From: Seonamhaeicola sp. S2-3
GTDB lineage: Bacteria > Bacteroidota > Bacteroidia > Flavobacteriales > Flavobacteriaceae
Length of the DNA stretch: 64,000 nt
Reading direction: 5' to 3'
NCBI RefSeq assembly: GCF_001971785.1
Contig: NZ_CP019389.1
Location: forward strand, 2,181,001 to 2,245,000
The notes below the pieces were generated by a model. It made no database searches. It saw nothing but the letters and a program-made list of their open reading frames with translations, and had not been told where the DNA came from. Numbering within the stretch: position 1 is the first letter of the stretch; each line of letters starts with the position of its first letter. Shown piece by piece: positions 1-64,000 of the stretch. The position numbers and the translations under genes are program-made.

Positions 1-1
1 C

Positions 2-1210
2 TTAGATTCTGTTCTGTTAAAGGCAAAAAAAACCTTAAAACCAAAAGACGGGCGATTTCAGGCAGGCAGCAATTATGCAGAAACATGGGTGAGAGATTTT
101 GCTACATTCATTGAAGTTGCCTTAGAAGTCAATCCTCAAGAAGTTATCAAAGAGCGGTTGTTGTTATTTTTTGATTTTCAAGGGGAAGACGGAAATATCA
201 TTGATGGTTATACCGAGTTAAAAAACGATGGAGGTTATGAGTATAGATACTCCAAGACTGCACCAAATTATAAAGGCCACAAAAATACAGTAGAAACCGA
301 CCAAGAAGCGTCGTTAATTTTGGCACTAGCAAGATACATAAAAGTTACAGGCGATAAAGACATTCTTCAGCTAAACAAAAATGGGAAAACCATTTTAGAA
401 AGATGTGAAATGGCTTTGAACTTTCTTAAAGAAAATATGTACTCCGAAAAATTTGGACTTATAAAAGGTGCTACTACTATAGATTGGACCGATGTACAAC
501 CCGAAACCATTTGGGGTGTTTTTACAACAGAAGATACACATTGGTGTGTAGATGTCTATGATAATGCCATTTATGTGCTAGCCATAAACGAATATTTAAA
601 ATGGATTAAGGAAGACCAAGAAAAACATAAATTTTGGACAAATGAAAAGGAGTTTATTACAAAAAACGTTAGAAAACACTTGTGGGATGAAAAACGTCAA
701 AAATTCTTTCCTCATAAATATATAGAAGATTCGCCTTTTTCGGGATTTGATGAAGATGAAATCTATTATTTAGGCGGAACGGTTTACGGAATTCAAGCAG
801 GTTTTTTAACTGAAGAAGAGATAGAAAGCTGCTACAAAAAAATGTTAGCTATAAAAGATTTGTCTGGCGCTATGACCGTGGCTATAATTAATTATCCACC
901 ATACCCTTACAAGAGTTTTGCTAATAAAGACACAAAACCTTATATATATGTTAATGCCGCAGACTGGACATGGTGGGGCGGAAGAACCATTGAAACTATG
1001 ATTAAGACAGGGCATTTAGAATTGGCCTATCAAGAAATCAATCCATTTTTAGACCGCGTCATCAAAAACGAAGGGTTCTATGAATGGTATTCGGTAATAG
1101 ACCACCAGCCTCATGGCTCTAACACCTTTCTTGGTGCCGCAGGCGCTTTGGGTAAGGCTATTAATTTAATGAAAGCTGAAGCTTTAAAAATTAAAAAAAA
1201 CAATGAATAG
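2..1210 (+). CDS. (alpha/alpha)6-type glycosidase, 5' end outside the window
   Basis: The frame is open from base 2 and translates into sequence that matches the paralogue at 10681-11982 (AGSNYAETWVRDFATFIE here, AGDSYGEVWIRDYNTFIE there). The gene therefore starts upstream of the window, and the GTG at 89 is an internal valine. Shared motifs include W(V/I)RD, EDGNI(I/V)DG, VETDQE/VETDHE, a W-rich ADWTWWGGR segment and GFYEWY near the C-terminus. This pattern resembles (alpha/alpha)6-barrel glycosidases often annotated as amylo-alpha-1,6-glucosidase-like. I cannot assign a GH family or linkage. It overlaps the following GH125 gene by 8 bp, so the two are co-transcribed, and a role in trimming mannose-rich or glucose-capped N-glycans is inferred from context. 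Confidence 0.75.
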   Translation, partial: LDSVLLKAKKTLKPKDGRFQAGSNYAETWVRDFATFIEVALEVNPQEVIKERLLLFFDFQGEDGNIIDGYTELKNDGGYEYRYSKTAPNYKGHKNTVETDQEASLILALARYIKVTGDKDILQLNKNGKTILERCEMALNFLKENMYSEKFGLIKGATTIDWTDVQPETIWGVFTTEDTHWCVDVYDNAIYVLAINEYLKWIKEDQEKHKFWTNEKEFITKNVRKHLWDEKRQKFFPHKYIEDSPFSGFDEDEIYYLGGTVYGIQAGFLTEEEIESCYKKMLAIKDLSGAMTVAIINYPPYPYKSFANKDTKPYIYVNAADWTWWGGRTIETMIKTGHLELAYQEINPFLDRVIKNEGFYEWYSVIDHQPHGSNTFLGAAGALGKAINLMKAEALKIKKNNE

Positions 1211-2630
1211 AAGGGTGTTTGCAAAACAAACTGCATTGGGCTCCATGGGGCTGGCATTAACTCCGCAATTTACTCTTTCGCAAACAACCTATAAAGATTT
1301 TGTATCGAAAAGACCGCCAAAAAAAGAGAGACTGTTTACCAGTAAAGCTATTGAAGAGGTTATAAAAAAAGTAAAAAAACAACTTAAAGACCCAGAGTTG
1401 GCATGGTTGTTCGAGAATTGTTTCCCAAATACCCTAGATACTACTGTATTTTATAAAGAAGAAATAGGCAGGCCATTAAGCCATATCATTACAGGAGATA
1501 TAAATGCCATGTGGTTAAGAGATTCTACCTGCCAAGTATGGCCGTACGTCCCTTTTGCCAATAAAGATGAAAAATTGCGTAAGATGATTGTGGGGCTAAT
1601 AAACTGGCAGGCAGACTGTGTTTTGGTAGACCCTTATGCCAATGCGTTTAAAAAAGATAAAAGTGAGGTTAGTCAATGGAAGGACGACCTAACCGACATG
1701 AAGGACGAACTGCATGAACGCAAATGGGAAATCAATTCGCTTCTTTTCGTTATCAGGTTGGCTTACAAATATTGGAAAACCACAGGAGATACTGCGCCTT
1801 TTGATGCCAATTGGGAAAACGCCATGAAACTTATCTACCAAACACTATTAGAACAACAACGTTTTGATAATCTTGGGCCTTACACCTTTATGCGAGAAAC
1901 CACACAAGCCAATGAGGTTATTGCAAATAATGGTTACGGAAGGCCTACCAGAAAAATTGGAATGATACATGCCACACACCGTCAAGACGATGCCTGCGTA
2001 TTCCCATTTTATGTGCCAGATAATTTAATGGCCGTGGTAGAATTAAAGCACCTAGCCGAAATGTTCAAGACCATTTTAAATAATACCACCTATGCAGAGC
2101 GTTGCTTAAAAATGGCAGACCAAATAGACAGCGCCATTAAGGAATATGCCATAATAGAACACAAGGTTTTTGGCAAAATGTATGCTTTTGAAGTAGATGG
2201 CTTTGGAAGCCAATTACTGTTGGAAGAGTCCACAATACCAAATTTAATGTCTTTACCTTACATAGACGCTTGCGATATAAACGACCCCGTGTACCAAAAT
2301 ACCAGAAAATGGTTGCTTAGTGAGTGGAATCCTAAATTTGTAAAAGGTAAATTTACCGAGGGCATTGGCAGTACACACTACTTTGAGCCACCAAAACGTA
2401 TTTGGCCATTAAGTACAATTTCTAGAGCATTAACAACAGATGACAAAGAAGAAATAATGTTCTGTGTAGAACAAATAAAACGAAGTAACGCAGGTACAGG
2501 TTTTATTCATGAATCGTATTTACCAGACCACCCCGAAGATTTTACTCGTCCTTGGTTTTCATGGGTAAACACGTATTTTGGGGAGATGATATTAATTCTA
2601 CTTGAAAAATACCCTAAATTACTTAGCTAG
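1203..2630 (+). CDS. GH125 exo-alpha-1,6-mannosidase, Tat-type signal
   Basis: This 475-residue protein has the GH125 (former DUF1237) pattern: GDINAMWLRDST around residues 98-109, HRQDDACVFPFY around 260-270, and a C-terminal ESYLPDHPEDFTRPWFSW region. GH125 enzymes are metal-independent inverting exo-alpha-1,6-mannosidases that remove alpha-1,6 mannose from N-glycan or mannan cores. The N-terminus, with NRRVFAK followed by a hydrophobic stretch, looks like a twin-arginine export signal, so a folded periplasmic enzyme is expected. The ATG overlaps the stop of the previous gene, and the next gene starts 6 bp downstream, giving a tight operon. The family call is confident; the natural substrate is inferred. 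Confidence 0.93.
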   Translation: MNRRVFAKQTALGSMGLALTPQFTLSQTTYKDFVSKRPPKKERLFTSKAIEEVIKKVKKQLKDPELAWLFENCFPNTLDTTVFYKEEIGRPLSHIITGDINAMWLRDSTCQVWPYVPFANKDEKLRKMIVGLINWQADCVLVDPYANAFKKDKSEVSQWKDDLTDMKDELHERKWEINSLLFVIRLAYKYWKTTGDTAPFDANWENAMKLIYQTLLEQQRFDNLGPYTFMRETTQANEVIANNGYGRPTRKIGMIHATHRQDDACVFPFYVPDNLMAVVELKHLAEMFKTILNNTTYAERCLKMADQIDSAIKEYAIIEHKVFGKMYAFEVDGFGSQLLLEESTIPNLMSLPYIDACDINDPVYQNTRKWLLSEWNPKFVKGKFTEGIGSTHYFEPPKRIWPLSTISRALTTDDKEEIMFCVEQIKRSNAGTGFIHESYLPDHPEDFTRPWFSWVNTYFGEMILILLEKYPKLLS

Positions 2631-2636
2631 AAAATT

Positions 2637-4943
2637 ATGAAATACTACCTAAAAACTATAGTAGTTTTAATTATTTTAATAGGTTTAAATATGAGTTTAA
2701 TCTCATGTGAAACACAGGCAAGAAGCAATGTATCTGTTGCAACTAACATTCCAACAATTGATGAGATTTCAGGGAAATGGATAGCATCAGATACTATGGC
2801 AATAGAGCCTTCTATACGCAATTTTAGAGGGCAAGCACTACTTAATCGAGACTTAACATCGATAAGTTGGTTTGTGTCTGCTCCATTTTCTGGCGGACAC
2901 CACACAGGTACGCTAAAAATTAACGGTATAACACCTGAAGCATCACACTTTCGTTGGCAACCCTATCAAGCGTTAAGAAAAGCTACTGTAAATGGCCTTG
3001 AAATACACAGCTCCACACGAATGCTAGTGGAGGATAATGCCATAATGTGGGAGATAGACATCACAAACAAAAGCAACGAGCAGAAAAGTGTCCAGATAGA
3101 TTTAGATATGATAGGTTATATAAGCCAATATGAAGATGGTAACTGGAATTGGTGGTACCCATACCCAGACTGGGACGGAAAAAGGTCTGAGCATCGTAAC
3201 CAAGCCATAGAAGATATGCGAAAGCACATAACTTTAAATCACACAGAACAAGAAACAAATTGGCCTAAGGACAACGCTATTCTTAACTCCCCACATTTTA
3301 GTACACATAAAGAAGCGCAAAATATTTATATACAAGATAAAAACACTCCAGCAATTTCTGCATTTTCTTTGGTTACCAAACCCGATAGTCTATCCGTTAG
3401 AAATTGTGGAGGGAAAGCCAAATGGAATGTAACACTAGCCTCAGGAAAATCAAAAACCATCAAATATTTTTTATCCTACAATAATAACTTAGAAACCCTC
3501 AAAACCCAAACACAAAACTGGCAAAACACCTTTGATACTGCATTTGCATCAGTAAAAACGAAATGGGAAGATAAATGGCAAAATTTATTTAAACCAAACA
3601 ATAGTCTTGTCTCTGGGTGCTTTCCTGTTTTAGAAACCAATGATGAAAAGGTAAAAAGAGTTTATTACACAGGAGCTATAACGCTTCTTTATTTATTAAA
3701 CACCAACCTACCAGAACACAAACGTGTGTATTTAACAGGAGGCCCTAGATGGGGAGCGACAACAACTTTCTTTTGGGACATTGCCATTTGGTCTGAACTT
3801 TGGGCAGTGGTAGATCCAGAAATGATGAAAGAGCACATTAAGTCTTGGATAGAAATAAATCCTAATTTGCATTATGGAAAAGACAATTTTGGAGGCAAAG
3901 GCGTAGGTAATGGCTATTCTGCTAATTATTGGTGTTTGTTCAGAATTATACGTGCGTATATAGTGACCACGGGAGATTACAAGTTTTTAGATGAAAAAAT
4001 AGGAACAAAAACAGTTATGGAGCATTTGGAATCTTATGCTCTAAACTGGCAAAACCTATCAAATTATGGTAAAAAAGGGTATGAAAGCGAATTGTACAAT
4101 CTTGCCGATTTTGGTGCTAACCCAGCAAATTTGTTAGAATGCGTACCAACCTATGTACATATCGTACCATCGTTTAATATTGGCTATGTATGGATGATGC
4201 GAGAAACCGCAAAGCTACATTATCAAAAGAACAATGTTGCTAAAGCCAAAACACTAGAGAAACAGGCAAAAGCTATGACGCAAAGTATTCTTAAATTATA
4301 CGCAGGAAAAGGTGTTTGGAATAGCTTATATCCTAACAATAAAACAGTAGAAGTACGTCATGTACTAGATTTTATTTACTTCGGAAAATATCTAGCTAAC
4401 GATGTGAGTTTGGATATTCGAAATGAAATGATGGGGTTTCTTAATACAGAATTAAGAACAGATTCATGGATGCGAGCACAGTCTTTAAAAGATATAGCGG
4501 CCAAAGATTCAGACAGGCCAGACCATGGGCCTTTAGGTAGTTTTGATGGTTGGATTCCAGAAGTTATGGATGCCATGAGTAATATGGACTACACTACTGA
4601 TGCATTATCATTTTACAGAGCTATAGAACCCGTTACTTATGAAGGCTGTTGGGCACAAGCAAGAGAACTGTGGGGCGATGACAAATTAAATAAAACCGCA
4701 AGAGTACGTATAGCAGACCGCGGATGGAATAACCGAGAAAGTTCATCAGGCATAGGGATATCTCAGGTCATGCTGAAAAATTTCTTTGGCTTCTATCCAG
4801 AAATACATAAAGCATCGCTTCTAAATTACGATACTTGGCCAATTAATGGTAACGGCATCTTACACCACGTATTTTACAAGAACAACTATTATCGTATTGA
4901 ATTTATAGAGAATAAACCTAGGATGATAAAAGAAAAACACTAA
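2637..4943 (+). CDS. Lipoprotein glycosidase, MGH1/GH63-like (alpha/alpha)6 fold
   Basis: This is a 768-residue protein with a lipoprotein signal (hydrophobic stretch ending LISC near residue 24). Its N-terminal half looks like a beta-sandwich with many aromatic residues. The C-terminal half, from about residue 335, has helical-barrel features: GGPRWGATTTFFWDIA, a GVGNGYSANYW segment, DRPDHGPLGSFDGWIPEV and RELWGDD. The arrangement resembles GH63/MGH1-like enzymes, which cleave terminal alpha-glucose or related linkages, but I cannot fix the family. In an N-glycan locus, removal of glucose caps or of an unusual alpha-linked substituent would fit. It is the third gene of the plus-strand operon and is followed by 235 bp leading to the LacI gene. 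Confidence 0.7.
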   Translation: MKYYLKTIVVLIILIGLNMSLISCETQARSNVSVATNIPTIDEISGKWIASDTMAIEPSIRNFRGQALLNRDLTSISWFVSAPFSGGHHTGTLKINGITPEASHFRWQPYQALRKATVNGLEIHSSTRMLVEDNAIMWEIDITNKSNEQKSVQIDLDMIGYISQYEDGNWNWWYPYPDWDGKRSEHRNQAIEDMRKHITLNHTEQETNWPKDNAILNSPHFSTHKEAQNIYIQDKNTPAISAFSLVTKPDSLSVRNCGGKAKWNVTLASGKSKTIKYFLSYNNNLETLKTQTQNWQNTFDTAFASVKTKWEDKWQNLFKPNNSLVSGCFPVLETNDEKVKRVYYTGAITLLYLLNTNLPEHKRVYLTGGPRWGATTTFFWDIAIWSELWAVVDPEMMKEHIKSWIEINPNLHYGKDNFGGKGVGNGYSANYWCLFRIIRAYIVTTGDYKFLDEKIGTKTVMEHLESYALNWQNLSNYGKKGYESELYNLADFGANPANLLECVPTYVHIVPSFNIGYVWMMRETAKLHYQKNNVAKAKTLEKQAKAMTQSILKLYAGKGVWNSLYPNNKTVEVRHVLDFIYFGKYLANDVSLDIRNEMMGFLNTELRTDSWMRAQSLKDIAAKDSDRPDHGPLGSFDGWIPEVMDAMSNMDYTTDALSFYRAIEPVTYEGCWAQARELWGDDKLNKTARVRIADRGWNNRESSSGIGISQVMLKNFFGFYPEIHKASLLNYDTWPINGNGILHHVFYKNNYYRIEFIENKPRMIKEKH

Positions 4944-5143
4944 TACTTCCTGGTTTCAATAAAATTTAAAATATCTATTAGTAGCCTACATTAATAATAG
5001 GGTAGAATTGATAAAAAAAAATTAAACTTTTACATGTTTTAACTATTTTGGTACATGATGATTATAGTCGTGGTTTTTAGAGTTATAATGCGTTTAAAAT
5101 TAGTTTTATCCTCTTAAAAATTCAATTATTATAAAAAAGTATA

Positions 5144-5164
5144 TATATTTGCTTAACCGGTTAA
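5144..5164 (+). promoter_or_regulatory. Promoter -7 box and LacI-type operator upstream of the LacI gene
   Basis: TATATTTG at 5144-5151 matches the Bacteroidota -7 consensus TAnnTTTG. It is followed two bases later by the perfect 12-bp palindrome TTAACCGGTTAA at 5153-5164. The central CG and its position between the -7 box and the start codon at 5179 fit a repressor site at the transcription start. The same 12-mer recurs at 6214-6225. Autoregulation by the adjacent LacI protein is inferred. Confidence 0.75.
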
Positions 5165-5178
5165 ACTAATATATTCAC

Positions 5179-6195
5179 TTGAAAAGTATTTCTCTCAAAG
5201 ATATCGCAATTGCATTAAATCTGTCTAAGACAACAGTGTCTTATGTAATGAACGATAGAGGCGATGAAAAAAGGGTTAGCAAGGAAACACAAGATAGAAT
5301 AAAACAGTATGCCCAAGCGCACAACTACAAACCCAATCAATTAGCAAGAAGTCTAAGCTTAGGAAAAAGTAACATGATAGGCTTAATTGTGCCCAATATA
5401 TCAGACAGCTTTTTTGCCCAAATTGCACGACGCATTGAAAAAAAAGCAGAAAAAATGGGCTATAATGTGGTGTTTAGTAGCACAGGTGAGTCTCCTGAAA
5501 GAGAATCGAAAATTATACAGTCTATGTTAGATAGGCAGGTAGATGGTCTTATAATCGTATCGAGTGAAAAAAACCACGACGATATTTTAAAATTAAAAAA
5601 AAGGAACTTTCCCTTTGTGATTGTGGGTAGAACATACACCGATATAGAAACCAATGTTGTAGCATTAGAAGATAAGGATGGTGTGATTTCAGCCGTAGAG
5701 CTACTCATGGATAATGGTAAAACACGTATTGGTTATATATCAATTTCTTTAGAACTCCATTCAATAAAAGACCGCTTAAAAGGGTATAAACAAGCACATG
5801 AAAATAAAAGTATTGACTATAACCCGAATCTTGTTAAACATGTAACTTACGATAATATTGAAGCCAGCCTCAAAGTGGCAATATACGAATTGGTACATAA
5901 AGAAAAAGTAGAAGGTATTGTATTTGCTACACACTATTTGGCCGAAGAAGGTTTACGCTTATTAAAGCAAAATAACATAAATGTTCCCAAAGAAGTAGCC
6001 GTAGTAAGTTTTGGAAAAGATAGAGGATTCGATTTGTTCGACCCTCCACTAACATCGGTTGATTTTCCTATAATAGAAATGGGAGATACCGCTGTAGACT
6101 TATTATTAGACGCCATTGAAAACCACGTTGTAGAAACCAAAAATATAATAATGAAAACCAAACTGGATATTAAGCAATCTTGTGGAAGCATTTAA
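5179..6195 (+). CDS. LacI-family transcriptional regulator of the mannosidase cluster
   Basis: This 338-residue LacI/GalR protein has an N-terminal helix-turn-helix (SLKDIAIALNLSKTTVSYVMN, residues 3-23, broken here only by the hinge to the next helix) and a periplasmic-binding-protein-like effector domain beginning with IGLIVPNISDSFFAQIARRIE. The start must be the TTG at 5179: an in-frame TAA at 5167-5169 lies just upstream and the DNA-binding domain begins at once. Identical palindromes flank the gene, one at its own promoter and one between its stop and the GH38 gene. It therefore probably represses itself and the GH38-kinase-glycosidase genes until a mannose-containing oligosaccharide or monosaccharide is present. 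The effector is unknown. Confidence 0.92.
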   Translation: MKSISLKDIAIALNLSKTTVSYVMNDRGDEKRVSKETQDRIKQYAQAHNYKPNQLARSLSLGKSNMIGLIVPNISDSFFAQIARRIEKKAEKMGYNVVFSSTGESPERESKIIQSMLDRQVDGLIIVSSEKNHDDILKLKKRNFPFVIVGRTYTDIETNVVALEDKDGVISAVELLMDNGKTRIGYISISLELHSIKDRLKGYKQAHENKSIDYNPNLVKHVTYDNIEASLKVAIYELVHKEKVEGIVFATHYLAEEGLRLLKQNNINVPKEVAVVSFGKDRGFDLFDPPLTSVDFPIIEMGDTAVDLLLDAIENHVVETKNIIMKTKLDIKQSCGSI

Positions 6196-6213
6196 TTTTT
6201 ATTTCAAAATTGC

Positions 6214-6225
6214 TTAACCGGTTAA
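6214..6225 (+). promoter_or_regulatory. LacI-type operator TTAACCGGTTAA upstream of GH38
   Basis: This perfect 12-bp palindrome is identical to the site at 5153-5164. It lies 19 bp downstream of the LacI stop codon and 25 bp upstream of the GH38 start. Both copies are preceded by GC (GCTTAACCGGTTAA). It is best read as the repressor site controlling 6251-11982. Confidence 0.75.
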
Positions 6226-6250
6226 CTAATCAATATACCAATACAACGTT

Positions 6251-9200
6251 ATGAAACTATTAAAATTTCTATCCGCTATATTACTGGCAAGCGTCAGTTT
6301 AAATATTTCGGCACAATCTAAGTATCTAAATGGCTATGCTAAAGGTATTTCTGGAGTTAACTTTGCATATCCATCCCCTCATTCGTACAATGATCCCTGT
6401 TATTTAACAAGGGCAACCAAAGATGTAGGTTCCATGGAATGGGAAACGGTAGCTGTTCCTAAATCATACAAAAACAAGACTGTATCCTTTATTTGGGTAT
6501 ATGGAATGGATGTTACTCATAACCCCGAAGCTTTCGATTTATCAATAAACGATAAAAAAGTATTAACCTTTAAAAATCCTGGTACCACAGAGGAAAAGAA
6601 CAGAACCATTCATGGTGATAACGGTGTGTCACTCAACTTCATTCAATCTATGGTAGATTCAAATAGAGATGAAATGGGCTATGCCGTACTTACAATGCCG
6701 ACATCAATAGTAACTCTAGGAGCTCCTGTAAAATTGAAAATTGGAGGTGTACCCAACAATAGCAACGCTTGGTATATGACGTATAAAATTTCACCTAAAA
6801 ATAACTTTAATGCACATCAATTGAAGGTTATAAAAAAGGAAGCTGATAAGCTTTTTAGTGTCATTCGCTTTAGTTTGGTGCATTTAGGAAAACCTATTAA
6901 TGCCAACGTTTTGGTTGAAGGTGAATTGAAAAAAGTAAAACTAAACACAGGTTTAAATGAAATAGATTTTTTAATTCCAAAAGTTGAAAAACCAAAAACG
7001 ATTGAGGCAGAAATTGAATATGGAAATAGCAAAGAACAAATTTCTGTTGCATTGAACCCAATTAAAGAATGGACAATTTATTTGGTACAACACAGTCATA
7101 CCGACATTGGTTACACCCGTCAACAATCTGAAATTTTAGCAGAACATCTTAGATATATTGATGACGCCTTGGATTATTGTGACCAAACAGACCATTATCC
7201 AAAAGAAGCACAATTTCGTTGGACTTGTGAAGTAGCTTGGGCCGTGAGAGAATACATTAATAGTAGGCCAAAAGAACAAGTAGAACGCCTTATACAACGT
7301 GTAAAAGAAGGAAGAATAGAGGTTACAGGGATGTTTTTAAATTACTCTGAAACTATAGACGAAACCGCTTTGGCTATTCAACTACAAGCCCTTAAAAAAT
7401 TTAAAGCTAAAGGTATAGACGTAACAACAGCAATGCAAAATGATGTAAATGGTATTGGTTGGTGTATGCCAGATATGTATGAAGATACGGGAGTAAAATA
7501 CCTAACTATGGGGGTTCATGCTCATCGGGCTAGATTACCTTTCAGTAAACCTACATCCTTTTGGTGGGAATCGCCTTCTGGAAAAAGACTCTTAGCCTAC
7601 AGAAGTGAACATTATATGCACGGAAATGCTCTAGCGCTTGTTTCTGGAGAAATGGATGTTTTTGGAAATAACCTCTCTAAATATTTAGATGGACTTGAAG
7701 AAAAAAATTATCCTTTTGATAGAGTAGCCTTTCAATTTTCTGGTTATACTACAGATAATTCTCCACCTTCAACAAAAGCCTGCGATATCATTAAAAAGTG
7801 GAACGACACTTATGAATGGCCAAAGCTAAAATCTGCATTAGCTAGTGAATTTATGGTGCACATCGAGAAAAACCATCCCGATGATATAGAAACAAAGAAG
7901 GTATCATGGCCAGATTGGTGGACCGATGGTTTTGGTTCTGCCATGAAAGAAACCAAAGTGCTACGTAATAGCTATTCACAAATGCTAGCAACTATGGGGC
8001 TGTTATCAATGGTACAAGCTGCAGGAGGGGATATTCCTAAACAAATACATGATGAGGTAAAAAACTGTTATGATAACTTATTACTTTATAGTGAGCATAC
8101 CTTCGGGGCAGCAGAGAGCATTAGAGACCCTTATAATAAAAACACGATGGACCAATGGAGCCAAAAATCCTCTTATATATGGTCTGCCAATCAACAATCA
8201 AATTTATTAAGAGAAAAAGCTATTGGGTTAATTCAACCCCATGTAAAAATCCCCAAAGCACCATCAGTAACAGTTTTCAATACCTTAAATTGGTCTAGAA
8301 GTGGTATAGCCGAAGTCTTTATAGATTACGACATCTTACCACTAGATAAGAAAACAAGCATTATTGACAGTAAAGGCAACGAAATACCCACACAGATTAT
8401 TGGGCAGCGTTCAGAAGGTACATACTGGGCACTTTGGGTTAAAGATGTGCCTCCATTGGGATATGCTACATATACAATTCAAGTAGCTGATGAAAAAGCA
8501 ACTTCAAAAGATTTAAAATTACCTGTAACAACCACCGTTGAAAATTCTTTTTATAAGATTCAAATTGACGAAGTTAAAAAAGGCATTATTAGCATTTATG
8601 ATAAGGCCTTACATAAAGAACTCCTCGATACGCAAAGCAAACACACTTTTGGTTCTATGGTTTACGAAAGAATTAAAAATAGAAGAGACCTAGAGCGATT
8701 AACAGCCACAAGAAGAGACACTGTTTTTAAACCGCTAAATGAAAAACACTACAAGTTTTCGAGCTTCAAAATTGAAAAAATCACAGATGGTAACATCTGG
8801 AAATCTATTATATGCAAAGCACAACTTCCAGAATGTGCCGAAGAATCCTCCGGCATCACTTTAGAAATTCGACTGCACCATCATAAAAAAGAGATTGAGT
8901 TTCTGTACAACATGAAAAAACTTGATATCATTGAACCAGAAGGTTTATATGTTGCGTTTCCGTTTGCAAATGAAAATGCGCAATTGGTTTTTGAAGCCCA
9001 AGGAGGGCCAGTTCGCCCTGGTATAGACCAATTGGCCGGCTCATCTTCAGACTGGAATACTATTCAAAATTATGCTTCTGTAAAATCAAACAATTCGCAA
9101 GTAGTATTTTGCAGTGAAGACACACCCTTGGTGCAGTTTGGCGGTATTAATACGGGTAGGTACTATTATAAAAATCCAGTAAAAAATAAAGGTCATATTT

Positions 9201-9658
9201 ACTCTTGGGTACTTAACAATTATTGGGTAACTAACTTTAGGGCTAGTCAGTTTGGAGAATTAAACTGGAAATACCACATAACATCTTCTAAAGATAAATC
9301 GAACACGTTTGCAACTAAATTTGGCTGGGGCAACCGCGTACCTTTTGTTACCAAAGCAAATAGCGGAAGACAAAAATCTAAACACCAGCAGGTTACAGCA
9401 TCGTTAATAAACCTTGAACTGGTAGATAATTTATTATTAGTGCATTCTAGACCAACAGAAGAAAATGATGGCGTTATTTTACATTTACGTGAAACAGAAG
9501 GAGATCACGCTATTTTAGATATCAATAAAATTCTTGAAAACCCAGGAATAAACGAGGTTTACCTAGTAAACAGTTTAGGAGAAATAATTAAGAAATTAAC
9601 CGCACCTTTTTTAGTGGAACATTTTGAAACACGATTTATTCTTTTAAAGACAAAATAA
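6251..9658 (+). CDS. GH38-type alpha-mannosidase, exported (subtype A)
   Basis: This 1135-residue exported protein has a cleavable signal peptide ending NISAQ. A roughly 250-residue N-terminal beta-rich domain comes before the catalytic part. GH38 metal-site residues are visible in QHSHTDIGYT (His281, His283, Asp285), and the candidate nucleophile is Asp398 in QNDVNGIGW. A YSEHTFGAAES segment and a large C-terminal beta domain follow, as is usual for GH38. The family contains retaining, zinc-dependent alpha-mannosidases acting on alpha-1,2/1,3/1,6 mannose. Its closest relative in the window is the truncated gene at 62023-64000. The palindrome at 6214-6225 and the ROK kinase 50 bp downstream place it in a LacI-controlled operon. 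Linkage specificity cannot be read from the sequence. Confidence 0.88.
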   Translation: MKLLKFLSAILLASVSLNISAQSKYLNGYAKGISGVNFAYPSPHSYNDPCYLTRATKDVGSMEWETVAVPKSYKNKTVSFIWVYGMDVTHNPEAFDLSINDKKVLTFKNPGTTEEKNRTIHGDNGVSLNFIQSMVDSNRDEMGYAVLTMPTSIVTLGAPVKLKIGGVPNNSNAWYMTYKISPKNNFNAHQLKVIKKEADKLFSVIRFSLVHLGKPINANVLVEGELKKVKLNTGLNEIDFLIPKVEKPKTIEAEIEYGNSKEQISVALNPIKEWTIYLVQHSHTDIGYTRQQSEILAEHLRYIDDALDYCDQTDHYPKEAQFRWTCEVAWAVREYINSRPKEQVERLIQRVKEGRIEVTGMFLNYSETIDETALAIQLQALKKFKAKGIDVTTAMQNDVNGIGWCMPDMYEDTGVKYLTMGVHAHRARLPFSKPTSFWWESPSGKRLLAYRSEHYMHGNALALVSGEMDVFGNNLSKYLDGLEEKNYPFDRVAFQFSGYTTDNSPPSTKACDIIKKWNDTYEWPKLKSALASEFMVHIEKNHPDDIETKKVSWPDWWTDGFGSAMKETKVLRNSYSQMLATMGLLSMVQAAGGDIPKQIHDEVKNCYDNLLLYSEHTFGAAESIRDPYNKNTMDQWSQKSSYIWSANQQSNLLREKAIGLIQPHVKIPKAPSVTVFNTLNWSRSGIAEVFIDYDILPLDKKTSIIDSKGNEIPTQIIGQRSEGTYWALWVKDVPPLGYATYTIQVADEKATSKDLKLPVTTTVENSFYKIQIDEVKKGIISIYDKALHKELLDTQSKHTFGSMVYERIKNRRDLERLTATRRDTVFKPLNEKHYKFSSFKIEKITDGNIWKSIICKAQLPECAEESSGITLEIRLHHHKKEIEFLYNMKKLDIIEPEGLYVAFPFANENAQLVFEAQGGPVRPGIDQLAGSSSDWNTIQNYASVKSNNSQVVFCSEDTPLVQFGGINTGRYYYKNPVKNKGHIYSWVLNNYWVTNFRASQFGELNWKYHITSSKDKSNTFATKFGWGNRVPFVTKANSGRQKSKHQQVTASLINLELVDNLLLVHSRPTEENDGVILHLRETEGDHAILDINKILENPGINEVYLVNSLGEIIKKLTAPFLVEHFETRFILLKTK

Positions 9659-9708
9659 AAAATAAGCGCTTAAAACATTTTTTTTAAAGATATTATAATA
9701 AAGTTAGA

Positions 9709-10644
9709 ATGAAAAATATAGCAATAGGAGTTGACGTTGGAGGAAGTCATATAAGTTGTATGGGATTCAATTTAGAAAGTAGGCAATTACTGTTAGATAG
9801 TTATGCAGAAAGTCATGTGAATAGCCATGGTTCTATAAATGAAGTTATCAAATCATGGGGCAATGTTATTAAAAAATCTATTGATAAAATTGGTTCAAAA
9901 TATGTAGCAGGTATTGGTTTTGCAATGCCTGGGCCTTTTGATTATGTAAACGGCATTTCTTGCTTTACGGGGCAAAATGGCAAATATGAACATACTTACG
10001 GTATGAATGTTAGGGAACGACTATTGGAATTTTTGAATCTATCCCATCCAATTGAAATTAGGTTTATAAATGATGCCACAGCATTCGCTCTTGGAGAAGC
10101 TAAATTTGGTAAGGCTAAAACCTACAAATCTATGTTGTCTGTAACCTTAGGCACAGGTTTTGGCTCTGCTTTTATAAAAAACGGAGTGCCTGTTTCAGAA
10201 GGAGAAGAGGTACCGCAAGATGGATGCTTATGGCATGTGCCATTTGAAAATGAATTGGCAGACGATTATTTTTCTACTCGTGGTTTAATTAACAGATTTA
10301 AACAAAAAACAGGGCATAAATGTGTTGGTGTAAAAGAGATTGTAGGGTTGTGCACAACAAACCCTTACGCCAAAGAACTGTTTATTGATTTTGGTACTAA
10401 AATGGGGGTTTTCCTAACTCCATGGATAAAAAAATCAAATATTGATATAATAGTTTTAGGAGGTAATATTTCTAGAGCTTACTTTTTATTTGGAGAGACT
10501 ATGCAGTCTTACTTTAAAGGTGAGGGTATAAGTGTAGAAATTGTAGTGTCAGATTTAAAGGAAAAATCGGCATTCATGGGGAGTGCCGTATTAATAGATG
10601 ACCAACTGTATAACACTATACTTCCTGTTTTACAAAAAATGTAG
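9709..10644 (+). CDS. ROK-family sugar kinase lacking the usual zinc motif
   Basis: This 311-residue cytoplasmic protein has a ROK/actin-like ATPase fold: an N-terminal phosphate loop (GVDVGGSH), GFAMPGPFDY, NDATAFALGEA with the likely catalytic Asp, and GTGFGSAFI. The ROK zinc-binding signature CxCGxxGCxE is absent; the corresponding stretch reads GCLWHVPFENELADDYFSTR. The protein is either an atypical ROK kinase or one that holds its fold differently. Between two mannan or N-glycan glycosidase genes, phosphorylation of released mannose or another hexose is the natural role, but glucose or GlcNAc are equally possible substrates. Confidence 0.82.
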   Translation: MKNIAIGVDVGGSHISCMGFNLESRQLLLDSYAESHVNSHGSINEVIKSWGNVIKKSIDKIGSKYVAGIGFAMPGPFDYVNGISCFTGQNGKYEHTYGMNVRERLLEFLNLSHPIEIRFINDATAFALGEAKFGKAKTYKSMLSVTLGTGFGSAFIKNGVPVSEGEEVPQDGCLWHVPFENELADDYFSTRGLINRFKQKTGHKCVGVKEIVGLCTTNPYAKELFIDFGTKMGVFLTPWIKKSNIDIIVLGGNISRAYFLFGETMQSYFKGEGISVEIVVSDLKEKSAFMGSAVLIDDQLYNTILPVLQKM

Positions 10645-10680
10645 TTACTAAATTCAATACTAAAATAAATTTAATGATAT

Positions 10681-11982
10681 ATGAAATATTTAAAGTTAAT
10701 AGTATTATCTGTACTTATTTGTAATTGTGCAAATACTAAAAAAGAAAACACAGTACTAAAAGAACAAATTAAAACAAATGAATACTTTGCCTATACTAAA
10801 GAAAAAGCGCTTAAAGTAGTTAAAACTGGATTTAATGCTGGAGATAGTTATGGCGAGGTTTGGATACGCGATTATAATACATTTATAGAACTATCGGCCG
10901 AAGTATTCCCTAAAGAAGCCCTAAAGGAAAATTTACGTGTATTTTTTAGGCTTCAAAGAGAAGATGGCAACATCGTTGATGGATTTATACCAAAAGAAAA
11001 AGCCGTACAAACCAAAGATGGTTACACCTATATTTTTACAGATTTAGAGTCCAATTATGCAGGTCAAAAAAATGATGTTGAAACCGACCATGAATCCTCT
11101 CTAGTTCAAGCTGTTTATAAGTATGTAAAGAAAACAGGCGATACTGCATTTTTAAATGAAACCATAGGCGGTAAAACCATAATACAGCGTATGGAATGGG
11201 CTATGGAGTTTTTATTAAACCACCGTTGGAGTGATAAATACGGACTAATTTGGGGTGCTACTACGGCAGATTGGGGCGATGTGCAGCACTGCCATCCTTG
11301 GGGCGTTTACATTACCGACGACACCAAATACGCTATAGATATTTACGATAACGCTATGATGCTTGTTGCACTAGATAATATGATGGCTTTGGCGCCACAT
11401 TTAAAACAAAAGTGGCAACCTATAAGGCAGGATATCGCACAAAATACCATGAAATATTTATGGGATGATAAAAACCAAAAGTTTATACCGCATGTATATT
11501 TAGATGGTTCGCCTTTTTCAGAGGATTTCAATGAAAATAACATTTACTATCACGGAGGAACAGCCATAGCCATAGAAGCAAAATTGCTTTCAAAAGAGCA
11601 AATAAAAGTATCTCTAGATAAAATGATAACCAATGTGAACGCATTGGGAGCTGGGTCTATTGGTTTAACATTATATCCGGCTTATCCCGAGGGCTCTTTC
11701 GAAAATAAAGGTATGTTTCCTTACAGTTACCAAAACGGCGGAGATTGGACTTGGTTTGGTGCCCGTATGATTCAGCAACTTATTAAAAATGGATATATAG
11801 AAGAAGCTTATCAGCAATTACAACCTATGGTAAAACGGGTTAAAGACAATGCTGGCTTTTACGAATGGTATACTATAAAAAATACACCTGAAGGGTCTGG
11901 GACATTCCGTGGTTCTGCAGGTGTGCTTTACAAAGCAATACAAATGCTAGAAAATTATGCAAACAATAAACCTATAGAATAA
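10681..11982 (+). CDS. (alpha/alpha)6-type glycosidase, lipoprotein
   Basis: This 433-residue paralogue of the gene at the left window edge has a short N-terminal signal with cysteines at residues 14 and 16 (VLICNCAN), probably a lipoprotein signal. Shared blocks are EVWIRDYNTFIE, EDGNIVDGF, VETDHESS, WGATTADWGDVQ, SPFSEDF, GGDWTWFGARM and GFYEWY. The acidic residues within WIRD, VETD and DWGD are reasonable catalytic candidates, but this is inference. It is the last gene of the LacI-controlled plus-strand operon and converges with the eight-gene minus-strand operon across a terminator. Its family is not assigned here; annotation pipelines often call similar proteins amylo-alpha-1,6-glucosidase or glycogen debranching enzyme. 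Confidence 0.78.
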   Translation: MKYLKLIVLSVLICNCANTKKENTVLKEQIKTNEYFAYTKEKALKVVKTGFNAGDSYGEVWIRDYNTFIELSAEVFPKEALKENLRVFFRLQREDGNIVDGFIPKEKAVQTKDGYTYIFTDLESNYAGQKNDVETDHESSLVQAVYKYVKKTGDTAFLNETIGGKTIIQRMEWAMEFLLNHRWSDKYGLIWGATTADWGDVQHCHPWGVYITDDTKYAIDIYDNAMMLVALDNMMALAPHLKQKWQPIRQDIAQNTMKYLWDDKNQKFIPHVYLDGSPFSEDFNENNIYYHGGTAIAIEAKLLSKEQIKVSLDKMITNVNALGAGSIGLTLYPAYPEGSFENKGMFPYSYQNGGDWTWFGARMIQQLIKNGYIEEAYQQLQPMVKRVKDNAGFYEWYTIKNTPEGSGTFRGSAGVLYKAIQMLENYANNKPIE

Positions 11983-12024
11983 AACAGTGCTTAGAGCTAT
12001 ACAGATGTGTACGAAGAAAAATAT

Positions 12025-12047
12025 ACCCCAATTATAGATTTTGGGGT
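12025..12047. terminator. Bidirectional terminator hairpin
   Basis: ACCCCAA at 12025-12031 pairs with TTGGGGT at 12041-12047 around a 9-nt loop. It lies in the 78-bp gap between convergent genes with A-rich sequence on one side and T-rich sequence on the other, so it can end both operons. Confidence 0.65.
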
Positions 12048-12060
12048 TTATGTTTTATAA

Positions 12061-14316
12061 TTAGTTAGATTTCGTTAATTTGTCATGTGAAATAAAATGA
12101 TGATTGTATGTATTGCCATTTACAAATACTTGATTTCTACCTCTAGATTGTTCTTTTGATAGAATAAGTTTAGAATTCTGATAATACATGTTGTTTAAAT
12201 GAATGGTAACCTTATCAAATGTTGAAGGGAAAATAACATAGCTAGGTTCACTGGGAGTTACGGGGTAAATTCCCATCATAGAAAATACTGCCCATGCACT
12301 CATGGTACCTGTATCATCATTTCCTGGTAATCCATCTGGTGTGTTTTTAAAATATGTATTTAGAAGTTCTTGTACCAATGCATCTGTTTTGTACTCTTGT
12401 CCTTTAATGTATTTGAATAGATATGGATACCCTATATCGGGCTCATTGGCCATATCAAAGTGTTTTTTTGTAAATACATTTTCCAGCTGGGTTGCAAACT
12501 TATGTTCGCCTCCCATGAGGTTAATTAAACCCTTTGTGTCATGCGATACCATAAAGGTATATTGCCATGCATTACCTTCTATAAAACCAACGTTTTCAAC
12601 AAAATTAGCTCCATGTTCTGGGTTATAGGGTGTTAACCAGCTGCCATCTTCATTTTTTGGTCTTAACAATTTAAACTCGTCGTTATATAGCTTTCTGTAA
12701 GATAAGGCTCTTTTAGAAAATAACTTGTAATCTTCTTGTTTACCTAGGGCTTTAGCTAATTGTGCAATGGCAAAATCTGAAATATTATATTCTTGAGTAG
12801 TAGAAACAGAGCCACTATGTGTAGTATTAGTTGTTAAATACCCTTTTTCAATATAATCTTTTAGTCCAGGCCTTAAAGCATTATTTTCAATTTGAGTAGC
12901 ACTCTTTTTCATAGCTTCGTATGCTTTTTCAATATTAAAATCGGTAATGCCTTTTAGGTACGTATCAGCAATTATAATTCCTGCGGGGTCGCCAACCATG
13001 GTGGTGGTTTCGGTAGCATTAAGTTCCCATTTAGGTAACCATCCTGATTCATCGTAAATCTGCAACATGCTTTTTATCATGTTGGATTGCTGTTCGGGAT
13101 ATACCAAACTCATTAACTGGTGTAGATTCCTATAGGTATCCCAAAAAGAAAAGGTAGTATAGCGTGTGCCATCGGTTTTTAAAGTTTCTCTTGTTCTCAT
13201 TTTGGGGTATTCGCCATTACTGTCATTTAAAGTATTAGGATGAATTAATGTATGATACAAAGCAGTATAAAAAATAGTTTTGTCATCCTTAGTACCGCCT
13301 TCAATTTCAATTCTGGATAAATGTTGATTCCAATCATTTTTGGTGTTAGCTAAAACAGCATCAAACGTTTTATTTGCTGTTTCTTTCTCTAGATTTTCTC
13401 TGGCGTTTTCGATACTGACATAAGACACACCAACTTTCATTTCTACCACTGTAGGAGTTTTAAAATTGTAACGCATATATGCCCCAATACTATCGCCAAC
13501 GACTTCTTTGGTATAATTTTCTTTTAAACGATTCTTTCCGTTATACCCCATCCATTTGCCTTCTACGCCATCATAACTTCTAGGGGTTTTCCATACACCA
13601 AAAGTATCTGCTGGTTTTGAAAAACGTGCCACAAAGTAAATGGGATATGCTTCTTCGGGTTTGTAATAACAAAAACTACCCACAGAGCGCATACCCTCAA
13701 TTTCATAAGGAGAAACTACTTTTACCATGGCACCTTCTTCGTTAGTTAAGCCTAAACCTAAATTTAAAAGGATATTGGCATTTCCTGCGGGAAAGTGATA
13801 TTTGCTCACACCAACTCGTGTGGTTGCAGTAGTTTCAACCTTAATATTGTATTTGTCTAGTGTATTGGTATAATACCCGACTGAGGCCGACTCTTTTGAA
13901 TATGTAGACCCATAATTTAAGTGATTGGTTTCTAAATTTCCTGTGGTTGGCATTGCTAAAATAACACCCAAATCTGGACAACCCACACCACTGAGATTGA
14001 CATGGCTAAACCCTGTTAAAAAGGTATTTTCGTGTACATAAGGTGTGGATAACCAACGGCTGTCTTTTTCTAATGGCAAATTTTGCGGACCAGCCACATT
14101 AAAAGGTGATACGTTTGCCATTCCTCTCACTGCAACGGAACCAGGGTTAGTTGTACCAAAGTTTGAAGTCCCAATAAATGGGTTGACAAATTGAGTAAAA
14201 TCTTTTGATGTATTTTCAGTCTTTTGCTCTACATCTTTTTTTGGATCATTTTTACAAGCAGTTAAAGTTATAAATAGTACTAGTATAAGATTTTTAAGTA
14301 ATTTAAACCGTAACAT
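12061..14316 (-). CDS. GH92 alpha-mannosidase, lipoprotein, divergent active-site motif
   Basis: This 751-residue GH92 has a lipoprotein signal (FITLTAC, Cys about 21). GH92 landmarks are FVNPFIGT near the N-terminus, SFWDTYRNLHQL, NATETTTMVGDPAGIIIADTY, GFIEGNAWQYTFMVSHD and GNDDTGTMSAWAVF. GH92 enzymes are calcium-dependent inverting exo-alpha-mannosidases. Compared with the other two GH92 proteins here, the HGNEPSHH block is replaced by MANEPDIGY (Glu625), and GNEDCG by GNDDTG. This suggests a different linkage or aglycone preference. It is the last gene of the minus-strand operon, 20 bp downstream of the GlcNAc-asparaginase. Confidence 0.93.
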   Translation of the reverse strand: MLRFKLLKNLILVLFITLTACKNDPKKDVEQKTENTSKDFTQFVNPFIGTSNFGTTNPGSVAVRGMANVSPFNVAGPQNLPLEKDSRWLSTPYVHENTFLTGFSHVNLSGVGCPDLGVILAMPTTGNLETNHLNYGSTYSKESASVGYYTNTLDKYNIKVETTATTRVGVSKYHFPAGNANILLNLGLGLTNEEGAMVKVVSPYEIEGMRSVGSFCYYKPEEAYPIYFVARFSKPADTFGVWKTPRSYDGVEGKWMGYNGKNRLKENYTKEVVGDSIGAYMRYNFKTPTVVEMKVGVSYVSIENARENLEKETANKTFDAVLANTKNDWNQHLSRIEIEGGTKDDKTIFYTALYHTLIHPNTLNDSNGEYPKMRTRETLKTDGTRYTTFSFWDTYRNLHQLMSLVYPEQQSNMIKSMLQIYDESGWLPKWELNATETTTMVGDPAGIIIADTYLKGITDFNIEKAYEAMKKSATQIENNALRPGLKDYIEKGYLTTNTTHSGSVSTTQEYNISDFAIAQLAKALGKQEDYKLFSKRALSYRKLYNDEFKLLRPKNEDGSWLTPYNPEHGANFVENVGFIEGNAWQYTFMVSHDTKGLINLMGGEHKFATQLENVFTKKHFDMANEPDIGYPYLFKYIKGQEYKTDALVQELLNTYFKNTPDGLPGNDDTGTMSAWAVFSMMGIYPVTPSEPSYVIFPSTFDKVTIHLNNMYYQNSKLILSKEQSRGRNQVFVNGNTYNHHFISHDKLTKSN

Positions 14317-14336
14317 ATTTCTTTATTTTTTTAACT

Positions 14337-15314
14337 CTAAGGTAAAAAGTATTTACCGTTTATTAATTGATTTTTAATTGATTTGGTTTGTACAGCGTAA
14401 TTAAAACCGGGTCTTAAACAATACGAGCCATATTCTCCATTTTTATTTAAAGCTATAAACCCTACTTGCAACCATTCTAAATCTGGAGCGTTTTGATAGA
14501 TTTTATATATGCGTTTTACAACTTCTTTACAGGCGTCTTCTGGCGATTTTCCATGACGCATTAATTCTACTACCATAGCACTTCCGGCAGTTTTCATCAT
14601 AGCTTCTCCCATACCTGTAGCAGCGGCAGCACCCACTTCGTTATCTAAAAATAGACCAGCTCCAATTATTGGAGAATCTCCTACGCGTCCGTGCATTTTC
14701 CAAGCTGCACCACTTGTTGTACAAGCTCCTGAAAGGTTGCCATTTTCATCCAATGCCAGCATACTAATAGTGTCATGATTTTCTATATTAATTGTGGGTT
14801 TGTATTGAGAATTTTCTAACCATGCTTCATAAGCTTTCTTAGATTTTTCTGTTAATAAATTTTCTTTTTTAAATCCTTGTTCTAAAGCAAATTGTAGCGC
14901 ACCTTCTCCAACCAACATAACATGAGGTGTTTTTTCCATTACCATTCTCGCCACAGAGATGGGATGTTTTATATGCTGAAGAAATGCTACAGAACCACAA
15001 TTATTATTATGGTCCATAATACAGGCATCTAGAGTTACGTTTCCTTCTCTATCAGGAAAACCTCCTAAACCCACAGTTTGAACTTCTGGGTTTGCTTCTG
15101 CTGTTTTTACGCCAGCTTCAACAGCATCTAGAGCATTTTCGCCATTTACCAATAGTGCCCATGTAGCTTCGTTTGCTACCAAGCCGTGGTTCCATGTAGA
15201 GATAACAACAGGTTTTATTATTTCATGTTTAACCGTTTCTTTAGAACTAGAGTTTTGACACCCTATAGAGCTAAAAATCGTGCTAATAATTAGTGTTTTT
15301 TTTAAAAATTGCAT
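14337..15314 (-). CDS. N4-(beta-N-acetylglucosaminyl)-L-asparaginase (glycosylasparaginase)
   Basis: This 325-residue Ntn-hydrolase has a lipoprotein signal (SSIGC). The autocleavage and nucleophile site is Thr182 in ENHDTISMLAL. Downstream blocks LSGACTTSGAAWKMHGRVGD and SPIIGAGLFLDNEVGAAAAT match glycosylasparaginases very closely. These enzymes hydrolyse the GlcNAc-Asn bond once the rest of the glycan and peptide has been removed, giving aspartate and GlcNAc. Placed among GH92 genes and in the same locus as a PNGase F, it gives two different ways to break the sugar-asparagine linkage. This is strong evidence that the locus targets N-glycans and not yeast-type mannan alone. Confidence 0.93.
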   Translation of the reverse strand: MQFLKKTLIISTIFSSIGCQNSSSKETVKHEIIKPVVISTWNHGLVANEATWALLVNGENALDAVEAGVKTAEANPEVQTVGLGGFPDREGNVTLDACIMDHNNNCGSVAFLQHIKHPISVARMVMEKTPHVMLVGEGALQFALEQGFKKENLLTEKSKKAYEAWLENSQYKPTINIENHDTISMLALDENGNLSGACTTSGAAWKMHGRVGDSPIIGAGLFLDNEVGAAAATGMGEAMMKTAGSAMVVELMRHGKSPEDACKEVVKRIYKIYQNAPDLEWLQVGFIALNKNGEYGSYCLRPGFNYAVQTKSIKNQLINGKYFLP

Positions 15315-15381
15315 GTTTAATTTTTATTTAGTAAAAAATACTTATAAGGTATTTTTTGGTACATGAGATTTTAATGCATTA

Positions 15382-17667
15382 TCAAGGGAAATTGCCATAA
15401 ACTTTGGCTGAATTTAGCTTATTTGTGATTTTATTTAAATTAGGAGTATTGCTCATTTCAAATTTAAGTGTACCGCCTGCCAAAATCTCCTTATGGGTAA
15501 TGTAATCTCTGTTTAGAATTTCTCCATTAAGCCAAACCGATTTAACATAAACATTATCTTTTGAATTGTTTTTTACAACAACCTTAAACTGTTTATTATC
15601 TGATAGCGTAATGGTTGCCGAATTAAAAAGTGGCGCCCCCAAGGCATAAGCATTTTGAGCTGGATTAACGGGATAAAATCCTAAAGCGTTGAAGATATAC
15701 CATGCCGACATTTGTCCGCAATCTTCATTGCCACAATGTCCATTCGGTTCATTTTTGTATTGCGTTTCTAAAATTTGACGTATATATTTCTGCGCTTTGG
15801 AGGGCTTATCTATAAAATTATACAAATAGGCTACATGATGACTGGGTTCGTTGCCATGTGCATATTGACCTATCATTCCCGTACTGAACAGAGGTAATTT
15901 ATCGGTCGGTTTGGGATGATAAGTGAACATAGAGTCTAGTTTTTGTTCAAAACGTTCTTTGCCACCTGTTTTTGCAATTAAAGTTTCTACATCATGGGGT
16001 ACAAACCAGTAATAATGCCACGCATTGCTTTCGCAAAAGTAGGGACTGTATTCCTTGGGAACAAAAGGTGTGATAAAATTGCCCTTTTCATCTTTAGGTT
16101 GCATCCAAGAGTTGGTTGCGTTATGTAGATTTTGCCAATTTTTAGAACGTTCTAAGAAATAGTTGTAATCTTCAAGTTTACCTAATGATTGTGCGAACAT
16201 GGCAATACACCAATCGTCGTAAGCATATTCCATAGTTTTAGAAACCGACCAGTTTTCATGGTGTTTATCAACTGGTATATAGCCTTTCTTCCTGTAAACA
16301 TCTATTTGCCTATCGTTTGCCATAGCACTTTCTTTACAGGCTTGGTAAGCGAGTTGTGCGTCAAAATCAAATCCTTTAAAATAGGCATCGACAATTACAG
16401 GAACTGCGTGATAACCAATCATCATATTGGTTTCACTACCTTGCATAGACCATACGGGCAATTCTCCTGTTTCTTTATAATGTGCCAATAACGATTTTAT
16501 AAAATACGGTACCAATTTTGGTTGTAAAATGGTATGCAATGGATGTGCTCCTCTAAAAGTGTCCCATAAGGAAAACGTATCGTATCTATTAAACCCTTCA
16601 GCTTTAGAAATGGGGTTGATACCTGGTTTTAACTGTCCATTTTCATTATTAGCGGTTTTGTAAGTTCCTCCATAGTCGCTAAACAAATTTGGGGTAAGCA
16701 TATTTTGGTACATCATAGTGTAGAATATGCTCTTTTTGTCTTCATCGGGTGTTTCTATAACTATTTTTTTTAATTCATTTTCCCAGACTAATGTGGTTTT
16801 TTCCTGTTGATAATCAAAATCAAAGCCAGTAGTTTCCATTTTTATAGCATAGGCTGCAGCCTCACAACTTGTAGAAGACAATCCTGTTTTGATGATGATT
16901 TGGTCATTTTCTAGGGTTTGATATTTTAATACCATTTTGGTATTGCCTTTTATTGGGTAAATTTTTAGCGTATCGTTTTTATAGTAGTGGTGCGTATCAA
17001 AAGGTTTTGAAAACTGCATTTGAAAATACACTTTTTGGTTTCTTGCCCAACCTGTGGACATACGGTAGCCTTGTATGGTGGTATCATTTACTTTTTCAAT
17101 ATACGTTTCTGTGGGTTTATCCCAATTAAAAGCATAGCCTAAATCAATATGTATTTGGCTATTGCCATCTTTAGGAAAGGTGTACCGATGAATGCCTACT
17201 CGTTTTGTGGCCGTTAATTCTGCTTTTATGCCATAATCCAACAAATCGACTGCATAATATCCAGGGAATGCTTTTTCTTTTTCATGACTGTACGATGAAT
17301 AGGGTTTGAAGTTATTGGCTTCTATACGCTTATTGAATCTGCTATTGGTTGGCATAACCAGAATATCGTATAAATCACCTGCTCCAGTACCCGATAAATG
17401 CGTGTGAGAAAACCCAGTAATAATGGAATCTTGGTAAAAATACCCAGCGATTCTATCCCAACCAGAAATACCTATGTCTGGGCTTAACTGTACCATGCCA
17501 AAGGGTTCGCTTACACCGGGATACGTATTTCCTGGGCCATCGGTACCAATAAACGGATTCACATAATCAACCAAAGGTTTGGTGTTTTCCTTTTTATCTG
17601 TATTCGTTTTACAAGAAAACGCAAGATTTATTAATAATATGTAAATACAAACCTTATTCATAAACAC
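15382..17667 (-). CDS. GH92 alpha-mannosidase, lipoprotein, HGNEPSHH type
   Basis: This 761-residue GH92 begins with a lipoprotein signal (LINLAFSC). An internal ATG at codon 3 could be the true start. Landmarks are VNPFIGTDGPGNTYPG, SGTGAGDLYDILVMP, FSLWDTFRGAHPL, SETNMMIGYHAVPVIVDAY, YAYDDWCIAMFAQSLG, HGNEPSHH (Glu607) and GNEDCGQMSAWY. It shares this motif set with the GH92 at 22684-24933, so the two probably have similar linkage preference. In characterised Bacteroides enzymes this type is often alpha-1,2-directed, though that is from family knowledge and not shown here. The stop lies 67 bp before the next gene and only 3 bp separate it from the GHL10 gene upstream. Confidence 0.93.
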   Translation of the reverse strand: MFMNKVCIYILLINLAFSCKTNTDKKENTKPLVDYVNPFIGTDGPGNTYPGVSEPFGMVQLSPDIGISGWDRIAGYFYQDSIITGFSHTHLSGTGAGDLYDILVMPTNSRFNKRIEANNFKPYSSYSHEKEKAFPGYYAVDLLDYGIKAELTATKRVGIHRYTFPKDGNSQIHIDLGYAFNWDKPTETYIEKVNDTTIQGYRMSTGWARNQKVYFQMQFSKPFDTHHYYKNDTLKIYPIKGNTKMVLKYQTLENDQIIIKTGLSSTSCEAAAYAIKMETTGFDFDYQQEKTTLVWENELKKIVIETPDEDKKSIFYTMMYQNMLTPNLFSDYGGTYKTANNENGQLKPGINPISKAEGFNRYDTFSLWDTFRGAHPLHTILQPKLVPYFIKSLLAHYKETGELPVWSMQGSETNMMIGYHAVPVIVDAYFKGFDFDAQLAYQACKESAMANDRQIDVYRKKGYIPVDKHHENWSVSKTMEYAYDDWCIAMFAQSLGKLEDYNYFLERSKNWQNLHNATNSWMQPKDEKGNFITPFVPKEYSPYFCESNAWHYYWFVPHDVETLIAKTGGKERFEQKLDSMFTYHPKPTDKLPLFSTGMIGQYAHGNEPSHHVAYLYNFIDKPSKAQKYIRQILETQYKNEPNGHCGNEDCGQMSAWYIFNALGFYPVNPAQNAYALGAPLFNSATITLSDNKQFKVVVKNNSKDNVYVKSVWLNGEILNRDYITHKEILAGGTLKFEMSNTPNLNKITNKLNSAKVYGNFP

Positions 17668-17670
17668 TTA

Positions 17671-18756
17671 TTAATGAGAAGCTTTTATTACCTCAAAATG
17701 GGAGTCTTGAATATCAAAAAAAGCGACTCCTGAGGCTCCTGATTGTTTAACAATATCAATGGCCTTTGCCAATTCATTATCGGTCATTTCAGGTAAATAT
17801 AGGCCTGTATGTAATTTGGTTTGTTTTGCTTTTAAATCGGTAAGCCCTTGCTTTGTGGCGAATTCTATCCAATCTAACCCTTCGTTATAAAAATTATTGT
17901 AAATCATCGGCATTACTGCATCAATATTCCATTTGTCCCAACGTTGGCGCACCATGTGATCTGCCATTTCGGGATAGGGAAATACCGCAGCGGTAAGATC
18001 TTTACCGTGTTTATGGGCAATATCATAAGCGCCATCTACTACAGATTTAATTTCGTTGAGTCTAAATTGTTTCCATTCAATATCTATGGCGGGGACTTCG
18101 GCTTGGGTTATATCTTTTCCAAATAGTTTTTTAAACTTATCTACGGAAGCCATAGAATAATCAAAATCAAAGTCTGGTAATTCTTCGTTTTGCACCAAAT
18201 TATATTTTGGTAACAAGCCCACAGGAAGAAAAATATCTGGATATCGAATATAATCTAAATGTACGCTTTTAATGCCTTCAACCTTTGCTAAACCTTCCAC
18301 AAGAGTCCAAATATGTTTACGGGCTTCTGGATGACTGGGAGAAAGCCATTGATAATAATCTACATAAGGGCGGTCCTCAAAACACGATTTTCCGCTACGG
18401 CTTACCATATACCAATCGGGATGTTTTAGCGCCGTAGTGTCTCCCGGTCTGTTCATGGTAAACATCCACGCATGAACCTCTAAACCTTCTTTGATGGCTA
18501 ATGGCGCTACTTTAGATAAATAATTGGCATCTGCCCTTGTATCAATAAGCACAGCATTTATACCTGAGCTCGCATATTTTTTGAATTGTTTAATATGAAT
18601 ACTATCTGCAACATTAGCTCCAGCACCATACCAAACCCAATATTTAAAAGGTGGTGGTGTGCTTTCGGTTTGCGCAGTATTGATGCCTTTTTTTTCTTTT
18701 GAACAAGATACTGTTACAATGAAAATAATAGTAAGTAATTGATATATCGATTTCAT
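17671..18756 (-). CDS. GHL10-family (DUF187) glycosidase, lipoprotein; candidate chitobiose-cleaving enzyme
   Basis: This 361-residue lipoprotein (signal FIVTVSC) has a TIM-barrel fold of the GHL10 group. Visible blocks are FKYWVWYGAGANVADS, GINAVLIDTRADANYL, EVHAWMFTMN, YYQWLSPSHPEARKHI, VHLDYIRYPD and DAVMPMIYNNFY. The acidic residues in the strand-end HLDYIRYPD motif are likely catalytic. As I recall, the GHL10 relative DigH/YddW of E. coli cleaves GlcNAc-containing glycan strands of peptidoglycan. No GH18, GH85 or GH20 gene is visible in this window, so this protein is the best candidate for cleaving the GlcNAc-beta-1,4-GlcNAc core. That function is inference; the family call is from motifs. 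Confidence 0.75.
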   Translation of the reverse strand: MKSIYQLLTIIFIVTVSCSKEKKGINTAQTESTPPPFKYWVWYGAGANVADSIHIKQFKKYASSGINAVLIDTRADANYLSKVAPLAIKEGLEVHAWMFTMNRPGDTTALKHPDWYMVSRSGKSCFEDRPYVDYYQWLSPSHPEARKHIWTLVEGLAKVEGIKSVHLDYIRYPDIFLPVGLLPKYNLVQNEELPDFDFDYSMASVDKFKKLFGKDITQAEVPAIDIEWKQFRLNEIKSVVDGAYDIAHKHGKDLTAAVFPYPEMADHMVRQRWDKWNIDAVMPMIYNNFYNEGLDWIEFATKQGLTDLKAKQTKLHTGLYLPEMTDNELAKAIDIVKQSGASGVAFFDIQDSHFEVIKASH

Positions 18757-18764
18757 ATTGAGTA

Positions 18765-19823
18765 CTATTTTACGATGATTTTACCATGTTGATTTATGAT
18801 GATGGTTTTGTTGGAAAAAGGACTTTCTACCCAGATATTGTACCCTGTTTTATGGACTTCATATTTAGGGGTTATAGTTTTATTTAGAATTTGTTTCGGA
18901 TTGTTTATGTTTTTTACTTCGATGCTTTTACTTTTTAAAGCATTGTGAAGTTCAAACAAATACCATTTTATATGTTCGTCTTTTGGAATGGTAAAATTAC
19001 CACCTTCTTTAGAAAAATATACATAGCCCCATGTTTCGGGTTGATGCATTGCTACAACATTTTGAGGCGACCATACCCAGTTGTATTCTGGAAGGTGTTT
19101 GCCTTTAGCATCTTTTTTTCTTTGGTAAACTCCATCTTCTAGTTGAAAATCCCAATGTACTCTAGAAAAATTAACCCTCCAATATTTATCTTTCAAATCT
19201 ATAGTTTGATAGTATGATGTGTTAAATACTTTTAATGGAATAGCTACCTCGATACTCCAACTTTTATCAATATCATTGGGATTATTTAGGGTGCCATCAA
19301 CATGAATTGCAGATTTTATGCCTTTAGCTTCCCAATCGTTAAGTGCTAATGCACCATTGCGATAGGGTCTTGTAATGAATAAGTCCCATAGTGTGTTTAA
19401 GGCATTAAATTCAAATTCATAATAATTATGTGCATCGCCATCTGGGTCGATAAAAATTTCAAAATCGTTATTATGATAAATTATTGTGTCCCTTTTTTTT
19501 AATGTTCCCCATACATGTGGTTCTTCTAGTTGAGCAAAAAAATAAATATGATGTCTATCCCACAACATTTTTACTTGGGTTTTGTACTTGGGAGTTTTAA
19601 CACCTTCTATGTCAATGAATGTATCTGAATATTGTGCATTTTTCCAAGAAGTTTCATTTTCTAAACCGTCAATTTTTATAGCTTCATTGGTGTAGTTTGC
19701 TATATAGGTTTTAGGTGTAGAAGGTATTGTTTGTTGAGCATAGCTATATAACCCTAGGGAAAAAAAAACTATGTTCCATAAGCCTTTTTTTAAAAGAGGA
19801 TGTATTGGTGCTATTAATCTCAT
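18765..19823 (-). CDS. Exported CBM9-like carbohydrate-binding protein
   Basis: This 352-residue protein has an N-terminal signal peptide (hydrophobic run then SYAQ). Residues about 35-270 look like a family 9-type carbohydrate-binding domain: KIDGLENETSWKNAQYSDTF, MLWDRHHIYFFAQLEEPHVWG, NDFEIFIDPDGDAHNYYEFE and WSIEVAIPLKVF. The rest has no recognised domain and no catalytic motif is apparent. CBM9-like proteins of this type are common in Bacteroidota glycan loci. A periplasmic or surface sugar-binding role beside the GHL10 and GH130 genes is likely. It lies 5 bp after the GH130 stop and 8 bp before the GHL10 start. Confidence 0.8.
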   Translation of the reverse strand: MRLIAPIHPLLKKGLWNIVFFSLGLYSYAQQTIPSTPKTYIANYTNEAIKIDGLENETSWKNAQYSDTFIDIEGVKTPKYKTQVKMLWDRHHIYFFAQLEEPHVWGTLKKRDTIIYHNNDFEIFIDPDGDAHNYYEFEFNALNTLWDLFITRPYRNGALALNDWEAKGIKSAIHVDGTLNNPNDIDKSWSIEVAIPLKVFNTSYYQTIDLKDKYWRVNFSRVHWDFQLEDGVYQRKKDAKGKHLPEYNWVWSPQNVVAMHQPETWGYVYFSKEGGNFTIPKDEHIKWYLFELHNALKSKSIEVKNINNPKQILNKTITPKYEVHKTGYNIWVESPFSNKTIIINQHGKIIVK

Positions 19824-19828
19824 GTCTA

Positions 19829-20794
19829 TTATATGCTGTTTGTTTTTGTGAATTCTAGTATTTCACTAATATAGCAAAAGGCTAGGGCTACCACGGTATC
19901 TGCGCCTCCATAGTAAATGGTTGCTTTATCGTTTTCTACATCTTGTAACGCCGCACAAGGGAAAATTACATTGGGGACATCGCCTACCTGTTCATATATT
20001 TCTGAAGGTGTTAGCAAGTAGGGCTGTGTTCTGTACTTTACAATATGAGGTTGGTCTGTATCTAAAATCGCGGAACCCATGGCATATCTAAATCCGTTAC
20101 AGGTATTTATAACCCCATGATAAAACATAAGCCATCCTTCATTGGTTAAAAAGGGCACAGAGCCAGCTCCAATTTTTGTGCACTGCCACGCACTATCTTT
20201 GAAAGATGTAGGAGACATCATGTGCCGGTGCTCTCCCCAGTATTTCATATCGGGACTGTAACTCATATAGATATCTCCAAAAGGCGTGTGGCCGTTATCG
20301 CTTGGGCGACTCATCATAGCATATTTTCCATCAATTTTTTGTGGTAATAATACCCCGTTTCTATTGAAAGGTAAAAAGGCACTTTCACATTGAAAGAACT
20401 CTTTAAAATCGAAGGTATAACCAATACCAATAGTAGGGCCATTATGGCCTTCACACCAGGTAATCCAGTAGCGGTCTTCTAAAAACACCACTCTGGGGTC
20501 GTATTTATAATCGCCAAGAACTTGATTTTTATCGTGAGCTTTAAATTTAATAGGGGTCTCGTTGATGCTCCAATCTATGCCATTGTCACTAAAACCTGCA
20601 AAAATATTCATTTGCACTGCTTTATTATCGCACCTAAATACACCTGCAAAACCATCTTTATATGGCACTACGGCACTATTAAAAACGCTGTTGGATGTAG
20701 GAATGGCATCACGATTAATAATGGGGTTTTGGCTATAACGCCATACTACATCTTTTGACTCTTTAGGTCTTTCTTCCCAAGGAATTAGCTTCAT
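19829..20794 (-). CDS. GH130 phosphorylase, probably beta-1,4-mannosyl-N-acetylglucosamine phosphorylase
   Basis: This 321-residue protein has no signal peptide, so it is cytoplasmic. It has the GH130 pattern [20 protein letters not shown] at the N-terminus and [14 protein letters not shown] with the likely proton-donor Asp, followed by [10 protein letters not shown]. Several GH130 phosphorylases release alpha-mannose-1-phosphate from beta-1,4-linked mannosides. The N-terminal block resembles the group acting on Man-beta-1,4-GlcNAc, the core disaccharide of N-glycans. Its position directly after a sodium:solute symporter fits import of that disaccharide and phosphorolysis inside the cell. The family is secure; the exact substrate is inferred, and beta-1,2-mannosidase or beta-mannobiose activity is the main alternative. 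Confidence 0.88.
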
Positions 20795-20802
20795 TTTTTT
20801 AA

Positions 20803-22680
20803 TTAATTTTTATACTTCCTTACTTTATCTAACCAAGTAAATTTTAAAATTACAGAAGTTACTGCAAATAGTATCAAAACGCAAAACATATTTGTGTAAT
20901 CTCTAATCATAAAGTAAATAGGCAACAATATCATACTGGATTGCCAAACAATTCCAATAACACAGTTAAACATATCGATTGGAAAATCGTTATTTTTCTT
21001 AAAAACAGGATTGGTATCTTTAATAGACTTAAAAACAGGATTCCACCAACCCCAAGGCCTTACATTAGTGTAGAAGTTTTTAAGGGTATTTATATTTGTA
21101 GGAGGGGTTAAAAAAGTACCCAAAAATGCCCCAACTAATGAGAGTATAAGTATCACTGGAAAAGCATAAATAGCAGGTAAAGTTGCGGCTTCATACATAA
21201 TTGAGCCCACTATAAAGTTATTCTGGTTTTGTTCCAAAACAAATTGCAGGGTTGCTACTACAAGTCCTGCTGCCATTCCCCAAAAGTAGCCCCATCCATT
21301 AAAACGCCACCAAATCCATTTCAAAAGGTTAGCTGCAACATAGCCTCCATATAGTGCACTTGTTATCCACAATGTAATTGAGTTTATAGATTCAGCAAAA
21401 AAGCCCATGATAACACCCAAAATTACAATACCAAAAGAAGCAAGATGGCTTGCTCTTATATAATGTTTTTGAGTAGCTTCTGGTTTAAAATATTTTTTAT
21501 AAATATCATTTACAATATAAGCGGGTCCTGAATTTACAAACGCTGAAAATGTAGACATAAATGCTGCTAAAAGCCCTGCTAAAAGTATCCCTTTAATACC
21601 AACAGGAACATGATGATTTATAACTTTAGGTAAAATTATTTCTAAATCATTTGTAGATAGTGTATTTGATACAGCCATGTCTGGAGCAATAAATACTAAA
21701 CCTAAAATAACAATTCCTGCTATAAGCAAATATCTAGGAATGAATAAAACCAAATTAGTAAATCCACTCATATAGGCCGCCTCTTTTACGGAGCGTGTAG
21801 AGAGTATACGTTGCATATCATAGCTTGGGGTAGGTCCAGCGATACTGGCAAAGAACCCCTTGAACAAGGACATGCCAATAAATGCTCCAAACATTTTATA
21901 ACCTTGCGTATCAATTAAATCGTTAAAGGCTTGGTATTTACCATCCCAGAATCCATCGAGCTCCCAACCAAAAAAGACGGTACTCCATTCTTTTGAAATA
22001 ACAGTCTCTAATTGTATATCTGACACTGAAATAAAAGTGTAGCTTGCAATTAAAATACCTGCTAATACCATAATGCCATATTGTAAAACTTCTGTAGCTA
22101 CAACAGAGAACATACCGCCCTTTATAGTATAAATGGTTGTTAGGAATATTATTATTAAAGCATAACTTTGGTCCGATGATAACAACACAGAATCATTAAA
22201 TATTAGTGTTAAATCCCACGGCAATATGATGGTTAAGAATTTACCAACGCCTTCAAAAAAATAAGCTATAAAACCTATCGAAGCAATAATGGCAAATATG
22301 GCGACTATTAGATGTGATGCTCTGCCAGCTTTATCATCTCCAAAGCGTGTTAAAATCCACTCAGAACCTGTCATAATATTAGAGCGCCTTATCCATGCGG
22401 CCAGAAAAACCATAACAAATATCTGGTTAAAAATGGGCCACATCCACATAAACATAAAACTTTTAACACCATATAAAAATAGGATACCAACCATCCAAGC
22501 TGTACCAGAGACATCAAACATCCCAGAGCCATTACTAAGTCCTAAATAGTACCATTTAATGCTTTTTCCTCCTAGGAAATAAGAATCCAAACCTTTGGAA
22601 GCTCTTTTGGAAATCCAAATACCAACACCTAAGGTTAGTGCTATATATACTCCAATTATTGTAACATCAATAGCGTTCAT
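20803..22680 (-). CDS. Sodium:solute symporter (SSS/SLC5 family)
   Basis: This 625-residue inner-membrane protein has about 14 hydrophobic segments. SSS features are the N-terminal helix [40 protein letters not shown], and a conserved region around [24 protein letters not shown] proteins import sugars or other small solutes with sodium. It sits between a GH92 and the GH130 gene with gaps of 3 and 8 bp. The cargo is therefore likely to be a small product of N-glycan breakdown, such as Man-GlcNAc or mannose. The last 60 residues form further membrane segments. Confidence 0.9.
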
Positions 22681-22683
22681 AAA

Positions 22684-24933
22684 TTAATTTTTTACACCCC
22701 AGGTTTTATTGGGTTCTGGACCCATTTTAAATTTTAAAGAGCCTCCGTTTATAATTTGTTTGTGAGAGATAATTGTGCTATTAAAATCTTTATCATTTAA
22801 GGTTGCTGATTGTATATAGATATTTTTATTTGATACATTTTCAGCTTCAATAACAAATGCTTTATTGTTATTTAATTTGATAGTTGTTTTCTCGAAAATA
22901 GGACTTCCTATTTCATAGTTGCCTGAAGCTGGATTCATGGGATAGAACCCCATGGCACTAAATACGTACCAAGCACTCATTTGTCCGCAGTCTTCATTAC
23001 CACTTAAGCCATTTGGAGTAGTATTGTATTGTGTGTTTAAGATATGATTTACCCAATATTGCGTGCGCCAAGGTTTATTGGCCTTGTTAAACATATAGGC
23101 AATGTGATGACTAGGTTCATTACCGTGGGCATACTGGCCGATAAGTCCTGAAATATCAACAGAAACATTGTCTCCTGTAATATCTGAGCTTTCTGTGAAT
23201 AGATGTTCTAATCTAGATGTAAAGTTTTCGTTACCGCCGTGCATAGCAATAAAATCTTCAACGGCATGAGGTACAAACCAACTATGTTGCCATGCGTTAC
23301 CTTCGGTATAATCTGTATGTTTCCTGTGGTTTGAATATTTAGGGTCAAAAGGTGTGTTCCACGACTTACCATCTTTAGATTTGCCACGCATGAAGCCAGT
23401 ATCTTTATCAAATAAATACTGATATGCTTTTGAACGTTGCATGAATAAATTAAAATCTTCTTCTTTTCCTAGTGCTTTAGCCATTTGTGCTACACACCAA
23501 TCATTATAGGCATATTCTAGAGTTATGGTAACCGATTCATCTAACAATTCATAAGGTATATAGCCAAAGGTCTTATAATGCTCTAAGCCTCTTTCATCTT
23601 GCATCATCGTGTTCTTCATTGCTTCAAAAGCTTTTTCAGCATCAAATCCGCGAATGCCTTTAAGGTAAGCTTCTACGATGACTGGTATAGAATGATAACC
23701 CGTCATGGTATTGGTTTCGTTACCGTATAATGTCCAAACTGGTAAAATTTTATTGGTTTGGTAGTATGCTAACATGGAATTTATAAAATGGGCTACCTTG
23801 TCTTTGGCGACTAAAGTAAGTAATGGGTGTTCTGCCCTAAAAGTATCCCAGAGTGAAAATGTAGAATAGGCTGTGTAATCTTGAGCTATTACAATACTGT
23901 CATTTTCCTTTCTAAATGCTCCGTTTTTGTCGCTAAATGTCACTGGTGCTAATTGACTATGGTAAAGTGCAGTATAGAACATTGTTTTTAGGGAATCTAC
24001 TGGGGTTTCAATCTTTATATTTTGTAGTGAAGTTTCCCAAATATTTTCTGCATTTTGCCTAATAGCTTCAAAATCAAAATTACCAGAGTCTAAATTTTTT
24101 TTTGCGTTTTCTATACTTACTGAAGATAATGCCACTTTAACAAAAAGTTGGTTTGTGTTTTGATTATCAAAAACTAATTGCGTAGCTGTTTTTTTACCTT
24201 TAACAGTATTGTTTTTTGTTAAATCACCTTCGTTATATAGTTTAGAGTTTTTTATGGGTTTTGAAAATTTAGCAACAAAAAACACCTTTTGGTTTTTTGC
24301 CCAACCTGTGCTAAATCTATAACCAGATACGGTTTGTGCGTCTTCAATATGTATGGCGGTTTCTCTAGGCTTATCCCAGTTTATTGCATAGCCTAAATCT
24401 AAAACCACCGATTGTTTATCGCCATCTCTAAAGGTATATTTATGATAGGCGGTTCTTTGCGATGTAGTTAACTCAACATTAATATTATGGTCTTCTAAGT
24501 AAACTTGATAATACCCAGGAGAAGCGCTCTCGTTTTTATGAGAATATTTCGATTTATAGTTTAGGCTATCTCTTCCTTTAGGTGTAGGGGATAAATCTAT
24601 CTCTCTGTTAATTGGCATGAGCAATATATCGGCTAAATCTCCAATACCTGTACCGCTTAGTGCTAAATGGCTAAAACCTATGGCTATCGAATCTGTATAG
24701 TGGTAACCTGAACACCAATCCCAATCTGATATGCCATTTACAGGGCTTACTTGTAACATACCAAAAGGCACTGTAGCTCCTGGATACGTATGCCCATGTC
24801 CTCCAGTTCCTATAAAAGTATTTACAAGATGTATTAATTTTGGTTTAGTGTTGTTTGCCAAAGAATTTTTACTTTGCTTGTTGCAAGCCAAAAGCAAAAC
24901 AGTTAATAATAAATATGATAATATATGCTTCAT
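22684..24933 (-). CDS. GH92 alpha-mannosidase, lipoprotein, first gene of the operon
   Basis: This GH92 is about 749 residues long when started at the ATG at 24933, which places a good lipoprotein signal (LLLTVLLLAC) at the N-terminus; an alternative ATG at 24960 adds nine unlikely residues. Landmarks are VNTFIGTGGHGHTYPG, SGTGIGDLADILLMP, FSLWDTFRAEHPL, NETNTMTGYHSIPVIVEAY, YAYNDWCVAQMAKALG, HGNEPSHH (Glu606) and GNEDCGQMSAWY. It heads the minus-strand operon GH92-SSS-GH130-CBM9-GHL10-GH92-asparaginase-GH92 and is transcribed away from the LytS-type kinase. A 7+7 inverted repeat sits in the shared intergenic region. Confidence 0.93.
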   Translation of the reverse strand: MKHILSYLLLTVLLLACNKQSKNSLANNTKPKLIHLVNTFIGTGGHGHTYPGATVPFGMLQVSPVNGISDWDWCSGYHYTDSIAIGFSHLALSGTGIGDLADILLMPINREIDLSPTPKGRDSLNYKSKYSHKNESASPGYYQVYLEDHNINVELTTSQRTAYHKYTFRDGDKQSVVLDLGYAINWDKPRETAIHIEDAQTVSGYRFSTGWAKNQKVFFVAKFSKPIKNSKLYNEGDLTKNNTVKGKKTATQLVFDNQNTNQLFVKVALSSVSIENAKKNLDSGNFDFEAIRQNAENIWETSLQNIKIETPVDSLKTMFYTALYHSQLAPVTFSDKNGAFRKENDSIVIAQDYTAYSTFSLWDTFRAEHPLLTLVAKDKVAHFINSMLAYYQTNKILPVWTLYGNETNTMTGYHSIPVIVEAYLKGIRGFDAEKAFEAMKNTMMQDERGLEHYKTFGYIPYELLDESVTITLEYAYNDWCVAQMAKALGKEEDFNLFMQRSKAYQYLFDKDTGFMRGKSKDGKSWNTPFDPKYSNHRKHTDYTEGNAWQHSWFVPHAVEDFIAMHGGNENFTSRLEHLFTESSDITGDNVSVDISGLIGQYAHGNEPSHHIAYMFNKANKPWRTQYWVNHILNTQYNTTPNGLSGNEDCGQMSAWYVFSAMGFYPMNPASGNYEIGSPIFEKTTIKLNNNKAFVIEAENVSNKNIYIQSATLNDKDFNSTIISHKQIINGGSLKFKMGPEPNKTWGVKN

Positions 24934-24985
24934 ATAATTTGGATTAATGTAAAAATTCATAATTTTATCGTCCTCCCAAATAAAT

Positions 24986-25004
24986 TTAGACGGACAACGT
25001 CTAA
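24986..25004. promoter_or_regulatory. Inverted repeat between divergent GH92 operon and sensor kinase
   Basis: TTAGACG (24986-24992) and CGTCTAA (24998-25004) form a perfect 7-bp inverted repeat with a 5-nt spacer. It lies 52 bp from the GH92 ATG and 38 bp from the kinase ATG. It could be a binding site for a dimeric regulator or part of a short hairpin. No other copy was noticed by eye in the window. Confidence 0.45.
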
Positions 25005-25042
25005 TCTAAGTTAAACACCAGAAAAAATATAGTAAAGAAACC

Positions 25043-26107
25043 ATGGTTAAAATTTTGAATTCTAAGGAATATTATAAACTACCCTTTAAATTTCATGTAA
25101 TCTTTTGGTTGATTTATTTTTCTTTCAATACATTTAGGTGGGGGAGCTATTTTGGCGATTATGTATATTCACTAAAGACTAATCTACTAGGTTTTCCTAT
25201 CCACATGGTTTTGTGTTATTTAAATATTTTTGTTTTAATGCCGTTTTTGGTGTACCAGAGAAAATACATCTTGTATGTAATGGCGGTGTTAATCTCTATA
25301 TTTCTCATGGTTTTGGTTAAGTTTAATCTTACCTATCTTTTAATAGGTCATAACGTTTGGCCTGAAGGTCCAGAAACGCTTAATTCACTATCCCTTAACT
25401 ATGTTATCGATATGATGATTGGTGAATTATATGTGATAACATTTGTAACAGCCATAAAAATAACACTAGATTATTTACAGGAACACAGAAGAGTGGCTGA
25501 ACTTGAAAAGGCAAATTTAGAAACCGAACTCATGTTTTTAAAAGCCCAAATATCACCTCATTTCTTCTTTAATACATTAAATAACATTCATTCGCTAGCT
25601 TTAGAAAAATCAAAAAAAACCTCTAAGGTTATTTTAAAATTATCTGAGCTCATGCGGTACCTGTTATATGAAACACGACAACGGAGACAAACATTAGAAA
25701 AGGAAATTTTGTGTGTGCAAAATTATCTAGATTTAGAACGAATAAGGCATAGTAAGTCTTTAGAGGTTGAGGTTTCTATAACTGGAGATATACAAGGCAA
25801 AAAAATAGCCCCCATTATTCTGTTATCTTTAGTTGAAAATGCCTTTAAACATGGGGTGAATAAAAATATAGGTAATATTAAAATATTAATTTCATTCAAG
25901 ATTGAAGAAGATTTTCTATATTTTAGTGTATTAAATCCAATGCCTTCAATTATAAATCAAAATTTAAGTAATAATTATTCGGGAGGGATAGGGCTTAAAA
26001 ATGTTAGAAAACGGCTTTCGCTAGGTTATTCTGAAAATGATTATAACTTAGAATTTGATGAAGTAGATAATATTTTTATAGCAAAACTAAAAATACGAGT
26101 AGCATGA
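25043..26107 (+). CDS. LytS/YehU-type sensor histidine kinase
   Basis: This 354-residue inner-membrane kinase has about four N-terminal hydrophobic segments (residues roughly 18-145). A short coiled coil (VAELEKANLETELMFLKAQ) comes before the His_kinase domain. The phosphorylated histidine is His173 in QISPHFFFNTLNNIHSLA. The ATPase part shows LLSLVENAFKHGV and GGIGLKNVRKRL. There is no periplasmic sensor domain of useful size, so it probably senses through the membrane or a partner. The stop overlaps the start of the response regulator by 4 bp (ATGA). Its place between the GH92 operon and the SusC/D genes suggests it controls this locus. Confidence 0.93.
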   Translation: MVKILNSKEYYKLPFKFHVIFWLIYFSFNTFRWGSYFGDYVYSLKTNLLGFPIHMVLCYLNIFVLMPFLVYQRKYILYVMAVLISIFLMVLVKFNLTYLLIGHNVWPEGPETLNSLSLNYVIDMMIGELYVITFVTAIKITLDYLQEHRRVAELEKANLETELMFLKAQISPHFFFNTLNNIHSLALEKSKKTSKVILKLSELMRYLLYETRQRRQTLEKEILCVQNYLDLERIRHSKSLEVEVSITGDIQGKKIAPIILLSLVENAFKHGVNKNIGNIKILISFKIEEDFLYFSVLNPMPSIINQNLSNNYSGGIGLKNVRKRLSLGYSENDYNLEFDEVDNIFIAKLKIRVA

Positions 26108-26808
26108 GTACCAAATGTATAATAATTGATGATGAACCCTTGGCAATAAACGTTATCAAGAATTATCTACAGCAAATAAAAGGTTTTGAGGTAACAAAAA
26201 CCTTTAGTAACGCTTTAGAGGTATTAGACTTTTTAAAAAGTGAACAAATAGATGTAATGTTTTTGGATATTAATATGCCTTTGTTTGATGGGTTGAGTTT
26301 TGTAAAAGCACTGAATGACCCTCCTTTGATTATTGTTACCACAGCCTATACAGAGTTTGCGGTTGAAACCTATGAGCTTAATGTGCTTGATTATCTCGTT
26401 AAGCCTATAGAGTTTCCAAGATTTATTAAAGCTATTAATAAAGTGGAACATAAACTTAGGAAGACAACTACAATGAATCAAAATAATAATATTAGAAAAC
26501 ATCTTTTTATTAAAATTGATAAAAAGAAAATGAAAAAGATTTATTTGGATGAAATATTAACTGTTGAATCTTTAAAGGATTATCTAAGAATAAACACCAC
26601 CACAGGAAAATATATCATTCATAGTACTTTGTCTGATTTTACAGCATTACTTCCTAAGCATAATTTTATACGCATTCATAGGTCTTACACTATAGCTATA
26701 GATAAAATTGATGTTGTTGAAGGTAATAGTGTTGAAATAGAAGGTTTAAGGTATGTTATAGGTAGGTCTTACCTTGAGGAGGTTAAGAGCAAAATATTAA
26801 ACCAATGA
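26104..26808 (+). CDS. LytTR-type response regulator
   Basis: This 234-residue regulator has an N-terminal receiver domain with Asp55 as phosphoacceptor (VMFLDINMPLFDGL), the TTAYTEFAVETYELNVLDYLVKP block, and a C-terminal LytTR DNA-binding domain beginning around residue 135 (HLFIKIDKKKMKKIYLDEIL, then IHRSYTIAIDKID). LytTR proteins bind direct repeats. It is translationally coupled to the kinase upstream. Regulation of the adjacent GH92 operon or of susC/susD is inferred from position only. Confidence 0.93.
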   Translation: MSTKCIIIDDEPLAINVIKNYLQQIKGFEVTKTFSNALEVLDFLKSEQIDVMFLDINMPLFDGLSFVKALNDPPLIIVTTAYTEFAVETYELNVLDYLVKPIEFPRFIKAINKVEHKLRKTTTMNQNNNIRKHLFIKIDKKKMKKIYLDEILTVESLKDYLRINTTTGKYIIHSTLSDFTALLPKHNFIRIHRSYTIAIDKIDVVEGNSVEIEGLRYVIGRSYLEEVKSKILNQ

Positions 26809-26958
26809 GTCGTCCTAAAATAGGTTGACAGTTTTTATAAATTAGATTAAATTAGTACCTTTTAAAAGTTTCTATTATTCTTAATCAGCTAGACCTAAAT
26901 TATTACATTTTTTGTGGTTAATATGGTTTCTGTATTAAGCTCTTACTCAGAATTTACT

Positions 26959-27715
26959 TGGGCTTGCAACAAAAAGTAGGACAAATTTTTAAAGACCTAT
27001 GCCACATTTTTACTTTGATAAAAAAGGTGTCCTATATCCTAAAAATAGGAATGTTTACGCTTGTTATTATACCATATTTTATATATTCAAAGAAACTTGT
27101 TTTATGGTTTGAAATTTACTATCATAAATCTAGTTCTACTTTTTAGAGTTTTAAAGAAGGATTTCTCTACAGCATTATCCTAACAATTTGCTTTTCTACT
27201 CACGTATTGTACAATAAAAATATTAGATTTTAATATTTTTCTAAATTCCCTTGAGGCATATTGGATACCTTTGTCTGTATGTAAAAGTAAAGATAGGGTT
27301 ATTTATCTTTTGGATATAGCCATTTTCTATGCAGGAGTAAAGGTTTGATTTATATGGAGGATTGTACTTAATGATTAAACAATCACTTGTCTGTCGTATA
27401 AATCAATAAAGGTAGTCAGGTACATTCAACCTTTTTGAGTTTTAATATATGTAATATAATATACCCAAACTTCATTTAATCTGCTAGGGTTAAAGTTTTT
27501 ATCTAACAGATTTCTACAAACTGAACATTTATAATTGGAATCTATAGAGATCTTAAACTTTCTTTTATGTTTACTTTCCCAATTATTATCTTTCATGATT
27601 TTAGAAACCCTGAGCCTAGATATACTTTTAATAGTACTACTATTCTTGTTGATGCTCTAGGTCTTGTATTTTATGTTCGAGTGCACGTAACAACTCTAAA
27701 GCATATTTAAGTTAT
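26959..27715 (-). mobile_element. Eroded IS3-family element (fossil), minus strand
   Basis: The left boundary TGGGCTTGCAACAAAAAGTA is nearly the reverse complement of the right end of the intact-length IS3 element at 40147-41401. Several stretches then match the reverse complement of its orfB: TTTAAAGAAGGATT (around the ESFFKT region), the segment for DRGIQYAS near 27251, and GGTAGTCAGGTACA near 27412. Another match, AACTTCATTTAATCTGCTAGG, is split by drift, and ACTCTAAAGC lies near the old orfA. Stops and indels occur throughout, so nothing is translated. The coordinates are approximate, especially the right end. The remaining sequence to the susC start (27716-27957) shows no gene; it should hold the susC promoter, but I see no clear -7 box. 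Confidence 0.75.
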
Positions 27716-27957
27716 TAAATAAAACGCTGTAGATTGTAAACAAGTAGCGAAACCTATTGGTTTAAAGCTTATTTTATAAGTTGTTACGTTTTAATGAATT
27801 AAAAATAATTAATTTAGGTTTTCACCTTCAATTTTTTTCACCTTTAGCTTTTATAGCATGTTGTTGGTCGAAAAACCTTTTGGATTCTTAACTTTTTTGT
27901 AACATTTACTTAAACATAAATTTTAACTATTTCTAAACTAATTAAATTAAAACTAGT

Positions 27958-30900
27958 ATGAAGAAAAAATTATTATTCTTTTTAGTTTTTGTGTTTTTGT
28001 TGTCTACAAACATAATAAAAGCGCAAAATGGTATTGTAAATGGAACAGTACTAGATCCTAATGGAGTGCCACTTCCAGGGGTTAATATAATGGTAAAAGG
28101 TACTAGTAACGGTACTTCGACTGATTTTGATGGTAACTATTCTATAGATGTTAGTCCTACAGCAACCTTGGTATTTACCTTTGTTGGTTATGTGACAAAA
28201 GAGGAGGTTGTTAATTCTCGAACAGTAATTAATGTAACATTGCAAGAAAGCCTAGAGGCTTTAGATGAAGTTGTAGTAACAGCTCTTGGTATTAAAAAAG
28301 AGAAGAAAGCTCTGGCTTATGCGGTTCAAGAGGTGGATTCTGAAACTATTACAGCTGCTGCAAACCCAAGCGCTACATCTGCTTTGCAAGGTAAAGCTGC
28401 GGGGGTTAATATTACCAATTCTGGAGGTATTACAGGTAAGCCAAGAATAGATATTCGCGGAGCAAGTTCCTTAAGCGGAAATGATCAACTACTATGGGTA
28501 ATAGATGGAGTACCCTTTTCTACACAAGACTTTACATCAGATGCAGAAGATTTATTTGGTGGTAACTCTAACGGTGGAGGATTTTTGGATATTAACCCAG
28601 ATGACATAGAAACCATTTCAGTTTTAAAAGGAGGTCCCGCAGCTGCATTGTACGGTGCGCGTGGTGGTAATGGAGTCGTGCTGATAACAACTAAAAGCGG
28701 TAAACGTTCTCAAGGTTTAGGTATATCATACACAGGCTCTACTACATTTTCTGAAGCTAGCTTTTTTCTGGATACCCAAAGGGAGTATGGCCAAGGTATT
28801 GATGGTGTTTACGATCCTAGCTCAAGGGTGTCTTGGGGACCTCGGTTTGATGGTGTAGAAAGAGAGGCTTGGACGGGTGAGTTATTGCCTTATCAATCTG
28901 AATCTAATTTATTAGAAGATTTTACAAGAACAGGCGTAAGCACAAGACACGCCATAACTTTTACTAAAGGAAGCGAGGACGGAAACTTTAAGGTTTTGGT
29001 AAGTAAAGATGATACACAAGGTATTTATGAAGGACAAGCTTTAGAGCGTTTAAATTTTGATTTTAAAGCTAATTACGATATAAATCCTTGGTTAAATGTT
29101 GACGCAAAAGTGTCTTACATTAATACGCAAGGATTTCAAAGACCAACCATTGGTAGATATAGTTTTGTGTCGTTTTTTAACACAATGCCGGCTAATATAA
29201 GAACTCAAGATTTGTCTCCTGGTTTTGTTATTGAAGATAACAAGACAAAAGAAATATTATTTGGACCGAGTGCAGTTTTAACAGAAAACGCTAATGCCAA
29301 TAACAGAAACCCGTACTTTTTACAAAACCAAAATTTTAACAGAGATCAACGTAATAGATCATTTGGTTATTTAGCCACAAATGTTAAGTTTTCAGAGGCA
29401 CTGAGATTAAAAGTTAAATATGGTTTAGATATTTATCGCTACGAGCAAGTGTTTGGTGCGCGCTTTGAAGATCAAATATTTTTTAATAATACACCGTCTA
29501 TTAATACTTCAGAATCATTTTTTAAAGAAGAGAATGCCGAGTTTTTATTGAGTTATAACAAAGATTTAAACGAAGACTTTAATTTAGGAATTAGTGTTGG
29601 TGGTAATCAAATGCGAAGGGGTATCGAGTCTCTAAATGCATCATCTGGTAAGTTGGATTTTGAAAGTACATTGTTCTTAAATGCAGGTTCCAATATACAA
29701 GCTAATGAGCAATTTATTGATGAGGAAATTCACTCCTTATACGGTTTTGCAGATGTATCTTATAAAGATTATTTGTTTTTGAACGCTACGGTAAGGAACG
29801 ATTGGTCTTCTACTTTACCCATAGCAAACAACTCTTTTTTATATTCATCAGTGGGGTTAAGTGCATTAATTTCAGAAATGGTTGAGATGCCAGACTGGAT
29901 GAATTATTTAAAAGTAAGAGGTACTTGGGCAGAAGTAGGTAAAGCCTCTGAACCTCAAGAGACAAAACCAACATTTAATGTCTTTAATAGTAATTTCAAT
30001 ATATTGCAAACAAACACACCACCCACAGGGGTAGATCCTTTTTTGCAACCAGAAATTTCAACCACCACAGAACTTGGTGTAGAGTTTAGGTTGTTCAATA
30101 ATCGTTTAAATTTTGATATTGCTTTGTATGATGAGCGCACTAGAAATCAAATCGCTTCGATACTTCCAAATTCAACAAGTCTTTATTCAGGTTTACTTAC
30201 TAATGTAGGTGAGATTTCTAATAAGGGTATTGAGGTGTATACAACTGTAATACCTGTTAAAACTGAAGATTTTAATCTAGGCCTAACTCTTAATTTTGCA
30301 ACTAATAAAGGTGTAATAGAGGAGTTGCCCGATTTTGGAGCTGATTTTTTCACATACTTTAAAAGTAATACTATCATAGAAGAAGTACGTGGTTATGTTG
30401 GTGAGCGTTATGGTGATATTTATGGATTTAAATACCAAAGAGATGCTGACGGAAATCTTATAGTAGGAGCAGATGGTTTACCGGCAAATACTACTGAAAA
30501 AGAGAAAATTGGTAATATTCAAGCAGATTTTACAGGTTCAATTGGTATTAATGCAGCTTACAAAGGAGTTTCCTTAAACGCCTTATTTACTATGCAACAA
30601 GGCGGTGATATATACTCGTTAACTGAAGCGGCTGCTACAAGTACAGGTAACTCATTAAGAACCTTGTCTTTAGGAAGAGAGCCTTTTTTTACACCTAATG
30701 GTATTCTAGCTGATGGTAGCTCAAACACTACAATAGTTAGTCCTCAATCTTATTGGCAAACCGTATCTGGTATATCCGAAGAATTTATATATGACGCTTC
30801 GTTCATGAAATTAGGAGAATTATCTCTTGGGTATTCTTTCCCTAAATCTATAATTGAGTCTTTAGGTAAAGGAGTAATTAATAGTGTTAAACTATCTTTA

Positions 30901-31053
30901 ATAGGAAGGAATCTGTTTTACCTATATAGAAATACACCGGGCACAGTACCTGATGCAAGTTCGTTTAACTCATCAGTTGGAGGTCAAGCTTTTGACTTTT
31001 CTCCTGTGCCAGTAGAAAGAACCTATGGCTTTTCTTTGAATGTTAAATTTTAA
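27958..31053 (+). CDS. SusC-family TonB-dependent outer-membrane transporter
   Basis: This 1031-residue protein has a signal peptide ending IIKAQ and a carboxypeptidase-regulatory-like domain (NGIVNGTVLDPNGVPLPGV to about residue 95). A TonB box-like DEVVVTALG lies around residues 102-110, followed by a plug domain (IDGVPFSTQDF, GGPAAALYGARGGNGVV) and a long beta-barrel ending in phenylalanine, as expected for an outer-membrane protein. It imports oligosaccharides across the outer membrane with TonB energy. Together with SusD and the LamG lipoprotein downstream it forms the capture complex; the cargo is most likely N-glycan oligosaccharides freed by PNGase F and trimmed at the surface. Confidence 0.96.
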   Translation: MKKKLLFFLVFVFLLSTNIIKAQNGIVNGTVLDPNGVPLPGVNIMVKGTSNGTSTDFDGNYSIDVSPTATLVFTFVGYVTKEEVVNSRTVINVTLQESLEALDEVVVTALGIKKEKKALAYAVQEVDSETITAAANPSATSALQGKAAGVNITNSGGITGKPRIDIRGASSLSGNDQLLWVIDGVPFSTQDFTSDAEDLFGGNSNGGGFLDINPDDIETISVLKGGPAAALYGARGGNGVVLITTKSGKRSQGLGISYTGSTTFSEASFFLDTQREYGQGIDGVYDPSSRVSWGPRFDGVEREAWTGELLPYQSESNLLEDFTRTGVSTRHAITFTKGSEDGNFKVLVSKDDTQGIYEGQALERLNFDFKANYDINPWLNVDAKVSYINTQGFQRPTIGRYSFVSFFNTMPANIRTQDLSPGFVIEDNKTKEILFGPSAVLTENANANNRNPYFLQNQNFNRDQRNRSFGYLATNVKFSEALRLKVKYGLDIYRYEQVFGARFEDQIFFNNTPSINTSESFFKEENAEFLLSYNKDLNEDFNLGISVGGNQMRRGIESLNASSGKLDFESTLFLNAGSNIQANEQFIDEEIHSLYGFADVSYKDYLFLNATVRNDWSSTLPIANNSFLYSSVGLSALISEMVEMPDWMNYLKVRGTWAEVGKASEPQETKPTFNVFNSNFNILQTNTPPTGVDPFLQPEISTTTELGVEFRLFNNRLNFDIALYDERTRNQIASILPNSTSLYSGLLTNVGEISNKGIEVYTTVIPVKTEDFNLGLTLNFATNKGVIEELPDFGADFFTYFKSNTIIEEVRGYVGERYGDIYGFKYQRDADGNLIVGADGLPANTTEKEKIGNIQADFTGSIGINAAYKGVSLNALFTMQQGGDIYSLTEAAATSTGNSLRTLSLGREPFFTPNGILADGSSNTTIVSPQSYWQTVSGISEEFIYDASFMKLGELSLGYSFPKSIIESLGKGVINSVKLSLIGRNLFYLYRNTPGTVPDASSFNSSVGGQAFDFSPVPVERTYGFSLNVKF

Positions 31054-31063
31054 AAAAAGAATT

Positions 31064-32593
31064 ATGAAAAAAATATTAATGCTATTAACTGGCGTGTTTT
31101 TTATAGCAGTCAGTTGTACAGAGAATTTTGAGGAAATTAACACGAATCCCAACGCGGTTACTGCCCCTCAACCAGAACTATTATTTAACAGAATTGTTAC
31201 TACGCCAGTTTTTGATTATCAACGTAACGTAAATTTATATGCAGATTTTTATGCACAATACTGGGCTAATACGGTATCTGGTTTTGAGTCTGGTAGGTAC
31301 GAGTATGTAGATGGATGGGCTTTTACGGGATGGAATGCATTTTTTGTAGATGGTTTGGCTAACATCAAATCACTTCAAAGCATATATGGTGATGATCCAT
31401 TTTATAACAATTTAATGCAAGTTTTAGAAATTTGGGAAGTTTCAGAATGGGCCAGAATGTTAGCCTACTATGGTGATTTACCATACTTCGACATTGGCTT
31501 TGGGTCAAAAGTGCCTTACAACACTGAACGTGATATTTATTACGATTTGTTTGATAGATTAAATAATGCAGTAAATGCTATAGATGCTAGTGATACAAAC
31601 CAGTATATAATGCCAAGTGCTAGTGATTTAATATATGGTTGGGATTTAGATAAGTGGAAACGTTTTGGAAATTCTATGCGATTACGATTAGCTATGAGAA
31701 TTTCTAATGTAGATCCAGGGAAAGCACAAACTGAAGCAGTAGCTGCTATTAATGGTGGAGTAATGCAAAGTAATGATGATGTAGCACATATACCAGCTTG
31801 GGTAAATGGCTTTTATGATTATTTACGTAATATGGCTATTTTATGGGATAATATTAGGTGTTCTAAAACATTTATTGATTTGATGTACTCTCAAACATCT
31901 ATGGAAGATCCTAGGGCAAGAATTTGGTTTGGTTACAAAGAAAGCTCACCAATGTTTGGCAGTGAACGTCTTGAAGGTGTTGAAAATGGATATAATATCT
32001 TACCTGCAGATGCTAATGATTTTGCAACAATGAATGAGAATACCACATATATTGGTTTTACAGGAAACGATGCTGAAATAGATCATTATCAACCCGTAAT
32101 GCTATATGCTGAAGTGGTATTTTTAAAAGCTGAAGCCGCATTAAGAGGGTGGATAGGAGAAGACCCTACAACTTTAATGCAAGAAGGAGTGAGAGCCTCT
32201 ATGGAGTTTGTAGGTGTAGATCCTGCTGCGGCAACTGCATACATAAATGAAGTGCCAGTATTGTCTGGTTCAAATGAAGAACAATTAAAGCAACTGATAA
32301 CCCAGAAATACATAGCTAACTTCCCTAATGGAAGAGAAGCTTGGGTAGATTTTAGACGTACAGATTACCCAGATCTTACTTTACCTATAGATGGTGTAAG
32401 TAGTGCTTCTACAGTAGCACAAGGAACTTATGTGAAACGTATTAGATATCCAGATAATGCATTTAACACAGAATCAGATATGTTACCACCAGACCAAAAT
32501 ACAATTGATACAAACCGTATGGATAACAAGTTATGGTGGGATGTTGCAGACACAAAAACAAAATCTAATGGTTTGATGAATAGTAATTTTTAA
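31064..32593 (+). CDS. SusD/RagB-family glycan-binding lipoprotein
   Basis: This protein is about 509 residues long when started at the ATG at 31064. An upstream in-frame start at 31040 lies inside susC and would spoil the signal. The lipoprotein signal ends FFIAVSC. The typical N-terminal TENFEEINTNPNAV and the helical (TPR-like) body with ADFYAQYWANT and LAYYGDLPYFDIG match the SusD_2-like group. SusD lids the SusC channel and binds the glycan at the cell surface. The gene is 10 bp from susC and 12 bp from the next gene. Confidence 0.95.
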   Translation: MKKILMLLTGVFFIAVSCTENFEEINTNPNAVTAPQPELLFNRIVTTPVFDYQRNVNLYADFYAQYWANTVSGFESGRYEYVDGWAFTGWNAFFVDGLANIKSLQSIYGDDPFYNNLMQVLEIWEVSEWARMLAYYGDLPYFDIGFGSKVPYNTERDIYYDLFDRLNNAVNAIDASDTNQYIMPSASDLIYGWDLDKWKRFGNSMRLRLAMRISNVDPGKAQTEAVAAINGGVMQSNDDVAHIPAWVNGFYDYLRNMAILWDNIRCSKTFIDLMYSQTSMEDPRARIWFGYKESSPMFGSERLEGVENGYNILPADANDFATMNENTTYIGFTGNDAEIDHYQPVMLYAEVVFLKAEAALRGWIGEDPTTLMQEGVRASMEFVGVDPAAATAYINEVPVLSGSNEEQLKQLITQKYIANFPNGREAWVDFRRTDYPDLTLPIDGVSSASTVAQGTYVKRIRYPDNAFNTESDMLPPDQNTIDTNRMDNKLWWDVADTKTKSNGLMNSNF

Positions 32594-32605
32594 CAAAAAA
32601 ATAAG

Positions 32606-34453
32606 ATGAAGATATTAAACAATTTAAAAAAAGTAGCATTTGCATTACCGCTGGTAGTACTGTTCTTTACGGTATCCTGTGATAATGACGATGATTCAAC
32701 TACACAGAATTTTAATATTGCTCAGCTAGAAGAGAGAATAGCTGAGGCTGAAGACTTAATAGCCACAAGTGTTGAAGGTATTAATGCAGGAGATTATCAA
32801 CCAGGCTCTAAAAAGGCACTTCAAGATGTAGTTAACTGGATTTATAAGAGAATAGAAAGTTCGGAATCTCAAGCAGATATTGATGATGCTGTTATTAAAC
32901 TAAATGCGGCTATAGATAAGTTTTTGGTTAGTGTAGTATCTGAAGCTTTTCCTTGGGTAAAACAATCTGCTGGGGCTGGGATACAAATCTCTGATAATAT
33001 TAAACCAATATTATTGGGACCCTCTACAATAGAGTTACAAGTATATGTTGTTGATTTAAACCAAGCAGGGTATTCAAACAATCTTTTTTCAATGGAAAGT
33101 GAACCATCAAATGGTAATACAGTTCGTTATTTTGGAAATGGACTTATTGAAATCGTTACTGGCACAGGGGCTGGTTGGCCCGTAACATCTGCTCCTGAAG
33201 AAACATTGAAAAGCGGTCAATGGGTTAATGTAGCCTATACTAATACAGGTTCTGCACAATCGCTCTATATAGAAGGACAGTTGGTTGCTACACACAATGA
33301 AACCATAGGAGCATCTGATGGTCCTTTTATAATAGGTAATGGACCAACATGGACCGACCGCGTGTGTAATGCCTTATTTAGAGAATTTAAAGTTTGGGAT
33401 TCGGCATTGGATCAATCAACAATACAAGCAAATATTGGTACTTCTGTAGAAGGAACAGAAGCGGGTTTATCATGTTATTTTCCATTTGGGTCTAATTTAG
33501 GAGATAGTTTCTCAGATGTAACAGGCAATTTTAACGCAACAATTAATGGAACTGTAGAATGGGTTTCAGAACCACCTGTAATAGTTTTAGACTATACAAA
33601 TTTAAATGCTGCTATTCAGGAAATTACCGATTTTAGGGCAACGATTACCGAAGGCGATATGGATGGTGACTATCCTGTAGGAACTTTAGACTATATTGAT
33701 AGTATACTTGCTAATGCGAATGATGTTGTAGCTAATGAAACAAGACAATCTGCTTTAGATGATGCAGCTGATGCAATAGCAAGCGCAATAGATTTAATTA
33801 ATTCAAATTTAGTTGGTTCTGCAGATGGTATTTATATTGATAGAGATGACCCTAGTGCTGTTGGTTTAAGAATTACACCAAATTATACGCCGCAAGGAGA
33901 TTACACAGTAGAGTTTGATCTTAAGCTAAAAACATTACAAATGGGCGGGTCAGGCGAAATATTTGGTAATGGTACTTATGGTTTAAGGGTGTATGGATTT
34001 ACAGAGCCAACAGAAGAAGAAATTCTTGCTTCAGGAGGTTTATGGAACTTCACCGATGTTGGTGGTTGGGGAGGGCCTGAAGCTCCTGCTCTATCAGTAA
34101 AATCACAAGTATGGCAGCACGTTGCTATAGTTCATGATAATACGGCAATGACCACATCTATCTATGTTGATGGTGAAATGGTTGGGCAATCAACAGATAT
34201 TGGTGTACCAAACGTTTCTGGATGGGGTGAAACTTGGCTTGGAAATTCTTGGGGAGCAAAAATGAATGGATCCATTAAAGACTTTAGGATTTGGGATCAA
34301 GTACGTTCTGTTAATCAGTTTGATGCCGATATCGATGGCTCAGAGCCAAATCTTCAAATGTATTTTCCACTTAACAGAGTTAAAGGTATTCAATTTAGTG
34401 ATGAAACAGGAAACTATAGCGGAGAAATGCGCGGTATAGTTTGGAATAATTAA
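32606..34453 (+). CDS. Surface lipoprotein with FIVAR-like helices and two LamG/concanavalin domains
   Basis: This 615-residue lipoprotein (FFTVSC followed by acidic DNDDDS, a surface-export-like signal) occupies the SusE/SusF position. Residues about 35-110 and 330-400 are alpha-helical repeats resembling FIVAR modules (LEERIAEAEDLI, IQEITDFRATITEGD). Each is followed by a LamG-like jelly-roll: about 120-325 (FREFKVWDSALDQ) and 415-615 (SIKDFRIWDQVRSV). LamG domains usually bind carbohydrate or protein. It is probably the third component of the SusC/D surface complex, with tandem binding domains. No catalytic motif is apparent. A terminator follows. Confidence 0.85.
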   Translation: MKILNNLKKVAFALPLVVLFFTVSCDNDDDSTTQNFNIAQLEERIAEAEDLIATSVEGINAGDYQPGSKKALQDVVNWIYKRIESSESQADIDDAVIKLNAAIDKFLVSVVSEAFPWVKQSAGAGIQISDNIKPILLGPSTIELQVYVVDLNQAGYSNNLFSMESEPSNGNTVRYFGNGLIEIVTGTGAGWPVTSAPEETLKSGQWVNVAYTNTGSAQSLYIEGQLVATHNETIGASDGPFIIGNGPTWTDRVCNALFREFKVWDSALDQSTIQANIGTSVEGTEAGLSCYFPFGSNLGDSFSDVTGNFNATINGTVEWVSEPPVIVLDYTNLNAAIQEITDFRATITEGDMDGDYPVGTLDYIDSILANANDVVANETRQSALDDAADAIASAIDLINSNLVGSADGIYIDRDDPSAVGLRITPNYTPQGDYTVEFDLKLKTLQMGGSGEIFGNGTYGLRVYGFTEPTEEEILASGGLWNFTDVGGWGGPEAPALSVKSQVWQHVAIVHDNTAMTTSIYVDGEMVGQSTDIGVPNVSGWGETWLGNSWGAKMNGSIKDFRIWDQVRSVNQFDADIDGSEPNLQMYFPLNRVKGIQFSDETGNYSGEMRGIVWNN

Positions 34454-34490
34454 AACATATTTCGTTTTAATTAGTTTGGTTTTTGTAAAA

Positions 34491-34520
34491 AGAAGTACCT
34501 TGTATAAGGTGCTTCTTTTT
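34491..34520 (+). terminator. Rho-independent terminator after susC-susD-LamG
   Basis: AGAAGTACCTT (34491-34501) pairs with AAGGTGCTTCT (34506-34516) around a GTAT loop with one G-T wobble, and is followed by TTTTCTTTT. It closes the three-gene operon. Confidence 0.85.
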
Positions 34521-34686
34521 CTTTTATATGGAATGTGATAAAGGTTTTTATATTCAAACTACAAATGAATTTTACATGCTAATAGTAATATAATTTATTA
34601 TTTGGTTCAAAAGATTAAATATAAATTTACTGTTAGTATTACTTATTCTATTAAGAAACGCCTATTTATGTAATATTTAATAAAAA

Positions 34687-35793
34687 ATGATAAAGAAGAA
34701 TAAAGTCATTAATACAGAATTATTAAAAAGAGCATTAAAAATTTCAGTTTATTTACAGTTTATATTAGTATTTAGTTTTTGTTGTAGTGGCAATACTGCA
34801 GATGGTACAAATACCTCTGAGAAACCTAAGAATCCTCTACAAGATTTCAAAACCTTAAATTATAAAACGTTTAGTAAAACCAGAATAGCATTTGGAGCAG
34901 GTCTTAGCCAAAGTAAAATAGCAACTTTTACTTTAAATGAAGATAATACTAATGTTAAGGCTGTGAAAATGTTTATACAGTTAGATTGCCCCAATGCAGG
35001 GTGCAATATTTGGGATGTTTATGCCAATATCAGTGTCAAGGATAAAAAAACTAAAAAGTGGTTTGAGTTGGGGAGATACATTACACCTTATGGAGTAGAC
35101 ACCTCACAATTAACACGAGGTATTGAAATAGATGTTACCGATTTTAAATCTCTTCTAGAAGGTCAAGTAGAACTTCGTGCATTTATAGAGACTTGGGGAG
35201 ATGACGGTTGGAATTTATCGGTTGATTTTGATTTTGAAGAAGGCATTCCAGATTTTCCCTATTACGCCGTCTCAGAAGTTCTTGCTTATAACAGTTCTTC
35301 TTTAGGAGGAGTTCCATACGGTAGTAGTTCCGCAGGCTTTGATTTATCCAAAACAATTACTGTTCCTAGTAATGCATTTAGTACACATTTAAGAACTATA
35401 ATAAGTGGTTGGGGACATGCAACTCCAGCCGATAGCGATGGTAGAGGTTGTGCTGAGTGGTGTTTTAGAACGCATCAAATTAAAATTGATAATGAAACTA
35501 AGTTTACGCACGAGCTTAAACCAATAGGGTGTGGTAGTAATAAAATAAACTCGCAACGAGGTAATTGGGCATCAGATAGAGCCGGTTGGTGCCCAGGAAT
35601 GGCAGTGCCAGTTAGGATTGATGAGTTTGATAAATCAAATTCTAATGTAACATTTAATTTTGAATACGATTTTGAAGATTGGGTGTCTGATGGGGGTACG
35701 CAATCTGGACAAACAGGAGCTTTCTATGCCATTTCTACCTATGTTGTGGTAAAAAGTAAAACTCCAATTGATGCTCCTGTAATTACCAATTAA
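34687..35793 (+). CDS. Peptide-N4-(N-acetyl-beta-glucosaminyl)asparagine amidase F (PNGase F)
   Basis: This 368-residue exported protein has a long N-terminal signal with SFCCSG, probably a lipoprotein. The body aligns along its whole length with PNGase F from Elizabethkingia: IWDVYANISV, GRYITPYGVDT, RGIEIDVTDFKSLL, RTIISGWGHATPAD, GCAEWCFRTHQI, WASDRAGWCPGMAVP and a PIDAPVITN ending. The catalytic acids are in place: Asp110 (WDVYAN), Glu168 (FIETWG) and Glu257 (GCAEW). PNGase F hydrolyses the amide linking N-glycans to asparagine, releasing the whole glycan. The gene has its own transcript and converges with the GH38 gene across a shared terminator. The last 36 codons exist again at 41402-41510. 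Confidence 0.97.
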   Translation: MIKKNKVINTELLKRALKISVYLQFILVFSFCCSGNTADGTNTSEKPKNPLQDFKTLNYKTFSKTRIAFGAGLSQSKIATFTLNEDNTNVKAVKMFIQLDCPNAGCNIWDVYANISVKDKKTKKWFELGRYITPYGVDTSQLTRGIEIDVTDFKSLLEGQVELRAFIETWGDDGWNLSVDFDFEEGIPDFPYYAVSEVLAYNSSSLGGVPYGSSSAGFDLSKTITVPSNAFSTHLRTIISGWGHATPADSDGRGCAEWCFRTHQIKIDNETKFTHELKPIGCGSNKINSQRGNWASDRAGWCPGMAVPVRIDEFDKSNSNVTFNFEYDFEDWVSDGGTQSGQTGAFYAISTYVVVKSKTPIDAPVITN

Positions 35794-36149
35794 TTCGTGA
35801 TAAAAGCTGTTAATAAATAATAAAGCCGGCTATCTTTAAAGTGATGCCGGCTTTCTCTTAAGAAAATATAACTGCTATTAATCAACTTTTAAACTATAGG
35901 TTTCTATGGCATATTTACCAATTTCCAATTGAGGTGAAACTGGTACAGGGTTTTCTTCAATAATGTTGGTATGATGATAAGATTTAATATCAAAATAAGA
36001 GGATACATTCACTGTTTCCGTACTACCCTCTACATTATACATCCTTGTAATAAAATCTTCAGAATCTTCTGCTTTTTTAATAGTAGTTATGATAATATTG
36101 TCCGCATCAATAGAGAAGAAACTTAAATTTTGCGGTAAATAAGGTTTTG
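35685..36149. repeat. Long direct repeat, copy 1 (PNGase F 3' end, terminator, GH38 3' end)
   Basis: These 465 bp recur at 41402-41866 with a constant offset of 5717 bp. By eye I count 5 mismatches (about 99% identity). The repeat covers the last 36 codons of PNGase F, the bidirectional terminator and the last ~90 codons of the GH38 gene. Beyond 36149 the two GH38 genes drop abruptly to much lower identity. Confidence 0.9.
35822..35854. terminator. Bidirectional terminator between PNGase F and GH38
   Basis: AAAGCCGGC (35822-35830) pairs perfectly with GCCGGCTTT (35846-35854) across a 15-nt loop, in the 84-bp gap between convergent genes. A-rich and T-rich flanks on the two sides suit termination in both directions. 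Confidence 0.85.
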
Positions 36150-39100
36150 AAGCGGTAATGGGATTAACTACCACATGAATCGGCTCATTTTTTTGTTTCG
36201 CTATCTTTTGACCTGATACACTACCTGCTTTGGTTGAGGTGAGCACATTATGAAAATCGTGATTTCCACCCTGCGAATATTCGTTACCTTCCCAATGGCA
36301 CGAGGTTCTACTGGCCAATAGCAAATGCTGTAATATATTGCTATCGGTTTTACCTGTTGGGTCTATCCAATCTGCGGCTGCTACTGATGAACTTAGTGTT
36401 ATAGAAACTTCGTTATCGGTTGCCGAAATCCAATCTATAATAGCTCTTGGGTGTACGTCTTTACATAGTGGTGTGTAGCGTTCTCCAGCAGTTTCAATTT
36501 CGTCCTTGCCTACTCTTACAGTACCAAAAGGTACTTCATGGGCTATTTCAGGGTTTTCCATGTTTACTGGGAATGCTGTTCTAAATTCTCTATAAAGTTC
36601 TCCAGACCAATTTCGTAAACTGGTGTTAAAATACACACGTTTTAAGTCGTGGTACAAGGTAATGTCTTGTCTAACTATAGCATGTTTTATTTGTTGTTCC
36701 ACTCTATATTTAGTGTACACAGGACCATTTTCTAAAACTTCCCAATCGGTATTGTGCAAGCTTACTTGGTCATAGTCTACCATAGTAGGTTGCTGTATAT
36801 CTCCAAACTCTCCAGCGCCATTACCAACAGATTGCATGGTGAAAACGTCGCCTGTTTTAAATACGCTATTATCAAACAATTCTTTGTTCAATTCTTTATC
36901 GAAAACTGAAGTCATACCACCTTTTTCAAAATTGATGCGATAATAAGGGTTTTCATAAACACTTTTTGAAACATTGGTATTGTTGGCAAAGGTTGTTTTT
37001 TTGTTTTTAACATAGTAGGTTGCATATCCTATAGATGGAATATTTTTAGCAATAAAAGTAACATCAGCACTTTTTAGACTTCCATCGTCATGATATTTGG
37101 CATTTGTAATTTGTGATGGGATTATTTTTTTGTCTTTATTAACTATGGTGATGCCATTTTTGTAACCTTTTGGAAATTGTAGTGTAGTGGTTACAGGGTC
37201 TGTTCTTTCCCAAGACAAACTATTAAAAAGCACAATAGGTATTCCTATTTTTTCATTTTTTTTAATTTTAGATGCAATGATATTTAAACCTTCATTTAAA
37301 AGGTTTTGCCCCATGGTTCTCGATTTTATCAGATTTTCTTTAAATAGATTATCGGTAACATCGCCATCATGACCGCCCCAGCCGTGGTCTGGATAAATTT
37401 TGGCTTGCCACGCTTCATCAAAAGTTTCAAACGGATAAGGTGTTTTAACAGGGTCTAATTTATTGGCAATGGATAGAAATTTTTCTGCGGCCGGTAGTAA
37501 TTTAGAACCCTCTCTACTAGCAGTAAGAGCATCATGATGCCCTGGCCCATGAATGTATACCCATACATTGGGGCGTTCTCCCATGATGGTATCTACTTTG
37601 GTGGCATGTTGTTCTGCTAGCGGTAGGTATTCATCAACCGTCATAAGTTCCATTTTCGGTAAATTCACTTCAACTTCTTTTCTGTTGCTATCCTTTACTT
37701 TATCGAAGGTATTCCAAGTATCAATATAGTCAGAATAATCAATGGCAGGCAACATGTCTTGGCTGGACAATAGGGGGGTGTGTATTTTGCCATCTTCAAA
37801 ACTGTTTTCCCACCAAAGTATTTGTTCTGCTCCGTATTTCATTTTGCTGTTCATGTCTCTGGTTAGGTATAATAAATCGTTTCCATAATGCCCAGGGGAG
37901 TAAGTAAACACAGAACTACCATCTGGACTCGCCCAATGAAACATTCCCTTTGCATGCCTACTAATAACCATATAATCTACACCTGCTTTTTTTAGTATTT
38001 GCGGATATTGAAGGGTTTTACCAGGTACATCAACATTCCAATATACTTTAGAGTCGTATCCACCAAAGGTCTTTTTTACCCATTTTTTACCTAAATATAA
38101 TTGGCGTACTTGGTCTTCGGCATCATACATGTCTTCGTAAGGGCAGTTGTAAGTGGCTCCAACAGAAACTAATTTTCTATTTAATAATTCTGTAATTTGT
38201 GCCTCAGAACCTGGGTGGCGGTCTATGTATTCACGTAACATTAAACCATCTTCAATGTCAAAACCATAGTCATCGCGTATAAAAGCATCCTTTAAAACGG
38301 GTGCCAATAACAACGTGTCTCTTAAAATAATACAAACCGAAGGTCTATCTACCCAAGCAATATCTTGGTGACTGGAATTCATTATTGAAACTAAACCTTT
38401 ATCGTATTTCTTATCGAAGAAATTATCATAAGTATCAAAGAATTCAGGTTTATAAAGTTTGGCTAAAGAAGCAGTCCAGTAGGGATTGTAATTGGTAATA
38501 TGATGGTATAAAAATGAACCAACAATGTCTGTTTTCATGCCAGAGCCATCGCCTTTTTCAAAAGTTACTGTTATAGTTTCATTGTTATAAATAACCTTAA
38601 AACTATGTTTAGGGGGGCTAATTTCGAAAGACACTTTAGCTAATTCGCCTTGGCTCTTAAAAGTTTTTGGTTTGCTCTTTTTTCCGTCGGAAATTAATTG
38701 AATGGGGTTGCCAGCAAAATGAGCAGGGGCATCTACATACAGTACATTATCTTTCTGCTTGATACTGAAGGCCATTTCTTCTGTAACCGATTTGTTAATA
38801 CGCTCAACAACATCAGTGCCCTTAAAAATCATAAACCAGCAGTTGGAATTTTTTTTGCGTCCTACCACTTTAATTTTAGCACTTTTGCCTTTTATAATTT
38901 TTGGGGTAGGTACCGATAGCCTGAAAGCTCCCAGACCATCGCCATTGGCATCGCGCCTTACCAAAAAGTATTGAGCATTACCATTACCAGGATTTTCGGT
39001 GATAGACAAAGAACCATCTTTGTTAGAATTAAAAGTTAGCAGGTGTTGGTCGTTTACAAAAATGTCGAATGACTCCCTTAAATTAAAATCAATATCGCTT

Positions 39101-39459
39101 AAAAAAAAGAAGTTAACCATATCTTTACTGTAGTTTTTAGGCACTTCTCCTGTTAAAAACTCAAAGCCTTTTTTACCTGTGGTAGCTCTTGCAATCATTG
39201 AAATATTAAGGTCTTCACGAAGTGATGGGTATAAAAAAAACTCTGAGCCTGAAAGCATTTTTTTGTAGCCTTCTATATCATCTTTGCATATTTGATGTAA
39301 TTTGTAATTTGTGTTTAATTCTTGAATGTGACTTACATTAGTTCCTCCACCATGATACAGTAAGTTAGGTAACATATTAGCAAAGGAGGTGCATGTTGCT
39401 AATAGAATACTTAATATTAAAAAAAGATGTTGGATTACTTTGTTAATCTTAAACGTCAT
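35878..39459 (-). CDS. GH38-like alpha-mannosidase, exported (subtype B, copy 1)
   Basis: This 1193-residue exported protein has a signal peptide of about 28 residues. An N-terminal non-catalytic region (about 30-330) is followed by a GH38-like catalytic domain. The metal-site motif is SSHQDIAW (His364, Asp366), the candidate nucleophile Asp is in WNVDVPGKTL, and a further His-rich block VYIHGPGHHDALTASREG probably gives the last metal ligand. A beta-rich C-terminal domain follows. It is distinct from the subtype A enzymes at 6251 and 62023, which carry HSHTDIGYT and NDVNG. Two LacI-type operators and a -7 box lie about 190-250 bp upstream. Linkage and substrate are unknown; N-glycan mannose is inferred from the PNGase F neighbour. 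Confidence 0.85.
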   Translation of the reverse strand: MTFKINKVIQHLFLILSILLATCTSFANMLPNLLYHGGGTNVSHIQELNTNYKLHQICKDDIEGYKKMLSGSEFFLYPSLREDLNISMIARATTGKKGFEFLTGEVPKNYSKDMVNFFFLSDIDFNLRESFDIFVNDQHLLTFNSNKDGSLSITENPGNGNAQYFLVRRDANGDGLGAFRLSVPTPKIIKGKSAKIKVVGRKKNSNCWFMIFKGTDVVERINKSVTEEMAFSIKQKDNVLYVDAPAHFAGNPIQLISDGKKSKPKTFKSQGELAKVSFEISPPKHSFKVIYNNETITVTFEKGDGSGMKTDIVGSFLYHHITNYNPYWTASLAKLYKPEFFDTYDNFFDKKYDKGLVSIMNSSHQDIAWVDRPSVCIILRDTLLLAPVLKDAFIRDDYGFDIEDGLMLREYIDRHPGSEAQITELLNRKLVSVGATYNCPYEDMYDAEDQVRQLYLGKKWVKKTFGGYDSKVYWNVDVPGKTLQYPQILKKAGVDYMVISRHAKGMFHWASPDGSSVFTYSPGHYGNDLLYLTRDMNSKMKYGAEQILWWENSFEDGKIHTPLLSSQDMLPAIDYSDYIDTWNTFDKVKDSNRKEVEVNLPKMELMTVDEYLPLAEQHATKVDTIMGERPNVWVYIHGPGHHDALTASREGSKLLPAAEKFLSIANKLDPVKTPYPFETFDEAWQAKIYPDHGWGGHDGDVTDNLFKENLIKSRTMGQNLLNEGLNIIASKIKKNEKIGIPIVLFNSLSWERTDPVTTTLQFPKGYKNGITIVNKDKKIIPSQITNAKYHDDGSLKSADVTFIAKNIPSIGYATYYVKNKKTTFANNTNVSKSVYENPYYRINFEKGGMTSVFDKELNKELFDNSVFKTGDVFTMQSVGNGAGEFGDIQQPTMVDYDQVSLHNTDWEVLENGPVYTKYRVEQQIKHAIVRQDITLYHDLKRVYFNTSLRNWSGELYREFRTAFPVNMENPEIAHEVPFGTVRVGKDEIETAGERYTPLCKDVHPRAIIDWISATDNEVSITLSSSVAAADWIDPTGKTDSNILQHLLLASRTSCHWEGNEYSQGGNHDFHNVLTSTKAGSVSGQKIAKQKNEPIHVVVNPITASKPYLPQNLSFFSIDADNIIITTIKKAEDSEDFITRMYNVEGSTETVNVSSYFDIKSYHHTNIIEENPVPVSPQLEIGKYAIETYSLKVD

Positions 39460-39648
39460 TTTTTTCTTTTTTTAGTTTAGACAAAAGGTGTTTTTTTATA
39501 AATGCATTTTTGTATATATAGTTTCCTCATAATGTAAATATTATGCTAGGTAACTATTTATAAACAAATAGTGTCCATACTACATGTTATAAGTAAAAAT
39601 ATAAGTTCCTCTATTTTTATAAAGTTTACTAGATTAGGTAGTTTATGA

Positions 39649-39670
39649 ACAACTAAATCGGTTTAGTTGT
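39649..39670. promoter_or_regulatory. LacI-type operator (site 1) upstream of GH38 copy 1
   Basis: The core ACTAAATCGGTTTAGT (39652-39667) sits in a 22-bp near-palindrome with 11-bp half-sites and one mismatch. The central CG is typical of LacI/GalR sites. The identical 16-mer lies at 45188-45203 upstream of the second GH38 copy. Confidence 0.75.
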
Positions 39671-39684
39671 TAGGTAAATAAAAA

Positions 39685-39712
39685 ACTAAAACGATTTAGT
39701 GTCTCAAATATA
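39685..39712 (-). promoter_or_regulatory. Promoter -7 box and LacI-type operator (site 2) of GH38 copy 1
   Basis: On the minus strand TATATTTG (39712-39705) matches the Bacteroidota -7 box. Five bases downstream lies ACTAAATCGTTTTAGT (39700-39685 read on the minus strand), a second operator with one mismatch between half-sites. Transcription would start near 39697, leaving a leader of about 235 nt that also contains site 1. Confidence 0.7.
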
Positions 39713-40146
39713 TTGAAAAAAATAACATAAATTAATACTATTTTAAACTTTAAATTTAGTGATAAGATTATTGTTTTTCCAATTAAAGTTATTGGAGACC
39801 CGATATAAGTTGTTTGGCTTATTTGCTAAGTTGTTTGTCGAAAAAGAAGTTTTTAGGTATTCCTATTAAAAATTATTCTTAAAAGGAGTAGCTAATGTTT
39901 AAATTTTAGTTTTTAATAATATGAAATGAAAATTTTATAAATAAGAAATGTTTGAAGATTCGGAATACTCATAACGATAAAAAAACACTAAATTAGCGAA
40001 AAAATATACAGGTAAATATTATTGGTTCCACAGCATAGGTTAGTAATAATGAAACATATATGTATTATAAGTCGCCAAGGAATACAAAAAGATTAGTTGA
40101 AAGTATAAACACACCATGAACTACTTAATAAGAGTTGTTTTGAGAG
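39713..40146. other. Non-coding stretch upstream of GH38 copy 1
   Basis: This AT-rich sequence of 434 bp has no convincing reading frame or structural RNA. It ends at the left end of the IS3-family element. It may be what remains of the region that once separated the two duplicated units. Confidence 0.5.
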
Positions 40147-40214
40147 TGGAGTTGTTAACTTTACTCGGACATAAAATTTAAGACCGTTTGTTACAAAACA
40201 AATATCTTAGAAAC

Positions 40215-40500
40215 ATGAAAAAACGATATTACAGCCCCGAATTAAATTTGGTTAAGTTACCAACGAGATAACATAAAAGAACTAGCAGACGAACTGGACA
40301 TAGAGGTCCTTAGAATCTATAAATGGCGCAAGGCAGCTAAAACAGCTACATTGCCTAAGCCTGAAAAACCAATCCCCGATGATACTTTAGAGCTTAAAAG
40401 ACTTCGAAAAGCTCTAAAGGAAAAGGAGCTTGAACTTGAGATATTAAAAAAGGCCGTGCACATCTTCTCCAAGAGCGAAGGGAAGTCTATGGATTTATAG
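40215..40500 (+). pseudogene. IS3-family transposase orfA, frameshifted
   Basis: The frame starting at 40215 reads MKKRYYSPELNLVKLPTR and stops. The remaining orfA protein continues in another frame from about 40253 (SYQRDNIKELADELDI, then a leucine-zipper-like stretch RKALKEKELELEILKK) to the TAG at 40498-40500. A single small indel near 40250 explains the break. The protein would be the helix-turn-helix subunit of an IS3-type transposase. Confidence 0.8.
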
Positions 40501-41363
40501 CCAGCTATAAACATTTATATCTAATCGAGAGGATGTGCAAGGTTTTTAAAGTAAGTAGGAGCAGTTTTTATAGGTAGTACAGTGCCGGCCCGTCAAAACG
40601 AACACTGGAACATAGCCTGTTTACGGATTTGATAAAAAAGGAATTTCTCCTGAGCCAAAGGCGTTATGGCTCCACGAGAATAGCTGAGCAACTAAAACGT
40701 AAAGGCCACTATATATCTAGGTGCAGAGTGGCTAAAATTATGAGGGCGAACAATTGGGTGAGCAAGCACAAAAGGAAGTTTAAGGCTACCACTGATTTCA
40801 ATCACAAATATCTGGTTTGCAGAAATTTATTGAACAGAAACTTTAATCCCAGTAGGTTAAATGAAGCTTGGGTCAGCGATATCACTTACATCCATACCAA
40901 TCAAGGCTGGCTGTACCTGACCACCATTATTGATCTGTTTGACAGGCAGGTAATAGCTTGGTCATTGAGTACAAGTTTACACACCAATCAAACAATTGTT
41001 CCTGCATGGAGAATGGCTGTAAGCAAGCTCAATATAAACATGAATTTAATATTTCACTCAGACCGAGGGATACAATACGCCTCAAAAACATTTAGAACAT
41101 TTATTAAATCCAACCCGTTGGTGACTCAATTTATGAGTAGAAAGGGAAATTGTTGGGATAATTCAGTTCCTGAATCCTTCTTTAAAACATTAAAGGTTGA
41201 ACTTATTTATGATGATGATTTTAAAACTATAGAGCAGGCTAAGACTGCTATTTTTGAATACATCGAAATATGGTACAACGGGAAACGATTACACTCGTAT
41301 TTGGGATACAAAACTCCTTACGAAGTAGAACAAGAATTTTATCAATTTAAAAATGTGGCATAG
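40491..41363 (+). pseudogene. IS3-family transposase orfB (DDE integrase) with in-frame stop
   Basis: The orfB frame runs from GFIASYKHLYLIERMCKV through KVSRSSFYR, then meets TAG at 40575-40577, followed by YSAGPSKRTLE. A tryptophan is usual here, so TGG to TAG is likely. The rest is an intact catalytic core: WVSDITYIHT (first Asp), FHSDRGIQYAS (second Asp) and DNSVPESFFKTLK (Glu). An internal TTG at 40629 could only give an N-terminally shortened protein. orfB is in the -1 frame relative to orfA, as in programmed-frameshift IS3 elements. Confidence 0.85.
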
Positions 41364-41401
41364 GTCTTAAAAAAAATGTCCGACTTTTTGTTGCAAGTCC
41401 A

Positions 41402-41510
41402 GTCTGACGGGGGTACGCAATCTGGACAAACAGGAGCTTTCTATGCCATTTCTACCTATATTGTGGTAAAAAGTAAAACTCCAATTGATGCTCCTGTAAT
41501 TACCAATTAA
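41402..41510 (+). pseudogene. 3' remnant of a second PNGase F gene
   Basis: The last 36 codons of PNGase F are present (SDGGTQSGQTGAFYAIS to PIDAPVITN and TAA), with two base differences from 35685-35793, one changing Val to Ile. The remnant begins exactly at the right end of the IS element, and nothing of the upstream 332 codons is left nearby. It shows that a PNGase F/GH38 unit was once duplicated and that most of the second PNGase F was then lost. Confidence 0.9.
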
Positions 41511-41538
41511 TTCGTGATAAAAGCTGTTAATAAATAAT

Positions 41539-41571
41539 AAAGCCGGCTATCTTTAAAGTGATGCTGGCTTT
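41539..41571. terminator. Terminator hairpin, copy 2
   Basis: AAAGCCGGC (41539-41547) pairs with GCTGGCTTT (41563-41571) with one G-T wobble. It is the duplicate of the hairpin at 35822-35854 and now mainly serves the GH38 gene at 41595. Confidence 0.8.
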
Positions 41572-41594
41572 CTCTTAAGAAAATATAACTGCTA

Positions 41595-44500
41595 TTAATC
41601 AACTTTTAAACTATAGGTTTCTATGGCATATTTACCAATTTCCAATTGAGGTGAAACTGGTACAGGGTTTTCTTCAATAATGTTGGTATGATGATAAGAT
41701 TTAATATCAAAATAAGAGGATAGATTCACTGTTTCCGTACTACCCTCTACATTATACATCCTTGTAATAAAATCTACAGAATCTTCTGCTTTTTTAATAG
41801 TAGTTATGATAATATTGTCCGCATCAATAGAGAAGAAACTTAAATTTTGCGGTAAATAAGGTTTTGCTGTTGTAATAGGGTTTACAACCACTTGAATGGG
41901 CTCATTTTCCTGTTTGGCTATTTTTTTGCCTTCAACGCTACCTTTTTTTGTGGAAGTTAATACGTTATGATAAAAATGGTCACCACCTTGAGAATATTCG
42001 TTGCCCTCCCAATGGCAAGACCTTCTACTTGCCAACAATAAATTCTGTAAAATTGTGGTATCCGTTTGTTCTGTTGGGTCTTTCCAATCGGCAGTCGAGA
42101 CAGAGGAGCTTAAGGTTACGGTCATATCGTCATCAGTAGCCGAAATCCAGTCTATAATACCTCTAGGGCGAACGTTTTTACAAAGAGGCGTATAAAAGTC
42201 CCCAGCAGTTTCAATTTCGTCTTTCCCAACCTTTACATTTCCAAAAGGCACCTCGTAAGCTACCTCGGGGTTATCCATATTTATGGGAAATGCAGTTCTA
42301 AATTCTCGATATAACTTGCCATCCCAATTTCTTAAACTGTTATTAAAATATATACGTTTTAAATCGTGGTAAACAGTAATATCTTGTCTTACTATGGTGT
42401 GTAAAATGGGTTGTTCCAGCATGTATTTTGTGTAGACGGAACCATGTTCTATAATTTCCCATTTTGGGTTGTGTTTACTCACATGGTCGAAATCTTTCAT
42501 GGTGGGTTGTTGCACATCTGAAAACTCGCCAGCTCCGGTTCCTACAGATTCCATAGTAAATATTTCGCCTACTTTAAAAGTGTCATTCTTAAATAAGTTC
42601 TTCTTCAAAACTTTATCATAAACCTGTGCAATACCACCGTCTTCAAAATCAATTTTGTAATAGGGGTTTTCGTATTGGTTTGTATTGCCATTGGTTTTTG
42701 TATTGCTTTTTGAATTAGCCTTATTCTGAAGGTAATATGTAGCATATCCTATCGAGGGGACATTGGCTATAAAAGTGATGACTGCACTTTTAAGACTGCC
42801 ATCTGAATAATATTCTGGGTTACTGATTTGAGAACGAATTTGCTCTTTTTTTGAAGTGACTACACTAACATTAAAAAAGGAACCTTTCGAGAATTGAACC
42901 TTAGTCGTAACGGGGTCAATCCTATCCCATGATAAACTATTGAATAAAACCAAAGGCATGCCTAACTTATCGTTTTTCTTAATTTTGGACGAGATAAAGT
43001 TGATACCCCTATCTAAAAGTTTTTGCCCCATAACTCTAGATTTTACCAAATTAGCCTTAAACAGATTGTCGGTGACGTCGCCATCATGACCACCCCAACC
43101 GTGGTCTGGATATATTTTGGCTTGCCACGCTTCATCAAATTCCTCGAAAGGATAAGGTATTTTAGCAGGGTCTAATTTATTGGCAATGGCTAAGAATTTT
43201 TCTGCGCCTGGTAATAATTTTGAACCTTCTCTACTAGCGGTTAAAGCTTCGTGATGACCTGCGCCATGGATATATACCCACACATTTGGGCGTTCGCCAA
43301 TAATGGTATCTACTTTTGTAGCGTGTTTCTCTGCAAGAGGCATGTACTCATCAACCGTCATTAATTCCATTGGAGGTAAATGGATGTTTTGAGTTTCGCC
43401 ATCTTCGGTTTTTATCGATTCAAATGAATTCCAAGCCTCGATATAGTCAGAATAATCGATAGCAGGTAACATATCTTGGCTAGAGAGTAGTGGTGTTTGT
43501 ATTTTGTCAGTATCAAAGTTCTTTTCCCAAAACATAATTTGTTCTGCACCGTATTTTATTTTGTCTTTCATTTCTCCGCGTCTTAACATGGTTTCATCAA
43601 CACCATAATGTCCGGGAGAATAGGCAAAAACAGAACTACCATCAGGACTAGCCCAATGAAACATGCCACGTGCATGACGACTGATGACCATATAATCTAC
43701 GCCAGCCTTTTTCAATATTTGCGGCAATTGTAAGGTTTTCCCTGGCACATCAACATTCCAATACACTTTAGAATCGTATCCGCCAAATGTCTTCTTTACC
43801 CATTTTTTACCTAGATACAATTGGCGTACTTGGTCTTCCGCATCGTACATATCTTCGTAGGGACAGTTGTATGAGGCTCCAACCGATATAAGTTGCTTAT
43901 TTAAAAGCGTGGTTATTTTTTCTTTTGAATCGGGATTACGGTTCAAATATTCCCTTAACATCAGCCCATCTTCTATATCAAACCCATAATCATCCCTAAT
44001 AAATGCATCTCTAATAACAGGTTTTAATAGCATGGTATCTCTGAGAATAATACATACTTCAGGTCTATTAACCCAGGCAATATCTTGGTGGCTAGAGTTC
44101 ATGATGGACACTTGACCATTTTCGTATGTTTTGTCAAAAAAGGCATCATAAGTATCATAGAATTCAGGCCGATAAAGTTTTGTTAAGGTAGCACGCCATT
44201 CATCTTTATATTTGCAATTGTGATGTAAGAGGTATGGCCCTTGGATATCAGTTGTTGTGATGGTACCATCATTATTTTCAAAAAGTATGGTCATGGTTTC
44301 ATTACCATAACTAATGGAAAAACTGGTTTTAGGTGCTTGAATTTTAAAAGAAGCCTTTGCTAGTTCTCCAACAATTTCAAATGTCTTGGTTGAGCTTTTA
44401 ACACCATCACTGGTTACAAACACTTTTTTACCAGCAAAATGTGTTGGGGCGTCAACGTAAAGAATACCGTTTTTTTCTTTTAAGTCAAAGGACACGCCAT

Positions 44501-45155
44501 TAAGGGCTAACTTCGTAGTGTATTCAACGGCGTCATTCGCCATAAAAATCATTGCCCAAGCATTGTCGTTTTTTCTATGACCTTCTATCGTAACTTTTGC
44601 TGATTTACCCTTCTTTAAAAAAGAAGTGGGTACTGTTAATCTCATGGCACCGTAACCGTCGCCATTACCATCACGTTTTACCAAAATGAATTCAACATCA
44701 CTTTTGAAAACTGGGTCTGTTATTTCTAAGACCCCTTCTTTGTTAGGTTTAAACGTAAGTAAAAAATTGCCATTAACGTGGATATTAAAATGGTCTCTAT
44801 GTTTTAAAGATAGGTTACTTATCATGAAAAACGTTACGGTATCCTCATTGTAATCTACAGGAACTTTACCGGTAAGAAATGCAATGGGATCGTCGTTACT
44901 GTTAGAGCGTGTAAAGAGTGATGCATACAAGCCTTCTCTAATACAACCATAATTTCCAAACTCTCTACCACTTAAAGGTTTGGTATAGCCTTCGAAATCA
45001 TTTTTACAAACATTATAAAGCTTATAGTTGGTGTTAAGCTCTTGAATATGACTATTACTATTACCTTCGTGGAAATAAAGAGAAGGATTTTTGTCAAGGT
45101 GATTAGCATTAGCGCTAATTGTTAGACTAAGACAAATAATGATAATTAACCGCAT
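41595..45155 (-). CDS. GH38-like alpha-mannosidase, exported (subtype B, copy 2)
   Basis: This 1186-residue paralogue of the protein at 35878-39459 has a short signal peptide ending SANAN. Catalytic landmarks are SSHQDIAW (His356, Asp358), WNVDVPGKTL and VYIHGAGHHEALTASREG. A low-complexity linker (NKANSKSNTKTNGNTN) before YENPYY is longer and richer in Asn/Ser/Thr than in copy 1. The last ~90 residues are almost identical to copy 1, while the rest has diverged markedly, so the two enzymes may prefer different linkages. The promoter region carries the same ACTAAATCGGTTTAGT operator as copy 1, 33 bp from the start codon. Confidence 0.85.
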   Translation of the reverse strand: MRLIIIICLSLTISANANHLDKNPSLYFHEGNSNSHIQELNTNYKLYNVCKNDFEGYTKPLSGREFGNYGCIREGLYASLFTRSNSNDDPIAFLTGKVPVDYNEDTVTFFMISNLSLKHRDHFNIHVNGNFLLTFKPNKEGVLEITDPVFKSDVEFILVKRDGNGDGYGAMRLTVPTSFLKKGKSAKVTIEGHRKNDNAWAMIFMANDAVEYTTKLALNGVSFDLKEKNGILYVDAPTHFAGKKVFVTSDGVKSSTKTFEIVGELAKASFKIQAPKTSFSISYGNETMTILFENNDGTITTTDIQGPYLLHHNCKYKDEWRATLTKLYRPEFYDTYDAFFDKTYENGQVSIMNSSHQDIAWVNRPEVCIILRDTMLLKPVIRDAFIRDDYGFDIEDGLMLREYLNRNPDSKEKITTLLNKQLISVGASYNCPYEDMYDAEDQVRQLYLGKKWVKKTFGGYDSKVYWNVDVPGKTLQLPQILKKAGVDYMVISRHARGMFHWASPDGSSVFAYSPGHYGVDETMLRRGEMKDKIKYGAEQIMFWEKNFDTDKIQTPLLSSQDMLPAIDYSDYIEAWNSFESIKTEDGETQNIHLPPMELMTVDEYMPLAEKHATKVDTIIGERPNVWVYIHGAGHHEALTASREGSKLLPGAEKFLAIANKLDPAKIPYPFEEFDEAWQAKIYPDHGWGGHDGDVTDNLFKANLVKSRVMGQKLLDRGINFISSKIKKNDKLGMPLVLFNSLSWDRIDPVTTKVQFSKGSFFNVSVVTSKKEQIRSQISNPEYYSDGSLKSAVITFIANVPSIGYATYYLQNKANSKSNTKTNGNTNQYENPYYKIDFEDGGIAQVYDKVLKKNLFKNDTFKVGEIFTMESVGTGAGEFSDVQQPTMKDFDHVSKHNPKWEIIEHGSVYTKYMLEQPILHTIVRQDITVYHDLKRIYFNNSLRNWDGKLYREFRTAFPINMDNPEVAYEVPFGNVKVGKDEIETAGDFYTPLCKNVRPRGIIDWISATDDDMTVTLSSSVSTADWKDPTEQTDTTILQNLLLASRRSCHWEGNEYSQGGDHFYHNVLTSTKKGSVEGKKIAKQENEPIQVVVNPITTAKPYLPQNLSFFSIDADNIIITTIKKAEDSVDFITRMYNVEGSTETVNLSSYFDIKSYHHTNIIEENPVPVSPQLEIGKYAIETYSLKVD

Positions 45156-45187
45156 AGTTTAGTATTATTTTTTTAAGTTTGCATTGC

Positions 45188-45214
45188 ACTAAATCGGTTT
45201 AGTTTTCAAATATA
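45188..45214 (-). promoter_or_regulatory. Promoter -7 box and LacI-type operator of GH38 copy 2
   Basis: On the minus strand TATATTTG (45214-45207) is followed three bases later by the near-palindrome ACTAAACCGATTTAGT (45203-45188; ACTAAATCGGTTTAGT on the plus strand). The same arrangement precedes GH38 copy 1, so the two genes are probably controlled by one LacI-family repressor. Confidence 0.75.
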
Positions 45215-45334
45215 TCAAAAAAATCATTTAAATTGACTGTTATTTGTTAAGTTTATGAACCTATAATTCAATAGGTATCCTTCATAGGAGACCCTTTTGT
45301 ATAAAAAAAGCTGTTAAGGTTGGTACAACCCTAA

Positions 45335-45448
45335 GAAGTGGTGATTACAACCGTTTTCCTAGCATCCGATGAGGCACGATTTATAACAGGAAAAGATATA
45401 ATTATAGATGGAAGCTTAACGACTTTTCCTCGAAATTTTGAAAATTAA
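45335..45448 (+). pseudogene. C-terminal remnant of a short-chain dehydrogenase/reductase
   Basis: An open stretch reads VVITTVFLASDEARFITGKD and then IIIDGS, followed by about ten residues and TAA at 45446-45448. FLASDEAxFITGxxIxxDGG is the characteristic C-terminal end of SDR enzymes. No upstream SDR sequence is left; an in-frame stop lies at 45332. This is a fossil and not a gene. Confidence 0.75.
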
Positions 45449-45459
45449 ACACTTATAAA

Positions 45460-45961
45460 ATGCAAAAAGCTTTAAAAGGCGTAAAAGTTTTAGACTTTTC
45501 TCAATTACTACAAGACCCTTATGCCACCCAAATGTTGGGGGATTTAAGTGCTGATGTCATTAAAGAGGAATGTAACGGGACTGGAGATATTTACAGAGGA
45601 ATGACCTTTTTCAACAAATGGATTGCAGGCAATGAGTTGCCTTGTTTTATGGCATGGAACAGGAATAAACGCTCGTTGACCATTGATATTAAATCTGAAT
45701 AGGGAAAAGCGATAATTTATAAACTTGAAAAGGAAACAGATGTTGTTGTAGAAAACTTCTGTTTCGGTGTCATGAAACGGTTGGGCTATGGCTATGACGA
45801 TTAAAAAAAAAATAAATCCTAAAATCATTTACTTTTCTGTCAGTGGTTGGGGTGCCGATGGCTCTTACATGTCCCGCCTAAGACAAGATTTGTTGGAGCA
45901 GGCTGTTAGTGGTGCCATCATGACGAGTGGAAAAGTCTCTGACGGGCCAGAAGGATTATGA
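45460..45961 (+). pseudogene. CaiB/BaiF family III CoA-transferase, degenerate N-terminal part
   Basis: The first 80 codons (LKGVKVLDFSQLLQDPYATQ, then LGDLSADVIK and WNRNKRSLTIDIKSE) match the N-terminus of family III CoA-transferases. A TAG at 45700-45702 interrupts the frame, but the same frame goes on with DVVVENFCFGVMKRLGYGYD. After the A-run at 45804-45813 the homology resumes in another frame (KIIYFSVSGWGADGSY, then DLLEQAVSGAIM) up to a stop at 45959-45961. The C-terminal two thirds are missing. It lies 11 bp after the SDR remnant, so an old SDR-CoA-transferase operon decayed here. Confidence 0.85.
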
Positions 45962-46348
45962 ACTAAGGAGATGGGTGAAGTCTGTAGGGACAGAAAAAGA
46001 GGTTTTAACAAATGATTAATTCAGTTGTAACAAAACGATGGTTAAAAAAACATATCATATCACTATCGATAGAAGTTTTTAAGTGTAGTTTTGTCAATTA
46101 TAGGGGTAAAAGGATTAAGGTAGAGCTACCAAAACGCAGTTATCATGTTTCTTAGTTTAGAATAAACAAGGTCAAGAGTCAATATAATTGTTTATTTTTT
46201 TTAATCCAAATCAAGGTAATTAGTATAAATTTAGAAAGGAATAAAGAAAGTGCGGAATTCGCTTAACTTACAAAAGGTATTTAAAAGAACGTCAAGCATT
46301 AGTTTAAGTAACGGTAAAATTAAAAATAAATCAATTACAGCAGTTATC
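45962..46348. other. Non-coding stretch before the hybrid regulator
   Basis: No gene is apparent. A 10-bp palindrome CTATCGATAG lies at 46063-46072 but is too short to call. The stretch must contain the promoter of the regulator at 46349. Confidence 0.4.
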
Positions 46349-49300
46349 ATGTTCAAAACTAAATTATTATACACTATAGTTTTATTGCTTTGTTTTAAAG
46401 GTTTTGCACAGGATCTTCATTTTGAGCATTATAATGAAACCCAAGGCTTGTCTCATAATTCGGTTAGAAGTATAGTACAAGATGAAAAAGGTTTTTTATG
46501 GCTAGGCACATTTGGAGGCGTAAACCGTTTTGATGGTTATGATTTTAAAGTGTTTACAGCCAAGGAAGAAACTTCAAACCATCTTAATAGTGATGATATA
46601 TTACAAATAATATCCGATGATAAATCTAATTTATGGATTGCAACAGACAATGGCTTAACGAAATACAATATACCAACATCTACTTTTAAAACTTTTCATG
46701 CAAACCCTCAAGATAAATATGCTTTAGTAGACAATAGAGTAAGATCTATATATATTGATGAATCCCAAAGAATTTGGGTAGGAACTTTAAATAACGGGTT
46801 ATGTTATCTAGATACTACTACCAATAAATTTCATAGGGTAGATTTAGGAGAAATAGATAATATAAGAGGGATAACCCAAACACATGACGGAAGAATTTGG
46901 GTAACTAGTTTTACAAATGGAGTGTATAGTTTTTTTTTAGATGATTTTGGTAAAGTAGCAGATTTACAAAATTATACCTTATTTCCAAATAGTATTACAG
47001 AAAAGAATTCCAATGCTTATTTTGTGTTTGAAGATAAAGCATATAATATTTTTGTAGGAACTAGAGAAGGACTGTTTAAGCTAGATAAAATTAATAATAA
47101 GTTTAAGCTTATAAAAGCAAATACACTTAGTAGTTATTTTAGATGTTTTACCAAAGGACCAAATGGGAGCTATTGGTTTGGTACGTCTAACGGAATTATT
47201 CAATGCGCTTCAATAGAAGACTTTATTAAAGGAAAGTTTAAGCAGCATACTACCGATTTAAACAACCCCAATTCACTTGTAAATAATTACATTATATCCT
47301 TGTATTTTGATTATTCTGGTGTGCTTTGGATTGGTACAGAAAATGGACTGGAAAGCTTAAACCCATTTGAAAATCAGTTTAAAGCTTTAGGACTAAATTT
47401 TACAGGAAACAATCAAATCCCAATTATAAGTTCTTTTGCAAAAACATATAACAATAACCTTTTAATTGGTACCCATGCCAAAGGTTTGTTCTTGAATAAA
47501 AACGACAGTTTTGAAAAAGTACTCGATAACTATACTCATGTAAGCAGTATTTACACAAAAGACAATATGGTGTTTTATATTGGGTTGTGGGATGGTGGCG
47601 TTGTAGAATATAATTATAAAAATAATAAACAAAGAAAACTAAATGTAGGTTTTGTTAATTCGCCAGTGTTTGCTTTTTATAAAATATCAAACCATGAGAT
47701 TTTAGTAGGCTCACAAGGTGAAGGGCTTGTAAAGTTTAATTTAAAAACAGGAGCGAAGCAGTTTGTGAAAAACAATAACCCTAAATTTAAGGATATTAAT
47801 AAAATAGTGTATTCAGAAACGCAAAACTTATTTTGGATAGCCACAGAAGAAGGCGTTTTTAGTTATAACATGCAAGCAAATACCATAGAACAATATGTAT
47901 GTAGAGACCATAAAAAGGGGCTATCAAACAACAAAGTAAAAGATTTGTTTTTTGATAAAGAAGGACGTTTATGGGCAGGAACTAGAGAGGGGCTAAATTA
48001 TTATGACCCTTCAACCAATAACTTTGTACACCAAACCGTACCCAAGGAATTGGCAGACGATTGGATTACAGACATAACCACAGATAGTTTAGGTGTTATG
48101 TGGTTAAACTTAAATTATAATAAAATAAGTAAATACAATCCTAAGAATAACGACTACAAAACATTTTATGTTAATAACGGGGTACGTTCAAATTTATTTA
48201 ATAAACGTGGTTTTTTACATTTTAACAATAGAAAAATATATATCGGAGGCAATAAAGAAATCATACTATTCGATCCTCTAAATATAAAAGAAAACAAAAA
48301 CGCTCCAATTCCTGTAATATCCGAATTTAAAGTTAGTAATAACAACATTAACCCCGGAGAAAAACATGGAGAAGTTGTCGTTATAAATACAGATATAAAT
48401 TTTTCCAAACAAGCTCAATTAAGTTATAATAATAGAAATTTTACAGTAAAATTCTCTATACCGTCTTATGTTAATCAACGACAAAATACCTTTTATTATA
48501 AACTAGAAGGTTTAGATAAGCAATGGAATAAAACGGGCAGCGGTTCTCGTGCTATACAGTATGCAAACCTACCTCCTGGTAACTATAATTTAAAACTTAA
48601 AGCAACCAATAATAACGGGTATGAAAGTAAAGTGTCAAGCTACAGTATTAAAGTACTACCGCCTTTTTGGCTCACTCCTCTCTTTTTTATATTTATTTTA
48701 ATACTAATTATTATTGCCGCATATTTTTTAAACAATCAGTTAAAAAACCGAAGACTATTAAAGGAGGAATTGCTTTTTGAAAGAGTAAAACGAGAACGTG
48801 ATGAAAAGTTGAATAATGAAAAACTCCGATTTTTTACCAATATATCACATGAATTACGAACACCACTTACCCTTATTTTAGGACCAGCAAAACAGCTAAT
48901 AAACAATCAAAAAGATGGTTATACTTTAAGTCGGGCTAATTTGGTATATCAAAATGCCAATCGTCTGTTAAGGTTGGTAAATCAAATTTTAGATTTTAGA
49001 AGAGCAGAAACAGGCGAACTAAACCTTAAAGTAGCAAAAACAGATGTTAGTGAACATGTAAAAAGTATATGCAATTCCTTTACAGAACTGGCGCTAGAAA
49101 AAAGCATAAGTTTAAACCTGAATATTGAAAACGAAGCGTCGCTTATTTGTTGGGTAGATATCGATAAGTTTAGTAAAATTTTATACAATCTACTTTCAAA
49201 TGCTATAAAATTTACCGATTCGAACGGAAATATAGATTTGTTTTTAGGTCTAAAAGATAATGATTCTAAAAAACTAATATTGGAAGTTAGTGATAATGGT

Positions 49301-50389
49301 ATTGGCATACCAGAAGAGAGTCTGGAAAAAATATTCGATAGGTTTTATCAAGCCAGAAATAGTAGAGAAAGTACCACGGGAACCGGAATAGGGCTCTCTT
49401 TAGTTAAAGCACTGGTAGATATACATAAAGGCGAAATTAAAGTTAAAAGCTTACCAGGAAAAGGTAGTGTTTTTACAGTAGAATTACCAGTAAGTAAAAA
49501 AGCATATAACCATGATGAACTATTTAATGCTGTAGAAACTAAAAAAATAGTACAAACAGTAAACGAACATACCACTATTAAACAGCAAAAAATTACTGAA
49601 TCTTATCAAATAGGAGAAAAGCCTTTGCCAAACCTTCATGTAAAACAAAAGATTCTTGTTATTGAAGATAATACAGAACTTAGAGATTATGTTGTGCAAT
49701 ATTTATCTACTTATTATAAGGTTTTAGAGGCTAAAAATGGGCAGGAAGGTCTTGAGATTTGTAATAAAGAAAAACCTGTTTTGTGTGTGGTTGATGTTAT
49801 GATGCCTGTAATGGATGGATTTGAATTTGTTGAAGCCTTAAAATCTAACGAAGATATTAGCCATATTGCTGTAATACTTTTAACAGCTTTAGCCGAAAAC
49901 GAAAACAGAATAAAAGGTTATGCTATAGGAGTAGATGGTTATTTAACAAAGCCGTTTGACCCAGCTTTGTTAAAAACACGTATTGATAATATTATAAAAT
50001 TACACTTTGATCTAAAGCAACGTTTTTCAGGGGAAGTAGAAGGCGATATATTAACATTAGCACACTCTCAATTAGATATAGATTTAGTTTCTAAAATAAA
50101 AGAAATTATTGAAAATAATATGAGTTCTTCCAAACTATCACCAAATTTTATTGCTGAAGAAGTAGGTATGAGTACTTCAAAATTATATAGAAAAATTAAA
50201 CAACTTACCGATTTAACACCTTATGAATTTATTAGAACTATTCAATTAAAAAAGTCGGCACAATTATTAAAAACCAAACGATATAATGTTTCAGAGGTTT
50301 CAGATATGATAGGTTTTAATGACCCCTTTTATTTTAGTAAAGTATTTAAGAAACAATTTGGTTATAGTCCTAGTAAACTTTTAAAGTAA
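46349..50389 (+). CDS. Hybrid two-component system regulator (HTCS)
   Basis: A single-chain sensor-regulator of about 1346 residues. I start it at the ATG at 46349 because a signal peptide (LLYTIVLLLCFKGFAQ) follows; the upstream GTG at 46250 would add 33 residues before it. Order: two seven-bladed-type beta-propeller regions with Reg_prop repeats (GFLWLGTFGGVNRFDGYDF, LWIATDNGLTKY and others, to about residue 690), a Y_Y_Y domain, and a membrane helix (about 775-797). Then come a histidine-kinase domain with HELRTPLTLILGPAK (His about 834), an ATPase (NLLSNAIKFTD, GTGIGLSLVKAL), a receiver with VVDVMMPVMDGFEF (Asp about 1148) and an AraC-type helix-turn-helix at the end. HTCS proteins sense oligosaccharides in the periplasm and activate glycan loci. 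Its own target is unclear; the GH38 genes or the uronate genes next door are candidates. Confidence 0.95.
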   Translation: MFKTKLLYTIVLLLCFKGFAQDLHFEHYNETQGLSHNSVRSIVQDEKGFLWLGTFGGVNRFDGYDFKVFTAKEETSNHLNSDDILQIISDDKSNLWIATDNGLTKYNIPTSTFKTFHANPQDKYALVDNRVRSIYIDESQRIWVGTLNNGLCYLDTTTNKFHRVDLGEIDNIRGITQTHDGRIWVTSFTNGVYSFFLDDFGKVADLQNYTLFPNSITEKNSNAYFVFEDKAYNIFVGTREGLFKLDKINNKFKLIKANTLSSYFRCFTKGPNGSYWFGTSNGIIQCASIEDFIKGKFKQHTTDLNNPNSLVNNYIISLYFDYSGVLWIGTENGLESLNPFENQFKALGLNFTGNNQIPIISSFAKTYNNNLLIGTHAKGLFLNKNDSFEKVLDNYTHVSSIYTKDNMVFYIGLWDGGVVEYNYKNNKQRKLNVGFVNSPVFAFYKISNHEILVGSQGEGLVKFNLKTGAKQFVKNNNPKFKDINKIVYSETQNLFWIATEEGVFSYNMQANTIEQYVCRDHKKGLSNNKVKDLFFDKEGRLWAGTREGLNYYDPSTNNFVHQTVPKELADDWITDITTDSLGVMWLNLNYNKISKYNPKNNDYKTFYVNNGVRSNLFNKRGFLHFNNRKIYIGGNKEIILFDPLNIKENKNAPIPVISEFKVSNNNINPGEKHGEVVVINTDINFSKQAQLSYNNRNFTVKFSIPSYVNQRQNTFYYKLEGLDKQWNKTGSGSRAIQYANLPPGNYNLKLKATNNNGYESKVSSYSIKVLPPFWLTPLFFIFILILIIIAAYFLNNQLKNRRLLKEELLFERVKRERDEKLNNEKLRFFTNISHELRTPLTLILGPAKQLINNQKDGYTLSRANLVYQNANRLLRLVNQILDFRRAETGELNLKVAKTDVSEHVKSICNSFTELALEKSISLNLNIENEASLICWVDIDKFSKILYNLLSNAIKFTDSNGNIDLFLGLKDNDSKKLILEVSDNGIGIPEESLEKIFDRFYQARNSRESTTGTGIGLSLVKALVDIHKGEIKVKSLPGKGSVFTVELPVSKKAYNHDELFNAVETKKIVQTVNEHTTIKQQKITESYQIGEKPLPNLHVKQKILVIEDNTELRDYVVQYLSTYYKVLEAKNGQEGLEICNKEKPVLCVVDVMMPVMDGFEFVEALKSNEDISHIAVILLTALAENENRIKGYAIGVDGYLTKPFDPALLKTRIDNIIKLHFDLKQRFSGEVEGDILTLAHSQLDIDLVSKIKEIIENNMSSSKLSPNFIAEEVGMSTSKLYRKIKQLTDLTPYEFIRTIQLKKSAQLLKTKRYNVSEVSDMIGFNDPFYFSKVFKKQFGYSPSKLLK

Positions 50390-50483
50390 ATCATTCTACT
50401 GTTTTACTGCACATTTAGTCTATATATGCCTTATTATGCATTTAAAAAAGTACTTTTGCTAAATATAAATAGTTGTATAGTTC

Positions 50484-51515
50484 ATGAAAAAAAAGACAAC
50501 AATATATGATATAGCAGAAAAATTAAACCTAACAGCAGCAACAGTTTCTAGAGCTTTAAACAATAACCTCAAGATAAGTGAAAAGACAAGAAAACTAGTG
50601 CAAGACACTGCAATTGAAATGAACTATGAGATAAACACCCTTGCTAAAGCACTAAAAAGCGGTAAGAGTTTTAATGTAGGAGTTATTGTTCCGCGTATGG
50701 ATAGTAACTTTTTTGCTTCAGTCATTAGAGGTATAGAAGAAGAATTACATTCTAAAGGATACCATGTAATAGTATGCCAAACACATGATGAAGAAAAATT
50801 AGAAATTGAAAATATAAATTCCTTGTTAAATGCTCAAGTTGATGGTATTTTAATGTCTATTACCAACGCAAAAAGCAAAGACAAAGTATTTGATAGTTTA
50901 GCCAAAAAAAATGTACCGTTAATATTTTTTGATAGGAGAAAACAAATTCCTGGTGTTAGCTCCGTAACTATAGATGATTTTAATGGAGCTTACGAGGCGA
51001 CAAAGCACTTAATAAATCAAGGTTGTAAATGCATTGCCCATATTTCGAACGACAGAGAATTAGAAATTTTCAAAAATCGTTTCTTAGGATACAAACAAGC
51101 ATTAATTGATCACGGTCTTGAGTTTAATGAAAATTTCGTAATAGAATCTAGAAGTAGAGTTGAAGAAGGTAGAAGGACAATGAAACAATGGTTAGCTATG
51201 GAAACCCGTCCAGATGCCATTTTTTCATCAAGTGATTTTTCTGCACTGGGTGCTATTCAAGTAATACGAGAACATGGTCTTAAAATACCAGAAGATATTA
51301 GTATTGTAGGTTTTAGTAACGAGCCTTTTACTCGCTTTATGGAACTTTCTATTTCAACAGTAGACCAGTCTCCTATTGAAATGGGAAAAATAACTGCCCA
51401 AGTGTTTTTAGAAGAGGTAAGCAACGGAGATAAAATAAAGTCTGAAAAACATGTTGTTTTAACCCCTGAATTAATAATAAGAAAGTCTTCCTTAAAAACT
51501 CCAATATCTAAGTAA
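50484..51515 (+). CDS. LacI-family transcriptional regulator next to uronate genes
   Basis: This 343-residue LacI/GalR protein has an N-terminal helix-turn-helix (TIYDIAEKLNLTAATVSRAL) and a ligand-binding domain beginning VGVIVPRMDSNFFASVIRGI. It is convergent with uxaA and separated from it by 20 bp. It probably controls the hexuronate genes through the palindrome TGTAATCGATTACA at 56260-56273. It could also be the factor for the ACTAAATCGGTTTAGT sites upstream of the GH38 genes, since the other LacI protein in the window is better matched to TTAACCGGTTAA. The effector is unknown, perhaps a uronate or its ketodeoxy derivative. Confidence 0.9.
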   Translation: MKKKTTIYDIAEKLNLTAATVSRALNNNLKISEKTRKLVQDTAIEMNYEINTLAKALKSGKSFNVGVIVPRMDSNFFASVIRGIEEELHSKGYHVIVCQTHDEEKLEIENINSLLNAQVDGILMSITNAKSKDKVFDSLAKKNVPLIFFDRRKQIPGVSSVTIDDFNGAYEATKHLINQGCKCIAHISNDRELEIFKNRFLGYKQALIDHGLEFNENFVIESRSRVEEGRRTMKQWLAMETRPDAIFSSSDFSALGAIQVIREHGLKIPEDISIVGFSNEPFTRFMELSISTVDQSPIEMGKITAQVFLEEVSNGDKIKSEKHVVLTPELIIRKSSLKTPISK

Positions 51516-51535
51516 ACTTGATTATTTGTATCTCT

Positions 51536-53143
51536 TTATAAAGAAACGCCTCTTTTCCAAGGAATAAAATCATTTTGATTTAATATTTTAGCCTTAGTTT
51601 GAATTTCACCACTGGCAACCTTAATAATAAACTCTAACATGTCATCAGCCATTTCTTCTATGGTTTTCTCACCACGTATCACTGCACCTGTTTCAATATC
51701 TATAATATCAGGCATCTTCTTTTTTAGTTCTGTATTTGACGATACCTTGATTATTGGTGCTATAGGATTTCCTGTGGGTGTTCCTAAACCAGTGGTAAAT
51801 AAAACAACATTTGCTCCAGAGCCTACTAACCCCGTAGTACTTTCTACATCATTTCCAGGCGTACATAATAAATTTAAACCTGGTTTATTTATATATTCAC
51901 CATAATCTAAAACGGCTTCTATTGGAGATGTTCCTGCTTTTTTAGCTGCACCAGCAGATTTCATTGCGTCTGTTATAAGTCCATCTTTAATATTGCCAGG
52001 AGATGGGTTCATGTCAAAACCTGAGCCGGCATCAACAACAGATTTTTCATAAGCTTTCATAAGCTTTAAAAACTTATCACCATCTGCATCATTAACGCAT
52101 CGATTTACGAGTTCCTGCTCTACACCGCATAACTCTGGAAATTCAGCCAATATTGCTGTGCCACCCAAAGCTACCAATAAATCGGATACAGCTCCTAATG
52201 TTGGATTAGCAGAAATACCAGAAAACCCATCAGAACCTCCACACTCCAGCCCTACCCTTAATTTGGATAAAGGAGCTGGTTTGCGTTTAATTTTATTAGC
52301 TTTTTTAAGGGCTTCAAAAGTATCTTTAATAATAGTAGATAACATTTCGTCAACCGTTCCTATCTGTTGTTGCTCATAAATAAGAATGGGTTTATTTAGG
52401 TTGGGATTTATATGGTTTAGAGCATCCTTAAAAATACTTATTTGTAAGTTTTGGCAACCTAAGCTCAATACTGTGGCTCCTGCCACATTAGGGTTATTTA
52501 TATAACCTGCCAATAATTTGGCTAAACTTTGAGAATCTTGTCTTATACCTCCACACCCTCCTGCATGTGTAATAAACTTCACATCAATATTATCAAACAC
52601 ATCGGTGGATTGTTCTATGGATGAAGTTTTATTATTACCACTTACTAACGAACGTAACAATAATTGGTGTGGGTCTACTTTTTGTTTTGTAAGTTCTTTC
52701 TCAAAAATATTTTTTAAAATTTCTATATTTCTATTTTCACAAAACACTAAAGGAAAGAACAGCCAAACATTTTCAGTTCCCACTTGTCCGTCTTCTCTAT
52801 GATAGCCCATAAATGTCCTTCCTTTCCATTTATCGATATTGGGAGCTTTCCATTTAAAAACATCAGTTCTACCAGTTACCTTTTCACTTTGGTGTTTTAC
52901 ATTTTTAGTGGTTAAAACTTCTCCTTTTTTAATGTTTCTATTAGCTGATCCTACTAGAACACCGTACATAATAATTCTATCACCGGTACTAAAATTTTGC
53001 AAAGCTAATTTATGCTTTGACTTAATATCTGTGAGCACCTTAATATCTTCTCCTTCAAAAGAAATAATTTCTCCAGCTCTTAAATCTACTAACGCAACAG
53101 CTATATTATCAGTTACGTTAACTTTAATAATTTTTTTTTGCAT
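51536..53143 (-). CDS. uxaA: Altronate dehydratase
   Basis: This 535-residue cytoplasmic enzyme of the altronate/galactarate dehydratase family has an N-terminal SAF domain (NVTDNIAVALVDLRAGEII to about residue 90). The C-terminal catalytic part has FMGYHREDGQVGTENVWLFF, THAGGCGGIRQDSQSLA, LGCQNLQI, GLECGGSDGFSGISANPTLG and TTGLGTPTGNPIAPIIKVSSN. It converts D-altronate to 2-keto-3-deoxygluconate in the galacturonate pathway. It is the last gene of the uxaC-uxaB-uxaA operon, 32 bp after uxaB. Confidence 0.94.
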   Translation of the reverse strand: MQKKIIKVNVTDNIAVALVDLRAGEIISFEGEDIKVLTDIKSKHKLALQNFSTGDRIIMYGVLVGSANRNIKKGEVLTTKNVKHQSEKVTGRTDVFKWKAPNIDKWKGRTFMGYHREDGQVGTENVWLFFPLVFCENRNIEILKNIFEKELTKQKVDPHQLLLRSLVSGNNKTSSIEQSTDVFDNIDVKFITHAGGCGGIRQDSQSLAKLLAGYINNPNVAGATVLSLGCQNLQISIFKDALNHINPNLNKPILIYEQQQIGTVDEMLSTIIKDTFEALKKANKIKRKPAPLSKLRVGLECGGSDGFSGISANPTLGAVSDLLVALGGTAILAEFPELCGVEQELVNRCVNDADGDKFLKLMKAYEKSVVDAGSGFDMNPSPGNIKDGLITDAMKSAGAAKKAGTSPIEAVLDYGEYINKPGLNLLCTPGNDVESTTGLVGSGANVVLFTTGLGTPTGNPIAPIIKVSSNTELKKKMPDIIDIETGAVIRGEKTIEEMADDMLEFIIKVASGEIQTKAKILNQNDFIPWKRGVSL

Positions 53144-53175
53144 TTTAATATTTGTGATAGTAGTAATTTAAAAAT

Positions 53176-54642
53176 TTAGTACTGTTTAGTGTAATTAGCA
53201 AAGCCAACTTCAATCCCGTTAGTATCAATTTCTTCAAGAGCTAAAGCTATGGCTTTTGATAGCCCATCTACTTTTGTTAAATCTTCATCCCAATAGTTTT
53301 TATTAGAAAGTACCTCTTTGGCTATTTGCTGATAATTGTTAGACGTCCATATTTGTGCAAAATTTCTAATAATATCGTCACTATCTTGTACGGGTAATTT
53401 TTCACCATTCCAAGTACCTTTATAAAAACGAATTAAACTTGCAAATGCATAAGTTAAATTTGTTGGTACTTTGCTGTGAATTTTCACATAGCCTAATAAA
53501 CTGGGTAATACCCTAACCTTAAATTTTGAAATGGAATTTAAGGCTATACTTGACAAATTATGAATAATGAAAGGATTCCTGAAGCGGTCAAAAATTTCTT
53601 CAGCAAAATTATTAAGTTCATTTCGATCCATATCAAGAGTATCTATAATTTCATTAAAAACGGCCTTTTTAATAAAGTTGCCAGTAAAATGGTTATCTAC
53701 AGATTGTTTTACCGTTCTGTTTCCGTAGAGGTAAGAGAAAGGAACCATTGCAGTATGTGCTCCATTTAAAATTCTAACCTTTCTAGTTCGGTAAGGCTGC
53801 ATATCGTCAACAATCTTAACATCCAAATCTGTTTTATGAAATGGCAATTTAGATTTCAACTCGTCGCCTCCTTCAATAACCCACAACAAGAATACTTCAG
53901 CAGCAACTATTAAATTATCCTGATAATCTAATTGAGCATTATAAGTTTCAATTTCATCTTTTGGGTAACCAGGTACAATTCTATCTACTAAAGTGCTATG
54001 AAATGAATTGTGCTTTAAAATCCAGTTTTTGAATTCATTACCTAAGTTCCAGTCTGAAATATACTTTAAGATAATTTCTTTTAACGCTTCAGAATTGTGG
54101 TTAATAAGTTCGCAAGGGATAATGGTTAAACCTTTTTTGGCATCACCATTAAAATGCTTAAACCGTTCATAAAGTAAAATAGTTAATTTAGCAGGAAACG
54201 AACTTGGGGGTTCCATTTTAGGGGTATCACTAGCAACATAAGCAATACCTGCCTCTGTGGTATTTGAAATTACAAACTCTAATGCTTCTTCTCTAGCTAC
54301 ACTTAAATAACTTTTGAAATCTGTATAAGGATTTACTCCTTTTACAATATTAGTTATTAGTTCTTTTTCTTGAATTTCTTCACCTTTTTTCACACCTTTC
54401 ATAAACAAGGTATACAATCCATCTTGATTATTTAACATCTGAACTAACCCCTTATCAATTGGTTGAACCACAGCTATACCAGCATTAAAATTTGCTTTTT
54501 TATTTAGTGCTTGTATGGCATATCCAATGAAGGCTCTTAAAAAGTTACCTTCACCAAATTGCACTATTTTAATGGGATACTTTTTTTTTAATCCCATATT
54601 TTGTCTTGTTAGGAGAGCTTTTTGGTTTATTTTTTTGTTCAT
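53176..54642 (-). CDS. uxaB: Tagaturonate reductase (altronate oxidoreductase)
   Basis: This 488-residue member of the mannitol dehydrogenase family has an NAD-binding start (KIVQFGEGNFLRAFIGYAIQ). Family blocks are CELINHNSEALKEII, DRIVPGYPKDEIETY and RKVRILNGAHTAMVPFSYLYG, where Lys and Asn/His form the usual catalytic cluster. It reduces D-tagaturonate to D-altronate using NADH. It sits between uxaC and uxaA in the same orientation, with 39 bp and 32 bp gaps. The mannuronate equivalent (UxuB) is a less likely alternative given the altronate dehydratase next to it. Confidence 0.92.
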   Translation of the reverse strand: MNKKINQKALLTRQNMGLKKKYPIKIVQFGEGNFLRAFIGYAIQALNKKANFNAGIAVVQPIDKGLVQMLNNQDGLYTLFMKGVKKGEEIQEKELITNIVKGVNPYTDFKSYLSVAREEALEFVISNTTEAGIAYVASDTPKMEPPSSFPAKLTILLYERFKHFNGDAKKGLTIIPCELINHNSEALKEIILKYISDWNLGNEFKNWILKHNSFHSTLVDRIVPGYPKDEIETYNAQLDYQDNLIVAAEVFLLWVIEGGDELKSKLPFHKTDLDVKIVDDMQPYRTRKVRILNGAHTAMVPFSYLYGNRTVKQSVDNHFTGNFIKKAVFNEIIDTLDMDRNELNNFAEEIFDRFRNPFIIHNLSSIALNSISKFKVRVLPSLLGYVKIHSKVPTNLTYAFASLIRFYKGTWNGEKLPVQDSDDIIRNFAQIWTSNNYQQIAKEVLSNKNYWDEDLTKVDGLSKAIALALEEIDTNGIEVGFANYTKQY

Positions 54643-54681
54643 TATTATCTAATTTTTTTTTGAAATAGTATCTTTATATGG

Positions 54682-56085
54682 TTATATGTCAAAATAATTT
54701 TTGGCATTATAGTAACTAATGTCGGCTACAATTTTTCCTAACCATTTCATTTCTTCTTTGGGTAGCTCGCCTTTTTGTACTTCTTTTCCTATTAAATTAC
54801 AAAGAATTCTACGGAAATATTCGTGTCTAGGAAATGACAGAAAGCTTCTAGAATCGGTTAACATTCCTATAAAACAGCTAATTAGTCCCATATTTGAAAG
54901 GGTGTTTATTTGTTTTTCCATACCATCTTTTTGATCTAAGAACCACCACCCAGAGCCCCATTGAATTTTACCTTTTGTACTGCCATCATTAAAGTTGCCT
55001 ATCATGGTTGCCATAACTTCATTATCTGCGGGGTTGAGATTGTAGAGTATGGTTTTTGTTAATTTATTATTATGGTCTAGTGCATTTAAGAATTTAGATA
55101 ATTTAAGGGCTTGGGGGAAATCACCAATAGAATCCCATCCAGTATCTGGACCTAAAATTTGGTACATACGCATATTATTGTTACGTAATGCACCTAAATG
55201 AAATTGCTGTACCCAACCAAATTCATGATATGTTTCGCATAAAAATAGCAATAAGGCACTCTGAAATTTAACTATTTCTTTTTTTGAAATGTTTTTATTG
55301 GACAGTTTTTTTTGAAGTATAGCGTTGACTTCTGGTTCTGTAAAATTTTCAAAGTAGATTTGTTCTAAACCATGGTCGCTCAATCTACATCCGTTATTAT
55401 GAAAATATTGTATGCGGTTTCTTAGGGCTTCACATAATGTTGAAAATGTATTAATCTCAACGTTTGATGCCTGAGATAATAATACCAGGTAGTCATTATA
55501 CTCATCTGCATTAATATATATAGATTTATCTGGCCTAAATGCGGTGCTTACCTTTATTTTAAAGTTATCTTTAGCCAATTGTTTGTGATATTTTAAACTA
55601 TCAGTGGGGTCTTCAGTAGTACATATATATTCAGCATTAACTTTTTTTAATAACTCTTTACAACTGTAGTTGCTAGAGTTTAGTTTTTCTTGTGTGATGT
55701 TCCATATTTTTTCAGCCGATTTTTCATTTAGTAAATCATAAATATCAAAATATCTGGCTAATTCTAAATGCGTCCAATGGTATAAGGGGTTACGTATAGT
55801 ATAGGGTACTGTTTTAGCCCAACTTAAAAATTTATTCTTATCTGAGGCGTTGCCTGTAATAAAAGTTTCGTCAATACCCAGTGTGCGCATAGCGCGCCAT
55901 TTATAGTGGTCGCCATTTATCCAAACCTGTGTTAAATTTTCAAAGATCTTGTTTTCTGCTATATGTTGAGGAGGTAAATGGTTGTGGTAATCTATAATAG
56001 GTGAATTTTTAGAATAATTATGATACAACTCTTCAGCGTATTCATTTTCTAATAAGAAATTATCATGTATAAATTTTGAATTCAT
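54682..56085 (-). CDS. uxaC: Uronate isomerase (glucuronate/galacturonate isomerase)
   Basis: This 467-residue UxaC of the amidohydrolase superfamily has SPIIDYHNHLPPQHIAENKI with the metal-binding HxH near the start, KWRAMRTLGIDETFITGNAS, STAFRPDKS, FGWVQQFHLGALRNNN and MIGNFNDGSTKGKIQWGSGW. It converts galacturonate to tagaturonate or glucuronate to fructuronate. It heads the minus-strand hexuronate operon; a TAnnTTTG -7 box overlapping an operator lies about 190 bp upstream. Confidence 0.95.
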   Translation of the reverse strand: MNSKFIHDNFLLENEYAEELYHNYSKNSPIIDYHNHLPPQHIAENKIFENLTQVWINGDHYKWRAMRTLGIDETFITGNASDKNKFLSWAKTVPYTIRNPLYHWTHLELARYFDIYDLLNEKSAEKIWNITQEKLNSSNYSCKELLKKVNAEYICTTEDPTDSLKYHKQLAKDNFKIKVSTAFRPDKSIYINADEYNDYLVLLSQASNVEINTFSTLCEALRNRIQYFHNNGCRLSDHGLEQIYFENFTEPEVNAILQKKLSNKNISKKEIVKFQSALLLFLCETYHEFGWVQQFHLGALRNNNMRMYQILGPDTGWDSIGDFPQALKLSKFLNALDHNNKLTKTILYNLNPADNEVMATMIGNFNDGSTKGKIQWGSGWWFLDQKDGMEKQINTLSNMGLISCFIGMLTDSRSFLSFPRHEYFRRILCNLIGKEVQKGELPKEEMKWLGKIVADISYYNAKNYFDI

Positions 56086-56243
56086 TTAATAAGGATTATT
56101 GAAGATATTTAAAAAGAGTTATTTATAATATTAAATAAGGCGACACAAATCGTGTTACTTTAAATGTTTAAAACAATAAAAACTAATTTGGTTTTGTTAT
56201 TACATTAAACTATAGTATTATTTAAATTGGAAATAGTAAGATG

Positions 56244-56279
56244 TAATTTTGTCTTATAATGTAATCGATTACAAAAGTA
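56244..56279. promoter_or_regulatory. Divergent promoters around the operator TGTAATCGATTACA
   Basis: A perfect 14-bp palindrome TGTAATCGATTACA (56260-56273) lies between uxaC and the transporter gene. On the plus strand TAATTTTG (56244-56251) matches TAnnTTTG. On the minus strand TACTTTTG (56279-56272) does too and overlaps the palindrome. One bound repressor could silence both directions. The rest of the 506-bp gap, 56086-56591, shows no gene; the transporter transcript would have a leader of roughly 330 nt. Confidence 0.7.
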
Positions 56280-56591
56280 TACTAAAATATCATTAAATAA
56301 AATTTTAAGAAGATTTTACTCTAAAAAGTAATAATATTAGGTATTGTAATTTGCCACTAAAATTAATAGTTTGAAAAATGATATATGAGTGCTTAAAATG
56401 ATAAAATAATTACACAGTTAATAGCATCCACTTATTTATTAGTTGTACATTTAAATTGTTTTAAATGTATTAGTTGGAGGCTTGAATAACTAATACTAAT
56501 GAATAATTACATGTTTTTGACTAGATTTTACAGTTAAATTTCATAAAAGTATAAGATTTTGCACAATAAAATTTTTTTAAAAAAACTAAAT

Positions 56592-57890
56592 ATGAAATCA
56601 AATATTTCTGTGGTGCCAGCTAAAATGTTGTTGCCATTTATTTTAGTGACCTCTCTTTTTGCACTTTGGGGTTTCGCTAATGCTGTAACCGACCCCATGG
56701 TACAGGCTTTTAAAAAAGTTCTAGAGCTTTCAAACTCACAAGCTGCTTGGGTTCAAATGGCATTTTATGGAGGGTATTTTTGTATGGCATTACCGGCTTC
56801 AATATTTATGCGTAAATATTCTTATAAAACCGGTATCTTAATTGGTTTGGCATTGTATGCTGTTGGAGCTCTTTTGTTTTATCCAGCGGCCACCACAGAG
56901 GAATTTTGGTTCTTTTGTCTTGGTTTATATATTTTAACTTTTGGTTTAGCGTTTTTAGAAACAGCCGCAAACCCATATGCTTTGGCAATGGGACCAAAAG
57001 AAACTGCCACACAGCGTTTAAATTTAGCTCAAGCATTTAATCCTGTGGGGTTAATACTAGGCTTATTTGTAGCTCAACAGTTTGTGCTTAAAAATTTACA
57101 GTCTGATGATATTGAAAATTTCTCTTCACTTGACGCAGCTTCTAAAATATTAATTAAAACTTCAGATTTACTTGTAATTAGAAATCCGTATGTTATTTTA
57201 GGTTTAGTACTTATTGGCGTTTTCGTGCTGTTTTTGGTAAGCAAAATGCCACAATCTAAAGAAGAGGGAAGCCTACCAAGTATTAAAGAAACGTTTAAAA
57301 CTTTAGCTAAAAATAAAAACTATACCCTAGGGGTTTTAGCGCAAATTTTATACGTGGGGGCGCAAATTATGTGTTGGACATACATATATCAATATGCCGA
57401 AGGTATTGGTGTAGATAGCGTTACAGCAGGCTACTACCAAATGGTAGCGTTTATATTATTTACTGTGGGAAGAGCTGTGGGCACTTACATGTTGAGGTTT
57501 ATTGGTTCTGGAAAATTATTAATGTTTTTCGCATTGTTAGCCATTTCTTTGGTGTTAGGAACTATTTTTATTCAAGGAAGTTTTGGCTTATATACACTTG
57601 TGGGAGTATCCTTTTGTATGTCTTTAATGTTTCCAACGATTTACGGTATTGCTTTAGGAGACTTAACAGAGGAGCAATCTAAAATAGGGTCTGCAGGTTT
57701 GGTTATGGCTATTGTTGGTGGTGCCTTAATGCCTAAATTACAGGGTATGATAATAGATTTAGGTGGCAATGGCGTTACAGATACGCAAATTTTAGGGGTG
57801 TCTGAAGTAAATTTTTCCTTTATACTTCCTTTATTCTGCTTTATATATATTATGTGGTATGGGGCTTCTGTAAATAAACATTCTAACTAA
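56592..57890 (+). CDS. FucP-like sugar:H+ symporter (MFS)
   Basis: This membrane protein is about 432 residues long when started at the ATG at 56592; a TTG at 56559 would add 11 residues. It has about 12 transmembrane helices and the FucP signatures LFALWGFANAVTDPMVQAF, FYGGYFCMALPASIFMRKYS, FLETAANPYALAMGP and RLNLAQAFNPVGLILG. FucP-type carriers import L-fucose or related hexoses with protons. Placed opposite uxaC across a shared operator, the likely substrate is a hexuronate. Fucose remains possible by homology alone. Confidence 0.88.
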   Translation: MKSNISVVPAKMLLPFILVTSLFALWGFANAVTDPMVQAFKKVLELSNSQAAWVQMAFYGGYFCMALPASIFMRKYSYKTGILIGLALYAVGALLFYPAATTEEFWFFCLGLYILTFGLAFLETAANPYALAMGPKETATQRLNLAQAFNPVGLILGLFVAQQFVLKNLQSDDIENFSSLDAASKILIKTSDLLVIRNPYVILGLVLIGVFVLFLVSKMPQSKEEGSLPSIKETFKTLAKNKNYTLGVLAQILYVGAQIMCWTYIYQYAEGIGVDSVTAGYYQMVAFILFTVGRAVGTYMLRFIGSGKLLMFFALLAISLVLGTIFIQGSFGLYTLVGVSFCMSLMFPTIYGIALGDLTEEQSKIGSAGLVMAIVGGALMPKLQGMIIDLGGNGVTDTQILGVSEVNFSFILPLFCFIYIMWYGASVNKHSN

Positions 57891-58056
57891 TTACATAATT
57901 TAAGGTTCTGCTAGAGAGTTTAGGTAACGCAGTTACTTTTTAGGTTTTATTTATAAAAACTACCAGAAACCAAGAAAAAACACTTGTACAAATTAAAGAA
58001 ATCAGAAAAAATATTTAAATAAAAAATAGAAGGTATAATGTCATGGGGAGTGAAAT

Positions 58057-58929
58057 TTAACTGCTTTGTGCCCACTTTTTTCTATAAGCCTTCGGAGTTA
58101 AATTTTCATATTTTTTAAATTTAGAATTAAAATGTTGAATACTAGGAAAACCCGATTCAAAAGCAATATTCCCTATAGTCATATGAGGTTTATCTCTTAG
58201 TAGGTTTTTTGCATGTCCTATTCTGTATGCATTAAGGAAGTCAATAAAAGATTTTGAAGTTTTCTTTTTGAAATATCTACAAAAAGCGGGTTTTGATAAG
58301 TGAGCTATTCCTGCAATGTCATCAAGTGTTATTTTGTTTTTAAAGTTCAGGCGTACATATTCAAAAATATTATTTATTACTGTGCTATCTCTACTTTTTA
58401 AGTTAGGCTCATAATGGAGATTTGTAAGCGGAATGTAATCTTTTGTTTCCGTAAGCAAACAAAATAATTCAAAAACAAGAGTCCATTTTCTCAACCCAGA
58501 TGTTTTACTAATTTCAATAAGTTTGGGCGTAACTTGGGCACTGAATTTTTTTGAAAATAAAAGTCCTCTATCTGCTTTTTTTAATAGTATAGATAACGCA
58601 TGTAATTCTGCTGAGTTTTTAAAATTAGTATCTGTTAAATCCTTGGAAAACTGAAGTACTACAGCTTTAGCTCCTTTTTGATTACTTTTAAAATCAGTTC
58701 TATCACTTTCCCATAAATGAGGTAATCCAGAACCTAATAAAACCAAATCTCCATTAGTAAATCTAGATATGTTGTTCCCTACATATCTAGTACCGTTACC
58801 TTCTAGTATTAAGGTTAGCTCTATTTCTGGATGAAAATGCCAAGGGTGGTTAAAGTATGGCAATTCTAAATATTCGCAATGAAAAGTATTTGCATAATCA
58901 AATGTTATCTTAATAAGTGATGCTTTCAT
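58057..58929 (-). CDS. AraC-family regulator with cupin sensor domain
   Basis: This regulator is about 290 residues long when started at the ATG at 58929; the TTG at 58947 is less likely. The N-terminal cupin part has HPWHFHPEIELTLILEGNG and GDLVLLGSGLPHLWE. The C-terminal AraC domain has ITLDDIAGIAHLSKPAFCRYF and FESGFPSIQHFNSKFKKYENLTP. It is divergent from the dehydrogenase-esterase-dioxygenase-GH38 operon and is the obvious candidate to activate it, probably on sensing a sugar in the cupin pocket. Confidence 0.92.
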   Translation of the reverse strand: MKASLIKITFDYANTFHCEYLELPYFNHPWHFHPEIELTLILEGNGTRYVGNNISRFTNGDLVLLGSGLPHLWESDRTDFKSNQKGAKAVVLQFSKDLTDTNFKNSAELHALSILLKKADRGLLFSKKFSAQVTPKLIEISKTSGLRKWTLVFELFCLLTETKDYIPLTNLHYEPNLKSRDSTVINNIFEYVRLNFKNKITLDDIAGIAHLSKPAFCRYFKKKTSKSFIDFLNAYRIGHAKNLLRDKPHMTIGNIAFESGFPSIQHFNSKFKKYENLTPKAYRKKWAQSS

Positions 58930-59087
58930 AAAATTTATGGTATCCAATCTTTACAATATTACATTAATATAAATGTATTAATTTATTTTTTAAGTATAAA
59001 AAGTTAATATTCATTCATTTTATGCTAAGAATCGTGAAAAAGACAACTCGCTTATTCAATAAATTGCAAATTCTTAAAATGAAATTT

Positions 59088-60212
59088 ATGATAGCAAAAG
59101 CAGCTATAACTAATGGAAGAGGAGATTATACCATTGAAACAGTAGAAATGTTTCTTCCAAAAAGAGATGAAGTATTGGTTAAAATGAAAGCGGCAAGTAT
59201 TTGTCATACAGATTATGATTCTTTGAATTGGAATACTCCTTTAATTTTAGGACATGAAGGAGCTGGTATAGTAGAAGCTATAGGTAGTGAAATTACTAAA
59301 GTAAAGGTGGGAGATAAGGTTATATTAAATTGGGCTATTCCCTGTGGTAGATGTTTTCAATGCGATCAAATGAATCAAAATATTTGTGAAAATAATTCGC
59401 CTGTAACCGTTGGAAATCAAACAAGTGGAGGAGCTATCTCTAAAGGTCATGCAAGATTAAGTGGTACAAAATTTAAAGGCAAAGGAATACAGCGTTCATT
59501 TAATATAGGGACTTTAAGTACACATACTATAGTAAAAGAACAAGCATTAGTAAAATATGATATGCCAATCCCTTTTGGTTCGGCATCAATTTTAAGTTGT
59601 GGAGTCATGACAGGTTATGGCTCTGTAGTTAATTCTGCTCAAGTAAAAGCAGGTTCGTCTGTTGTGGTGTTGGGCACGGGTGGCGTAGGTTTAAGCGTTA
59701 TTCAAGGCGCTAAGATATCTGGAGCCTCCAAAATTATAGCCATAGATATTAATCCAAAACGTTTAAAAATGGCTGTTAAATTTGGAGCAACACACACAAT
59801 ACAGGCAGATAAAGATGATGTTAACTTGCTAAATGCCGCCGAAAAAGTAAAAGCACTAACACAAGGTCGTGGTGCAACCTATGCTTTTGAGTGTACAGCA
59901 ATACCATCCTTAGGAGCAGCACCATTAGCCATGATTCATAATGCAGGAACTGCAGTACAGGTAAGTGGCATTGAAGATGAAATAACCATAGATATGAATC
60001 TTTTTCAATGGGATAAAACCTATATAAATCCTTTATATGGAAAGTGTAGACCAGAAATAGACTTTCCTATTCTGTTGGATTTATATGAAAAGGGAGATTT
60101 ACTCTTGGATGAAATGGTAACTAATACTTATAAATTTAATGAGTTGCCAAACGCTTTTAATGATATGTTAGCAGGTAAAAATGCAAAGGGTGTAATACTT
60201 TTTGAAGATTAA
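59088..60212 (+). CDS. Zinc-dependent alcohol dehydrogenase, class III-like
   Basis: This protein is about 374 residues long; I start it at the ATG at 59088, and ATGs at 59079 and 59022 are also in frame. The medium-chain dehydrogenase catalytic zinc ligands are visible in ICHTDYDSL, GHEGAG and SILSCGVMTGYG. The structural zinc cluster is CGRCFQCDQMNQNIC, and the NAD site is VVLGTGGVGLSVIQGAK with a downstream acidic residue (IDIN). The layout resembles S-(hydroxymethyl)glutathione (formaldehyde) dehydrogenases and aryl-alcohol dehydrogenases. With an esterase D-like hydrolase and a dioxygenase next to it, oxidation of formaldehyde or of another small aldehyde or alcohol is possible. The specific substrate is unknown. 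Confidence 0.88.
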   Translation: MIAKAAITNGRGDYTIETVEMFLPKRDEVLVKMKAASICHTDYDSLNWNTPLILGHEGAGIVEAIGSEITKVKVGDKVILNWAIPCGRCFQCDQMNQNICENNSPVTVGNQTSGGAISKGHARLSGTKFKGKGIQRSFNIGTLSTHTIVKEQALVKYDMPIPFGSASILSCGVMTGYGSVVNSAQVKAGSSVVVLGTGGVGLSVIQGAKISGASKIIAIDINPKRLKMAVKFGATHTIQADKDDVNLLNAAEKVKALTQGRGATYAFECTAIPSLGAAPLAMIHNAGTAVQVSGIEDEITIDMNLFQWDKTYINPLYGKCRPEIDFPILLDLYEKGDLLLDEMVTNTYKFNELPNAFNDMLAGKNAKGVILFED

Positions 60213-60215
60213 ATT

Positions 60216-61013
60216 ATGGCATCAAAATTTAGAACAATAACAATATCAAAACCAGAGTATGAATCTAATAATGTAAGACAGATTACTGTAAAAAGTAATC
60301 ACTTAAAAGGAAGGGGAGACATTTCGGTATATGTTCCACAGGGAAGTAACTATAAAAATCTACCAATGGTTATATTGTTACACGGAGTTTATGGTAGTCA
60401 TAATTCCTGGATACATTATGCAGGAATTCATTTTAAAATGAATAAATGGATTGCAGAAGATAAACTAAAACCAATGGTTTTGGTTATGCCTTCCGATGGA
60501 TTATGGGGTGATGGTAGTGGCTATATACCGCATTCCAATAACAACTTTGAAAAATGGATAACAGAGGATACTGTAGATGCTGTTATTGAATGTGTTCCAC
60601 AAGTTAGTACACAGTCAGATTTATTCCTCACAGGGCTGTCTATGGGAGGTTTTGCAGCTTTACGTTTAGGAGCAAAGTACAGTAATAAATTTAAAGCATT
60701 TACCGGTTTATCGTCCATAACGCATTTAAATCAAATGAAGTTATTTATAGAGGAAAATATATATCAACTTCAACAAGAAAATAAACAAGAAGAATCTGTT
60801 TTAGAAACATTAATAAAATACAAACAAACTCTTTCTCCCTTTCGGTTTGATTGTGGTACTGATGATGGTTTAATTAATGAAAACAGAAAGTTACATGAAG
60901 CACTTGAGCAGGAAAATATACCACATATCTATAATGAGTATCCGGGAGCTCATAATTGGAAATATTGGGAAGTACATATTTTCAACACACTAAACTTTTT
61001 TAATAATATTTAA
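60216..61013 (+). CDS. Esterase D/S-formylglutathione hydrolase-like alpha/beta hydrolase
   Basis: This 265-residue cytoplasmic protein has no signal peptide. The alpha/beta-hydrolase fold shows MVILLHGVYGSHNSW (oxyanion region), the nucleophile elbow GLSMGGFAAL, an acid in DCGTDDGL and a histidine in PGAHNWKYW. The Esterase_D/putative-esterase family includes S-formylglutathione hydrolases, acetylesterases and feruloyl esterases. It starts 3 bp after the dehydrogenase stop and 13 bp before the dioxygenase. It could remove an acyl group from a sugar or hydrolyse a formyl thioester made by the dehydrogenase; the choice between these is open. Confidence 0.85.
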   Translation: MASKFRTITISKPEYESNNVRQITVKSNHLKGRGDISVYVPQGSNYKNLPMVILLHGVYGSHNSWIHYAGIHFKMNKWIAEDKLKPMVLVMPSDGLWGDGSGYIPHSNNNFEKWITEDTVDAVIECVPQVSTQSDLFLTGLSMGGFAALRLGAKYSNKFKAFTGLSSITHLNQMKLFIEENIYQLQQENKQEESVLETLIKYKQTLSPFRFDCGTDDGLINENRKLHEALEQENIPHIYNEYPGAHNWKYWEVHIFNTLNFFNNI

Positions 61014-61026
61014 ATTTTATAGAATC

Positions 61027-61977
61027 ATGGGATATTTAAAATCAAACGATTTATCAGAATATAATAGTCCTTTATCTAATCTATTCAAACAGCCAGAAAC
61101 ACCTGAAGAATGGATGCAATACGCATTAACCGAGGAGCAAATAGCATTTTATAAAAAGAGCGGATATCTATCTGGAGTTAAAATAATGACAGAAGCACAA
61201 GTAGATATTTTAAATGAAGAGCTGGAGAAATTACAGAAAGTGAATGAGGAACAAAAAAAGTTGTTTTATCATTATAAAAGTAATGAATCAGAAGACCCAA
61301 ACAAAGTACTTTTTCATGCTATAGGCGGGTGGCGTGTTATGTTAGGTTTTCATGATTTATTATGGGCACCAGCTTTTAGAATGGCAGCTTATCAATTAAT
61401 GGGAAATTCATATAGGTTATTTCATGACCAGCTATTTTGCAAGCCAGCTAAACACGGTGGTGTAGTGGCGTGGCATCAAGACTTTTCTTACTGGACATTT
61501 ACCAAACCAATGAATCACTTAACATGTTGGATGGGACTTGATGATGCCAATACAGAAAATGGCTGCCTATACTATATACCAAACAGTCATAACTGGGGGT
61601 TGTTGCCAATTACAGGGCTTACTGGAGATATGGATGCTGTAAAAGAAGTGTTAAATTCAGAGCAATTAAAAGATTTTAACAATAAAAAAGCAAACGTGCT
61701 TCCTAAAGGATATGCCAGTTTTCATCATCCACTAATGATGCATGGGTCTTACACAAATAATTCGGAACGTTCTCGAAGAGCAGTTGTTGTTAATGTGATG
61801 GATACCAACACAAAATCTAATATATCCAGTTTCGAGAGACAAGAGGATTTAAAGGATTTTCCGCCTATGGGAGTAGACGGAGATATATTAAATGACAAAT
61901 GTTTTCCTATTTTGTTTAATCCAGATATTGAGTTAGGAAAATTAAAAAAAGAAATTTTAACAGTAAATAATGCATAG
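61027..61977 (+). CDS. PhyH-family Fe(II)/2-oxoglutarate-dependent dioxygenase
   Basis: This 316-residue cytoplasmic protein of the phytanoyl-CoA dioxygenase family has the iron ligands WHQDFSYW (HxD) and the distal histidine with the 2-oxoglutarate-binding arginine in HHPLMMHGSYTNNSERSRR. The segment TCWMGLDDANTENGCLYYIP is typical of PhyH. These enzymes hydroxylate C-H bonds, and hydroxylation of an O-methyl group releases formaldehyde. Co-operonic dehydrogenase and esterase genes and a downstream GH38 suggest modification of a mannose derivative. This is inference; other hydroxylations are possible. Confidence 0.9.
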   Translation: MGYLKSNDLSEYNSPLSNLFKQPETPEEWMQYALTEEQIAFYKKSGYLSGVKIMTEAQVDILNEELEKLQKVNEEQKKLFYHYKSNESEDPNKVLFHAIGGWRVMLGFHDLLWAPAFRMAAYQLMGNSYRLFHDQLFCKPAKHGGVVAWHQDFSYWTFTKPMNHLTCWMGLDDANTENGCLYYIPNSHNWGLLPITGLTGDMDAVKEVLNSEQLKDFNNKKANVLPKGYASFHHPLMMHGSYTNNSERSRRAVVVNVMDTNTKSNISSFERQEDLKDFPPMGVDGDILNDKCFPILFNPDIELGKLKKEILTVNNA

Positions 61978-62022
61978 AGTAAAATAAGGAATTTGCAATT
62001 AAAACACTAAATAAGAATTACC

Positions 62023-64000
62023 ATGAAATGGAACAAAACATCAGTATTTAACATAATAGTGCTATTAGTATTTAATAGTACAATAATGTTAGCTCAAAGA
62101 AATCAAAGACCAAATGAAATATTTATATCTGGGTATCAAGAAAAAATATCTGGAAATGAAATTGAACACCGCTCAAAAGAAGTAGAAGGGCTAAATCAAA
62201 CGTTGGTTTCTAGAGCTAACGTAGGGAATCAAAAAATAGAGTGGGAAACAGCTCCCGTTTCTGTAAATAAAAAAAGTGGAGAAGTAACTTTTGTACATTA
62301 TGCAGGATATTATGGAGACCGCCCCGGGACTAAATTTAATTTCTTTGTAAACGGAAAGAAAAGAGGGCAAATAGCTACAGCTACTGCTAAACAAACTAGG
62401 TGGACTTTACCTCTTGAGAATAATGAAACACTAAGTTTTGAACGTCATTATTTAGATGATAATTACGGATGTTTCGGTTTTTTGTATTATACCGTGCCTG
62501 CTAAAAGCATAAAAAAAGGAACAACTTTAAAATTAAGTATTGAAGGAGTAAATGAAAAATCAAATACCTATTTCAAAATATTTAAAAAGAACTTAACAGA
62601 AGCTATAAATGTAACCCCTTTACCAGCGCTCATTAACACAAAAAATGGTAAAGTACAAACGTTATCAACAGAAATTGTTTTTATAAAAAAACCAGCAAAA
62701 GGAAAACTTTTTATTGATGGGAAATTTGATAGAGAAATTAATTTAAAACCAGGAGCACAAACTATTAAAATACTTTACCCTGAGGTGAAAAAAGAGAAAA
62801 TAGTAACTCTAAAGTTAGACTTAGGTGATGACGAAATAGTTACAAAAGTAAAATTGAAACCCATAAAAAAGTGGCATGTAAACTTTGTACAGCATTCTCA
62901 CACAGATATTGGATATACAAGGTCTCAAACCGAAATTTTAGCTGAACACCCACGTTATATAGATTATGCTTTAGATTATTGTGATGCTACTGACGATTTT
63001 CCTGAAACCTCAAAATTTAGATGGACTTGTGAAGCATCTTGGGCGGTAGATGAGTTTTTAAATAGTAGGTCTCAAACCCAAATTGATAGATTAAAGCAAC
63101 GTGTTAAAGAGGGGAGAATTGAAGTAACAGGAATGTATTTTAATTTTAACGAACTACCTGATGAGCAATCATTAGCTGCTTCTTTAGCACCAATTAAAAA
63201 TATTTCAGAGAAAGGAATAAAAATAACTTCAGCAATGCAAAACGATGTTAACGGTATTGCGTGGTGTATGAACGATTATTTTAATTCTTTAAATATTAAA
63301 TATTTAACCATGGGTACCCATGGGCATAAAGCACTTATATCTTTTGATACTCCTTTAGCATTTTGGTGGGTATCTCCTTCAGGAAAAAAGATGCTAACCT
63401 TTAGGGCAGAGCATTATATGGCAGGTAACGCTATAGGTGTGCATACTGATGATTTTGAAGATTTTGAAAAACGACTACTTGAGTATTTAGTTAAGCTTGA
63501 GGAAAGAGGTTATCCCTATGATAAAACGGCATTGCAGCATTCTGGTTTTATGACCGATAACTCACCACCATCTATGAAATCTAGCCATTTGATTAAACAA
63601 TGGAATGAAAAATATGAATGGCCAAAAATAAAAACAGCTGTAGCAAAAGATTTTTTCGAAGATTTTGAGAAAGAATACGGAGATGAATTAATAGAAGTAA
63701 AAGGGCACTGGCCAGATTGGTGGACCGATGGTTTTGCTTCTGGAGCCAGAGAAGTAGCAGCCACTCGAAATGCTCATGCAGATCTTATTGCTGGACAAGG
63801 TGGTTTGTCTATGGCTAAATTATTGGGGGCTAAAATGCCAAAAGGTATATCGAACCGCATATTTGAAACAAATAAGGCACTCTTGTTTTATGGAGAGCAT
63901 ACATTTGGAGCACAAGGAAGTGTTGGAGATCCTTATGGTAAAGCCACAATGGAGCAACGCGAAATTAAAGAATCATATGCTTGGGAAGCTTCAAGACGTT
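62023..64000 (+). CDS. GH38-type alpha-mannosidase (subtype A), 3' end outside the window
   Basis: The first 659 codons of a GH38 gene that runs off the right edge. A signal peptide (IIVLLVFNSTIMLAQ) is followed by an N-terminal beta-rich region, then the catalytic motifs QHSHTDIGYT (His291, His293, Asp295), MQNDVNGIAWCM with the likely nucleophile Asp, YGEHTFGAQG and WPDWWTDGFASG. Many blocks are shared with the subtype A protein at 6251-9658, such as EILAEHPRYIDYALDYC and KFRWTCEASWAVDEFL. It lies 45 bp after the dioxygenase gene and is probably the fourth gene of that operon. If so, this mannosidase may supply the substrate for the dioxygenase. Confidence 0.88.
   Translation, partial: MKWNKTSVFNIIVLLVFNSTIMLAQRNQRPNEIFISGYQEKISGNEIEHRSKEVEGLNQTLVSRANVGNQKIEWETAPVSVNKKSGEVTFVHYAGYYGDRPGTKFNFFVNGKKRGQIATATAKQTRWTLPLENNETLSFERHYLDDNYGCFGFLYYTVPAKSIKKGTTLKLSIEGVNEKSNTYFKIFKKNLTEAINVTPLPALINTKNGKVQTLSTEIVFIKKPAKGKLFIDGKFDREINLKPGAQTIKILYPEVKKEKIVTLKLDLGDDEIVTKVKLKPIKKWHVNFVQHSHTDIGYTRSQTEILAEHPRYIDYALDYCDATDDFPETSKFRWTCEASWAVDEFLNSRSQTQIDRLKQRVKEGRIEVTGMYFNFNELPDEQSLAASLAPIKNISEKGIKITSAMQNDVNGIAWCMNDYFNSLNIKYLTMGTHGHKALISFDTPLAFWWVSPSGKKMLTFRAEHYMAGNAIGVHTDDFEDFEKRLLEYLVKLEERGYPYDKTALQHSGFMTDNSPPSMKSSHLIKQWNEKYEWPKIKTAVAKDFFEDFEKEYGDELIEVKGHWPDWWTDGFASGAREVAATRNAHADLIAGQGGLSMAKLLGAKMPKGISNRIFETNKALLFYGEHTFGAQGSVGDPYGKATMEQREIKESYAWEASRR

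Follow-up and report, generated by a model that had tools for sequence, protein, structure and literature searches.

A PhyH-type dioxygenase as the probable counterpart of a P450 beside a shared dehydrogenase-esterase pair in a predicted sugar O-demethylation cassette of Seonamhaeicola sp. S2-3

The window analysed here, a stretch of 64,000 nucleotides from Seonamhaeicola sp. S2-3, ends in a run of five genes, for an AraC-family regulator, a zinc-dependent alcohol dehydrogenase (ADH), an alpha/beta esterase (EST), a PhyH-type dioxygenase and a GH38-like enzyme, whose reading frames and tight spacing are as the preliminary description gave them (Table 1). The successive intergenic gaps are 74, 3, 13 and 45 bases; the ADH frame is open from 59022, and similarity to FoADH starts at about 59088. 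A promoter and terminator scan gave sites no more numerous than in shuffled sequence, and inspection by eye found no signal in the ADH, EST or PhyH proteins. The relative G153 carries a near-identical copy of the cassette, also with a FucP-family importer upstream, and this importer is likely to be a partner of the cassette. An AraC homologue lies within 6 kb of the ADH in 25 of 32 ADH loci, and because the arrangement recurs across genera we do not regard it as a product of chance.

Table 1. Features of the window discussed in the text.
Feature	Position	Strand	Basis and remarks
AraC-family regulator	58057-58947	-	Pfam HTH_18 8e-20, AraC_binding 5.5e-6; divergent from operon
Zn-dependent alcohol dehydrogenase (ADH), FoADH/ZoADH type	59088-60212	+	Pfam ADH_N and ADH_zinc_N; phmmer to 8h2a/8h2b
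Alpha/beta esterase (EST)	60216-61013	+	Pfam Esterase PF00756
PhyH-type Fe(II)/2-oxoglutarate dioxygenase, candidate sugar O-demethylase	61027-61977	+	PF05721 8e-30
GH38 alpha-mannosidase-like enzyme	62023-64000, past window end	+	Glyco_hydro_38N PF01074 8e-28
FucP-family sugar importer	56559-57890	+	TIGR00885 505 bits, cut-off 280; just upstream of cassette
N-glycan-type gene group	12061-24960	-	Pfam; about 34 kb from cassette, same window
Glycosylasparaginase	14337-15314	-	413 bits to 9gaa/1p4k
GH130	19829-20794	-	492 bits to UHGB_MP 4udg

The nearest solved relatives of the window ADH are FoADH and ZoADH, with which it aligns throughout (phmmer; 569 bits for FoADH, 8h2a, and 532 bits for ZoADH, 8h2b), and its residues C39, H56, C86, C89, C92, C100 and C171 (numbered from a start at 59088) match the zinc ligands listed in PMC10033563. 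A class III layout for the ADH and an esterase D-like character for EST had been proposed earlier; the folds stand, but the family assignments do not, as the ADH scores 217 bits against the class III profile TIGR02818 (cut-off 543.95) and 240 bits against the mycothiol FDH profile TIGR03451 (cut-off 513), and EST scores 24 bits against the S-formylglutathione hydrolase profile TIGR02821 (cut-off 281.7). EST has GLSMG at residue 140, and its nearest solved structures are ferulic acid esterases. The suggestion that formaldehyde is disposed of by a class III dehydrogenase with S-formylglutathione hydrolase is thus not supported, since both proteins fall far under the cut-offs of those families and FoADH and ZoADH had no activity on formaldehyde, whether by itself or with any thiol tried (PMC10033563). 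The same paper reports that normal growth on 6-O-methyl-galactose requires the ADH gene.

By profile, residues and fold, the PhyH protein is a member of the PF05721 Fe(II)/2-oxoglutarate (2OG) dioxygenases, with predicted 2OG-dependent turnover; it scores 105 bits against a gathering score of 22. Residues H150-x-D152, H239 and R250 are invariant in a 23-row alignment, and we take H150, D152 and H239 to be the metal triad and R250 the 2OG-binding arginine. When its AlphaFold model (pLDDT 85.7) was used as a Foldseek query, the 2OG oxygenases RESC14, SnoK, SnoN and MysH topped the list, with human PHYH at rank 40 and PHYHD1 at ranks 43 and 45. In a tree of 104 rows (101 different sequences, with identical pairs L083/L184, L095/L180 and L150/L151), for which 75 of 80 named loci yielded a PhyH frame and L116 was omitted as a copy of our own locus, the window-type proteins form a clade of 21 rows (SH-aLRT 100) separate from the other PhyH homologues.

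In Formosa agariphila and Zobellia galactanivorans, a P450-ferredoxin-reductase system demethylates 6-O-methyl-D-galactose, with an ADH and an esterase alongside (PMC10033563). Among 299 genomes of the same family, we found the ADH in 32, this P450 in 21 and a PhyH homologue in 29, and all 21 P450 genomes fall among the 32 with the ADH. Every one of the 11 ADH genomes without the P450 carries a PhyH homologue, versus 24/278 of the P450-less genomes (hypergeometric p=1.6e-13, uncorrected for relatedness); in seven of them the gene lies in the ADH locus and in four elsewhere in the genome, and the four unlinked cases alone give p=1.1e-5, likewise uncorrected for relatedness. At E<=1e-80 our own genome (G000) gave no match to this P450. 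On the ADH tree there are five changes between PhyH-only and P450-only, at least three of them forced by supported branches, in a count that omits six rows with both or neither oxygenase. The distribution and these changes support the earlier proposal that PhyH occupies the place of the P450; the genome comparison supports the two oxygenase systems being alternative partners of one ADH-EST pair, and PhyH is probably a replacement for the P450 as sugar O-demethylase.

The pairing has its exceptions. A second, class-wide sample showed neither partner in three of nine new ADH genomes (G871, G975 and G989, the last on a contig of 5.9 kb), and one further genome of that sample, G952, has the ADH and the P450 with no EST within the 20 kb examined; an order-level sample yielded no additional genome with matches. 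Within the family, 13 of the 29 PhyH genomes lack such an ADH, and 17 of 19 genomes with a window-type PhyH are without it (E<=1e-50), so the PhyH-ADH pair is not always needed. The expectation that all four genes are conserved together holds in part: EST is adjacent to the ADH or one gene off in 32/32 loci, and the pair occurs with PhyH or the P450, but GH38 is confined to part of the window's PhyH clade.

The glycan context of the cassette is mannose. The GH38 enzyme (98 bits to the GH38N profile, cut-off 25) has a full frame of 1156 aa (L004 5023-8493) with a signal-like N-terminus, and the full protein gave no match to PDB sequences at E<=0.001. We counted as GH38-like any gene whose best blastp match was a GH38 of the window, with E<=1e-12 and half or more of the shorter protein covered, in stretches of up to about 21 kb per locus (several contigs being shorter). 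Such a gene occurs in 10 of the 21 loci whose PhyH falls in the window's clade versus 0 of 83 other loci, and in 8 of 19 once the window and G153 are removed. The N-glycan-type group also holds three GH92 genes and an SSF transporter, the window additionally carries GH125, and downstream of the cassette lie mannose-6-phosphate isomerase, GH92 and GH38 genes. These genes, together with the glycosylasparaginase and GH130, uphold the mannose context proposed earlier, and the host appears to use mannose-rich glycans. Algal N-glycans include methylated mannose, and methylation of the Chlorella vulgaris N-glycan confers resistance to jack bean mannosidase (PMC6344472). From these sequence neighbourhoods, methyl-mannose is favoured as the candidate substrate. 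No GH38-like gene was seen at 11 of the 21 window-type loci, and three loci from Chitinophaga have genes for a GH120-like protein and an isomerase-like TIM barrel as neighbours; mannose is therefore maybe not the sugar of every member.

We consider it fairly probable that the cassette carries out oxidative O-demethylation of methyl-mannose, with PhyH acting first and the ADH-EST pair then acting on the one-carbon unit. In the scheme that we infer, exported GH38 and GH92 enzymes would release O-methylated mannose, which would then be imported; cytoplasmic PhyH, with Fe(II), O2 and 2-oxoglutarate, would hydroxylate the O-methyl group to give sugar-O-CH2OH; this would decay to mannose and a one-carbon unit; and the ADH-EST pair would oxidise that unit, probably to formate. 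The FdhD and FdhF/YdeP oxidoreductase genes directly after ADH-EST in locus L124, the single case after further such pairs were sought at other loci, hint at formate, with the oxidoreductase under the formate dehydrogenase alpha cut-off (288 versus 666 bits). We also put forward, tentatively, a route with no free formaldehyde, in which the ADH would turn the hemiacetal sugar-O-CH2OH into a sugar formate ester and EST would release sugar and formate. It would account for the requirement for the ADH gene although FoADH and ZoADH act on none of formaldehyde, methyl-galactose and galactose; if true, the route would be an oxygen version of the S-hydroxymethyl-/S-formyl-glutathione route and would serve P450 and PhyH demethylases alike.

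A different last step, compatible with our preferred O-demethylation scheme, is possible but rather doubtful: ADH and EST would oxidise formaldehyde with an unidentified thiol, as considered by Brott et al. (PMC10033563). The recurrence of the pair with two unrelated oxygenases, the FdhD/FdhF-like genes of L124 and our own genome's below-cut-off matches for HxlA and S-formylglutathione hydrolase all speak for it; against it, the ADH and EST miss their family cut-offs, and in PMC10033563 the active site of FoADH and ZoADH is narrow and the eight thiols named leave them inactive, those without effect including glutathione, mycothiol, bacillithiol, cysteine, CoA, ergothioneine and aromatic thiols.

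Somewhat less probable is the same cassette acting on another sugar (methyl-fucose, methyl-galactose, methyl-xylose or 4-O-methyl-glucuronate), with GH38 as a bystander. Other PhyH homologues adjoin lactonase, Zn-ADH, SDR, UxaA/UxaB, KDPG aldolase, GH29 or sulfatase genes, a set of neighbours that resembles a pathway for the breakdown of L-galactose or L-fucose; UxaA/B/C and FucP-family transporter genes lie left of the window cassette, and G153 has a UxaA gene (81%) also beyond FucP. However, the window PhyH belongs to its separate, well-supported clade with GH38-like genes in about half of the loci, and the 19.5 kb left of the G153 cassette hold GH125- and GH92-like matches but no UxaB or UxaC match. 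A methylated uronate, suggested by the UxaA/B/C genes next door, was considered and rejected, as the UxaA/B-like genes of several relatives accompany lactonase, Zn-ADH, SDR and aldolase genes, an L-galactose/L-fucose-like set; the UxaA gene left of FucP in G153 weakens this case against it.

The PhyH family catalyses many reactions, and the window enzyme could instead hydroxylate a target other than a methyl ether, for instance a ring carbon of a sugar, or a phosphonate. Weak matches to methylphosphonate hydroxylase (62 bits against a cut-off of 500) and to ectoine hydroxylase (37 against 337) might suggest this. We think this unlikely, as the partner genes are common to PhyH and a proven demethylase, and O-demethylation is known in the family, whose members demethylate 2'-O-methyl nucleosides (PMC12709175). 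Brott et al. raised, and doubted, the idea that the ADH serves to keep the redox chain of the P450 supplied with NADH (PMC10033563), which we find very improbable. The same pair accompanies PhyH in seven loci of genomes without this P450, and PhyH enzymes need 2-oxoglutarate, not NADH; this weakens the NADH-supply idea and shifts the focus to the one-carbon product that the two systems share. The partner swap thus bears on the role of the required orphan ADH in 6-O-methyl-galactose users. Methylation can protect algal glycans (PMC6344472), and P450-free demethylation, if real, would widen the range of bacteria able to use them when methylated.

Three known systems invite comparison. The class III dehydrogenase and S-formylglutathione hydrolase share with the cassette the logic of a dehydrogenase and an alpha/beta esterase, although the window ADH and EST both score under the cut-offs of those families. 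The PHYHD1/FJS 2'-O-methyl nucleoside demethylases (PMC12709175) have the PhyH fold, the HxD...H site and, as predicted for the window enzyme, O-demethylation of a sugar ether; the window PhyH is distant from PHYHD1 (16-18% identity by Foldseek), and its gene lies in a glycan cluster. The claim that no such system has been described needs narrowing: we found no report of a PhyH version in the openly licensed literature, but the P450-ADH-esterase arrangement is described (PMC10033563). That system resembles the window cassette in its ADH type, in the esterase beside it, in many cases in the AraC gene nearby, in its setting in glycan-use clusters and, as far as we can judge, in its overall job; it differs in that the window oxygenase is a 2-oxoglutarate dioxygenase rather than a P450 with redox partners, and in a glycan context of mannose rather than porphyran.

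The gene cluster of the preliminary description proved sound. In the genome of Seonamhaeicola sp. S2-3 (3.75 Mb, one contig), Pfam confirmed the family of every cassette gene: an AraC-family regulator stands divergent from a dehydrogenase (ADH), an esterase-like hydrolase (EST), a PhyH-family dioxygenase (PhyH) and a GH38, with successive spacings of 74, 3, 13 and 45 bases. H150, D152, H239 and R250 of PhyH are invariant in a 23-row alignment, and its predicted model (pLDDT 85.7) matched 2-oxoglutarate oxygenases, with RESC14, SnoK, SnoN and MysH at the top, human PHYH at rank 40 and PHYHD1 at ranks 43 and 45. The GH38 ORF (1156 aa, extending past the window end) carries a signal-like N-terminal stretch; by eye, none was seen in ADH, EST or PhyH, so that demethylation would come after import.

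Coordinates of the cassette and of related features, in the window or in the fetched stretch named
Feature	Stretch	Position	Strand
AraC-family regulator	window	58057-58947	-
ADH	window	59088-60212	+
EST	window	60216-61013	+
PhyH	window	61027-61977	+
GH38	window	62023 onward	+
UxaC, UxaB, UxaA	window	51536-56085	
UxaA in genome G153	L228	15953-17557	
FdhD and FdhF/YdeP oxidoreductase	L124 (Chitinophagaceae bacterium 26-R-25)	15590-18906	
SDR, lactonase, UxuA-like genes	L005 (own genome)	10511-16620	

The closest solved relatives of ADH are 8h2a (569 bits) and 8h2b (532 bits), the third-best match reaching 191 bits. According to passages of PMC10033563, these are FoADH and ZoADH, the gene is grouped with a P450, its redox partners and an esterase, normal growth on 6-O-methyl-galactose requires it, and both enzymes are inactive on formaldehyde whether or not thiols are added. 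In profile scores, the window ADH fell far under the class III cut-off and EST far under that of S-formylglutathione hydrolase. The proposed detoxification of formaldehyde by that pair of enzymes is therefore unsupported as stated, and the formaldehyde part of the idea should be restated.

The main proposal, that PhyH takes the P450's place, is well supported by genome comparison. In a set of 299 genomes from the family, one of which is the own genome, we found PhyH in 29 (E<=1e-60), ADH in 32 (E<=1e-90) and P450 in 21 (E<=1e-80), and inspected ~20 kb around each ADH and PhyH match. EST lies near ADH at all 32 loci, with one ~836-aa gene intervening in four. Every P450 genome has ADH (21/21), and all 11 ADH genomes without P450 have a PhyH homologue, seven within the ADH locus (six adjoining ADH-EST, one ~6 kb away) and four elsewhere (hypergeometric 1.6e-13, and 1.1e-5 for the four unlinked cases alone; both statistics ignore relatedness, and the own genome and G153 are near-copies). 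PhyH also occurs in 5 of the 21 P450 genomes, once at the same locus (L089), an arrangement shared by Ulvibacterium marinum (L178). On a 37-row ADH tree, comparison of the 31 PhyH-only or P450-only rows gave five partner changes, at least three forced by supported branches; shuffling the label raised the mean to 9.2 changes, so that the observed label is the more clustered. Partners were thus exchanged more than once, yet not freely.

A second sample of 395 class-level genomes held 11 with ADH, nine of them new. In these nine we looked for matches to the L176 PhyH (E<=1e-15) and to P450 (E<=1e-40), and inspected the loci. P450 adjoins ADH in G367, G952 and G1005, and PhyH does so in G837; G946 carries both elsewhere in the genome, and G1009 has a divergent PhyH ~4 kb off (PF05721, 80 bits) that the search missed. 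Neither was found in G871, G975 or G989 (contig of 5.9 kb). EST is complete next to ADH in six of the nine and starts at a contig end in a seventh; G952 has none within its 20 kb, and the G1005 contig is too short past ADH to show its presence or absence. The partner rule therefore holds strongly within the family and less so beyond it.

As to the sugar, we scanned named genomes with a PhyH alignment and took the 80 best of at least 552 loci, and a 104-row tree placed the window PhyH in a 21-row clade (SH-aLRT 100) with Pedobacter, Niastella, Niabella, Chitinophaga, Seonamhaeicola and other genera. A GH38-like gene occurs at 10/21 clade loci (8/19 without the window and G153) vs 0/83 outside; of the cassette, EST is co-conserved with ADH, as is the pair with either PhyH or P450, and GH38 accompanies them in part of this clade only. 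The GH38-like proteins of soil genera are distant from the window GH38 (~25 % identity), and on a Pfam retest two of them scored weakly for GH38, a third having no GH38 match at E<=1e-6. Sugar-porter-like genes occur at 8, and ROK/isomerase-like genes at 4, of the 19 named clade loci; Seonamhaeicola aphaedonensis (L134) has GH38, ADH, EST, PhyH, porter and GH92 consecutively. The region downstream of the window cassette encodes mannose-6-phosphate isomerase, GH92 and GH38 and, judged by eye, a sugar porter and SusC/SusD-like proteins; the window also encodes GH125, three GH92, three further GH38, a glycosylasparaginase (413 bits to 9gaa) and a GH130 nearest UHGB_MP (492 bits), the last two of which we take to act in N-glycan breakdown. 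Passages of PMC6344472 describe 3-O- and 3,6-di-O-methyl mannose on Chlorella vulgaris N-glycans and 6-O-methyl mannose on those of Porphyridium and Chlamydomonas. Methyl-mannose is the favoured candidate; against it stand the lack of a GH38-like gene at half of the clade loci, hints of pentose at some (a GH120-like neighbour) and uronate genes adjoining the cassette, in the window and partly in G153.

The window UxaC, UxaB and UxaA genes, beside mannosidases, perhaps serve glucuronate out of a glucuronomannan-like glycan; G153 retains UxaA there, with no UxaB or UxaC match within the stretch fetched. Downstream of the mannosidases, L005 carries SDR, lactonase and UxuA-like genes, a hint that mannose may be converted oxidatively to 2-keto-3-deoxygluconate. 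Window 57937-64000 and L064 8476-14542 (G153, placed in another genus) are 99.2 % identical in DNA, through recent transfer or near relationship. G153 has, between the FucP gene and AraC, a ~6.9 kb block absent from the window (PSCyt/DUF1549-DUF1553, DUF1501 and two more genes). DUF1501-like genes lie <5 kb from PhyH at 13 of 75 named loci, many in Verrucomicrobia (L136, L137, L138, L140, L141, L143, L144, L146, L152, L168, L179, L183, L186), in L137 3' of a PSCyt2/PSD1 gene, which would link these families with candidate sugar oxygenases. At L071, L083, L184, L190, L195 and others, PhyH homologues adjoin several genes out of the set lactonase, Zn-ADH, SDR, UxaA/UxaB-like, aldolase, GH29 and sulfatase. 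Such neighbours resemble a pathway for L-galactose or L-fucose and make a second methyl sugar for the family possible. L120, L127, L129 and L133 carry a second, distant PhyH-like gene a few kb from the window-type PhyH (Pfam check on L120 only).

PMC12709175 reports that PhyH-family enzymes demethylate 2'-O-methyl nucleosides, so that sugar-ether O-demethylation would lie within the family's chemistry; PhyH would hydroxylate the methyl group of an imported sugar to give sugar-O-CH2OH. Two routes through ADH-EST stand about level: one runs by way of a thiol carrier of unknown identity; in the other, the hemiacetal would be oxidised directly and EST would split the resulting formate ester. The likeness of EST to ferulic acid esterases and the indifference of FoADH and ZoADH to all thiols tried would both point to the second. 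In L124, FdhD and an FdhF/YdeP oxidoreductase, each above its own family cut-off, follow ADH-EST with gaps of a few bases, which points to formate as the product; the oxidoreductase is under the stricter formate dehydrogenase cut-off, and the arrangement was found at this locus only. This ADH is absent (E<=1e-50; genome completeness not given) from 17 of 19 genomes with window-type PhyH, so that these must have another means of disposal for the carbon; HxlA and FGH searches of the own genome gave no match above cut-off. Searches of open-licence papers turned up no report of the PhyH version of the cassette. Since one and the same ADH-EST pair goes with a P450 in some glycan contexts and with a 2-oxoglutarate enzyme in others, the element common to the P450 and PhyH systems is the one-carbon product.
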